Shown one piece after another: positions 1-64,000 of a stretch of DNA of 64,000 nucleotides. Source of the stretch: Ulota crispa. Taxonomy: Eukaryota > Streptophyta > Bryopsida > Orthotrichales > Orthotrichaceae. The position numbers and the translations under genes are program-made. The notes beneath the pieces are model-generated. The model saw only the letters and a program-made list of their open reading frames with translations. It ran no database searches and had not been told where the DNA came from. The stretch is from positions 25,338,358 through 25,402,357 of the forward strand of contig OY987244.1 of the NCBI GenBank assembly GCA_963920765.1, written 5' to 3'. Position 1 is the stretch's first letter; every line of letters starts with the position of its first letter.

Positions 1-91
1 CTCTGTAGCCATAGCTCTTGGAAGGCGCAGAGCCTTTGCATAACAAATGACAGAAAAGCCAAAGGTTTCACCATGTAGATTCGAAATGTTG

Positions 92-1983
92 CTAGCTTTT
101 TCTCTCTTTGGCCCAAAAAAAGAACTTTTTTTCTTTATGTATTTTATTTGCTTTGTATCCAATTAGTTTGTCATGGCCTTCTTTATCCTCCATCAGCTTT
201 GATAAACAAGTAAATTGACGCAAGTGCATGAATAGAGTACTTTGCCGCAAATACCATAAGATCCGGTTTACGGGTTTTGGGGCTCTTAGGCTTTGATTCA
301 ATGATAAATCAAAGAATGCACCAACTAGCCTAGTACTTGATTGCTGCTTCATTTGGAAAAAAACATCAAAGATATGCTAGTAATGTTGAGGAAGAAAAAC
401 CATAAAAAGATTCCTTGTATAGAATCTGTAGCAAAACTACAAACAGAAGTTAGCAATCCAGAACGTACAAAAAAAGTTCCTAAAACACAACATAGAAAAG
501 TGACCATATTAAGAAACAAAGTCCAATAATTCAATTTAGGGAAAATTACTGAATGAATACAAGCTGTAGCTAATAGCCAAGGCATAAAAGAAGCATTTTC
601 TACAGGATCCCAAAACCACCAACCCCCCCACCCTAATTCATGATAAGCCCACCAATTTCCTAGCAATATGTCTACAGTTAAAAAACACTAGCATGTCAAG
701 ATCCAAATTTGAATTTGTTTCCACCCGTGGTATTGTGGGCCAGAGACCACTTTATTCGCGCTACGGGTCCAACCAAAATACAAAAACACAATATTTGCTT
801 TATGAACAACACGCTTAGTCCACTGGCTCTTTGTAAGATTCAGCCACTCTTTTGACCAAAGCAAAGAAGGCGACACCAAGTGCCCAAGCCCAAGCAGGCT
901 TCTATTGCATAGCAAGATGAAAGCAAAACTGGGATAAAGAGAACAAGTATTTTCAAATAGATTTTTTCTAATTTTCTTTGCATTCTCCTGAGTAATCAAA
1001 TTATTTGTTATGCGAAAGAAAGCATCAAAAATTTTGGCCTTGCTTTCCCTTTGCACTGGCAAATAGAGTGCAGAGATACCATTCATTATTTTGGCTAGAC
1101 ATAAGCAAAAACCAATAGCACTGGTGACATATCTTGCATAAATGCAGGGAGGATGTATAGCTAATATAGGATCTTGTAAAACAAGATTTAATTCTGCAAG
1201 TGATTTAGTACAAACAAATGAAATTCAAACAAAAGGATTGGAACTTGCTAATAAGAAAATAAAAATAAATAAAGGAATGCCCATATAAATTTGCCGTTCA
1301 TCAATAAAGGAAACTTTATTATTTGCATTTTGTGCCAAAAAGAAAAAATCTAAATTGTTATATAAAGCGTAAAGCAAAAAAACAAAATCTAGATTTTTTT
1401 TTTTCAACTCTTTCCCTTTTTTAAGCCTTATGGGCCTTTTATTTTCTTCTGCATTTACACCATCTTTTAACCTTTTATCTGAGAGCTCTTGAACAATACC
1501 TAAGGGCGCCGCTTTGGATTGGCTCTTGAGGGAGCTTTTATGATTTATGGTGCCAAACAAGTTTTGCAACAAATGATGTCTGAATTGTTTATTTTCTTTT
1601 TTTATGAAGGAAGCGGAGCAAAAAGCCACAAGCAATCTACAAAAAAAAGAGATTTTTTTGCCCCCTCGTTTTGAAACATTGCAAGGTTGAACCCGATGAC
1701 CCAAAAAAAATCCATAGAAACTTAGGATCCAACACCATAATAACAAATTGCCCTCATGATTAGATCATATTCCTGATATTTTATAAAATTAAGGCGCATT
1801 AGCATTTGAGTTGGTAAATACATTGTAATTGAAAAAATTAGAAGAAATATAGCAAGACAAAACACCAAAAAAAGAAATAGTAAAGAGAAAAAAATAAAAT
1901 GAAATAGCCGCAGGTCTTTTGTTGTAAGTTAATGCGACAAAAATACTCAGTACTAAAAAATAATGGCCCAATTCATTATACAT
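92..1983 (-). pseudogene. ccmFN: ccmFN-like cytochrome c maturation gene, broken
   Basis: In mitochondria, CcmF is the inner-membrane haem lyase subunit that joins haem to apocytochrome c. The reading frame starts [15 protein letters not shown] and can be followed through four open pieces (1983-1789, 1746-1225, 1086-688, 666-349), all in one frame and separated only by in-frame stops. A fifth piece (352-92) lies in another frame. The tryptophan-rich haem-handling motif [19 protein letters not shown] is intact near 596-652. Lesions seen: a TAA just after NANAP, a TGA where a Trp is expected at ILTC-type context upstream of SNHEG, a TGA after NPFV, a TAG after WILTC, and a one-T deletion in the T run near 360 that shifts the frame before MKQQSS. 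ccmC lies just upstream on the same strand. Confidence 0.9.
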
Positions 1984-2112
1984 TTTAGTAAATTTTGCTT
2001 ATAATTAGCAAAAAAAATAGATTTTTTTGCGTTTTTAAACGCAGAGCGTTGCTTTGCTTCCCTCAAAGCCTTGAACAACGTGCTTAAACCAATACTAAAA
2101 GTCCACCTTTCC

Positions 2113-2871
2113 TTAGGTGCTTTTGCTTGATCTGTTGTTTGTATAAAAAGAAACTTGTTTTCTATTGTTGTTTTGCAAATTTATTTGACTTTTTACAAAA
2201 AAACTAGAAAAAGATAAAATAATTTGACGTGTTTCCAAAATAAAAAAAATCCCGCTTAAACAAAGAAAGCTAGTAAGGATTAACAAGATTGGAATGAGCA
2301 TAGAAATCTGTATTGAAGTACCAAATTGGCTAATGCTAGAAGGTTGATGCAATGTATTCCACCAGTTTACAGAACATTTAATTATTGGTATATTTATTAA
2401 CCCTATACAAATAAAAATAGAAGCAACGTCCACGGATAACTGTTGAAAATGCAATACACCTAAATAAGTAAAGAACAAGATTAATACAGAGGTTAGATGA
2501 GCATTCCACACCCAAAAGGTACCCCACATAGGTTTACCCCAAAAACCCCCGGTTAATAGGATAAACAATGTAAACAAAGCACCTATTTTGGCGCCGCTTT
2601 TGGAAAATAACTGAAAAAGCGGAGGTTTTGTTAATAAGAATAACACACTGCTGATAGCCATTGCGATATAAATAAGTAAACTCATCCAAGCCGCTAGAAC
2701 ATGCACATAGATAATGCCATAATTTTCACCTTGTTGAAAATTGGATGGTGCTACCCAAATACTTAAGTAATTAGCCATTGCTGCTAAGAACCAACAAAAT
2801 CCAATGAGAATTCGTGCATAGCAAAAAGAGCATAACATGATCAAATAAGGTTGTAGTATTTCAAAATACAT
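2113..2871 (-). CDS. ccmC: ccmC-like haem delivery protein, frame open but key residue changed
   Basis: CcmC is a six-helix inner-membrane protein that presents haem to CcmE in system I cytochrome c maturation. The 252-residue frame is open from MYFEILQPYLIML to a TGA stop and has the family signatures WVAPSNFQQGENYGIIYVH, GKPMWGTFWVW and WWNTLHQPSSI. The WWD haem motif normally reads WGTFWVWDARLTS. Here it reads WGTFWVWNAHLTS, so the conserved Asp has become Asn and the Arg has become His, both G-to-A changes. This supports a decaying nuclear copy even though no stop is present. The gene lies between ccmFN and ccmB, all on the minus strand, as in bryophyte mitochondria. Confidence 0.9.
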   Translation of the reverse strand: MYFEILQPYLIMLCSFCYARILIGFCWFLAAMANYLSIWVAPSNFQQGENYGIIYVHVLAAWMSLLIYIAMAISSVLFLLTKPPLFQLFSKSGAKIGALFTLFILLTGGFWGKPMWGTFWVWNAHLTSVLILFFTYLGVLHFQQLSVDVASIFICIGLINIPIIKCSVNWWNTLHQPSSISQFGTSIQISMLIPILLILTSFLCLSGIFFILETRQIILSFSSFFVKSQINLQNNNRKQVSFYTNNRSSKST

Positions 2872-3379
2872 AGGGATTTTCTAACGTTTTATCATAAAAT
2901 AATAATCCATCAATGGCCCAGCTAGAAAAAAAATATGGATCATTTTGTGCTAATTATTGAAAATTTGATAGCTTTTTTTTCTGCTTGATTTGCTCTTTGC
3001 TTTGTGGAAATCTACCAAAAAAAAGCCAGCCTAGCAAAGAAACAAATTTTCTTTGCTGAGCGCTGCGCTTTGAAGCGCTTTACTAATAGGCCTTCCTAAG
3101 ATATCTATAATGCAAAAAAAAAGAAGCTTTGCGCTCTACTAAGCTGGATCATTTGCATCTGGGCGACCTAGAAATAGTTTTCTTACCCAAACTTCACCAA
3201 ATCCCCGCTTTCTTCTTTTGCCAAAATTAGACAGTGTATAGGATGGAGTCTAGTATAGAAAATAAATACAAAAGGAAAAGGATATATATATTCAAAAGAA
3301 TACATATATATATTCTTTTTTTATTTGCTCCACAATATTTACAATGAGTGAGCCGGTACACCCGCAAAGGCAATCAATC
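2872..3379. other. Mitochondrial spacer between ccmC and ccmB
   Basis: No gene is recognised in these roughly 500 bases. They hold A/T homopolymers, a pair of short AT dinucleotide tracts around 3283-3312 that form an inverted repeat, and short GC-bearing fragments such as gctttgcgct that recur in the other organelle spacers of this window. Confidence 0.6.
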
Positions 3380-4011
3380 CTATTGGCTTATCAACTTTTG
3401 TAAAGTAATTGAAACCAAAATAGGATAAAGAAATAAAAACAAAAGTAAATATCCCATTAATAGAAGAACATGAAACCATTCTATTTCGGTAGAAGCGCAA
3501 AAGATAATTAAGGGTAATAGAGTGGGTAAAGTGGTAAGATTTTGCAAACTGTTCCAACTATGAGATATTATTCCAAGAGCCAAACAAGAATGAATACCAC
3601 ACATAAGAGAAAATATCAGACTTTCTATAATAAGGGTGAACCAATTCATTTTGAGTTGATCAAATTAGTATAGAAGTTGTACCACTGGAAAGTACCAAAA
3701 ATACCACTCTTTTGCAGAACCCAATGACCTACCAATTTAGAAAGTAATATTTTTTGCAAACAATAGCCGCTTGAACAATACAATTCGAGTGTACCATCTT
3801 CAAAATCATTCTGAAGAAAACGTTCGGGAAGAAAAGAAAACAATAAAGAAATCCAAATTAGACCTAAATGAAATTGACATAAGAAGTCTTTAGAAAAGCC
3901 TATCATTAAGGGCATGACTACGATATATGACAGAAATAGAGAAAAAGTCGTTATTAGTGTAGATGAATTAAGTAAAATCTGTTGATAAAAAAGTTTTAGA
4001 AGGAGTTTCAA
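3380..4011 (-). pseudogene. ccmB: ccmB-like haem exporter subunit, frameshifted
   Basis: CcmB is the membrane subunit of the CcmAB ABC transporter of cytochrome c maturation. The N-terminal part (4011 down to about 3690) contains PERFLQNDFEDGTLELYC, the motif at the start of the CcmB family. The C-terminal part continues in another frame from MNWFTLIIESLIF at 3649 to VSITLQKLISQ and a stop at 3380, and includes GIISHSWNSLQNLTTLP and PLIIFCASTEIEWFH. A net single-base loss near 3685-3695 separates the two pieces. Joined, they would give a protein of about 210 residues, the usual size. The start lies 18 bp from the rps2 stop, a typical organelle spacing. Confidence 0.9.
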
Positions 4012-4029
4012 GCTTCTTTTTCTCCATTT

Positions 4030-4794
4030 TCAATCCAAAAAAAACAATCTAGAGATTGTTTTTTTAGCTAGGGGCCTGCGGCCTTGACTTAAGGATTTTT
4101 GCAAGAGCGGCCAAGCACTTTGTGAAAGAATGACTATTTTTGTAATCAAATTACAAAATAGATATACAAAATGTATAGAATCATCATTCACTAGAATGGA
4201 ATAAGTTATTAATTTTTGTAATCTGTTTGTAATATTAGAATCCACCAAAGATATTATAGGTATTTGTAATTGATTGGCTTCAAGTATAGCCATAGAATTT
4301 TTATTTGCATTTATTATTACTAAACAATCTAGAATATCGTGTGTCATGATTCCTTCAAAACAATTTTGCATCTTTCTAAAATGCAGAAAAAAATTGAAGA
4401 GCAACAATATAGAGGCATCTTTAAATTTGGAATGCACAAAGAAATTCCGAAAGTGTTTTTGTACATTTTTCATATGTTTGCAATTGGTCAAAAATTCCCC
4501 AATCCATTTATGATTGATATAGCTCTGATTGGTTGTTTTTGCCATTTGTTGAACTACTTTATTATATTTTGAATTGGTATTTACTACTAAAAAATGGCCT
4601 TTTGCATAAATAATAGATTCAATAAAATTACAAGCCCTTTGTAAACAAATAAGTGTTTTTTCTAAATTAATAATAGCCATTTCATTTCTAAATCTGTATA
4701 AATTCCCTTGAAAATCAAAAGTAGGTATTTGACGGCCCAGATATGCATTTGTACTTAATAATTTTTGAATAACCAACAAACTAGAATTGTACAT
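4030..4794 (-). CDS. rps2: rps2, mitochondrial small-subunit ribosomal protein S2 (open frame in the NUMT)
   Basis: This 254-residue open frame matches bryophyte mitochondrial Rps2: it starts MYNSSLLVIQKLLSTNAYLG and contains NEMAIINLEKTLICLQRAC, INHKWIGEFLTN and the S2 block DCLVIINANKNSMAILEA followed by QIPIISLVDSN. These are the conserved S2 segments for rRNA and uS-protein contacts in the mitoribosome. No stop or frameshift is seen, but His, Arg and acidic positions are replaced in the same transition-biased way as in the neighbours, so I expect it to be inactive. It lies upstream of ccmB on the minus strand and is followed on the other side by a tRNA-Phe-like sequence on the plus strand. 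Confidence 0.9.
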   Translation of the reverse strand: MYNSSLLVIQKLLSTNAYLGRQIPTFDFQGNLYRFRNEMAIINLEKTLICLQRACNFIESIIYAKGHFLVVNTNSKYNKVVQQMAKTTNQSYINHKWIGEFLTNCKHMKNVQKHFRNFFVHSKFKDASILLLFNFFLHFRKMQNCFEGIMTHDILDCLVIINANKNSMAILEANQLQIPIISLVDSNITNRLQKLITYSILVNDDSIHFVYLFCNLITKIVILSQSAWPLLQKSLSQGRRPLAKKTISRLFFLD

Positions 4795-4814
4795 AGTTCC
4801 TTTTTTTAATTTTT

Positions 4815-4888
4815 GTTTAGATAGCTCAGGTGGTTAGAGCAAAGGACTAGAAATTATTGTGTTAGTGGTTCAAATCCACTTCTAAACA
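4815..4888 (+). tRNA. trnF: Degenerate tRNA-Phe-like gene
   Basis: The sequence folds as a 74-nt tRNA. The acceptor arm gtttaga pairs perfectly with tctaaac, the D arm is gctc/gagc, and the T arm is agtgg-ttcaaat-ccact with a normal loop. The overall sequence resembles plant mitochondrial tRNA-Phe(GAA). The anticodon loop reads ctagaaa, so the triplet is AGA rather than GAA, and the anticodon stem has at least one mismatch (aagga against ttatt). It is best read as a decayed tRNA-Phe, not as a true tRNA-Ser. Confidence 0.7.
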
Positions 4889-5013
4889 CAATAGAGTGAA
4901 GCTTTCTATTAAAGAATTTTTAAGGAGTTCAAATCTTAAAAGAATAAAGTGGTCTGAGAGTTGATCTTGCAGTGGCTTTAAACAAAAGCATGCTTCGTTC
5001 CGGAGACTGCTTC

Positions 5014-5017
<4 letters not shown>

Positions 5018-5081
<64 letters not shown>
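5018..5081. repeat. AT dinucleotide microsatellite
   Basis: An uninterrupted AT/TA dinucleotide run of about 64 bp lies in the spacer between the two tRNAs. Shorter runs of the same kind occur at 6856-6878, 17097-17121, 17298-17313 and 17372-17390, all inside the mitochondrial-derived segment. Confidence 0.95.
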
Positions 5082-5087
<6 letters not shown>

Positions 5088-5279
5088 TTGCTTCTTATCT
5101 TCAAGAAAAAGCAACTTCAAAGTTTGAAGGCCTTGCCAAAAGGTCGCGGGCGCTTAGCTGGTTGTTGCCTGCATTGTCTGTGTTACAGACGGCAGGTAAG
5201 TATAGAGGTTGATCAAAGTTTTTTACCTTCCTTAAATAAGAAAGTGCAGTACTTGTAAAGAAACGGTAAAATTTAAAGT

Positions 5280-5350
5280 AGGCTAAAGACGGATTTGAAC
5301 CATCTTTCTAGGATTTGCAATCCAATACATTACCTTTATGTTACTTAGCC
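5280..5350 (-). tRNA. trnC: tRNA-Cys(GCA)
   Basis: On the minus strand, ggctaag pairs with the tttagcc end as the acceptor stem. The anticodon arm is ggatt-gca-aatcc, giving anticodon GCA for cysteine, and the T arm is gatgg-ttcaaat-ccgtc. All four arms are recognisable, although the D arm (gtaacataaaggtaa) is weak. It lies downstream of the tRNA-Phe-like gene and points the opposite way, towards rps2. Confidence 0.8.
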
Positions 5351-5761
5351 ATTTTATTTCTATTTTTGATATAAAAAAATGAATGAAAGGCCACAGTCTT
5401 TGCAGCCCCTTAGGCCTTATTTGTTAAGAGCCGCGTGTGTATTCACGCGGGGACAATATCAGACTCTTTTTTTGCGAGATAGGCTAATTGGTGATAGAAA
5501 ATGGATGATATCAACATTAAAAAATCTATACTTTTTTTTTCATGGCTTTGAGCAAAAAGCTGTATGACACAAAACTATCATGTGCGGCTTTGTAAAAGGG
5601 CACAACAATAGCAGCCCAAATTTTGCCCCACTCTCTAGCAATTACTATGTAATTGCATTCCTCATGAAACTGAGTATGAGAAGGCATCGTGGTCTGAAAG
5701 CCTCTCTAAGCAGATGAATCAAGTTAAAAAATAAGTACTAAAAAAAAGAAAAAAAAGCAAC
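5351..5761 (+). other. Spacer with a group II intron domain V-like hairpin
   Basis: Within this stretch, 5556-5591 reads aaagctgtatgac then acaaaa then ctatcatgtgcggcttt. This has the shape of group II intron domain V (AGC..GUAUG, short loop, CAUGUrCGG). It therefore looks like the 3' end of a lost or truncated group II intron. The downstream bases up to the rps1 start translate weakly and I do not recognise an exon. Confidence 0.4.
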
Positions 5762-6571
5762 ATGAGCTTTACTCAACTATTTCCCCAATATAATTCTAGT
5801 TTGAATCCATTACGTGGAAGCGCTATATAATGTTTAGTTAAAAAATTACGACAAAACATTATATTGGTGAATACAAGGTTGAAAACTCCAATAATTTGTT
5901 TCCAACATGAGCTGAAAAAAGTGCCAATCACTAAGCAAACAAGGTTTATTTTGGGAATTGAAGATGTGGAAGTGTTTGGTGAACCAAAAATGCTTTTGTC
6001 AAAACCACTAGAAAGAAAATGGAAAAGCAAACTAGTTTGGACCGAACTAACTAAAATTTGGCAAAGTGACCGGAATTTGATCAAAGGGTTTATTTTGAAT
6101 TTAGTCAAAGGAGATTATGCGGTAGCAATTGCAGGTCATATAGCTTTTCTTCCAAAGAGTCTTTGCAAAAATCAAAAAGTATTTCATAGTCAATGGAGAA
6201 TCTTCTCCATTTTGAACATGAACTCAAAAATTGGCAATATCATAGTAAAAGAAATTGGTGATGGTAAACTAGATTATTCTTTGCCAGCAAAACCGCGTAA
6301 AAAACAAGTAAAGCGTTTAGGCACAAAGCGGAAACACTTGCAAAACACACAAAAAAACACATTTTTTCATAAATATGAAAAGACCAAAAAAAAGAAAAAG
6401 AAAAATTTGAGTTTTATTCCTATGGTCTTTACAACCCAAAAGACCAAACAAAGCTTAAAGTGCTTAGGCCCAAAGCCTCAAGCCCACACTAAGAAAACGC
6501 ATGAAAATACGGAAGAATCCATCACAAATAATGTATCTAGACTCAAAGATCAAGGCCGGGCAAGGAATTAA
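5762..6571 (+). pseudogene. rps1: rps1, mitochondrial ribosomal protein S1, interrupted by an early stop
   Basis: The frame starts MSFTQLFPQYNSSLNPLRGS, characteristic of bryophyte mitochondrial Rps1, then meets an in-frame TAA at 5828-5830 where Gln (CAA) is expected. After it the same frame runs open to the TAA at 6569-6571. It includes NTRLKTPIICFQHELKKVPI, an S1 RNA-binding segment (KGFILNLVKGDYAVAIAG then HIAFLPKSL), and a very basic tail rich in KTKKKKKK and PKPQAH. Total length is 269 codons, close to the liverwort/moss protein. The single nonsense change is a C-to-T. It precedes atp8 on the same strand. Confidence 0.9.
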
Positions 6572-7058
6572 AGTTTGTTGGTGTGTTAATGCAAAGCAAC
6601 TAAAGAACTAGGTTTGAAGAAAGGATGGCATGGAAATGACCAATTAGTGTGACTACAAGCAATTTATCATTGCCCCATATACCCATGTGGAAACTTGATA
6701 CCTCAATGATGGAATGGATAGTAGTGGAAATATTAGTAGCTTTAGTTAACCTATCTATTTCTCATTCTATAAGCTTAAAAAAGATTTTTTTTTGTCTAGA
6801 CTCCAAAACAATCATGGTGTTCGCTTTGTGTTATGTAGAATACTAATAACAAAAATATATATATATATATATATATATAAATCATGATTCTAGTTTTTTC
6901 ACCAATTTTTCCTTCTTCAATTTCTCATGAAAATCTGCGGCCCGTTTGGCAGGTTTTGCTTAAAGAGCTTTAACATTAAGGGCTCAAAGAATAAAACTTG
7001 TTTTCTTCTCTTGTGATTCAATAAAAATATTTGAATTAGCAAAGAAAAAGTAAAAAAA
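6572..7058 (+). other. Spacer between rps1 and atp8, no gene recognised
   Basis: Only a short frame of 65 codons (6649-6846) is present and it resembles nothing I know. The spacer also has an AT microsatellite at 6856-6878 and A/T runs. Confidence 0.5.
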
Positions 7059-7580
7059 ATGCCTCAACTAGATCAATTTACCTATTTAACGCAATTTGTT
7101 TGGTTATATGTTTTTTATATGGCCTTTTGTGTATTATTATATAATGATGGATTACCCAAACATCGTCGCATTCTCAAATTACAAAAACAGCTGATTTTGC
7201 ATCAAAATGTAGGCACAAAGCCGAGCGATTACAGTGTTGAACAGGACGTTGTTTTCAAATAATGCTTTGATACCAGTATATCCAATCTATACTCAAGTGT
7301 ATTTGGAGCATCCAAGTAGTGTAACAAAATGGTAAAAAGCTTAAATGCTTCAATTAAAACGACTGAATAAATCTTATGTATGTTCCTTAGGAGAAATTAG
7401 TGTCTCACAAGTAATAAAAAAAACTCACTTTCAATTATGAGTCCCTCTACTTATCATATAACTTCTTTAGCGTCACATCAAACCGCAGCTCTTAACAAAA
7501 TCTATGTTTTACGCAGACAAAGGAACACCCTAGTAAATATCAAGAACGGACCAAGAAAAAAGAAAAATACAAATGCGTAA
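7059..7580 (+). pseudogene. atp8: atp8 (ymf19), ATP synthase subunit 8, broken
   Basis: Subunit 8 is a short membrane component of the mitochondrial F0 stator. The frame starts MPQLDQFTYLTQFVWLYVFY, the hallmark of plant Atp8, and runs 67 codons to a TAA after EQDVVFK, where plant proteins continue. The continuation is visible: CFDTSIS in the same frame, a further TAG where Trp is expected before CNKMVKSLN, and then frameshifts around 7350-7440. The conserved end [19 protein letters not shown] can be read at about 7491-7547. The last codons overlap the start of atp4 by 8 bp. Confidence 0.88.
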
Positions 7581-8123
7581 ATTTATTATATTTGCTGTTT
7601 TAATTTTTAGTGTTTTAAGTTCAAAACAAATCTTAATTTATAATGAAGAAATTATTGTAGCTTTAAGTTTTGTAGGTTTTGTTATATTTAGTCAAAAAAC
7701 CTTGGTGAAACTCTAAAAGCTACTTCTGATGCGCAAAGCAAAGCTCTTCTTTTAGAATTACAGCAATTGATGAGTTATCAAGAAGCTCTGTTGTCCGAGT
7801 TGAAGAAACAGCATGAATTATGTAATATAAGTTTGCGTTCAAGTACGCAAATGATTGGAGAATCTTGTATAAATGATCTGCTTACGCGCTACGCATCTAA
7901 GTGCAAACAGATAGTGCAAGCTGTGTTATGCCAACAAGTAGAGCAAAAGTTGAAAACACTGTTAGCTATTCAAGAGCAGTCTTGCAGCAATTTACAAGAG
8001 AAGATAGTCACATGTTTTTGCGAAACAATTTGTGACAAATTTTGCTTTTCTAAATTGCAAAAACATCAGTCAAAACTAGTTCAACAAAGCATGGTATTAT
8101 TGAAAGATGGAGTTCTGAAATGA
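7573..8123 (+). pseudogene. atp4: atp4 (ymf39), ATP synthase subunit b-like, frameshifted
   Basis: Atp4 forms the peripheral stalk of ATP synthase. The N-terminal frame [20 protein letters not shown] begins inside the end of atp8 and contains [22 protein letters not shown] one-T deletion near 7702 (expected Thr-Phe-Gly, now cttggtgaaactc) shifts the frame. The rest continues open from about 7707 with [20 protein letters not shown] and a helical stretch ending [14 protein letters not shown] at 8123. Several Cys and Gln codons ([24 protein letters not shown]) stand where Arg is usual, consistent with CG-to-TG or CA decay. The stop codon overlaps the cox1 ATG (ATGA). Confidence 0.88.
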
Positions 8124-8327
8124 ACAATTTTGCACAAAGATGGCTATTTTCCACAAACCACAAAGATATAGGGACTCTCTATTGCATTTTTGGTGCCATT
8201 GCCAAAGTCATGGGTACATGCTTCTCAGTACTAATTTGTATGGAATTAGCACAGCCCAGCAATCAAATTCTTGGCAGAAATCATCAACTTTATAATGTGT
8301 TAATAACAGCTCACGCTTTTTTAATGA

Positions 8328-10263
<1,936 letters not shown>

Positions 10264-10376
10264 CTATTTTTAACATGCGTGGGCCAAAAACGACCATGCA
10301 TAGATTACCCCTATTTGTATGGTCCGTATTAGTGACAGCATTCCTACTTTTATTATCTCTTCCAATATTGGCAGGT

Positions 10377-13821
<3,445 letters not shown>

Positions 13822-13852
13822 TAGGATTTATCTTTCTGTTTATTGTAGGGGG

Positions 13853-15595
13853 GTGCAACGTGCTACCAGAATGGATGACGTTTACTTTGTCATAACCCCA
13901 GAAATGGCAACAGACGGACGTATTCTCTCTCTAGTTGACGTGTAGGGGAGACCTTAGAAGCAAAGATGAGTAGGGTGAAAAAACCCCTCCTTTGGGGGCT
14001 TCCGAAAGGTGGTGCCCTAAAATGGCAACAGAAGGAACCAAAAACAATTAGGTAATTTGCACTAACGAGAGGCAAACCCAGTGGACCCCTTGCCGGGTCA
14101 ACACATCAACTCTCTCAAAAATCTCGTACATGGCCAAATGGCAGTAGGGTGCAAGCAATTCAAGGCTCAAGTAAGCCTCGCCCGCTATGAAGGACTTGAA
14201 GTTCCCAATCCCAACACCTAACCAGATGACGCCATTTCTGTCAAGCACAAGACAGCATGGAACCCACCAATTTACTTTGTTGAGGAGGCCCTCGACAAAT
14301 GAGGTTTGGAAAAATCTTTTTGCTCTACTCTTGCTACTCGGGCTAGGCGCACAAGCGTGTGAGGACTTCACTAGTCAGGCGGATAACTAACCTGATAGCG
14401 AAAGAACTGCATTCCATTCTCAACAACAACAAAAGCAACTTTAACAACAACCTTAACCCTTGCAGATTTCTATTTCAAGGAGACCTAATCAAGTTGGCAT
14501 ACAAATGTTTTAGTTTTCAACCCTTGCATTTATTTAGCCCTTCGGTGTCATTGAAACTGGAGTGCAAAAGCACCACTGAGCTTTGAAAGGGCATAGAACA
14601 AAATACTACGGCAACATCTACCATTTCATTTTGGTAAACTTGTTGAAAAAAAGATAGGAGACTTATACAATTCGTTTTGTTGGCGCGTTGAGCAAAATAC
14701 GAGAGGACTACAAAAGCTGAATCCTAAGAGGAATATGCAACTACTATTTGTTTGTTGATAAGTTCTACCAATTAACAAATGAAATGAAACTTGTCATCAG
14801 GAGCTGCTGTGTTTGCACTCTAATCATACTAAAAAAAGCAAACGCCTTACAATTACAATGGGACGGATTAAAACAAGAGGCTGCAGGCTTCTCCAGAAGT
14901 GATATATCAACATCATTTTCCAGGGAAAGGAACTTGGAATTAAATCAAAGGTTACTTTTTGGTGTTTTGCAGTTATAGAAGTCTGAACCAAAACAAGAAG
15001 AGCACGCAAGTATGTTGGAAAACCCCAACCAAAAAGCTTGGTCCTGCTACGCCTCTTTTCAAAAGGCTACGCGGCAGATCTATACTGGACAATACCAGAT
15101 GCCTAGTCAACAAATCCGGACCAATAAAGAGGACACAACAATAGCAGCACAAGTTGAGCCAACTCAATAAGAACATCTCACAGATAAACGAGATGCTACC
15201 CAGACTAAAAGCTCATGAAATTGAGAAAGTTGTTGCAGGGGCACGGCAATATAGAATAGAATAGAATATATGTTGCGCCCTTGCTGCCGCGTTATTTTTT
15301 GGCTACACTTGCCAAGCTCAAGCATGAGAGAGCCGACCACGGAAAATACTTCTTTGGGCTCTCTCTCCTTGATCAAAAAGATAAACTCAGAGGGAAAAAA
15401 AAGAAATCGGAGAAGCACCGCAGCCTTGTTCGACACGTCGATATAGGCTATGAAACCTGTGCCAAGTTGTGAGAGAATTAAACGAGCGGGCAAGCCGTAT
15501 GATGGAAAAACTATCATGTACGGTTACGAGAGAGGTGCACTAAAAGCGCAAGGGAAACCCAAAATTGGCCCCACGCAAGTAAGGGCACCTACTCT
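13853..15595 (+). other. cox1i1064g2: Group II intron in cox1 (site 1064)
   Basis: The intron starts gtgcaacg after the exon end gtagggg and stops before cactacaatagtattggcc. Domain V is well preserved around 15482-15530: gcaagccgtatgatgg, aaaaac, tatcatgtacggttac. The 3' boundary is uncertain by a few bases because the first exon codons have mutated. No protein gene is recognised in its 1.7 kb. Part of it (15196-15325) is almost the same as part of the atp9 intron at the end of the insertion. Confidence 0.8.
15196..15325 (+). repeat. Repeat shared with the atp9 intron (copy 1)
   Basis: From cagactaaaagctcatgaaa through the tandem gaatagaata stretch to ggctacacttgccaagc, this segment matches the reverse complement of 18,443-18,555 with few differences. 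Both copies lie in group II introns at equivalent distances from domain V, so they are likely homologous intron domains rather than a transposon. Confidence 0.85.
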
Positions 15596-16102
15596 ACTCT
15601 CACTACAATAGTATTGGCCAATTCTGGGATGGACATCGCTCTACATGATACTTATTATGTGGTTGCACATTTCCATTATGTTCTTTCTATGGGAGCTGTT
15701 TTTGCTTTATTTGCAAGATTCTACTATTGGATAGGGAAAAAAATTGGTCTTCAATATCCAGAGACTTTAGGTCAAATTCATTTTCGGATCACTTTTTTTG
15801 GTGTGAACTTGACTTTTTTTCCTATGCATATTTTAGGTCTTGCAGGTATGCCATGTCACATTCCAGATTATTCAGATGTTTATGCTGGATGGAATGCCTT
15901 TAGTAGTTTTGGCTCGTATGTTTCTGTAGTAGGAATTTTGTGTTTCTTTGTAGTAGTTTTTTTTACTCTAACCAGTGAAAACAAGTGTGTTTCAAGTCCT
16001 TGGGCTATTGAATAGAATTCAACGACACTTGAATGGATGGTCAAAAGCCCTCCGGCATTTCACACTTTTTCAAAACTTCCGGTTATCAAGGAAAGCATTT
16101 AG

Positions 16103-17217
16103 ACGTCTTAGCAAATGGTGCCACTTAAGCACTTACCCACTTTGCCCTTGTTGGACAACGTCCATTGGGGGGACGGAGCCTCGCCTTGCCCCGAAAAGGA
16201 ATGGCAAAAGGATATTCATTTAACAAACAGCCCTGAAAGGGCCGCCAAAACTAATTATGACGTTAATGTAATCAATTTCTCAATTAATTGGAATATGGCA
16301 ACTCAATTTGTTATGCTAGAGAAAAAGAAGACAATTAAACAACAAGAATAGATATTTGAACAGTTATGGCAAGAATGTATAGGTTGCCAATGCTTCTGAA
16401 GTATTTGTTAATATTAAAGGAGCACTCCGCATACGGTGCATAGAAGAGTGTAGAACGAATGAGCTGTCAAACAAACAGCAGAAATTACTACTTGCTTCGA
16501 CAAGAACCAAGACCAAGCAAAAACTACTGAATTTTTTTGATAAATGACAATAAAAAAAAAGATAGTAGAAAGAAAAAATACTAAAAATGAAGAACACTGC
16601 TTCTTAATCATGTTGCTTGTATTGATTATATTGCCTTTATAAGATAGGTTGGCATAATTTAGATAATTAATGAAAGAGACAGATAGATAATTAATGCTGA
16701 CGGTGACATAGATTACTGGCGGAACTTGAAAATAACAAGAATCTGCTCTTGATGGAAAAATTCTAGATATGACATGAATTTGCGGGAGCTAGATAGGAAG
16801 ATATCTATATCTATTGTTATTCACAGTTGCTATCAAACAACTCCAACACTACAGGATTGCTGCAGATTATTCACATGGAGAGAAATGAAATAGGAATAGT
16901 AGTTGGTAACACCTACAACACTTCTCTCTTTTCAGAGCCGCATCCTACTGGGCTGCTAGTTTTCTTTGCCTAATCAAAGTCAACAAATTTTCTTGTAACT
17001 TTTCTCTTTGCATTTTTCACTATCTGAGCTTAGATTAGAGGCCAAAGGTTTCTCACGAAGAAAAAAAAGGGCGTGAGCGGCCATAATGACATCAAAATAT
17101 ATATATATATATATATATATATTAGTTTAACGTAATTACTTGTACTAGACGAGCTAACGTACACTGTATATTTTGATGTGCATATCAACTGCCAAGGGAA
17201 TTTCTATAAAAACATTT
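16103..17217. other. Stretch after cox1 with no recognised gene
   Basis: Two overlapping short frames just after cox1 (15975-16223 and 16115-16351) have no recognisable match. Sequence such as ggagcactccgcatacggtgc near 16,420 hints at organelle RNA structure but I cannot assign it. The part from about 16,620 to 17,100 is less clearly mitochondrial in style. An AT microsatellite lies at 17097-17121. Confidence 0.5.
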
Positions 17218-17289
17218 GGGTACAGCAAGACTTGAACCTGCAACCATTAAGTTAAAAGCCTAATGCTCTACCAATTAAGCTATACACCC
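17218..17289 (-). tRNA. trnK: tRNA-Lys(UUU)
   Basis: The minus strand gives gggtgta with the matching tgtaccc end as the acceptor stem, D arm agcttaattggtagagc, anticodon arm taggc-tttta-acttaa with anticodon TTT, and T arm gcagg-ttcaagt-cttgc. It is 72 nt long. The acceptor stem and anticodon stem each show a small mismatch, compatible with decay. Confidence 0.85.
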
Positions 17290-17464
17290 AAAAAAAATAT
17301 ATATATATATATATCATTATGGAATTTGATGATGATAAATTAGTAAAAAAAAATAATGACCTGCAGAGCAAAATATATATATATATATATATTTTGGGAA
17401 TTCAAAGCGCAATGTGTTACGCATTCATTTTAGTCTAATTTTATTACTTTGGTTTTCTAGAATA

Positions 17465-17538
17465 TAGGCTTAGTAGGACTCGAACCTACAATATCACCGT
17501 TATGAGCGGTGTATTTGAACCAATTAAACTATAAGCCC
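17465..17538 (-). tRNA. trnI: tRNA-Ile(CAU)-type
   Basis: The minus strand gives gggctta with the taagcct end as acceptor, anticodon arm caccg-ctcataa-cggtg with anticodon CAT, and T arm tgtag-gttcgag-tccta. The sequence is the plant mitochondrial tRNA read as isoleucine after lysidine modification of the CAU anticodon, rather than initiator methionine. It is 74 nt long and fits the family well. Confidence 0.82.
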
Positions 17539-18111
17539 TGGATTTGATATGCTAGTAAGCATATCAAATCAAACGTAACTTGCCGCCCTCATTAACTATA
17601 GGTATAAGAGGCTAGGAATTAGATGAAAGAGGCCGCTCAAAGATTAGTGGCGTAGAATAACGCGGAAGCATTTAGTAAGTTAACAACAACCGAGTGCTGC
17701 CGCAAGTGCACGGCCAAAAAAATGAGAATCTAGACCCGCGGCCGCTTTGCGCCTTTGGTCTTTGGTCCCATCATCAATCAAAAAGCACGCAAAGCTATGC
17801 ATTATTAAAGATTATTAAAGATTATTTATAAGAAGAAGTGAAGCAGCTAAAAAAGAAAAAAGAAAATATATATAGATATATTTGTCTTGCTTCTTTTTTT
17901 ATCCAATGAGCCTTTAAGGTTAAAATCTTTGTCAGTTTAGTTTTTTTATGCTTATGCTTTTGGTAGCAAGTGGTGAAGGGCTCAAACGTACTAATCGTTT
18001 GGCCCTAAGGTGCCAAAAAATCTAGGTTTTTTGGGCGCAGCCCTATTTGCAAAGCCAATAGGGTGCGGCCAAAATATTGTTTTTTTCCCAAAAAATCGCA
18101 GCACCAAAAAA
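17539..18111. other. Mitochondrial-type spacer between tRNA-Ile and atp9
   Basis: I see no gene. The stretch holds GC-bearing organelle spacer fragments (gcggccgctttgcgcc, gcggaagcatttagtaag), a duplicated attattaaag, and A/T runs. Confidence 0.55.
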
Positions 18112-18241
18112 TTAAAAAACAAATAAGATCAAAAAGGCCATCATTAAGGCAAACAAAGCAATAGCTTTTGTTAAAGCAAAACCTAAGATGGCATAACCAA
18201 ATAATTGCTTAGCCAATGATGGATTTTGCGCAACAGAATGA
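18112..18241 (-). pseudogene. atp9: Last exon of atp9, ATP synthase subunit c
   Basis: On the minus strand the frame reads [18 protein letters not shown], then [18 protein letters not shown], then LILFVF and TAA at 18112-18114. This is the second half of subunit c, which builds the rotor ring. The conserved proton-carrying Glu (ALTEAIALF) is Lys here, and Arg of HSVARNP is Gln, both G-to-A changes. The upstream exons are absent because the mitochondrial segment ends inside the intron. The break corresponds to CDS site 95, a known group II intron position in atp9 of early land plants. Confidence 0.92.
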
Positions 18242-18650
18242 GGTTGGATAGGGGGGTTGTTTTCATATCGCCCTTCGCAGCAATAAGAAGGTACCTATGA
18301 TGCACAATTCCCCCCCCCCTCGATAGAACCATACGTGATAGTTGCCCATCATACGGCTCCTCATTTTTCATATCTTACGTTATTTTTTTACTTTTTTTTT
18401 TAGAAAAAAAAGATTTGTGCCCTGAAGACCCTTGTACGCTTGGCCAATGTAGTCAGAGAATAACGCGGCAGCAAGGGCGCAACATATATTCTATTCTATA
18501 TTGCTGCGCCCCTTCAACAACTTTCTCAATTTCATGAGCTTTTAGTCTAGGCAGCAATGTTTTGTTTTTGCCATGAGCTTGTGTCTTTGCTTTCGATATA
18601 GCGATAGCTTTTTTCTACTTTGGATTTGGGATTTGAGAGGTTCGGAGTCA
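18242..18650 (-). other. atp9i95g2: Truncated group II intron of atp9 (site 95), with NUMT edge
   Basis: Domain V is excellent on the minus strand at about 18325-18361: ggagccgtatgatgggcaa then ctatcacgtatggttc. Upstream (higher coordinates) the intron matches the cox1 intron 4 repeat, then continues to about 18,650 with tgactccgaacctctc, a group II-like segment. The 5' part of the intron and earlier atp9 exons are missing. The exact end of mitochondrial sequence cannot be fixed by eye. Confidence 0.75.
18443..18555 (-). repeat. Repeat shared with cox1 intron 4 (copy 2)
   Basis: The reverse complement of this segment matches 15,196-15,325 across ctaaaagctcatgaaattga, the gaatagaata tract, and gcgcccttgctgccgcgtta. 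See the partner copy. Confidence 0.85.
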
Positions 18651-20420
18651 CGTTGCATCAAAAAAATAGTGCATTCTAGGACTTTCACTATTTCTGCCAT
18701 TATGTAAAATTTAACATATTACAAAAAGACAAGCATGCACTTTCTTGTACAATAGTGAACTCTCAGTGATTGCCTCTAGGAGTTTTAAATAATTACAACT
18801 TTGAGCTATAGCTATGCCTACATTTATTGTATGTAAGATTATGGTAGAGTAAAAAATTGTCCCTCCATTTTTCCTAATTCACCTAATATGGTGAGTAAGT
18901 TTTTGGAAGTTAGCTAACATTTAATGTGATGTATCTAAATCACCCAACGTCCAAACCAAAAAAATTACAAATTCTTTTGAAATTGTGCACCTGTGTATAA
19001 TTATTTTGAAATTGTGTCCCTATCTATAATGTTTGTCATTTTCATGCCCCTCTTTGTAATTTCCCCTATTTTTATCCTTGTTAATAGAAAAACCTATCAT
19101 TTTAATTCTAGCCCAAAAACCTGGATAAGTAGTAAACAAAGCCTCTTGGCCCCATTCCCCTGGATATGAGCAACGAGGGGGTCACTTCACTCCATCCGGA
19201 CCACCAATGCCATGGTGCCTCTACATTAACTTTTTAAGGTCTATGCATCCAAAAAGTGGATGCGGCTTGCATGGTCAACCTTGATTTTAACTTTCAAATT
19301 TTCAATTTTTAACTCATGGTTCAAACTAAGAAAATGAAGTTTGATAAGTTTTCTTTCTATTCCATTTAATTTTCTTGAAAAATGTCAAAAATTGAAAGTG
19401 ATATTGCCATTGAAAGTTCCAAGTGTTAGAATCCAAATAACACATTATGGTGTGTTTTTCTTTCATAGTTTCTACTCTTTAATTGCATTTTAAATTTAAA
19501 CTATAAAACTATGTTTCTCATTCTACCATTCATTTATGGTAGAAATTACATATTTTTTTAATATACATTATAATCAATATGATTTTGTCTCCATATTTTG
19601 CTTTAAAAAATCACAATAATTCAAATTTTCCATTAATTTTTTTGAAAAAAATAAATAAATAGAAAATGAATGTGTCTTTCAACAAAAATATCAAAAATTT
19701 ATACATTAATTAAATATAAGGATAAACTTGGTTTGATAATCAAATTTGATTTTAAATCCTTTAGTCTGGTTGTTTTTGGTGTAAAAAATAAAATAACCAA
19801 TTGAAATTTTTTAACACTAATCTTTAATGCTGCTTGTACCTTTTGAAAAAAAATCAAGTAATTTGGGTCTTTTTTTTATTTTAACTTGAACATTTCAAAA
19901 TGGATCAAGTCCTTAGGGGTTAACACTCAAACGCTGAAGAGGAAAAAAAAAGTACTCTATAGAATGGAGAAAAGTTTTTTCCATCTTTTTTATTAGAAGT
20001 GATCATAGTTACATAGTTTGTTATGGATGGCAAAAGCAATCTCACCAAATGCATTCATGTCTTTAGGTAACCCAAATTTTGTGAAGATTCACAATCATAG
20101 TGTTAAGTCTCATGCTGCCCTTCTTACAATCTTCATGAGGGTAGTTTGCATGGTTGACTTCTACAACTTTTGAAAACAAAATGATTTGGATGGACACTTG
20201 CCACACTACTATAGAGCTATTAGAGGCGGACGGTTTTGGTGACCAACCCAAACGTTTGGTGATTAGCCAACCCAATTGAGGTGGGTGATAATAGGGGCCA
20301 ATGAATGCTAAGGTTTGTTTTTTTTGAAAATTTTAATGATAATGCAACATGCTCCACACAATGCAAGCATGCAATTTGAATAGAATTGGATAGAATTGGA
20401 TAGAATTAAGGGAAAATTTC
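18651..20420. other. AT-rich nuclear intergenic DNA, no gene
   Basis: Only short chance frames are present. A transposon-end-like ggggttaa occurs at 19,917-19,923 without a recognisable partner, and a 12-bp tandem of gaattggata lies near 20,381-20,405. Confidence 0.6.
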
Positions 20421-20454
20421 ATGGGTATCCCTTAAATTTGCCATACTTACAAAG

Positions 20455-20690
20455 ATACCCTTGGTTTTTCAGAAATTATATAAATACCCTTGGTCTATAA
20501 TTTTCAAGCATTTATTTTGTTATGCACACTACTTCTTTCATGACTAATGTTAAATCAAGGAGTGCAGTATAATGGAAAAGAAGTAGTGTGTACACAATGG
20601 AGAAAGAAGTGGCATGCACAATGAAACAAATGCTTGAAAATTATGAAACAAGGGTATTTGTGTAGTTTTTGAAAAACTTGGGGCTCGGGT
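20455..20690. mobile_element. Foldback MITE-like element
   Basis: The left arm (cccttggtttttcagaaatt, then caaatacccttg, ataattttcaagcattt, cacactacttcttt) is repeated as reverse complement in the right arm (aagaagtagtgtg, aaatgcttgaaaattat, caagggtatttg, tttgaaaaacttgggg). Arms are about 85 bp around a loop near 20,545. No coding sequence is present, and target duplications are not clear. Confidence 0.6.
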
Positions 20691-21793
20691 GGATCACCCT
20701 TTGTATGTTGGGTACCCCACTTGCGGCGAGGGGGTAATTTATATGGGGCTATCTAGTTCCTTGGGCTGAATAAAGGTGTCTTTACAATTATATAATTGGG
20801 TCAAATGGCCAATTTTAGGGCATTCTTTAATTACTTATAAGGGCTAAGCAAAAAAAAGATTGAGGCTATCTTCTTTATAATTGAAAATTTTGAATTGTTA
20901 AGTAATTTGACAATTTAGGCTTTAGGGGTTAGGGTATGAATGCATTATGCTTTCATAAGTAATTTCAAGACAAAGATCAAATCCTTCATGGAAATATACA
21001 ATGCAATTAGAAATATCTCTTCACTCCAAAAATTCAAGAGTAAATCAATTAAGAGTCAAAGCACTATGAATGAACTCCGTTTACATGTGAAATATATATC
21101 AAAATTTTGTGTAAACAAAAGAACCCTAACTAGGGTCCAAACTAAAAAAATAGGATGTGAAAAAAATGCAAAGTCTAACACCAACCAAAGTGTCTTAACA
21201 AAAAAAATATGGAGTAAAAAATAATAAGAAGATAAAATATTTAAGTCCAACCATCAAATATTCATATGCCTCTTTTGTACCTCTTATCCAAAAATTTCTT
21301 TAATCACTTTTCTTAACAACTTTTCACTCTTATAAAGAAACGTTAGAAAGAAAACAAGGCCTCTAGAAGGCCCCCAAATCCAAGCAACAAGCTCTTTAGA
21401 AAAAAAAAAAAAAAACCAAAAAAAAGAATTTTTTTTTTGTTATTAAAAGCCTGCTATCTAGGTTGACAAACCATCTGCCAACCCGAACAGCAAGCTTTAA
21501 CAAAAAATTCTTTTTTTGGTTTTTTTGGTTTTTTTGAAATTTTTATTCTGCAAAACTTGCTGCTTGGATTTGGGGGCCTTCTAGAGGCCTTGTTTTCTTT
21601 ATAATGATAGCCTAGAAAAACAATGGAATCCTCTAGGCCATATGAGTAATTATAGAGTGCCATAAAATATGTCATTTTACCAAATTATATAATTATGGGA
21701 ACTCTTTTATTTATTCATAGGAGGTAAATAGCCCCCTAAAAAATACCTCTTTGCCGCACGGGGGGTACCCAACATACAAAGAGTGATTCACCC
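20687..21793. mobile_element. Non-autonomous element with long terminal inverted repeats
   Basis: The left end gggtggatcaccctttgtat and the right end atacaaagagtgattcaccc are inverted copies, and similarity continues inward through ttgggtacccc, ggggctat and ttatataatt for about 130 bp. Inside, a second near-perfect 40-bp inverted repeat (aaagaaaacaaggcctctag and its complement) sits at 21,338-21,378 and 21,561-21,601, suggesting nested insertion. No transposase frame is present. Confidence 0.65.
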
Positions 21794-22423
21794 AAAGAAT
21801 TTTGACACTTTTCTAATGGAGGATTGTATCTATTTTCAACACATATATACTTAATAGCCTTTGTAAATAATTTGTAAATAATTTGTCTCTTAGAGTATTA
21901 GATGTCCATCTATGATTTCTTGAATTAATAGATTACAAAGAGACACCTCAGTTGCAGCCACCACCTTGTTATAGCCAAGCTCCATATCCAGAAAAGTGAG
22001 AAATAAAACCTAACCCTAACTTAATCTAGTTAAGTTAAATTTTTCATTGGTCCGATGTACAAATTGTAAGTTATACCACGAAAGTTTGAATGACATTGTT
22101 GAAACCTCATGCAATGTAGGCCATTGAAATTGAATGATACCTCCACGGCTATTATGAACTTTTCTCGAATTTAGTTGACTTTCCAAAAACTCAATTACTC
22201 TAGAATTCATCTTGAAAAGTCATCCCGCATTATTCATCCCGTAATTTCTGTTCATTGAAATATCATTATTATTATTACTTTTCATTGTCTATTGTAAGTG
22301 TTAAATAATTAATGATTTGCTGCTATAGCATATTTCATCAATAAATGTTGAAATAAACAACTAAGCCGTGTAAAAACAAATTAGCAACGTTCAAGTTGTA
22401 AACCATGTAAAATTCAAATATCT

Positions 22424-23340
22424 AAAGAGGTGCATGCGCCTCCAAGTGGTCAAATGATGAGTCACAAGGTAACTTTCCATGATAAGGTAACTCAATAGTC
22501 AAGGCAACCTAAATGCAATATTGAGTGTAGTGCACCCTAAAGAACCAAGGGTTCTTTTTGGGGACAAATGGGATTTTGGGCATGTACCTATGGCTAGACT
22601 ACTTTGCAAGATTTTTAGAAATTTTTATTAAAGGTGAGGAATTCAAAGATCTACATGGGAATGTAACTTTTTCTTCATTTTAACATTTATTAAAGAAGTT
22701 AAAAATGAATTTCTGGAAAAAGCTGCTTCCCAGGCAGCCAAAAATTTCTTTAAAAATTTCATTTCTTTCAAATAAAAATCTAGAATACGTTCTTTAGACT
22801 TATGTAGATGTGGGGAGCTTTGAATCATTCAATTTTGATAGATGAGATGAAAGTTATGAGAAGTTTTAGTTTGCGGGTAGGTGGTTTAGAGCAAAACCAC
22901 ACATACTCGCAAACTAAAACTTCTCATAACTTGCATTTCATCTATCAAAATTGAATGATTCAAAGCTCCTCACATCTACATAAGTCTAAAGAACCTATTT
23001 CAGATTTTTATTTGAAAAAAACAAAATTTTTAAAGAAGTTTTTGGCTGCTTGGGGAGCAGCTTTTTCCATAAATTCATTTTTAACATCTTCAGTAAATGT
23101 CAAAATGAAGAAAAAGTTGCGTTCCCACATAGATTTTTGAATTCCTCACCTTCAATTAAAGTTTCAGAAAATCACGCAAAGTAGTCTAGCCATAGGTGCA
23201 TGCCCAAAATCCCATTTGTCCCCTGAAGGGACAATGGTCCTTTAGGGGTTAAGTTGCCTTAACAATTAGGTTGCCTTACCCTACAAAGTTACCTCATGCT
23301 TCATTGCTAGGCCACTTGGAAGCACATGGAACTCTCTAGA
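22424..23340. repeat. Giant inverted repeat (arms about 440 bp)
   Basis: The left arm (22,424 to about 22,890) and right arm (about 22,900-23,340) are reverse complements over nearly their whole length, joined by a short loop around ggtggtttagagcaaaacca. The arms hold tcattcaattttgatagatg and aaaacttctcataact at the centre, then tgggattttgggcatgtacc, then a TTAA-bounded end (ttaggggttaa at 23,242-23,252, only decayed in the left arm), then an inverted copy of the flanking dispersed repeat (ctccaagtgg). RNA from here would form a long hairpin. Confidence 0.85.
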
Positions 23341-23470
23341 CATTACAAGGAAACATGGTCAAATCTACAGAAAAGTTGACAAAAATTGTGACCTAATCTA
23401 CAGTATACTGTAGATTAGGTCACAATTTTTGTCAACTTTTCTATAGATTTGACCATGTTTTCATGTAGTG
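23341..23470. mobile_element. CACTA-type hairpin MITE with 3-bp target duplication
   Basis: The element begins cattacaaggaaacatgg and ends ccatgttttcatgtagtg, so its ends resemble the CACTACAAGAAAA terminus of the CACTA (En/Spm) superfamily. Its two 54-bp arms are almost perfect reverse complements meeting at ctacagtatactgtag. The bases aga flank both sides (23,338-23,340 and 23,471-23,473), the 3-bp duplication typical of CACTA elements. Confidence 0.85.
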
Positions 23471-23847
23471 AGATGTTAGGAATTTGCATTGCTTACAATC
23501 TAAACCAAGTTATTTTGTGTTTTCTCAAAGTTATGGTTGTTGTCAAGCCCTTGTTATTGTTATACTTTTTTCATTACACCAATTATTGATGAAAATTATT
23601 GTAATATCAATAATTGTTTATGCAATGTAAAATGTTGAGAAATTAGTGTGGGGTAGCCTAAATGCACTATTTAGTGTACACCTAATAGGCTCATCAAGGT
23701 TGTCCCACACTATTTGCTCATCATTCACACTAATGTTTGAGAGAACCAACTATTAGTGTATTGTTAGCCGGTTGATATTGGAAAAAAATTGATTGAATTT
23801 GAAAGTACTAACCAAAATATTGGTTAGATTGTACCCAAAAAAACTAA

Positions 23848-23968
23848 GAGTATGTTCACACTTGGTCTTAAAAGGGGTAGCAAAGGAAAATTAGATGCAT
23901 TTGGACACACTTTTAGATGGCATTCATATTGCTAATACCCCTCCTAACACCAAGTGTAAACATACCCT
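23848..23968. mobile_element. PIF/Harbinger-like MITE (copy 1)
   Basis: The ends are inverted repeats: gagtatgttcacacttgg and ccaagtgtaaacataccct. TAA flanks both sides (23,845-23,847 and 23,969-23,971), the usual duplication of PIF/Harbinger elements. Length is 121 bp. A second copy lies at 61,810-61,927. Confidence 0.8.
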
Positions 23969-24560
23969 TAATCAACTTAAGTTAGTGCAAATTATTCTAT
24001 TAACATGCTATGCAAATTCAATTGATTCTTGAATTAGTGCAAGCCACACTAATTGAAACAACTTGTGTAGTAACATGTGCAATATCATTTGTTAACACAA
24101 ATAAATAAAAAATTGTTACAAACACCATTTAATTGTACCATTTTATTGTAATAGTGATATATATTGATCAAATTTCTCGTGTTTAACCCCTAGACACCCA
24201 CGAGGACAATTATTGTCCTCTTGCCCTGAAAAAAAAAAATGTACACCAAAAAAAGTTGTTTTTCATCTGCTTTTTTTTCCAACATGACTGTAAATACATG
24301 ATCCATTATAGAAAACAAAAAACCATCTTGTCAAATATGCTCATATTTTTAGGTAACCCAAATTGTGAGAAAATTCAAAATCATGGTGTTACGTCCGAAG
24401 CTACCCTTATTGCAATTTTCATGAGGTCGGAATGCACTATTGACTTTTGAAACTTTTAGAAGCAATACTATTGGTGCCCATCAACCAAAATATTGTTGAA
24501 GCTATAGTATAAGTACTATTGAACCTACAGTGTGGGCAGGCCATGGCCACCCAACGGTCC

Positions 24561-25519
24561 TTTACCCCTAGAGGCCCATTGTCCCCGCAAGGAACAAATG
24601 GGATTTTGGGCAGGTACCTATGGCTAAACTACTTTGCGTAATTTTTTGAAACTTTTATTGAAGATGGGGAATTATAAGATCTACAAGGGGATCTAATTTT
24701 CCCTTCATTTTGACAATTATTGAAGAAGATATGCATGAATAATTGAAAAACAGGGGAGAATTGGGCAGCAAAAAAAATTTGCAAATTTTTTAAATAAAAT
24801 TTTGAAATTGGTTCTTTAAATTTTTATGCATTTGGGAAGCTTTGAATCATTCAATTCTAATAGATGAGATGAAAGTTATGAGAAGTTTTAGTTTGCTAGT
24901 AGGTATGGGACTCCCAAACCTCCATTATTACTTTTCCCCCTTGTAAAACTTGTTGCTTTACTTTTTTGAGCTCTTCGTGTATTTGTTTTTTGGCTTTTTT
25001 TTTGCAAGTTGTAGTAGACTAAGATTCCTTGGTTTTCACCGTTTGGATCAAAGTAATTTGGATTTTTGAATTTTACATAAATCTTCCAATTTTGCCTAGT
25101 GTATATGCAAATTTCATGACCTTACGGCATTGTAGGATCTTACAAAGTATGATTGACACCTCCATTTCTTTTGAAAATTCTCCCGCATTTACCTAACTTG
25201 GTTTTCTACATGGGAAAAATGAACCTCAACTTTGCATAAAGCAATTTTTTTGATATAGGAGCCGTCAAAGGCTTCTGAAATTTTTGGGCAGCAGGGAAAA
25301 ATCTTTTGTTTTCACTTCAGATGTCAATATCTCACTCCTTTACAACTAGAATGAGCTGATTTTTTCCCACAAGTACCTCCCATAGTCTAAGACAAGATCT
25401 TACAGTTGAATTTCAAAAAAAAAAAAAAAATTACATTTCTCTTCACTCCCCCAAAAGTGACAGTTTTAAGTGATATTCAGAGAGAAAAGGGCTTGGGCCT
25501 TTAAGGGTTCAGGGGTAAA
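24561..25519. mobile_element. Probable decayed member of the TTAA-target MITE family
   Basis: The left end tttacccctagaggcccatt and the right end gggcctttaagggttcaggg resemble inverted versions of the CCCCTAAAGG termini found elsewhere in the window, but both putative target sites read TTTA rather than TTAA. The left interior (tgggattttgggcaggtacc, gatgagatgaaagttatgag) matches the giant inverted repeat at 22.5 kb. A separate possible terminus, ttaacccctagacaccc, occurs at 24,183. The limits are tentative. Confidence 0.45.
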
Positions 25520-25722
25520 ACATTTGATAGTTTCAAAACATGCACTTACTAAACCATAGCATTTACGAGCATTGACCTATTCAAAGTTTCATCACATAGA
25601 GATAACGTTAGACCTCGTTTTTGTACGAATTGTTGACACTTGGATAAAGAGAGGCATGTTGGTTTTTCATGATATATTATTCTCATACATTTATATATTA
25701 CTAGTAGCTCGAATGTGGTAAC

Positions 25723-26707
25723 CAGTGTTATTTAAACTGGCTAAATTTAGCAGGATTGCTAACAAAAAATTTATTACGCTAAAAAATGTGAATTTTCCAA
25801 TGTTAAATTTGAAAAATATAGCTTTTTAGCAGTGTTTTTAGCCACTTAGCAATGTTTTTATTTGGGGCAAAACATTGCCTGAAACCAAAATATTTGTAAG
25901 GGCACCAGAAATTAATGTCAAAGGTAGGGTTTTCATTGAAAATGTTTTGCCAAAATTTTATTATCATCATTAAAAGATATGGACATGTTGCCACGTAGCA
26001 CCATCACCATTCACCATCCACCATTCACTAGTGACAATGCACAATAAATGTATAATTTTCTTCATATGTGGTAATTGTACTAGCATGACCATCAATCATA
26101 AATTAGTACCAAATTGTAGAAGCCTCTCAAGTGGGTCCACAGTCCACACAGAGATTTAAGTTTACATGGTACCCTAATTCCAAAGTACCATGATTTTATT
26201 AAGGCATAAAAAAATACTACTTTGATGGATAAATACTAAGTGTCATGTATGTACTGGTTAAACTATGTAAACAAAAGATGGCGGGGTACAATCAATCAAT
26301 TTCATTGGTCAATTGTGCCCAACTAAGCTACACTGAATATTGCATGTAGGTCAATGTTTTTGTTTGGGGCTACAAATCTCCAAAAAACGAATTTTTTTAG
26401 GAACTTGAAATTAGCACCAAAACTAGTGAAAATAATGAGTGTAATTTGCCAAAATTCACCAATGAAAGGGACTACTTTTGCCTCCTGTTTCCCACATATC
26501 ACACCACAATCATTTGCTTTAGATGTCTTTTTGCACTAAAAATTTGAGGATCGCCTATGAATTTCACCAAAAAATAAATGAAAGAAGCCAGATTTGCACC
26601 AAAAAAAAAAAGGCAATCGCCAAATTCGCTCCAGACTCAAAATTCCAATTTAAACACTGCCACTTAGCCACTTGTGCTAAAAGTGAAAATCGTATTTGGG
26701 ATCACTG
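25723..26707. mobile_element. hAT-like non-autonomous element
   Basis: The left end cagtgttatttaaactggc and right end gatcactg carry the CAGTG/CACTG termini of hAT elements, with similar subterminal sequence (agccacttagcaatg; cacttagccacttgtgcta) in inverted orientation. GTAAC abuts both ends and the flanks (gtggtaac, gtaaccac) are palindromic. No transposase is present. Assignment rests on termini only. Confidence 0.5.
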
Positions 26708-27372
26708 GTAACCACATTATGGAAATAACTGTTGTTACTAGCAGTAACTCAAAGGTGGTACTCACATTATGACAGAAATATTCCTTTTCAAATTTAGGTT
26801 TTCAGATTACGTACACGTCACATCTATATAGTCGGTATGATTCGAATGTCAAACCAGTGGTGCACATTCTCACCAAAAATCAAACAAAAGGCTGGTTGCA
26901 AGTACAAAGTTAGACATGTAGAAAATAGCACAACATGCAAAGTAATTTCTATCGTAAATAAAATAAAAACAGGCTGCATTATAGCCATAAACAACCACTC
27001 ATTGGAGTCTGTCATTTCAACTGCGTTCTACTGCATGACACAGCCAATATTATATTGTTCTCGAACCTGTACATTTTTGACTTACTTAACAAAACCTGCA
27101 TGTGAAAATACAAAATCCTTGGAAGAAGAGCTAGCCCACCTACCCCATAGTAGCAATACCTTGCTCATGATTCTACAATCTCTGTCAACCTTAAACCATG
27201 AGCTACCTAAAGCCAACACGTGTATATACTCAGGTATAGTAAAAAGCAACAAAGAAAAAAAAGAAACCAAAACCTGAAGTTTGATATGGAAAACTTCCCA
27301 TATCAGAAAAGATAAATGCAAATTGGCCAAAAACCAGGCACAAATATTTGCAAGACTGATATTTGCTGTTGT

Positions 27373-30300
27373 TTAATCAAAGAGGTGAACCACTTCTGAG
27401 AGAATCTGTGATGTGGGCCTCGTAGGTCGGTTGTGGCAATTCCTCCGAACCCAACCAATCTGTTCTCGATCGTTATCGTACACAACCAGGTAGCCCCTCA
27501 TCGATATATCTGCCAAAGTAGCAAAAATCACAAAAATCGCATTAAATCATGCTAGTTCAATGAAAGATTTCCTCCATGGAAATATGTAAGTTCAATGAGA
27601 ATTTCCTAACTGAAAAAATAATTGGAAGTTCTACTCTGGGGTGTATTTTTATTTTTATGCAATTGTACAAGCAAAGTATGCTAGTTTCCACAAACTGAAG
27701 AGTGACAACGATTACAGTAATTATAGACTATTTCAAGGATTTATGACGAGCGTTAAAAAGCGAATCTTTAACATGATTTACACTGACTATAAGGAGGTTT
27801 CCCATTTAGGGTTAGGGTTTGAAGGATTACAAGGTACAAGATCTTACCACCGATGATGTTTGTAACCTCCAGACTTGCTCCACTTGCATCCAAAATGCCG
27901 AGGCATACATTCCCTTGCGTCTGCATTCCATGTTGGTTATATTTTACTTCAGAAATTGTTCTCACCAGAAATTGACTATTGAATAAAGGAAAGAGATAAT
28001 CATGGATACAAGCAGTTGTGACTTTCTTCATGATCTTAGACTTTATACTAAACGAGATGCAAGGAAACATAGTTCTTTGCTTTTGATACTGAAAATATTG
28101 TCTGCTTACCGACACAATGAGATAGCCTTCAGGAGACAGTTCTAGGGTTTTGCTTGATGAAATCCAGCTATTTCCACCGAAGTCCAGGGTTATAGACTTG
28201 AAGTACTGATGTACATCCGCAACAGATCTGCATGAAACCAGGGCCTCTATCAAAATGTGATCTCAAGGGAGGGTTCAAACACTCAACCCCTTTTTCAAGA
28301 CAATGACCAAAAAAACAAAATTGAATAAACGCATTTACACAGGGCACGTCATTACGAAACAATCATCGTCATACTTCTTTTTGAATAAGGCATCTGGCGA
28401 ACGTGATCAGCAGCAATGTGTAGAAAGCTTACTCAAAAGGCAAGCCATCGCCATTTTGAGAAGGGGCACGCCAACAGAAGGGCAAAGTGGTGTCACTCGT
28501 GATCCTCTTAAGCTTACTTTTCGCTGCTTGCATTTCCACCTGCACACAGAAAATACCCCAAAGCAGTCAAGAAAGTAGGCATTTGAGTAATTCCAAAAAA
28601 ACTACCTCTCCTTTTGAACATTTGCATAAAAAAGTTGTACATAGAAAGCAATTCGGGTAGGTAACTCACAGCAGAAAGAACAGCATTATACGCCTCTGGA
28701 ACGAGGTAAGTAAAGGAAGTTCCGCTATCAAACATCACGCCACCAACGTCTCCTGCTTTGTCCGCCAGCTTCAGGTCAACTGCTCCATACTTAATGCTGA
28801 GCATGCGTGCCTGGTACCCTTCCCTGAATCCAAAACTTTGTCAGCTTCCATACAAACACTTGACATTCTCAGCACTCCACAAACCTTCCACATACTCCTC
28901 CATATCAAGTTCCATACAACTAAAACTAAGCCATTCAAGTCTTAAAAGAGAAACTGTAATTCTCAAACCCTACATGACCAAGTTAAAAATAAATAAAAAT
29001 TGTACTTTGACAGCTCGTAGCCGAATGTAGCAACTTCCAAAACATTTGCCTGTTTTTCAGAAATGAAAGGTATGACTCTGATTTCTTGGCATGTCTTGTA
29101 ACCTTCTATTCACAATTTCTAAATAATAAGTTTTCAACTCGTATATGGAGTCAGCCACCTGGGCCATTTAAACACTTGAGGGTTGAAATAGAGTGAATGT
29201 GAGCAATTAGAGACGAACTTACATCATAGGCCGTCCCATCATAGGTGTCCACGTCATGCCCAATGCAGGTACCAGCGCATCTCCAAAGAAGAGATACCCA
29301 CCGCCGTTGCTTCCACCAGCCAGGCAGTGACCAATCACGTTCTTCACAATGCCCTTCTTCGCCAGCTGTGACGGCAACGCTATCTTGGCGCTGCTCAACC
29401 CCATCACCCCATCCGTGCTTGCTGGCTTTTGTGCCAAAGTCCCTTGCTGGTCGTATCCACACCTGTAGTCCATGCAACATGTTGTTCAAAATCCTAAAGT
29501 CTATTGTCACTAAAGCCCTGAGACTCTCAAGTCCATATTTTCAATATTACACACAACCCCTGGGACCAATCTGAATTACTTTCTTTTGAAGCAAACACCA
29601 ACTCTAAATCTTTGAATGAGTATTTCACACGTGGATGCTCAACCACATAGAAACTGAATGGAACTTAGTAATCAAACATACGAAGTTGCATTGAGCTTGC
29701 AAATTTGAAAACACAAAGGCCGAGATTCATAGCATAGAGTAAATGGATGCAATGTTAGAGTGAAGAATTTTTTTACCCAATGATAGCCCGAGTTTGGCTG
29801 CGAGTGCCGTTGGTGAGAAGAAGGGTGATGGTGTCTTCCATCAAGATGCCCATAGTAGAGCTGCCATCAGCATACTCTACGTCGTAATCGCACTGGCGGA
29901 CAGTGCCTCCGCATGTATACGAGCCTCCTTGTTGCACTTGAGCACAGAGAGGAGTGCGACAGTCCACTAACCGGGCTTTCTTAGGATCATACAGCCCATG
30001 CGGTCCCTGCACAGGCAGATCATCCATTAGGCAAACCAAAATTGCACTTTTGCATCCCCCAAGTTAAAAAAATCCTCATCCATCTTCCTTAAAGAACACG
30101 GAATACTGCCTTGTTGTACTGTACATAATGAAACCTTCAACAATCTACCTAAGAACGGATTGTTGAAATTAGAAGGTCCAGAACACTGATGAAGAGGCCA
30201 TGAACAACTGAGGCCATTTCATGGACATTGTTTGCTCCACACCTGAACTGCTCCTGAACCTTGTGACATTTCAAGACTTTCTACCTTGCAGTCAAAATGC

Positions 30301-31360
30301 AAGCCAAAGGATGCATGAGACTAAGAGACATACCGGAGCACAGCTTCGGCAAGGAGCGTCACATTGCAGCCATGTCAGATCACTGCCTGTATCCATGTCA
30401 AGGTAGTACAACTTGGCCGGGTTGCCGATGAGCATGGCCATGTAGTACAGCCTGCACAAAGCATCCTCACATAAGAAACTTGTTTGTATCCTCACAGAAC
30501 TTACTTGCAAGAACAAGTATAACATCATCATTATGCTACATTAATGACACTAAAGGCTAGTTTTCAATCTATGAACTTCGCAAAATTCTTAGGTTATTTA
30601 CTAATAGCACAAAACATAATAAGAACGCGTACATTTGAGACTCTCTACCACATGTCAAGGTTCAAAATGAACCCTAAGTTGTACATTTTGGAAGAAATAT
30701 GTAGAAAGTGCATAGAAAGACATGCAGGAAAAAGTACATGATGTAAAATTAGAGAAAAAGGCCGGGTATTTGAAGTACATACCCATCGGGATAAATGTTG
30801 CCCCGGACCGGAAAGAAGGAAGTGTGATTATAAGCTGCAGTACTTTCAGCAGCGGCCACTTTCCCGAGCCGCTTCAAGTCCCGCTCCAAAAGGTTCCTCC
30901 TCACTTGCGACATCTTGATAGGAACCGACGTATACTTGGGGTGCAAAGTGTAAACATGGACGTTCTTCCCCTCGTTCTCTTCCTCGAGCTCCATCTCGGA
31001 GAAGTACAGCGTCGGCAACTTGTACGCCAGGTACAGAGCCAAAATGGAAACCAACAGAAAGATCACACATCGCCGCACGCGCTTCACCGAAAAGGGCCGG
31101 CGTCGGCGAACGCGATGGAAATGTGGAGGTGGCAGCGTTCCCGCAGGTAAAGCCAGCGGCATCGGTTGCTGCTGTTCCTGCAATTGTTGTGGCTCTTGCT
31201 GTTGCCCTTGTTCCCCTTGATGCCACATTGCAGCACACATGGTCTTCCCGTAATCATCGCAATCTGACCGCGGCAAGGAAATGATGACCACACCTCGCAT
31301 CTGCTGCGGGCTTGGCGCCGCCGTCATGGCCACACTCTTCTCTCCCTCCTCCCCTGTCAT
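27373..31360 (-). CDS. Membrane-anchored pepsin-like aspartyl protease, APCB1 type, 9 exons
   Basis: Family A1 endopeptidase of 584 residues. Exons from the start: 31360-30783, 30451-30334, 30006-29777, 29462-29223, 28823-28670, 28539-28433, 28227-28110, 27920-27848, 27509-27373. All introns are GT-AG and the nine exons sum to 1,755 bp with phases agreeing at each junction. Residues 1-97 form a Gln/Pro-rich cytosolic tail, 98-116 a membrane helix (CVIFLLVSILALYLAY), then a luminal or apoplastic protease domain. Catalytic Asp213 is in DMDTGSDLTWLQC and Asp421 in VMFDSGTSFTYL. Closest remembered relative is Arabidopsis At1g49050 (APCB1, which cleaves a BAG co-chaperone): GNIYPDGLYY, EYADGSSTMGIL, GYDQQGTL, DGVMGLSSAKIALPSQLA and GNVCLGILDAS all match. 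It ends GYLVVYDNDREQIGWVRRNC. The start codon is the first Met of the open frame; Met12 or Met21 are alternatives. Confidence 0.92.
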
Positions 31361-32060
31361 TCCGTCCCCGATTCCTCTTCCGCTTCAAGTTCACACTCAA
31401 CGCTCTGTCACAACCCCCACTAACACGACATTCCAGAATTTCTCTCAAACTATGTCATAGTGCGAAACTTGCGAGACTGCCGTACACATTTGCGTCAAAC
31501 CCTTGCGTCACTGCTGCCGATTCATACCAGACCATCAAACCCTCAAAAACCTCACCGACACTTACTCCGCTCGCACTCAAAACCCCGCGACAATTTCTAA
31601 CTGGAGTGGCAATTGCGGAAGCGGAGAGATGCTCCACCTCGCCGCGAATTCTGTGCGTGCCGACAGCGCAACAAACCCCCCGGTTCGCTCCCGGTTTGCT
31701 CCCGGTTCGTTGCCCCCGACACATCCCCTTGTTACATGCAAATTCCGCCCCACCTTGGAGTTAGTTTCTGGATCCCAAAGTTTCGGAGAACGTCGCGGGG
31801 TCAGGAGAAGCTCGAGAGGGAGTGGCCCTGGCTAGAGGGAGAGGGGAAGTGGCGATGGCGATGGCGAGCAGAAGGGGAGACGTGGTGTGCGAGAAGAAGG
31901 GCAGGCAGGAAGGAGAAAGGAAAGGAGCTGGCAAGAGAGAGACTAGTGTGTGTGTGGGGGTGTTTGGATTTTCAACGCTGCTGCCGGAGTTCGCGTGCAA
32001 AAGGAATCCTCATCCCTGTCCCCATTCTTGGGAAGGGGGTTGCAATTGGAAGGCATTTGC
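31361..32060 (-). promoter_or_regulatory. GC-rich upstream region of the aspartyl protease gene
   Basis: These 700 bases are much richer in GC and CpG than the surrounding DNA, as expected for a 5' UTR and promoter. Open frames on the plus strand here have low-complexity composition and no recognisable domain. No TATA box position could be fixed. Confidence 0.45.
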
Positions 32061-32112
32061 AAACGAGGAATAATCAAAATTGATGGGATTTGTGATGTCA
32101 TGCAAGCAATGG

Positions 32113-32428
32113 TAAGGTAGGAACAGCCATAAGCGTCAATGTCCCCATAATTGTCACCTCAAATCTTGGAAAATCTGTGAAAGTGAATAAACATAATGAC
32201 AAGGATGTACAACATGTGAACATGAAATCTTAGAAATGGTTATGGGTGCCATGACAGTTTGCTTTTTAAAAATTCACAACTTATTCTCACAATATCCAAA
32301 TAATACATTCAGGAGTGCAAACTCATTTCTTTTCTGTTCCTAATAGGATCTTATAATTTGCTAAATGTTTTTTAATAGTCATCATGTTCAAAACCCTTAG
32401 TTTGACGTTTATGGGTGCTCCTACCTTA
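32113..32428 (+). mobile_element. TA-target MITE family, copy 1 (with empty site at 33,079)
   Basis: The ends aggtaggaacagccataagc and atgggtgctcctacct are inverted repeats, and TA flanks both sides. A related unoccupied locus at 33,027-33,100 reads gcaattg-TA-tggtaggg where this copy reads gcaatgg-TA-element-TA-tggtag, so the insertion duplicated TA. This is the mark of Tc1/mariner (Stowaway-like) elements. Copies 2 and 3 lie at 39,700 and 49,508. Confidence 0.88.
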
Positions 32429-32459
32429 TGGTAGATTGGTAGGGTGAGGAGTTTCATTC

Positions 32460-35220
32460 ATTACAAGGGATTTGGACCCAAGAATGGGCCCCTTCCCCCA
32501 AAATTATGGGAACTTTGGGAACACTTCCCCAACACTTCCACATAAGCAATCTGCAGCAGTATGACATGGCATTAGGGCAACCACATCAAATGTTATTATT
32601 TAATTATTTTTTTGGAAAAAAAATCTTTTTTAAAACTTTCTATTACTTTTTTAAAAAAAAGTAAAACTTTTTAAACTCTTTTTTTAAGTTTTTAATTTTT
32701 TTATTATTTGTTCTAACGGCTAGCAGTGGCTGGTTCCCAGCATTGGGAACATCCAAACTCACAGCCCTTTTTTGGGCCCAAATCCTTTGTAATATGTGGA
32801 TTTGACCCATTCTTTTTTTTTCCGTACGAAATGCGTGCATATAAGGTAGGATCACTAAGGGGGCGGGTCCTCTCATTGAGAGCTAAAAGTTGGGACTTGG
32901 TAGTTCATTCTATGTCTCAAGTTTCACTACCTACGTATGGTAGTACTATTTGGAAGTTTTGGAGCTAAGAAGGTGGGTCTTTGCTCAAGGTTTGAATGGG
33001 AAGGGGGTTTTCAATTCAAAGGTTGAAAATGAGGAATAATCAAAATTGATGAGATTTGTGATGTCATACAAGCAATTGTATGGTAGGGTGGATAGTTTCA
33101 TTTGTGGATTTGACCTGTTTTTTTTCCCTACAAATGCATGCATGTAAGATAGGATCACTAAAGGGGCAGGTCCGTGTATAGGTGAATTTTAACATTTTGA
33201 CAAAAGATCTAGGCTCATGGCTCATGAATCCTTGCTCATAATTTAGCATTCCCCTTGAAATTCCTTCACATGACATCAGATTCTCTTTGTTCAAAATGTG
33301 AATTTGGAAATTTAGGACATAAGAGGAGACACGTTGGCTTTACTTGTCATCCTTTCTCTTGGCAAAGTTGCCCTTTTTGTTTGCTCTTAGAAGAAGTCAA
33401 CAGAAATTAGCATGCCCAATTTGTCCCTAATATGCAAATTCTCCAAAATCCTCAATAATTTTTAATAATAAAATTGAGCTCCATAAAAATTATACCCTTG
33501 TTTAGCCCTTACAAAACTGTTTTCTTTTTTAAATTAAAAATTGGTCAAAATCTCAATAATTCAAACCAATCTAACATTCAATTTCTCCTTGGGCTTTGGG
33601 CCTTTAAAAGATAAATCAACTATTCAATTTATATTAGTTTAGTACTACTTTCTTTCCTACATTAGCCTAATTGTATGATTACTCACATGATTTAAATGGC
33701 AACACTAGCATAAAATGTATAGTATGCCTTTTGTTTCAATCTAAAAATGAAGAGAAAATTCTAGAAATGTAAATAGTAATTAAAATATCAAATTATGTAT
33801 ATTACATACATGTATACACACATGTGTATACATGTATATATGTAAATATGTGCAAATGTGTAATAAAATTAATATAACTAAATAAATATGTATAGCAGAG
33901 ACCACAAAATAATTAATTGTTTTGTTATGCATTACACAAATACAACTAATAAGTTGATACCAAATAACCAGTTGTTGTGATTGATTTGTTTGCTTGCTTA
34001 TAATACAAGGTTGTTTAAACTTTCTACTTGCCATATATTTTCATTGTAAAGGTAAAAATGCAACTCACTTCTAGAAACTTATATTCAAGTACAACATTTT
34101 CAAAAATTAGAATTAAGGAGTATTAAAAAAAATTAATGAAAGTCTTAAGAGCATGTTAAATGAATACAAATTGGAGTGAAGGGTGGAAATTTGTGCAAGT
34201 TAAACAACAAAAGGAAGGACCATTTTGATGGGAAGTTTGTGATGATATATTTAAAGATTATACACAATTAGAAAATTTGATCAAAAATTGAGTTATTGAT
34301 CAGTTTATATCATCATCACATTTACCATAATTTTGCTAGGAAAATATAGAAATAAACTAAAAAGAAAAAAATAGGATTGATTGTCAAAACAACCACATAA
34401 CATTCATGTAGCATCACTACAATACATTATGGCATATGTCTTACATTGAGATTGAAACACTCGCCCATTGAGTGCTCCTCCCAAGTCATAAACATATAAC
34501 CTTTACCTTTAAAGATTTTGCAAAAAACCAACTATCATAAAGTTATAAAGCTATACAAGAGATATGATTTTTCTATGAATATACTACTAACAATCCATCA
34601 TTATATAAAACTGCTTACATGTTAAAAGTGATGTGACTTATCCAAATTTGAGTACCATTTTATTCCAATTAAAATATTAGTATAATGTGATTAATGCCAA
34701 AACATTAGGCAACAAGGGGATTTTTAAGAAGTGACAACTAAATCTCTCATTGACATCTAAAACCTACTAATTCCCTATTTTGGTTCCTTACTAAATGCTT
34801 ATTAAATAAAAGGGTTGACAAAGCTTGTAATTTGATTCAAAAGTTTATACATTTGATCTTCCAACTACCTAACTTTTATATTACTTTAGCAAACATACCA
34901 TCACAATGCTCTTATTATCTTAGACTTATTGTGCTCTAGCCATTTTGAGCCTTTTAAAATACTGTTTAATTGACATATTTTGAAACACTTAATTCCATCA
35001 AATAATTCAAACAAGAATGATGGTATTTGGCAAGAAAAACTTTTAATGCTTGACAAAGATGTTTATGTGGCATTTAAATTATTTGACAATTCACACCTTT
35101 CAATCATTGATTGCTCAATACTCCTATAAATTAAATTTCAATACAATAATCACTGTACAAAGTCCCCAAAGTTTTCATTCAATAAAGATTGTAATTAGCC
35201 ACTCACAAAATTCATAAGCT
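32460..35220. other. AT-rich intergenic DNA with partial duplications, no gene
   Basis: The tract 32,805-32,870 recurs at 33,105-33,175 (gtggatttgaccc, taggatcactaa, gggtcc), and 32,040-32,110 recurs at 33,027-33,085. A segment at 33,179-33,260 recurs at about 50,970-51,050 (ctcatggctc, atttagcatt). No coding sequence is recognised. Confidence 0.55.
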
Positions 35221-35221
35221 C

Positions 35222-35314
35222 ACATTCAACCTCCATTCTTCAAGGTTTGAAACTTTACATATTTCAAGGTTTGAGTCTTTACATTCTTCAAGGTTTAGGG
35301 TTTAGGGTTTAGGT
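35222..35314 (+). repeat. 29-bp tandem repeat ending in an interstitial telomere-like block
   Basis: Three imperfect units of cattcttcaaggtttga with a variable acttt/agtcttt part run from 35,222. The last passes directly into three copies of the plant telomere unit TTTAGGG at about 35,293-35,313. Confidence 0.8.
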
Positions 35315-38115
35315 CACATCAAATTTGGTATTTTTGCATTTGGACTTGTAATCATGCACTCTTACATTATGATTATTAAAAATGAGTGTTGACAATAATT
35401 AGAAATTTTTACTTTTAACTAACACTTGATTATTGTAAATAAGTGTCATCTTACTTTGTTTTAGATTTTGTTATAAAATTTATTAGGTAACAATTACCAA
35501 TTAGTCAAATAAATTGATTGCTATACATAAAAGATTAAGTCTTGTACAGACAATAGTCCAAATCTTGTGCATTAAGAACTATTATAAGACACTGCCAATA
35601 GTCAACCTATGTTAACTTTGTATAAAGACAAAGTGAAAATATTCATTTTGTGTTTTTAGTGTTCTTTGGTGCTCTCCATATTAAAATTTTAATAAATACA
35701 TGCTATAGAATTAAGAAAGATTTAAAACTTGTTAATAAAAGTTGTCATTTGGACAATAGTTCTTTCATTCATAGGCTTGTTATTGGTTTCATAACTTTCA
35801 TGGTGTATACCATATGCATATATGTAGTAGGAAGAAAGATTTTTTTTTTGACAAAAAGCATGAATATGATAAAATTTGACAAATAAAATTTATACATAAA
35901 GTAGTTCATTTAAAAGTCAAATGAACATATGTACAAAAAAACATAGGATAATAGAAATATGTCCCACATAGCTTTTTATATAAAAATGCAGTCATCTTAA
36001 ATGTCATAATTTAGATTAATAGGCTTACATCAAATACCTTCTTAATTCAAGTGTATACCATAAAATTACAAGGAGTGATCTCCCAAAAAAAATTGGCAAA
36101 ATTTTGGCTTAGAGAATTTTCTATGACCAGACACCCTTGCAGCACCAACCAAATGCTATAATTGAGCAATGTGTCATGGAGGAAGACCCATCACCTCAAC
36201 CAATGCCACTTTGGCTGAGAGATAGATTCTTTTACCTATGAAGATTTTTATCTATGCAAGTATTTATCTACATACGTTTTTTATCCAAGCAAATTTTTAT
36301 CTATGCAAGTTTATTTACCCACGTGGTAAAAATGCTGCAATAAAAGGATCACCACGCATTAAATCATATTCTATTATATGGATAGATTTTTATATAATTT
36401 TCCATATATGATGCCTTGTTGCATCATTGATTAGTCCTAATATTTTATAAATGTTGAAATAAAGTAAATAATTGATGCATATGTTTCCGCACCTCCCTCC
36501 AATTATGCATTCTTTATCTAACAATTTCATCATTAATAAGGGTGTCCTCAATGGCAAATCAAACAAAAATTGATTTCAAATTCTGGCTTATACAAAAATT
36601 GTTGGCATGTTGAGGACAATTTTTCTTGAAATTTGAATTGCAATCTTTTTAATTGGGATGGCAATATGAAATAATGAAAAACAACAAATCACCAAAGCCC
36701 AAGTGGTAAGGTAGCAACATCCATAAGTATGAAACTAAGGACTTTGGAGTAGGAAAATCAATTGATGAACTTTGAAAAAAGATTGTTAAATAAGCAAGAG
36801 GAAATAAAAAATATTAGCATTAATTTAAAAATTCCAACTGCACCAAGCAGTTGTTCATGAAGATTTTTCAAAGTCCAAAATCATTGAAAATGCATAGTCA
36901 CTTATAGGAGATGCTAAAAAAGATGCTTATTGAAATCTTCACTATGCTCATAAGCTCACAATACTAGCTTGAATAATCACTTAAATAGTTAGATGGAGCA
37001 CTCATAACCATCATGAAAAATGACAAAATATCATGCTTAGGGTACTTGAATGGTATCTTCACCTCCTTGGTTAATTTACTCTTAGAATTGCAAAAGTATT
37101 TAACATCATCCACTGAACCTATTTCCAAATCCATTGGCATGCAAATGTATTGCACTTATCACCAAAAACCATTACTTTGCAGTAAGAAAAATATGGGGCC
37201 CCAATAAGGCCTTGAGTTTGGGGGGTTCTTAGCCATGAGAACCCTAGTTCCCAATAAAATCATTGCAGGCTGACGTGGCATCATTGATGCCACGTCAGCA
37301 TTTTCAAATATTTTTATTTTAAAAAATATCAAAAAATTAATAAAGTTTTTCTTTTTTCTTTTTTCTTTTTTATGATTCCTATGCAAGTAATGGCTTCTAG
37401 CTACTTTGCAATTAAGGTCAATCATAGACTATAGAGATGGCATTAATAGCAAAATTGATACTTGACCTCCACTTTTTGTTCCAAATAACAAACTTATGAT
37501 AGATAATAGTCTATCTATGTTTGTTCATGACTTCATTTAAAATTTAGACATGAATTGAGAATTATGCTTATTGGCTCTTACACCAAGCATAGATATATCC
37601 ATAATAATACTACTCTTGAATAATTTATGGGCGGAGGTGTTTAAACTTTGACCTCCCAAAGGGTTCAAAAACTCTTGTGATTAAAGCTCCAATGTGTCTT
37701 TAAAGGAGTATCTAGCTTTGTGTTACATGATGGTGCAATCATAAGCTATTTTTTGTGCGAAAAGAAAAGCAAGCTTGGATAATAAGAGATAATACTAGGC
37801 TATCTCTGCGCTCATTGCATATGCAGATGGTCAGTATACTTGAATGGTAGTGAATCCTCCCATATTTGTGCTAATGAAGAGCCAAAATATTTTTGGAAGC
37901 ATGGGTATTAACTAGTAGTCTGCGCACTAGGTATACTAGTTATGGAAGCACCAGGGCTTGAATACAACACTTGGCAGAGAGGCTCACTTTCAAAATTTGC
38001 CCAGGGAAATACCCGCCTAATTAAAGCACCCAAGACCGTCCTGTACTGTTGATACAGCATGCGTACAAGACGACTGAGGAGACGAAGCGTAAACTTACCC
38101 TAATTTCCCATACGC
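35315..38115. other. AT-rich intergenic DNA, no gene
   Basis: Only short chance frames are present. A repeated tttttatctatgcaag motif occurs around 36,245-36,315, and a perfect palindrome at 37,269-37,299 (gctgacgtggcatca and its complement). Confidence 0.55.
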
Positions 38116-38322
38116 CTACCTCGGTCGTTGCTTAAGCAAGATTTGCAAGTAGCCTCTTTTGCTCTCAGAATGCTTGGCACTTGGATTTTGAGGTAGTGGG
38201 GAGCTGTTGGGCTTCATCTCCTGAAGGTACTGAGCGTATTGAGACCAAACAGTACCAAGCAGTAGGTTACAAGGAACACATGTCTCACAAACACGAGGAA
38301 CACTGACGCTGATTCTTCTCAC
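38116..38322 (-). CDS. Unknown 68-residue protein or first exon
   Basis: The frame encodes MRRISVSVPRVCETCVPCNL, then a segment with TVWSQYAQYLQEMKPNSS, and a basic tail ending LLKQRPR. It is locally richer in GC and more complex in composition than other short frames in this area, which suggests real coding sequence. The Cys pair CETCVPC is notable. A possible donor (gaggtaggcg) at the end would allow further exons between 37.7 and 38.1 kb. I do not recognise the family and give no function. Confidence 0.35.
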   Translation of the reverse strand: MRRISVSVPRVCETCVPCNLLLGTVWSQYAQYLQEMKPNSSPLPQNPSAKHSESKRGYLQILLKQRPR

Positions 38323-39699
38323 ACTTTTGGAACAAACTGACTGGTCAGAGGGTCTACGTCATGGCTGCTTCACAGTCCGCTGCCACACAAGTGCTGTTTC
38401 TTGGTATATTTTGTTAAAGCTATGAGGTTGCTTGGCTATGGTTTGCTTTTTTTACTGATGGTTGTATTTTCCTTGTGAAAACTATAACACGTATCATAAG
38501 CTATTGACACTTACTGTATCCTCACTTGACTAACATTGGATTGTTTGGTTGTTTGGGATGGGCACAGGTGAGGCTTATGATCTCTTGGAGATATTGCCTA
38601 CTTCAAGCATTCCACTACTGCTTTCAACACCTCTCATTCTAGGCTATATTCAAAACTTATGCTTTAAGTTCTTGAATGTTTTGGTTGGTTGTGACATATA
38701 CTAGAACACCTCTTTTTTTTTGTTGATTGTGTGTACTTAGGGTTACTTCAAAATATGAACCTATCTCATACTCATACTTGAGAGATTTTGCTATGCAAAA
38801 AGATGGTGTATATCACAAAAGGGTGCTTGCTGCCTTTGCAAAAAAATGTCTTTTTTGTGCTTTCCCCTTACTTGTGATATTAGAGGAAAAAACACATTTG
38901 ATGCTTAAAACTTGAATATGAAATGCTCAAAGCATCTAGTATTGTGAATTAGTATATTGCACGTGCTTTTTTACACTTGAGATGAACTGCTCCAAGCAAA
39001 GTCTCAATATCTAAAATGGATCTGGTGCATGTGATTGGTCTAGTGAGAAATTTTCTTTGAACTCTGCAAAGTGCAAGTAAATGCCCATGAATTTGGGATG
39101 TATCCAAAAGTTGTCTTTCTTTTTTTTTTCGGATTTTTTTAATTAAATTTTTCCGGCCATCAAGAGGGGCTAGTTCTCCACATTGGGAACCAAAAGAATG
39201 GAGTGCTAGATTTGTTTTTAAAGGCCTTCTTCAGGTCCCATATTTTTCCTAATGGTCACCCATAGCTCATTTTTTTTGGATTTGTCAATCATGGAAACAA
39301 AAAACATACATATGGGTGCAAATGTAGGTCACACTCATGGAGACCTCACATTTATGGGTGCTACTACCTTACACCACACTACATGTGTTCAAACTCTCAG
39401 TCACAAAAAAATGGCTTTCAAACATTTACATCAACCCTAAATGCCCATGGGTACTTTTCTTGCTTTTAGAAGGCATTTTTGAAGTTTTTGAATTCTTGTT
39501 GTATGGTTGTTGAAACATTGAAACAAAAACTTTAACCATAAGATTTTGAATTTCAAGGCTTCTACATTAAATATTGCGTATAGATTGCCCACACTAATGT
39601 TTTTGACATTTTACAAAATATAAACATTTAATGCTACTATAGAGTTTTTATCAATAATTGTTGAAATGAAAAATCTTTAAAGGGCTTGCCTACAATAAT

Positions 39700-40016
39700 T
39701 AAGGTAGGAGCACCTATAAGCGTCAAACTAAGGGTTTTGAACATGATGACTATTAATAAACATCTAGCAAATTATAGGATTCTATTAGGAACAAAAAAAT
39801 AATGAGTTTGCACTTTTGAATGTATTATTTGGATACTGTGAGAATAAGTTGTGAATTTTTAAAGAGCAAATTGCCATTGTACCCACAACCAACACTAAGG
39901 TTTCATGTTCACATGTATACATCCTTGTACATAAATTTTTTCATTTCCACAAATTTTTCAAGATTTCAGAGGTGACGGTTATGGGGACACTAACGCTTAT
40001 GGGTGCTCCTACGTTA
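39700..40016 (-). mobile_element. TA-target MITE family, copy 2 (inverted)
   Basis: Starts taaggtaggagcacctataa and ends ttatgggtgctcctacgtta. It matches the reverse complement of the copy at 32,113 along its whole 317 bp. A shorter relative ending ttatgggtgctactacctta lies at about 39,249-39,373. Confidence 0.85.
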
Positions 40017-40059
40017 AGTTGTGGAAAAACAAACTAGCAGCGCCAAGTTGCAAACCATA

Positions 40060-40520
40060 TGAAATTCAAAGGTCTAAAGTGTTGCATGCTCCTCCAAGTG
40101 ACTAAATGATGAGTCATGAGGTAAGTTTCCATGGTAAGGTAGCGTTAAAGTCAAGGCAATCTAAATGCAATATTCTATGTAGATATTAGGAAATTACATT
40201 GCTTATGGTCTAAACTCTAAACCAAGTTATTTTCTCAAGATTATTTTGTTTTTTTCCAATGTCATTGTTGTTGTCAAGCCCTTATTGAGTTATTGTTATT
40301 AAAATTTGTTTATTGCACCAATTATTGATGAAAATTATTGTTATATCAATAAATATTTATGCAATGTAAAATGTTGAGAAACTAGTATGGGGCAACCTGC
40401 ATGCGCTATTTAGTGTACACCAAAGAGGCTCATTGAGGTTGTCCCATGCTATTTGCTCATCATTCACACCAATTTTTGAGAGAACCAATGTTTTGTATAT
40501 TGTTAGCCAATTGATATTGG
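40060..40520 (+). repeat. Uninterrupted copy of the dispersed repeat
   Basis: Matches the two halves of the split repeat at 22,370 and 23,471-23,800, giving the pre-insertion order: ctccaagtgactaaatgatg, gtcaaggcaatctaaatgca, then accaattattgatgaaaatt and gttgtcccatgctatttgct. Confidence 0.75.
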
Positions 40521-40654
40521 AAAACAACTAAGTGATTTTGAAACCAATGACTAAAATATTGGCCAAATTGTACAAAAAATACTATCTAATGTATATAATA
40601 ATACTTATATAGAAAATCTCTAATGCAATCTAAAGAAAAGACTATGTTATTTCT

Positions 40655-41540
40655 ATAATAGGCTTAGTTCTGTTAGTTGGGTAATTGGGTGTCAAAATAA
40701 TAGAATGTAAGGCGGTTGAGAAACTAATTAATAACCAAATTTTTTGTAACCGGATTTTCTACCTTACTAGCCGGCATTGGATGGGGGACCATGGACATTG
40801 GATGGGGGACCATGGGCATTGGATGGGGGACCATGGACATTGGATGGGGGACCATGGGCATTGGATGGGGGACCATGGGCATGGGATGGGTCATGAGGTG
40901 TTTCATGGACATGGGATGGGTCATGAGGTGTTTCATGGACATGGGATGGGATGGCTCATGGACATGGGATGGGATGGGATAGGTCATGGACATGGGATGA
41001 GATGGGTCATGGGCATGGGATGAGACAGGTCATAAGCATGGGATGAGATGGGTCATAAGCATGGGATGAGATGGGTCATGAGCATGGGATGGGTCATGGG
41101 CATGAAATGGGTCATGGACATGGGATGGGTCATGGACATGGGATGGGATATAAGGCCATGTGAAAAAGTTGTGATTGGTTGAGGGCCAAGGAGCAAAGTG
41201 ATGAACATGCAAAGTGATGAACATTGGCTTTGGGTGTCAAAGGACATGTTTGGTGGAACCTATTGGATTGTTTTCAACTTGAATTTGAAATTGAGAAAGA
41301 AAGGAGTGGGGAGGGAGATGAAGAGGCAAATTGATTTTATATTATTCCATGGAATGTTTTTTAATGTGAATTGGAGACCAAGTTAAGTTTGGAGGGTTTG
41401 CAGACAAAAATTCAGAATGCAGACCAAATTTCATGTCAATTTTTTGCAGGGACCTCCTCTTGTGATGGCCCTTTGTCGGAACGGCACATACAAGTTCCCA
41501 CTAGTTTGAGTATGATAAATAATTAAATTTGAACTGGTAA
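40655..41540 (+). repeat. Dispersed element copy containing an expanded minisatellite
   Basis: The left end (ataggcttagttctgttagt) and right end (gtgatggccctttgtcggaa) both recur in the same order at 48,910-49,320. The minisatellite is present only in this copy. Confidence 0.6.
40775..41152 (+). repeat. G-rich minisatellite
   Basis: Five 21-bp units of cattggatgggggaccatgg are followed by two 30-bp units containing tcatgaggtgtttcatgga, then shorter catgggatgggtcat units. The strand asymmetry is strong (G-rich on plus). Long open frames here on both strands come from the repeat and are not genes. Confidence 0.93.
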
Positions 41541-42569
41541 AGTAAAAAGATATTTGCAATTGCTCATAATGAGACCAACGAGCACGGAGGTTTGAAAACA
41601 ATAGAATGTTGACCTCTAAAGGCCCAAACATTAAACTTTTGGCATCATAGCGATTTTGGGCAGCTCACTCAAAAAGGATTTTTCATTCTTATCTTTGAAA
41701 TTTTACACATGATGTGCCCAAGCGATAGCTTTAAAAACCACACACATATTCATAAAATCCACTAAAAACACAGGAGGTAAATTTAGATGTGCAATTCAAT
41801 CAAATTTAAACCCAATTTCAATAATCCAATTGTACAAGTGGGAAGAACACCTTGTTTACTTTAAAGTATCAAGATTTCTACCAAATCTATCTTTGGAGGT
41901 GAAATACTATAATGATTGGGTGAGCAATAGGTGGGAAATCTTTAGTTTTTCATGCTTGTATAGTTTTGAATGTTAATGCTTCATGCAAGCTTTTCTTGAG
42001 ATGAGCCTTATGTTTCTAAAAAGTAAGGTTTTCCACCTTTCCAATAAGACTAGTTTCACACAAAATGGATAAAAATAGCACGCACAAGGTGTAGCTAAGT
42101 GGACAAAAAGGGTCAAAATCCCACTTTGTATGCTACCCCAAAACTATTCTACAATTTTTTTGATAAATGCCATGGAAAATCCAATTGGTGAAAACAATCA
42201 AGAAGTGAAAGATGAAATGTTAGCACCATTTCAATAGATCATCAAACACTGCAATTATATTGCTATCATGTAGGAAACAATATGGGCGTATTTCTTAAGA
42301 AATTTGAAAACTTGTAAGACTGCACAATTGAAATGTGGCATTCTTCTTGAATATTTGATGTATTGTGTTGTTGCTTTGATCTATCTTTGACCAAAAACGG
42401 ATACATGTTTTGAGACCATGTTGTATAAACACCATTATTTTTTGAACTCACTCATATCCAATTCCATTGAGGTTTTTTTGGTTGGATGCAAAATTCTTGC
42501 AAGCACACGCATTCTTTAAGACAGTTTTCCAAAATGTTGAGCGGTTTTACTTTGTAGGTCAAAAACCAC

Positions 42570-42792
42570 TAAGGTAGAAATACTTTATTCCGCCCCCTAC
42601 TGTAATCCCGCGCATATGTATGTGGTTGGTGTATTTTATCCCCAGAATCTAAGGAAGCCATAGATGCCCTACTTTTTGGGTCCCAAAAAATAGGGCATCT
42701 ATGGCTTCCCTAGATTATGGGGATAAAATACACCCACCTTATACATACGCGCGGGATTACAACAAGGGGCGGAGTAAGGTACGTCTACCTTA
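42570..42792. mobile_element. Perfect foldback element with TA ends
   Basis: Arms of about 100 bp are near-perfect reverse complements (ccccagaatctaaggaagcc, catagatgccctacttttt and complements) around a short tttgggtccc loop. The outer ends read TA-aggtag and ctacct-TA, the same termini as the 316-bp MITE family, which suggests the same transposase could move both. The G+C-rich arm part gtaatcccgcgc is unusual for this region. Confidence 0.8.
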
Positions 42793-42831
42793 TGTGCAAC
42801 CAAAATATGGTTGCCTGGTCCTTAACCCCTC

Positions 42832-43471
42832 AACGCCCCTGGAATTTTGGAGTATCTCAGAATTTGCTTGAAAGTGAACAAAATGTTGGCATTTTGATCG
42901 ATTTTATCAATTTTCTTTGAAATGTAACCGTACAAATTCTAAGTAGACATGTTATAGATTGCATACAAAAAGAAATCACAACTATTTCACTTATGGATTG
43001 AAACATTATAATGTTTGATCATGACGGTGTTAAAATTGTGAAAGTGATTTGAAGTCATTCAATCCTCTTTTTGCATCTCAAACATAAAATTGAGGGTACC
43101 CAAAAAACATAAGTATGCAAAATACAACATGCATAAATCCAATCAATTTACGGCTTCTCAAAATCTATTCTACAACTTTTTTAAATGAATTTTTAATGCA
43201 AAATTTTCTCCATGTTCTAGTGTACTTGAGGCTCATTTCCAAGAGCCTTCAACACTACAAAGTGAAAATTTGCAATGGACACCTTTGCACAAAATCGAAT
43301 AGACAAATCATGTTAATTCATTTTGAAAATCAGACTCTTGATGTTGAAACTAGACTTCAACAACAATTTAGATATAATAATAACCACAAAAAAATCTAAA
43401 AAAAACTTTTGACATCCGTGAACAAAATTCAGAGGGGCACAAATTGCGCCCCTCAGGCGTTGAGGGGTTAA
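42832..43471. mobile_element. TTAA-target (piggyBac-like) MITE 1
   Basis: The left end reads TTAA-cccctcaacgccc and the right end, in reverse complement, TTAA-cccctcaacgcctg. Thus a 16-bp terminal inverted repeat lies between TTAA sites. Length is 640 bp with no coding potential. Confidence 0.75.
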
Positions 43472-44694
43472 AGGGTGAAGCTCAATGTTTTGATGCTATC
43501 TTTACCTTGCTTATGGCACTACATACAACATGTCCCATCTACCTTTGATTGTCATTATGTAACCTTGCCAATAGAAAGCGAGCAATGGAATTGCAAGTCA
43601 GCTTACATTGCACATCAAAGTTGGCAAACAAGAATGACCAAGCATTAGGGCTCAAAGTTCTAGTACTGCATTTGGTAGGTTAGGGTCAAGATTCCAAGCT
43701 GCCTTGCAACCAAGGCATAGAATTTAGAATCTTCTAATGTGGATTGGCACTTACGTTGTAGTTGCATGTATTATTGAAAAACTCTCTAGATCATGCAATG
43801 TGGATCCAATTGCATTTACATTTGTTCCTTGATACTTTGTGGTTTGAATCTACTTTGTATATATTTTATCCCATTGCACAGTGTTAACCCTTTTGAACTC
43901 TAGCAGATTATCAAATTTAAACCCCTATGAAAATGTTGCTGGATTATTCATCAAAGGAGATCTCTTTTGGAAATAAAGCTGAATCGTACTCAAATGAGAT
44001 TTTTAGATATTTGTTTGTTTTGTTGATTCATTGATTGCAAAGCCTTTGGAATATGTTCATGGATTAATGAACAAATGAAGATATCTTTGCTCTCGGATAC
44101 CATATTTGGACTTGTGTTCTTGGTAATCTCAGGGCTCCAATGGTACAAGGAATCCAATTCATTTATGCATAAATATTAAAAAACACTTGAGTATCTAAAA
44201 AAACATCAAAGCTTGTACTGGATCTTGACGTGGTTTATCCATGATTATAGCTTGGCAACTAAGGGTGGGTGGGCATGCTAGATGTAATATTGTAAACAAT
44301 GTTGGATTGAGCCAAAGCCTTCCGCAGGAATCATAATGCCACTTACCATGATAAGGAGCACATTTAACTTCTAACAAATAATACAGATGAAATTGATCGA
44401 GGTAAGTACGGCAACTCTATTTGTAACAGAAAGTATATAAACATCAATCTGAAATTTAAGAGCACTTTACACTGTGTCTCACATCTTGTTTGAGCAATTC
44501 CCACTTCAGCATGAGATTTCAACTATGCTGGGTTATGAAGGGTACAATGGATCACCTAGCAAAAAATATATATATATTATATTCAAAAAGATGGTAGAAG
44601 TTGGATTGAAAGTTGGGTTGAAAACAAGTTAAAGTTAGCTCTTTGAGCAAAGTGCCATATCTTTGGCATCAAATCTTCTAGAAACTGTTGTTAT
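43472..44694. other. AT-rich intergenic DNA, no gene
   Basis: Short chance frames only; nothing recognised. Confidence 0.5.
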
Positions 44695-45623
44695 TTAACC
44701 CCTAAAGGATCATGGCCTTTATTTTGTCAAAAGACACTCAAAACTGCCACCTCTATGGCAAAGAGTAAAAAAGTTTGAAAATCAAGCATTTTGCATATTT
44801 GGCCGTAGGATCTTGTGCTAGACTATTATAAGAATGTGTCATACAAAACTCAAGAACTTTGACTGCACAGATTGGAAGATATTTGTATTTAAAAAGTAAA
44901 AAACAACTTTTTTTGCACCTTGCTTGATTAGATTTTTTAACTTTGAACATTTTTAACTTAAAATTTTTGCACCATAAAGTTTGGAATTCTATTTTTGCAT
45001 GGTGGGAAGTAGAGTTGGGAATCTTGGGAAAAAATTTCAAAAAAGAATACTTAATTTTCATTCTTTAAAAAAACATTAGGTAGAAGAAGGTATGAGATTG
45101 AAGAAAAACTTAAATTGCTAATAACCCTGCAATGGAATTGAAACACAATAATTCCAATGGTGAGATTGTTCTAGAAAGCAAGCTTCACCCTCTCCAACAA
45201 ATTTTTTTGAAGGAATGTTAAATCTGCATTCAAAAATGAAGTTTATAAGTTATTTTTTCAAGAAGATGCTTGAGTTGCCCAAAAAACAAGATTGTCCATA
45301 ACTTTCTCATAACTAGTCCAAATGGAATGAATCAAAGCTTCAGAAGTAGATAAAGATATAATCTATGAGAAAAAAAAATTAAATTTTTTTTGAAGTTTTT
45401 ATAAGAATTTTTTTTGCTGCCCATAGTCTCCAAATTTGTGCTTATTTGGGCATAACTTTTGCTCCTTGGCATCAATTGGAATGAAAATTATATTCCCCAA
45501 AAGCTAATGTGTTTTTCTATCTTCAAAAAAAGTTTCAAAAAATTAAGACAAAAATTGAGACCGTAGGTACCTGTCCAAAATCCCATTTGTCCCCCAAATG
45601 GACAATGGTCCTTTAGGGGTTAA
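44695..45623. mobile_element. TTAA-target (piggyBac-like) MITE 2
   Basis: The left end TTAA-cccctaaaggatcat and the reverse complement of the right end TTAA-cccctaaaggaccat agree at 14 of 15 bases after TTAA. The right interior (tcccatttgtcccc, gtaggtacctgtcc) matches the end of the giant inverted repeat at 23.2 kb. Length 929 bp. Confidence 0.8.
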
Positions 45624-46112
45624 GCATGTTTTAATTAAACAGTTTGAGACTTGAAACATACTGTGCTTTGCCAAAAGGCAAAATCCAGACATTTAGCTCT
45701 GGACCAATCAAATCTGACATTTTAGTGGAACTTGGAGCGTTGGCAGCAATTTCTTGAAGCACTTCATGCTCTTTTTGGATGAATGCGAACTTTTTTTTGA
45801 CAAACACAAGTAGTCAACAACTTTTTTATCTAATGTGTAGTTTATCTTGAAGAGGCTAATTTAGTGAATTTTAAATATCATATCACAATATTTTTTCAAC
45901 CGAGTTTGCTAGTTTTCTCTAGCAACCTTAAACACCACATCCCTTTCTTTGCTGTGAATGGCAATTAGTATATCTTTGAGAGCAATTTACTTGCAAAGAT
46001 TAAACATGTATCAATAATAGATTCTCGGATAAATTCTTTTAAATCCAGAGCCTCCAAATACCTATCTTTCATGAAGACCACTTTCACCTTCCTCATATAC
46101 TGTTTGTGTCCA

Positions 46113-46352
46113 TTAACCCCTAAAGGATGTTCCCTACCAAAAGTGTTGTTTGTAATTGTACAAGAACCATTTAGTACTTGAAGTAATGACTTTATGATAA
46201 ATATCAAAAATTCCCCAAAAAATTTTAGTTGACAAGTTGTTTACAACTTGGCTTGAAACTTACAACTCCAATGGGGTTCATTTGCTATCCAAATACCCCA
46301 TCTGTATACAACTTGGGAGTCCGTATACAAAACAACATCCTTTAGAGGTTAA
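46113..46352. mobile_element. TTAA-target (piggyBac-like) MITE 3
   Basis: The left end TTAA-cccctaaaggatgtt and the reverse complement of the right end TTAA-cctctaaaggatgtt differ at one base. At 240 bp it is the shortest clear copy. Confidence 0.8.
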
Positions 46353-47416
46353 CAAGAATGTTTTTTTAACATTTGTTTCTCTATTTGCTTTCCATTTGGT
46401 GTGTCTATTGTAGTACACCCATTATAATGGCAAAGCATCCAATTTTATTGTATAGCTCGGTTCAACATCTTTTTATTGCTCAAATCAAAATAGGTACAAA
46501 ACAAACAAGAGCTCCAACCACTTCAAAATCTTCAACAATATCATTTGCCTTCAATTTATGAACAACCAAATTTTGTTAAAAACACTAAAAGATAACGTGC
46601 AATAAACGGTTGGTTTACAATAATTACAAATGTCCTAAACAACTATCATATCATAAAGTCATTGTTTAATTGTTTAAGATATTTGCAATTGTTGTGACAT
46701 TTTTTTCATATGGTGAAATGAGCAGCAATTAATGCTGCTTCCTTCACTTGTTGTTTATTTGTGTTTACAGAAATGTATGTTGAATTTCTTTTTGCAAATT
46801 CATCAGCCATTAGATGACCGTATTGTGACGCATTTAATGAAATTACAACAAATCATTGAAGAATCATATCTTCCCATTACTGAATTATAGTGTTGAAAAA
46901 CACCCTAACAATTCTAAAAACTTAAAGTAAACATTGCACCGAACCAAAAATAAAGAAAATAAAATTAATGTTATACAAGTGGATGCAAATAAATAAAAAA
47001 TAAACGAAATGGGAATTATGATAAATGGTTACATCTTTACATAGGAAAAGAAATTACAATTTTTTACTTTGTTAAAATAAAAATACAAAAGTTGTATAAA
47101 TAAGTAAAGTAAACTTTTTAATAATTACAAAGGCAAAAATACTTTTACGGTGTTAGAATTAAAAGTTCTGTTTTTGACACCATTTAAAATCTAAAATTAA
47201 GTTTTCAAAATAAATTCAAAGGAGAATTACTACCCATTCCAAAAAAGTTACCTTGTACTCCGTACAATATTTTTGTATATGGATTATTATGATTAAATAG
47301 AAAAAAATGCTAGCATTTAAATACGCATTCATTGAGAGAGATTGATGTTGTAAACCAACAAGCTTAGAATATGTTGTTCAAGCAATGTTATAGGCACAAA
47401 ATGCTCTTGTTAATTG

Positions 47417-47828
47417 TTAACCCATTAAGGACCGGTCGACCAGTTTGTGGTCGATTTTGACTCTTTTTTGTTTGTAGAGAGAGCATATCAAGGAATTTGA
47501 TGATGTGGCAAAGGGGACTGGTTTAGGGAATTGGAAAGTGAAGAGTTTGGGACAATAACTAGGCCAATCTGAGGTACCATGTGGCTAGAGGGTTGAAAAA
47601 ACTAAAAGAGTACCAATTGAAAATACACCAATAAATGCAAAAAGATGACCATAAAAATTAAAGAGTGAGCATAATTTATGATGCATAACACTAAACCCTA
47701 CAAGATACTTTCATTTGTATGATCACATCTATGATAGACATGTGTATTCAAAAACCCTAAAATTTCCCCCAAATGGCCATACAAAGAATTGCCCACCTCA
47801 GAATCGACCACGACCGTTAAAGGGTTAA
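47417..47828. mobile_element. TTAA-target (piggyBac-like) MITE 4, divergent
   Basis: The left end TTAA-cccattaaggaccgg and the reverse complement of the right end TTAA-ccctttaacggtcg are related, and a ggtcgatt block follows inside both ends. Length 412 bp. Confidence 0.65.
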
Positions 47829-48909
47829 GTAGCAGTAGAGAGAATTGGTTTTGGAACTCCAAGAATCTGTTTTCACAATTAATGAGATTTCTTTCTTCAA
47901 TGTTTTGGAAAACAGGTCTAAAAACTCAAACACCATTTCCATTATTGTTGGTTGTTTAAACAAATCAGGAAGGTGAGGATTTTGCCATGCTTTGAAAGTG
48001 CGTACCATAAAGGAATTTTGGATTGAAATTTGTAACAAAATTATAGGGGGTGGTTTCTAGAAACTTAGAGTTATAAATCATCAAAAATATTAAAAACTAT
48101 CCATATCTGATGCAATTAGTAAAAGCAATTTGAACTCGAAAATATCATGACAAACCAATGGGACTCATATTTAATTCATGATTGTGAATCTTCAAACGCT
48201 TTCATGGATGGAAAGACTACATAGTAAATCTCAGTTCTAATCCATAGCATAAGCAACGACAATGCTGCAACAATTTGTAACTTCCAACCCTCCACAGAAG
48301 TGGATTTTCTAATTTTTATTATTTATGATAATTTATATTGTTGAGATATAGATTTGATTTGTAGCTAAAAAATGCTGAAATGTAACAAAATACAACTGCA
48401 TTTGATAAATCAAGCAACACTTGCTTGTGTGAACTCATGCTTCTACAAAATCTTAGAGTTGAATATATTATTTTGTGACAAACAAAATTAACAAATTCAA
48501 AGATATTAGAATACTAAAGGACATCAAATCTGTTACGAATATACTTTCATTGTATATAAATTCGAAGTATGTTCCAATACTAGCTAATCACATGAGCACA
48601 TTTTTTTTGCCTCAATCTTACCTAAACTCAAATCTGTTTGTGGCAACTCCAACATCACAAGAAAAGAAATGTTGGAGAAACCAATCAATTCGCCAAATTT
48701 CTCTCCAAGGAAAAATACGTGCTTCAATTTTTGGGTGACAATCAATGACACAACAATTGTCTATGACTTTATCTACTTTTTGTCTCACCGGCATGGGTGT
48801 TTGCTAATCAATTGATAAACATAGTGTAGATAAAGTATACTACTTATTGCCCATGGAAGTGTATACCTTCAACTACACCTTTTAAAGAATCAAATTTTTA
48901 CCAAAGTAT

Positions 48910-49320
48910 CTATACTAATAATAGGCTTGGTTTCATTAGTTGGGTAGTTGGGGTGTCTATAATAGAATAAAATCTCTATTAGTTGGTTAGTTGGGTGTTG
49001 CTACAAGAAAATTAAATGGTGGTTATGTGGCGGTTATTCTTATTTCTATGATTATGTGGCGGTTATGGTCGTCCTTGGGGATGGGGTATACACGGGAATA
49101 GAGGGTCGACGCTTAAAGAAGGAGGCAAAGGGCATAGGTAGGCATAGTACAAATAAGCTCATTGTAACGGAAAGGAGAAGAAGCTTGAAGAAGGTGATTA
49201 TGAGGAAGGTCATGTTAAATTTGTTGCAAGGACCCCTCCCGTGATGGCCCTCCGCTGGAACGGCGGGTACAAGGGTCCACTAGCAGCTACCAAATATGCG
49301 AGAGTTAAGATGTTATCACT
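48910..49320 (+). repeat. Second copy of the 40.6-kb dispersed element, without minisatellite
   Basis: Starts ataataggcttggtttcatt and ends near cccgtgatggccctccgctg and aacggcgggtacaagggtcc. These ends match the 40,655-41,540 copy, but the middle is different and holds only ordinary sequence. Confidence 0.6.
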
Positions 49321-49507
49321 GGGAGATTGAATCTAGAGATTTTGCATTTACTATTGGATTCAAAGACCACCCTAATTTACCACAAAATCATGGATGAGGA
49401 TGGAACTGACCAAATTCAACCTAAGTTAGGGGGCGGATTATTGCTTTTAAATAATTTGTGTAACTTATTTATTATGGAAGGTACTTGGGCCTAGTACACG
49501 TATGTAC

Positions 49508-49823
49508 TAAGGTAGCAGCACCCATAACCATCACTGTACCCGTAACCATCACCTATGAAATCTTTGGAAATTTGTGGAAGTAAATAGATGTAATGACAAG
49601 GATGTACAATATGTGAACATGAAACCTTAGTGTTGGTTGTGGGTACAATGGCAATTTGCTCTTTAAATATTCACAACTTATTCTCACAATATCCAAATAA
49701 TACATTCAAAAGTGGAAACTCTTTATTTCTGTTGCTAATAGGATCCTATAACTTGCTAGATGTTTATTAATGATCATCATGTTCAAAACCCTTAGTTTGA
49801 CAATTATGGGTGCTGCTACCTTA
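49508..49823 (+). mobile_element. TA-target MITE family, copy 3
   Basis: Starts taaggtagcagcacccataa and ends ttatgggtgctgctacctta, with TA at both edges. It matches the 32,113 copy in the same orientation over 316 bp, including acaacttattctcacaatat and catcatgttcaaaaccctta. Confidence 0.87.
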
Positions 49824-51620
49824 TACACCATCCAAGGGCAAATAGACATTTGTGTAATACAACCCCCAAAAGAAAGTATGAGTTTGTCTTTTTAGGCCAA
49901 TCACAAAATTCTGTACAACATATAATAATATTGGCATTTTATTGTTTTGCATCTAAGATTTTTAGTCCTTATACAATCCCAATCAAACACATCAATTTTA
50001 GTTCCTAAAACCAAAACCTCATTTTTGATGAATTATTTTAAATAACATTCATGGTTTTACATGATGATTGATCAAAAAGTATTTGTGATGAGTTTTTTAG
50101 ATTTGGTTATATTAGTATGTAGGAAACATCCATATGCACATCTATTCTTCTAACAACCATCTCCAAAAAGCTTCAAAATTTATTTCCTAGACCAATGGCA
50201 CAATCAAAGTACCTCCAACTACACCATTTGGAACACCCAAAACGGACCCCAAAACCACCTGAAACCCTCATTTTCAAAAATACTTTGCATACACAACATG
50301 AATTGTTAATTTTTTTTGGGCAATTTTGACCTTATGTGCACCTAGAAACTAGTAAGTGTGCATGTTTTTGACACTTGAGAAGCAAAATTGCAATTTTGTA
50401 ATGTTGTATGTTGGGTGTGGAAAAACTCACTCTACATTGTTATACAAATAATCCATACAATTAATTTTAGTACTTTGTGGGCTAATACACTTTCAATAAA
50501 TGAGCCGTCCATGTTTGTACAACTATAATCCCATTTTCCCAAATCCTATCAAATAAATTTATAGTCTAGATGAGTCCCCTACTTCATTTTGTTGAAATAA
50601 GACACTTCCCCACAAAAGTTCTCATATGGACATGATAACATTCCCTCATTTTTAAAAACATATTTATATTCTACTAATTTACAAGTATAAGTGTGTTATT
50701 TTCAAAATGTCAACATCATGGCACCGTCCATTAGGGCTTAATATATAGAAGTGTCACAAATAAGATCAAATTTCAATAATTAAGCAATCCTTTTGGAACT
50801 TCAATCTTTTGTGAGATTAAAATGGTGAGCCCATAAACACTGATCCAAGATTCTGTGATCCAAAACCAATTTAGAGTTTAAAGCCTATAATTTTTTATTT
50901 ATAAAACAACAAGTTTTTCAAGAGATGGGCATTTATAATGCATAATTACAAGATCCAATGTACATCTTTATAGGTGAAATTTAATATTTTGACAAAAAAT
51001 CCAAGCTCATGGCTCTTGGATCCTTGTTCTCAATTTAGCATTTCTTGATCCTTTTGGGGTACCATAATCATATCACTGCCCACTAAAGATTTCAATGTTG
51101 AAGTGGCCAACTGGCTACGTCCAAATTTTGTAGAATGGATATTTTCTTTGTAAGAATCAGTGTCACTGGAGGTTTAAAAAAAAACTAGGTACAGTTCCTA
51201 GTCTTATCTGGTCCATTTGGTTTTTTTTTTAATATAATTTGTCATGACCTAGACACGTATTTTTTGGTCAACCAATAATCTTTGTTTTTTTACTCGGTTG
51301 ATTTTCTAAGTTTAGGAAAATAGTTTGGTTGAAATATGAATTTCAATGTATTATATCAAAAAAATCTCTTACAATTGCTGCAAACAAATCAATCTATAGC
51401 TTACCATGTGCATGGCATAGCAAAGCAAGACCATAATCAGGACATCAATAACATGTCAAGTTACCCTCAACCAATGCAAACTTTTTTATACTTTAAAAGG
51501 ATTTATTGTTGACTTTTGTTACTTAAACATCTTTGGCTGGATTTGAATTAGGTCAAGTCCCACCATCTTGGGATTGAGCACCACATTTCTTCTAAGGATA
51601 GGTGCACCAAGTGCACCTCT
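49824..51620. other. AT-rich intergenic DNA, no gene
   Basis: No coding sequence recognised. The stretch 50,970-51,050 is a copy of 33,179-33,260. Confidence 0.5.
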
Positions 51621-51950
51621 TATCCCATTAACCATCAAGTGCATTGTTTATCCCATTAACCATCAAGTGCACTGTTTATCCCATTAACCATCACATAGTC
51701 AATCACTCACCCACCCACCCTCTCATTAACTTACCCACTCACCCATTCACATTCTCATTTACTTACCCACTCATCCACTCACTTGCTCACCCACTCACTC
51801 ACACCCATTCACTCACACCCACTCACCCACTCACATTTTCATTTATTTACCCACTCATCCACTCACTTGCTCACCCACTCACTCACACCCATTCACTCAC
51901 ACCCACTCACCCACTCACTCACACCCATTCACTCACACCTACTCACCCAC
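51621..51950 (+). repeat. C-rich compound minisatellite
   Basis: Three 28-bp units of tatcccattaaccatcaagt are followed by about 240 bp built from cactcaccca/cactcacacc units. Purines are almost all A on the plus strand. Repeat-encoded frames (MLTHSLTPIHSHPLTHS) are not genes. Confidence 0.92.
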
Positions 51951-54900
51951 ATGGCCACCTCACCCATATTTCTTGTTTTAATTTTTTTTGAACTTTTAGC
52001 ACCTTGTAACTATTTGTGAAATAAAAAAACATTTGGTTTTTGTTTAGAAGGTTAGAAAATTTCCTTATCATGGACAAGTTCATAGGTTGATTTCCCAGAG
52101 TTTCAAATTTCATTTGGCCCATTTCCTCATCTACAAGTGCACGTTCTACTAAATTTCTTGGAGATGAAATTGTAACTCAACTTATTTCCTAAAGCTATGT
52201 TTTTATGGTCGGAAGCAAATCCGCCAACTTTCATTTTTTTGGGCAATCCACAAAAAAAGTTGGCTAACTTGTAACTAAAACTAGGTTCTCCCCAAACATT
52301 GATGGGTAGAGGATTTTGTTGTTTGACTTGTACACTTAATTAAGTTTGTACATTTGAGCATGATGGTTTGTTTACTTTGCCAAAAATCAATAAAAACAAT
52401 AAAAACAAAAGAAATATCTAGTCAAAAAGTTTGGTCATATCACACCTTACATCAAATACTTTATAAATCATATATTTGTTACATAATGGGATTTTTGTAA
52501 CTCAAAAGATGTGCATATGGATTTTTTTAAAATATAAATGCAATAAAAAATCAAACCAATTATTATATAAAATCATGAATATTACATATTGGTTTTAAGG
52601 AAATGAAATTTAGTATGCTTAAATGGGATAGTATAAGGAGTATATATCAATGATGCAAGAAAATAAAATGTCAATTTTATTATATATTATGCAAAATGTT
52701 GTGTGGTAGAAAATTATAAACACAAACTCTCTTTCAAGAACTATACACCAAAACAACTTCTATCTTGGGCCTACACCCAAGGGTGGGGTAATATAACATC
52801 CTTCAAACAATACTTTGGGAGGTTTGCAACTAGGGAGAATAATATAATATTACAATAGTACCGTATAGTATAATGTATTGTGAGAATTAAGACATGATAA
52901 AAAAGCATTTGGTAATGACCCGTCGGTGACCCGTTAGGCGCCACTTTTTTCGACGAAGGCGGCTCAATTTCTATGCAAGGGAAAAAAAGACTCTTGAATT
53001 TAGTTTGTCCTCCACGGTGCGGAGCAGTCTTGGAGCGAAAGGCGTATAGAATGCAGTCAAAGAGTGATACAAAGAAATAAGGGAGATAGCAGGATCCAGA
53101 TTGGAACAATTCGAGAGCAAGAGGCGTGCAGTTTGGGAGGCGGAAGAATTAGGGAGCTAATAGAGTATAGCGCAGTACAGTAGTTAGAGGGATCTGGGAG
53201 CGGTGTTGAGCAATTTAGGAACAAGTGGATCACGGAGCGGTGTCGGGTTGAGAGAAGCGCGCCTTGGGAACACGCAAAGTGTCTAGCTGCGACCATGCGT
53301 CGTTAACTATGAAATCTTGTCAGTTTTTATCTTTACTTTTTAAATCTTGAGTCTTAAGTCTTTCGTTGGCATATCCTATAGTTGGCTTTAGGGGTATAAA
53401 AGCCAAGGTAGAGATTAAAACCTACTAGATATAGGACGGGTAGATTGGGATAGCAGACACAAACTGCTGTTCATATAATAGGATCCTAAAATCAAATTCA
53501 CGATCTATTAGCCAAAACTCTAGATTGTGAGAACAGAGCAAGTATAGATCATGAGAGTCATCAATCTCACTTTGTCATTATAAAAATAAATGGAGTTAAG
53601 TTTGGTTTAATCCAAACTACCCACAACAAGGTTTATAAAACAGATTGAAAATAAAATGACAAACGAGCATTCAAAATCGGATAGGAAAAATAAAACTACA
53701 ACCTACACATACATAAAAAATAAACCCAAAACATTCCATTTGAAGTCTTCATATCTTCAGATTTTCAAGTGTTCATGTCTTCAATTCTTCATGTTTTAAT
53801 AAAAACAATAGGGAAAATCACAATCAACAGATCTTAGGAAGGCTGCGACCTTCTATCTAATGTCACAGATGGCTCAAAGATCAAAATACTAAGTGTAATA
53901 GCATTTTGAAAAGCCCTTCTAATGTTCTAATCTTTCTTTAAATCTCAACTCAGTCTAAGCTACTATTTAAAAGTTATGCAGGTTCAAAGTAGAGGCTCTT
54001 CTTCTTCCTTATAAACTAAACACTGCATTTTTAAACTTCTATAACTTTTGTTTTAAACATCACCCATACTTATGTGATATTAATTTAAAAAAATGATACT
54101 ATTGGCTGCAATTTGTAAATTTTTTATTACAAACTAAAACTCTGTCCAAAAGTTCTAGTCAATTAAAGTTTGGGTCTCAATTTTTTAGAAAGCACCCAAC
54201 CTCCCAACTTCTACACACTATAATTCCTTCATTAAAACTTCAAATAAAGTAATTGATCATAATTCAAAAAACTATGACAACAACCTACCACTTCTAGAAG
54301 TTTGAAAAGAAAATTTTATATTGTCTAAAAGTTGTAGCCTCTCAAAACTTTGGTCTTCTCTCAACAAAAAAGCAGCCACGTTCAATCATTTACACCTTCA
54401 ATCATTTACACCTTCCTAACTTTTTCCTCCAAGTTCCAAATCACAAATTTAAAGATTTTCTAGAAAAATAAAACTAGAATGAATACTTTGTTCAAATCTT
54501 GTTCCAAAATAACATACATATCCTAAGCTATGACTTGTCAAAGTTTCAGCCTTTCTTCATGGTTTGATTTTTTAACTCCAAAATTCAAATACTAATAATT
54601 TTTGCATCACAACTTCAAATCAAACTTGCAAATTTATTTTGGAAAAATGATCATACAAAAAATAACTCCTCCAAATTTCACTTTAAAATATTATGTACAT
54701 AGAAAATTCTCTTACATCAAAGTTTTAAATTTTTTTTTCTCTTCCAACCGATAATCATACACTAACTTCCAACATACAAAGGAATCTCCCCTACTACATT
54801 TCAATCTTATCCAAGTTTGGAGGTGGGACAGTCCATATCCCTCTCTATCCTAATCCCATTATAGATGTCAAATCCTTTCTCCTTTCACACTTTCCAATTC

Positions 54901-57900
54901 GCTTCTAAATCCTTAGTATTTTTATTCAAACAAAGCAAAATATATGAGCTTTTCAAAACATCTAGATAAACACATAAAAATAAACAAATACAAGATAAAC
55001 ACCACCGTAAAGTGGCAACGTGCCATTGTGAACATATAATAGGGTCAAATGCATGTTTTCAGTCTCCAAATCGTAAACTTGGTTGGCTGAAGAAGCAGCC
55101 GTTTTTGCCCGCTTGCCGGTTCGGATTCAAATCCAATTGGACTCGTCGAACGATGATGGCAGTCTATGGCTTGGTAGCTAGTGATGTAGGAAATTGGTTT
55201 AGCCAACCCGCTACCTACCTCCCTGAGCTAGACATGTGACAAGACGGCGCAGCACATTGGAATTTATGGCCGTTGCGCTATCACCAAACTGTGATTTTTA
55301 CCACGACCACTCCTTTTGTCTTGACTGTTGATTTATTGAAATTAACACAAACATAGATAAATAACGTGTATCAACATAATGAAAACATCTCCATCAAGAC
55401 AACGGTGCTGATTCTGATCCGGGAAGAGGTGAGGTGCAGTGTAAGAGGCTAGAGAGCAGTTCAAGAGTCGGGAGAATCGAGTGCCAACAGCTTTTTCTAT
55501 CGCATCTAGCATCATAGTTTATTATTGGAATGTTTCTGTGAAGAGACTAGCATGTTGCACACTAGAATGTGACACTGTTGCAGGAAGTCTCTACTGCATT
55601 AATAGATCCATGGGATTATGTTTTGACACCGCAATGACATACTTTAACACTGCAAATGCATTTTGGGGAGCTCGTTTTGAGATGGCAAACAAATCTTGGT
55701 AATTGTAGCTGACTCGCGTGGATAAGGTAAATGCCACTAGAGTGGACAAGGCGAACGGAGCAGAAGACCAATTGGACCAGCTTGCACGTGCATGATTCTC
55801 TAAGAAGAAATAGTAATGTAGCAACCTTATCGCAATCAGATAAATACAGTTAATTTTGCATGGCTTTATTTTAATTTTGTATGTTTTTATTTTAGAAAGC
55901 AAAATTGGACATCATAGAGTATGGTTCCTATAAACCAAAGATTCTAACTACAAAATTTTCTTCAAATACATAAAGATGTGAAAGCTGCTTGTTTAATCCT
56001 CAAACTAGTCATAAGGGCATTTCTGAACTTAACCCCTAAACGCCTGAGCCGCTGAGCGTGCCAGTGTGACCAATGCAGGAAGTTTTTTCAGTATTCAAAG
56101 ATGTTGCCAAACTAGGAATTGATTAGGGTTTAGGAGGTTTCAATTGTATTTGATGTGTTCCCTAAGTTTTGAAATGTTCTGTGGATTCAGAAGGTTTGTA
56201 TGCAAGATTTGAGAAGCATTGGAGTTGGAGCATACGCATATGTATTTTAGTAGGTTTTTTTGCAAATCTAGAGGAGGGGCGGGTTCAAGAATGGTTGACG
56301 TGTTGGTAAGGACGCCACGCTGGCCTCAGATTCCTCATTTTGGCGCGGTGGCTAGTTTTTGCTCTTTTTGCAAAGTACAGTGAGCACTAGCCAAGTTTTT
56401 TTATGCATGGACGTTCTCAAATGTGAGACCTGTGATTATTTGAGGATTTTTCATGTAGTGCATATTGCATAGGGTAAGTAGAGAAGAAGACAAGAATATG
56501 CCCTAAACCGCATGTATAAAGATTGGAGTGTAGTTTTCACAGGTGTTTATGTAGCGCATAGCTAGAAGACCGTTTGAGAGCGTCATATTGCAAGGCGTTT
56601 GGAAAAACATCTATGTTTCTCTTTTATGTTTTTTGTATTTTTTTCCGGCATATGTGAGTTGTTATGTAATATTCATTTGTCAGAAGGTCCACTTCAGCGT
56701 ACATGGAACATGTCAATGCATTTGCATTGGTGCTTGTGGACAACTGTTTGTTGTAATTGAAGTCGTGTGAATTTCACTCGCTATGATTGAGATGTGCTTG
56801 AAGTATTGTAAGCTTTTCAGTGAGGCTTTTTCATGGATGGCGTTGTGAGTACTTGAACCACAATAGCCAATTTGAGCAAGCAAAGTGCAAGACGGAGGTC
56901 TTGCAATGAAATCATCTTACTTGAAACCTCTAATCCCCTAGCGTTGAGCACTTAGCTGTAAGGCGTAAATTGCGTAATGTGATGTTGAAGATGACATCCT
57001 TGAACCCTTGTAGATAGAAGAGAGAAAGTGTTACAAAACAAAACCAAGACTTGCAGGTTTCAATTGACCGCAACAATTGCATTTGCACAAATACATTGTA
57101 TTTCCTATCCGTATGCACTACTGCTTGTGTTTGTGACTTCTAAAAGCGAGCAAAAAGACAACGTGGTTTACCTTGACTTTTGCTTGGTCAGTGGAAGGTA
57201 TATGTAACTCTCTAGATGGAAGGATTTCACATGGCTCACAACCTGATGCTACTAATTTGTTGTTCCGATTTGTTGAACAATCGTAGCTTTGTTGTTGTTG
57301 ACAGGCCTACCCTTTAAAAGTTGTTTGTTGCAGTAATTATTGATAAAAACTACTGTAATATGAATAAGTATTTATGTAGTGCACAATGTTGAGAAATTTG
57401 TGTAGAGCAACTTAAATGCAATATTCAGTGTAGAGAGATCACTTTGGATGGGGCCACCTAAATGCAATATTCACTGTAGATCTATTTAGAGCAACCCTAG
57501 AAGGTTGTGGTTTTAGCAACATGTTGTCATTTCCTTGTACTCTACATTGGAAGAGTATAACAAGTGTTGACATGATTAAGTTCCCAACAGACATCTATGA
57601 ACTCCCTCTTCAATTTGGGCAATAACCAACATCTTGCTAGCCTCCCAATGCAATAAGCATAGTAAACTTTTGTGGATATTTTGTCAAAGTTGTAAAACAC
57701 GAGAGTAACTTAGATATTAGATCAGCGAAGAGCAGTCAAGAGTATCCAACGTCAGTAGGTTTCTCACATCTATCAGATTATCTATAATTTCAGCTGATTA
57801 TACAAGGTCTTGTTGATTTTGTCTCAAGTTGGCAAAGAGTGTTTCTTAAATCAACAATTGAACACGGCCTTTTTACAAGTTAAACTCTTTCAAGTCTTCG

Positions 57901-58340
57901 TAAGATTTTGGTCCTAAAGTCTTTGGGGGTTCCACTCTCCTCCTAGAAGGTGGGCAATTGGTCTACACAATTTAGCAAGACCAAGTAACCTTGCCTACTC
58001 TTGCCTGAAATCCATAAACAATAGATTGACAAATTTGTCAGATTGCAAATGAAAATAACATATTGGCCAAAAAGACATGAAAATATGTGAGCACTGCAAC
58101 ATAGGACAAGATACTAACATCTATGTAGTATGATTTTAGAACTACCTAAGAAAGGGTATCCTAATTGTAGTGATTTAGTTCGTTTGGAGAGATTTGTCAA
58201 TAGGCTTCCTTACTTATCCAAATTGATTAACAACCCAAGGTAAAGGAAAATTATAACCTAATTGGTCCTTGGCTATAAGCATAAGGTAATTGCTATTAAT
58301 TATGCCTTCACTCTTAAATGACTAAAGTTAAGAAGATTCA
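51951..58340. other. Long intergenic stretch, no gene established
   Basis: Two GC-richer patches, 52,915-53,300 and 55,000-55,760, stand out from the AT-rich background. They could be decayed transposon or gene sequence, but no frame or domain is recognised. A lone TTAA-cccctaaacgcc terminus lies at 56,029. A divergent copy of the dispersed repeat lies at 57,320-57,520. Confidence 0.5.
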
Positions 58341-58344
58341 AATC

Positions 58345-58745
58345 TGTTGTTTAATTTGGTCTTTATCTTGGAGTTTTTCCACTTGTGCTTCAATCTCTAT
58401 CTTGCCAATTTGCTCCAATTCTTCAATCTTTCCTTCAAATCTTACTCGTTTTCTTTGGCTTTTCTCCAAACTCCAAGTTTGTAGCAAATCCTTCAATTTG
58501 GTCTTCAAAGCCGGATCCTTCTTTTCTCTCCTACTTGTAATTGCCTCACAAGCTTTCTGGCTTACTCACCGATTTGGTTTAAGTCATGTCACTTATATTC
58601 TTTTCTACCAACTCAGTCATGTCAACTTTTGAGATACCTTATTCTCTCTCAAAATTTTAAGACCAATCTTTGTAAATTGGTTCACATCCTCACTAGACAT
58701 TTAGTTTTCTCTCAATGATTTGTCCAATCTCACCCACTTGGTTTT
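58345..58745 (-). pseudogene. Decayed coiled-coil coding segment, unknown family
   Basis: On the minus strand a 73-codon stretch without ATG runs open to a TGA near 58,345 and reads ACEAITSRREKKDPALKTK, then RKRVRFEGKIEELEQIGK, then KIEIEAQVEKLQDKDQIK. It is strongly charged and helical like a coiled coil. Upstream, broken fragments in other frames (VNQFTKIGLKILRENK, TELVEKNISDMT) look like the preceding part separated by stops and frameshifts. I do not recognise the family; a repeated gene or transposon protein is possible. Confidence 0.4.
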
Positions 58746-59806
58746 GACTAATTAAATAATCCAAGACAGTATGGAACAACCAAACGTTACACTCATAGAT
58801 TAATTCAACAATTTTACACTTTGATTTTGTTTTTGTAACCTACTTAGGAATCTTATTAATGTTTCCAGTCATACTCCTAATAGGACTACAACAACATCCA
58901 ATAATAAATGAATCAAATCAAATGAAAGCATTCAGATTTATACGCCTTACTTGGACTTTCACAATTCCATTCAAACACAAAACCAAATTGGGTTTTAAAG
59001 TTGCAGTCATGTAAGGTTCCAATTAGCTAAACTTCACACACACACAATTAAACATTCATTCCACACAAACATGAAATATTTCCAATTTGATCATAATCTC
59101 AAAACATGAAATTCAAATTTCAAAAATAAACACACTATTAACACACACATAACAACACCAATTTATAAAATCTCTTCTTGTATTCCTCATACTTAGTATC
59201 GACAAGTTTTTAACATCAACAAAACAAATAAAAAACAAAAGCAGCCAAATAGGCTGGACTCGCACGCTCATTCTTAGCAATGGGTAAAAAACTTCATTGA
59301 AAACTCTCGTACTTGTAGTTGCTTCCACCAACCTCCATAACTTCCTAATTGGCCATAACTTCTAAGTAACATCACTTCCCGCTTGACTCTATTTCCACCA
59401 AAGATACTCCTATTAGGATATTTGTTCTCCTATATGCCAATTCACACGTTAAAACCCTAATTTGGCTCTTTAAACATTTGCAGCTAAGAGAATAGCAACC
59501 AAATTTGAAAATTTAAACTTTAAAACCATATTGGTGAACTACAATCTCCTTTTCAGATTGACATGTCTTATTAACAACCAGAAGCCACTAGATGTCACAG
59601 AAATTAGAACAATAGACTAATCCAGATGATAAAACAGTAGACTAACCAGAATGAGTCCTGAAAAATTTACAAATATCTCAAGATTGGTCATGTCGTGCTT
59701 GACATGTAAGTCTTCAATGATCGCGTCACTGTGTATATATGCTAGAGCTACGAAGCACCTTCTATTACAGCGACGTACGTGGCTTACCAGAGGGTACGAC
59801 AGAATA
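58746..59806. other. AT-rich intergenic DNA downstream of the UBA gene
   Basis: No gene recognised. It should contain the 3' UTR of the gene to its right, but no clear polyadenylation signal could be chosen. Confidence 0.45.
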
Positions 59807-62800
59807 CTAATGCAACTGAGATTCTAGTAACAAGTTTGTAGCTGCTGTTATGTCGTTCCGAGCAATCGCTAAAGCTTGTAGGGCATCGTCCCGGTCAAAC
59901 CCCATCGCCACCAGTGTTGCAACGTGCTCTTCCGGTGGTGCTTGTGGAGCACTCAATGGCGGTGCACTTGCAGCAAAACGGTGCTGCATTTTTTCAAATG
60001 AGATTATTGTAAGATGGTTTACACAGTAGCGTTGCCATAGAAAGAATCTTCCCCAAAATTCATGGAGAAAACTACATATGGTCACAGAGATCATGCAGAG
60101 GCCTCTTCTTTGATTATGATGAGAAGGTTTCGATGTAATAATAATAACCAAAGGGAGTTTTCTTCATGAAATACGGAAAAGCTTCTCTTCATGATGTTGT
60201 CTAATACTTCTTAAAACAGTCTAATTTTAATGAAAAGCTATATACATAGTAAACAGAAATTGCAAACTTTCAAATATGAAGAAGTAATTGAAGTGGATAC
60301 CTCAAATGGGCGACCTAAGGGTCCATTAAGAGCCGAATTTCTAGCTGTAGTTGGTGGTGTGGAGACGCCAGACATGAGTGGTGCAAAAAATCTTCCAGCA
60401 GCCGACGCCACTCCTTCTGGAAACTGGAGGAAAAAAACAAGGATTCGATTAATACACGTGACAATCTTGACAGAATGTGCTTATGAACTAGGAAAGATGC
60501 TTTTTCGAGGTGGATAGCAAATGCAGGTGTACCCTGCTAATAAAGCAGGTGACAAATGAGTGACCTGCATTTGGTAGCCACGTCAAAAAACACTGCTACG
60601 AAGGACGTATATCATGTCGGTGAGTCGAACTTAAACGAGATATTAGCTCAAATGCAGGGTTGGAGAAAGTTTTAGAGGATTACCTTCACTTTTCTGATCC
60701 CCAAAAGATTGGACTTGTAAAGAAACCCTGCTAGAAGTCCGCAGATTCCAGGAATGAGGGACCGCCTCCATGATGACAAGAGAAGCTGCAAAACCAAAAC
60801 CAAAAAGTGAGGATAATCAAGAAACGTAAACAGAAGGATAGAGAAATTCAGATACATTGCGAAGTTACACAAAGAATAACATTTCATATGCATATCAAAC
60901 TGCTAAGAAAGGTGTACCAATAGTCCAGTAAAATGCAATCAAAGGACAAGATTTTACCTGTAAACCGGCAAGGTAGACAAAAGACTTGTCCGAGAAGCGC
61001 GCTCCAAAGATTTTGAAACGAGTGGATATTGGAATGTCAAAGAAGAAAGGAACAAATGAAGCAAATATCAAGCCATAAGGTCCAGGAGCCAAGAAAATTC
61101 CTGTCAATGCGGTCGGATCTGCAGAGCAGATTCCACGTCAATTGATATGTCCTGAAGTCAGTCCAAGATTCAAGGAGATATGTTTTTATTACTCAGTAAT
61201 CTTCTTTAATATGATACCTTATAATAGTCTGACAGTAACAACTCATTTTGTAGTACAATGTAGGAGCCTGTAAAAACTAAGTTCTTTAAAGCAAAAGACG
61301 TGGGATACATGGTATTTCCTGCAGTACAAACAGACTAATCTTTATGTACCTCTTAGAATAGCTAGTGCGGCAACCTCAAGCATTGTCGAGACAATTGAAG
61401 AAAACAACACAAAAAACTGCCATGCCCACTGCCAACAGTTAGTTCACAATAGAAACAGCATGAAAGATTTCGGAGCCCCAGTAATTTCCCAACTTAGAAG
61501 GGGAATATGCCACTATACATGAAACAACGGAAATGTCTTGATTAGGAGTCCACTTCAAGCTCATTCTATACGTGCAGGGTGAAGAGAGGCAATATGAGTA
61601 ACAAGAACCATACCAGGTATTTATTTGACCCAATTTGTCTTTCGAAGACTCTGAAAAAGTAGACGAGGTACAGTCCAAACAAGAGCTCCGGTGTCGACGA
61701 AAACACACATGATGATGAGAGCAAGCGCCATAGCTGTAGCTTTTGTACAACTTTCTGTCATTCCACAAAACATAATCCACACATAAGCTTCGATCAAACT
61801 TAGCACTAAAGGTATGTTCACACTTTAGGCTAGCAAAGTGAGTCTCGTCCAAAGATTCATCTAAAAGTTATACCTAAGACTCTCACAAACACCACTCCAA
61901 ACACCAACACCAAGTGTAAATATACCTTAAGGTAGAGGTACCTATTTGCCACACGTATTTAAGTACAACACCCTAAAATCAACAGTACATATAGATTTTG
62001 AGAATATATACCAATTTAACATCAAAATATAACATACTGGATTCACATCGTTTACCCAAAAAAACTTTATACCCTTGTAGCTTCTTGCATACAACATTCA
62101 CAAAGGACATACATTGGTGCATTGGAATTCACTTGCAATTGCTAACATCAATTAAAGATCTGAAACTATACTTAGAGCTTCAAGTGTTGCTGTTAAGTGG
62201 GTTGCCTAAAGTAAATAACCTTCAAATTAACCATATTCATTGGACACTTTCATAACGAGGTTGAACACATCTATCTCTTCTCTGACTAGACACTGCAATA
62301 TGCTTTATTGGTTTCGGTTAACCCATACCCTTAATTCCACGGCAAGAAATCACAACCTTCAAATTTGGCCATAAACTGTCTCAACATTAAAGTCAGATAT
62401 CGAGCGAGTGCTTCAGGTTTAGGATTTCATCCGAGGTCGGTATTTTCAAGAAATATCCAGAAGATATCTACCATACTAGCATTAAGAAGGCAATCATACA
62501 AGAGCTCTGAGAGGGTCTTGTGGTGAACTTGCTCCATACAAGCCGAAAACTCTTCAATGAAATTAAGATTAAGTTAAAATTAAACTGTACCTGATATGAC
62601 AGGCTAAAGCCATTGGCACCGCTTGCAGTGCCAACCAGTACCGTGGCCAGACCACATGCTGCCACTATGCCCTTGGTAACAGGAGCATTGTCTGCAAAAC
62701 CCAGAGTTCTTGGTGTCACAAACGTGATATATTACATTAGGGTTAGACATCTCTGTTCTAATGCAAATAGACAGAGGCCATCATTGTTAAATCCAGAACG

Positions 62801-63874
62801 ATGAGTTCAAAATCCCTGCAGACGACATTTGAAACCCTAGCTAGCAACTTCAATTAGTCACTATGCTTTCAGTACTGAAATCACAAAATGAGTCGTGCTT
62901 TTATTATAAGCAAAATCATTCAACGCTTTCCAACAAGCTATCACTTATATGACTGAATGTTTGTGAAGTGGCCGCAAAACGCAGGAGTTAATTCCTTGCC
63001 ACTTACTAAATAGGTGGCACCTTGCTTTCAATAGCCACTTTAAAAAAACAGAGGCGTAATTTGAAACCCTAGCCAGAAAACTTCAATTAGTTGCTGCGAT
63101 TCAATTTTATACACTAAGAATCAGAATATGGATTTCCAATAAGCTGTCACTCACAAAACCTGAACAAAAAATGAGTAAAACAATGTGAAAAACGAACTGC
63201 TTGCTGACTCTCTATGTAATTCGCTGTCATATTCACTACAGACCTTTGTTTACTTGTTGTAATCTCACTATCTCCAGTGAAAAACGCAATTTGTGGCTCA
63301 TTAGAAGCGCATTTCCAGTAGCTTTTCAACAATAAATCATTCAAAACATTAGGTTAATACAAAAATTGAGCACAAAGCCTCATTTTGAAACTCGTTACTA
63401 TCACCTTCACTGTTATCAGGGCCTTCGTTCAGGTTAAACCGTTCCGGCTTTCTTTACCCGATAACAGACTCCAAACCCTAGAAATACTGGTAAAAAAAAT
63501 TGATCTGTCATATCCAAACCTCGGAACACCGGTGCTTGGCAAGAAAAGTCCGCCGTGTTTCAAACACCAAAACAAGACTAAATTGCACAGGAAGTTCAAA
63601 ACTTCAAACTACAATGGCGAAGCAATTTTTGAACACACAACAACAAAGCACCGTCTTCCACTCAACAAAGCAAACACGCGGTGCCGAAAAGATTGCAGCA
63701 GACATTTCTCAAGTTCTCAAGAGCTCTCAAGAGCTCTCGATTAGCAACAAACCCTGAACTCGATCGAGTAAACCCTAGAACTCAAAAAATGGCGAATTCC
63801 GACAACGGCGTAAACAGAAACTGGTGAAACTGGTGGCAGATGAGCTTACGAAATCCGGATGGCCCCGCGTTCAT
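59807..63874 (-). CDS. Rhomboid-like membrane protein with C-terminal UBA domain (UBAC2 type), 8 exons
   Basis: Predicted 298 residues. Exons from the start: 63874-63850, 62691-62591, 61754-61614, 61416-61350, 61118-60958, 60785-60684, 60423-60301, 59983-59807. All introns are GT-AG, and the exons sum to 897 bp with matching phases. The 25-bp first exon encodes MNAGPSGF, which joins to [20 protein letters not shown], as in Arabidopsis UBAC2 proteins (MNGGPSGF..NAPVTK). A derlin/rhomboid-like membrane domain follows: [58 protein letters not shown] and [20 protein letters not shown] Ser/Pro-rich linker leads to a UBA domain at about 258-297 ([20 protein letters not shown], then [13 protein letters not shown]). 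Relatives sit in the ER membrane and bind ubiquitin in protein quality control. No rhomboid protease Ser-His pair (GxSG) is seen, so it is likely a pseudoprotease. Intron 1 is 1,158 bp. Confidence 0.92.
61810..61927. mobile_element. PIF/Harbinger-like MITE (copy 2) in an intron of the UBA gene
   Basis: The ends aggtatgttcacactt and aagtgtaaatatacct are inverted repeats and TAA flanks both sides (61,807-61,809 and 61,928-61,930). It is 118 bp long and related to the 23,848 copy. It lies 55 bp from the acceptor of exon 3, within the region where a branch point would be expected upstream. Confidence 0.82.
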
Positions 63875-64000
63875 CGTGTACGGAGCGTGAAACGACTCGT
63901 GAATTTTTTAACAGAGTTTGCTCTTGAGCTAGGTTTCGAAGACACGAAGCACCAATGATGCCTAAGCTTAGGTTCAACCTCTCTTCCGCATCGCCTGCCA

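Follow-up and report, generated by a model that had tools for sequence, protein, structure and literature searches.

Miniature TTAA elements, very probably of the piggyBac superfamily, in a land-plant genome

The window, the whole 64,000-nucleotide stretch of DNA analysed here (C3:25338358-25402357), carries mitochondrial-like frames in its first 18 kb, namely those of ribosomal protein S2, COX1, two cytochrome c assembly proteins and a group II intron maturase. Further along lie the following TTAA-type elements and ends, listed by position, with the strand where one was assigned:

19900..19923, minus strand: lone TTAA-type right end
22535..23252, unstranded: TTAA-type element, intact at its right end and decayed at its left, with long inverted arms
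24183..24529, plus strand: TTAA-type element with left end TTAACCCCTAGACACCC and an uncertain right limit
24561..24907, plus strand: decayed TTAA-type end (TTTACCCC) with adjoining L009-related sequence
24687..25511, unstranded: decayed TTAA-type element, right end TGAACCCTTAAAGGCCC
41723..43479, unstranded: E0, decayed TTAA-type element with a degenerate left end, limits set by eye
42822..43471, unstranded: E1, non-autonomous TTAA element of 650 bp, inverted ends TTAACCCCTCAACGCC
44695..45623, unstranded: E2, non-autonomous TTAA element of 929 bp
46113..46352, unstranded: E3, non-autonomous TTAA element of 240 bp, E2-like ends, different interior
47417..47828, unstranded: E4, non-autonomous TTAA element of 412 bp, both ends matching transposase locus L020
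56029..56060, plus strand: lone TTAA-type left end TTAACCCCTAAACGCC

The first-pass annotation of this DNA had described four TTAA elements with inverted CC-type ends, and all four hold, save that the start it gave for E1 (42832) lies 10 bases late and belongs at 42822. Its five additional lone or decayed ends are likewise present, at 19923 (minus), 23252 (minus), 24183 (plus), 24561 (plus, decayed to TTTACCCC) and 56029 (plus); for those at 19923, 23252 and 56029, a search within 7 kb gave no convincing partner. The inverted ends match at 16 of 16 bases in E1 and at 95% of 19 in both E2 and E3. Those of E4 are weaker (TTAACCCATTAAGGACC vs TTAACCCTTTAACGGTC), and this element is found neither among the 25 longest inverted pairs of the window nor in the list from the TTAA palindrome control described below. 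All eight ends of E1-E4 start with CC[C/T], seven with CCC and the right end of E3 with CCT. The motif CC[C/T]T (PMC2872659) makes up the first four bases after TTAA at one of the eight, the right end of E4 (CCCT); elsewhere we read CCCCT (both ends of E1 and of E2, left end of E3), CCTC (right end of E3) and CCCAT (left end of E4), the last of which is listed among end motifs in the available portion of PMC10813416. Both CCCT and CCCCT ends are carried by loci of this genome that encode a PF13843 transposase.

Alike as these ends are (the left ends of E2 and E3 are identical over their first 16 bases), E1, E2, E3 and E4 do not match among themselves at E 1e-3, so that we regard them as several families with like ends and not as the single family first proposed. 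Their neighbours and relatives point in several directions. E1 was inserted at an inner TTAA in the right end of E0, another TTAA element, which is broken up both by E1 and by a 223-bp palindrome (42570-42792) and which matches elements in loci L014, L018 and L025 at 77-78% over 870-874 bp. A relative of E1 lies in L009 (76% over 576 bp), and E3 matched only itself among the sequences compared (the window and the loci read). Outside this cluster, the element at 22535..23252 matches, at 86% and in either orientation, the stretch of L009 near 530-1256, and that at 24183..24529 matches L014 464-809 at 88% over 347 bp.

To gauge chance within the window, the region 18001-64000 was set against 60 dinucleotide shuffles. 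The bare heptamer TTAACCC is not significantly enriched (13 vs a mean of 7.65, maximum 15), the longer TTAACCCYT occurs 11 times vs a mean of 1.25 (maximum 5), the pattern TTAACCCYTNANNGNCC occurs three times vs none in the shuffles, and a looser one-mismatch end pattern occurs 16 times vs 2.15 (maximum 7). A palindrome control, which counted pairs alike at 13 or more of 14 bases, returned three for TTAA (E2, E3 and the arms of a hairpin) and similar numbers for other words (AATT 4, CATG 2, GGCC 2, AGCT 1, CTAG 1), together with 151 for ATAT and 137 for TATA, an excess put down to presumed simple repeats. Taken alone, the window thus excludes chance moderately, with a palindrome control that is unclean, and since statistics of this kind are too weak by themselves, the decision falls to genome-wide counts.

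Those counts, from a search of 274.8 Mb in 157 contigs with the termini, exceed their controls: the exact 14-base end TTAACCCCTAAAGG occurs 15,411 times vs once for the reversed control, and the looser TTAACCCYTNANNGNCC 31,318 times vs nine. Exact CCCCTAAAGGACCA has 8,876 sites and stands directly after TTAA in 7,555 of them (85%). Among the first 100 places listed for the 18-base end, neighbours no more than 2 kb apart formed 17 convergent pairs vs one divergent pair, and 13 of the convergent pairs span 903-1012 bp. Whole elements are amplified as well. The 42 match rows for E2 (best 40 of 3,279 candidates scored) comprise the element itself, at least 39 copies, complete or almost so, with 94-95% identity, and two short pieces at 72-77%; the 40 rows for E4 (best 40 of 762 candidates scored) comprise itself and at least 39 complete or almost complete copies with 87-89% identity.

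A piggyBac-type transposase is abundant in the same genome, and some of its loci lie between TTAACC ends, which answers the search that the initial reading had called for. Among 116 scored of 528 candidates there are at least 120 PF13843 match rows; the 120 recorded are all above the family cut-off (best E 1.3e-73, 254 bits), with internal stop codons in 110 and none in 10. An open frame at L017 matches piggyBat (2.6e-24) and piggyBac (7.6e-20) by phmmer. We read 20 loci, selected by score, long frames or few stops, which show 28-73% identity among them. The catalytic D residues are present at the three places in 18 of 20, 14 of 20 and 18 of 19 loci, and all three together in 12 of 19; given this and the stops in 110 of 120 rows, present activity stays putative. 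Values of pN (0.16-0.31) lie below those of pS (0.56-0.91) across 15 pairs, pS being saturated, a pattern that fits long purifying selection; dS is saturated in 14 of the 15, and the single dN/dS value is 0.22.

Under a rule that pairs TTAA ends when they agree at 14 or more of 20 bases and at least one of them carries CC, an end pair is found at 12 of the 20 loci and none at the other eight, the pairing being uncontrolled, and several loci offer more than one possible pair in a genome rich in such ends. At six loci (L009, L011, L012, L013, L014 and L016) the two ends, separated by 5.0-6.0 kb, both read TTAACC. Upstream of the DDE domain, some copies share conserved frames, and no Pfam family was hit by those scanned (four at E up to 1, two more at 0.01). 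A C-terminal cysteine-rich domain is typical of piggyBac transposases; here a Cys/His pattern was seen by eye in L011, L012 and L023, with no Pfam hit in the pieces scanned. A scan of IMG/VR with five aligned transposase frames gave nine pattern matches, none of them confirmed.

Subterminal sequence ties two of the four miniature elements to these loci. The left part of E4 matches the left end of L020 at 70% over 234 bp (E 1.4e-17) and L013 at 77% over 60 bp, and its right part matches the right ends of L020 (73% over 66 bp, E 3.6e-4) and L025 (75% over 67 bp, E 1e-4). The right ends of L020 and L025 have 318 bp in common at 76%, from which we take the L020 right end near 7250, decayed to GGGTCAA, to be probably the element's own; a right end at 8215 suggested by end pairing was replaced by this one on the similarity to E4 and L025. 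For E2, it is the left end that aligns with the right ends of L023 (80% over 56 bp), L011 and L026, and a further match in L019 was taken for a neighbouring MITE. The last 300 bp of the element at 24687..25511 also match the right-end sequence of L023 (75% over 303 bp, E 1.7e-49) and of L026. These right ends have 446 bp in common between L023 and L026 and two collinear pieces between L011 and L023; as the similarity shared by L023 and L026 is interrupted before it reaches the transposase, the shared right ends there may be a separate MITE. A PF13843 transposase within elements having the same ends is consequently seen for E4 at both ends and for E2 at one, and E1 and E3 are tied to transposase loci by short end sequence only.

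This last point bears on an alternative in which E1 and E3 were moved by an unrelated TTAA transposase and only resemble piggyBac MITEs. We consider it unlikely: neither element has a subterminal match to the 20 loci read, out of at least 116 scored, but the left end of E3 has its first 16 bases in common with E2, and the relatives of E1 have the same kind of end.

A second alternative assigns the elements to Kolobok, a superfamily that likewise duplicates TTAA and forms MITEs, as in the T2-MITE families of Xenopus treated in the accessible part of PMC6004289. The resemblance extends to target and MITE families and stops at the transposase, which is another, and at the ends, which are RR in Kolobok and AGGRR in T2-MITEs (PMC6004289, in the part available), whereas those of E1-E4 are all CC[C/T]; E4 and E2 moreover have subterminal sequence in common with PF13843 loci, and we hold a Kolobok origin to be very improbable. 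TTAA alone is not diagnostic, since Kolobok uses it too.

The target itself was examined in 16 copies of E2, the window copy and the 15 next best-scoring. Similarity begins and stops at TTAA in this set (n=16), which differs on average by 5.6% between copies: the left boundary reads TTAACCC in 15 of 16 (L038 has TTTAAACCCC), the right boundary reads GTTAA in all 16, and ungapped identity of the flanks averages 27% on either side. The TTAA letters are 94-100% conserved, and for the next base outward the value drops to 31% (left) and 44% (right). Sites related to the flanks were then sought for 84 candidate end pairs among the sequences compared, with mispaired flanks (30 shuffles) as control. 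In seven of 84 the match extended 30 bases or more beyond the junction in both directions, vs a mean of 0.23 (maximum 2) when mispaired; under a lax 14-base rule the count was eight of 84 vs 2.2 (maximum 5). Five of the seven insertions (L033, L039, L041, L042 and the L025 8562-9478 element) have at least one relative with an exact single TTAA, found in two of seven relatives for L033, the others differing there, and in one of two for L041. Precise empty sites with one TTAA and unbroken flanks, which the first-pass annotation had named as a check, are therefore on hand as paralogous sites elsewhere in one assembly and not as alleles, and it is in this paralogous form that the TTAA target duplication of the piggyBac superfamily is observed. 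Three further candidates were set aside: L036, where the relative has TCAA and an adjacent gap; L013_1105, with 17 gaps; and L011_831, with only 20 bases on one side. The host site of E1 can be viewed in the same way, as the uninterrupted E0-type end occurs 520 times with at most three mismatches vs none for the control, and 99 of 100 listed uninterrupted ends keep the inner TTAA.

The target of PIF/Harbinger is TWA. That E1-E4 are MITEs of that superfamily, or of Tc1/mariner (TA), with outer letters fixed by chance, is hardly credible, for although T-TA-A holds the shorter targets and Table 1 of PMC9033089, as far as that text was available, gives land plants as hosts of both superfamilies, all four TTAA letters are 94-100% conserved between random flanks and the five related sites keep one full TTAA.

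We therefore conclude that E1-E4 are very probably MITEs of the piggyBac superfamily, miniature and non-autonomous, and moved in trans. Under such a mechanism they would carry only the ends recognised by a piggyBac-type transposase, which, acting in trans, would cut the element out at TTAA and paste it into another TTAA, so that TTAA would stand on both sides after insertion. It is presumably the PF13843 transposases of this genome that moved these copies, and excision of the elements is expected to have been seamless. TTAA boundaries, single-TTAA sites, amplification and transposases in like-ended elements support this account, and the subterminal sequence shared by E4 at both ends and by E2 at one argues in the same direction. 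The piggyBac assignment made at the outset is upheld by the TTAA sites, the PF13843 loci and the subterminal links of E4 and E2.

Set beside described piggyBac systems (e.g., PDB 6x67 'Transposase' and 9c0f 'piggyBat transposase'), the elements here agree in the TTAA target, the CC[C/T] ends and a PF13843 transposase with three D motifs, and differ in their host, a land plant. The better-bounded transposase elements are also larger, about 5.0-6.0 kb, where a typical piggyBac measures about 2,472 bp (PMC10813416, from the portion available), and some copies have the conserved frames without Pfam match upstream of the DDE domain. A close parallel to the miniature elements comes from the coral CMITEs linked to piggyBac, which the excerpted text of PMC2872659 describes as short, TTAA-flanked and marked by a motif of the CC[C/T]T type. 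They have an element-free allele and weak internal similarity to a transposase-bearing element, features that we count as broadly alike; in contrast, CMITE interiors are conserved between families (PMC2872659, same excerpt), and the interiors of E1-E4 have no mutual match.

Transposons of the piggyBac type are familiar chiefly from animals. That piggyBac is rarely reported from land plants, as was stated at first, is a fair description, but it has been reported there already. A 2022 review of land-plant elements gives six TIR superfamilies, with no piggyBac in the main text as available (PMC9033089), a 2015 survey records PiggyBac in all groups studied, land plants included (Table 2 of PMC4438587, from the part accessible), and the C-fern genome table, in the extract available, has 1,230 PiggyBac entries (PMC6890710). 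The host here is probably a moss, judging in part from a light-harvesting protein of the genome (L044), which matches many plant and algal chains; after 9vfj, a 620-residue chain that was set aside, its two best matches are 7xqp and 8htu, chains of the moss Physcomitrium. For piggyBac MITEs in a moss, no paper was among the matches listed from the open-licence PubMed Central literature. The kind of element is thus already known, and what we describe is its very high abundance here, in a land plant. If tens of thousands of piggyBac-type ends stand in one plant genome, annotation may miss or misfile them, and the combination of end patterns and PF13843 makes the spread across plants of this widely used kind of transposon testable. 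Tentatively, and with slightly less than even confidence, we suggest that this land-plant (probably moss) genome has hosted a very large piggyBac radiation. It would comprise several transposase lineages no more than about 28-45% identical, recognisable ends numbering at least 31,318, and larger elements whose coding region upstream of the DDE domain is conserved, and it would form a plant branch left out of current plant classifications.

Among the 20 piggyBac (PF13843) transposase loci read in the same genome, the second of the three catalytic D residues of the DDE domain is lost in six, and in five of these (L010, L015, L016, L024 and L028) it is replaced by N. This D-to-N replacement would fit a G-to-A change in decaying copies, for which the five loci are candidates. 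At another of the transposase loci, L025, the stretch to the left of the transposase matches about 2.2 kb of the window (53241-55404) at 77%.

Several further features were recorded in the window and at transposase locus L011:

Window 1-18000: cytochrome c assembly genes, rps2, cox1, a group II intron maturase and tRNAs
Window 40685-41023: open frame built from short tandem repeats, with HWMGDHG units
Window 42570-42792: palindrome of 223 bp inside E0, a decayed TTAA-type element
Window 59807-60163: open frame encoding a UBA domain
L011 5873-6493: long tract of tandem HTYI repeats, a short way downstream of the transposase

The arms of the E0 palindrome are 111 nt long and 87% complementary. 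The first 18000 nt of the window form a mitochondrial-like stretch inside a 34-Mb contig, and would be either mitochondrial DNA copied into the nucleus or a join made during assembly.
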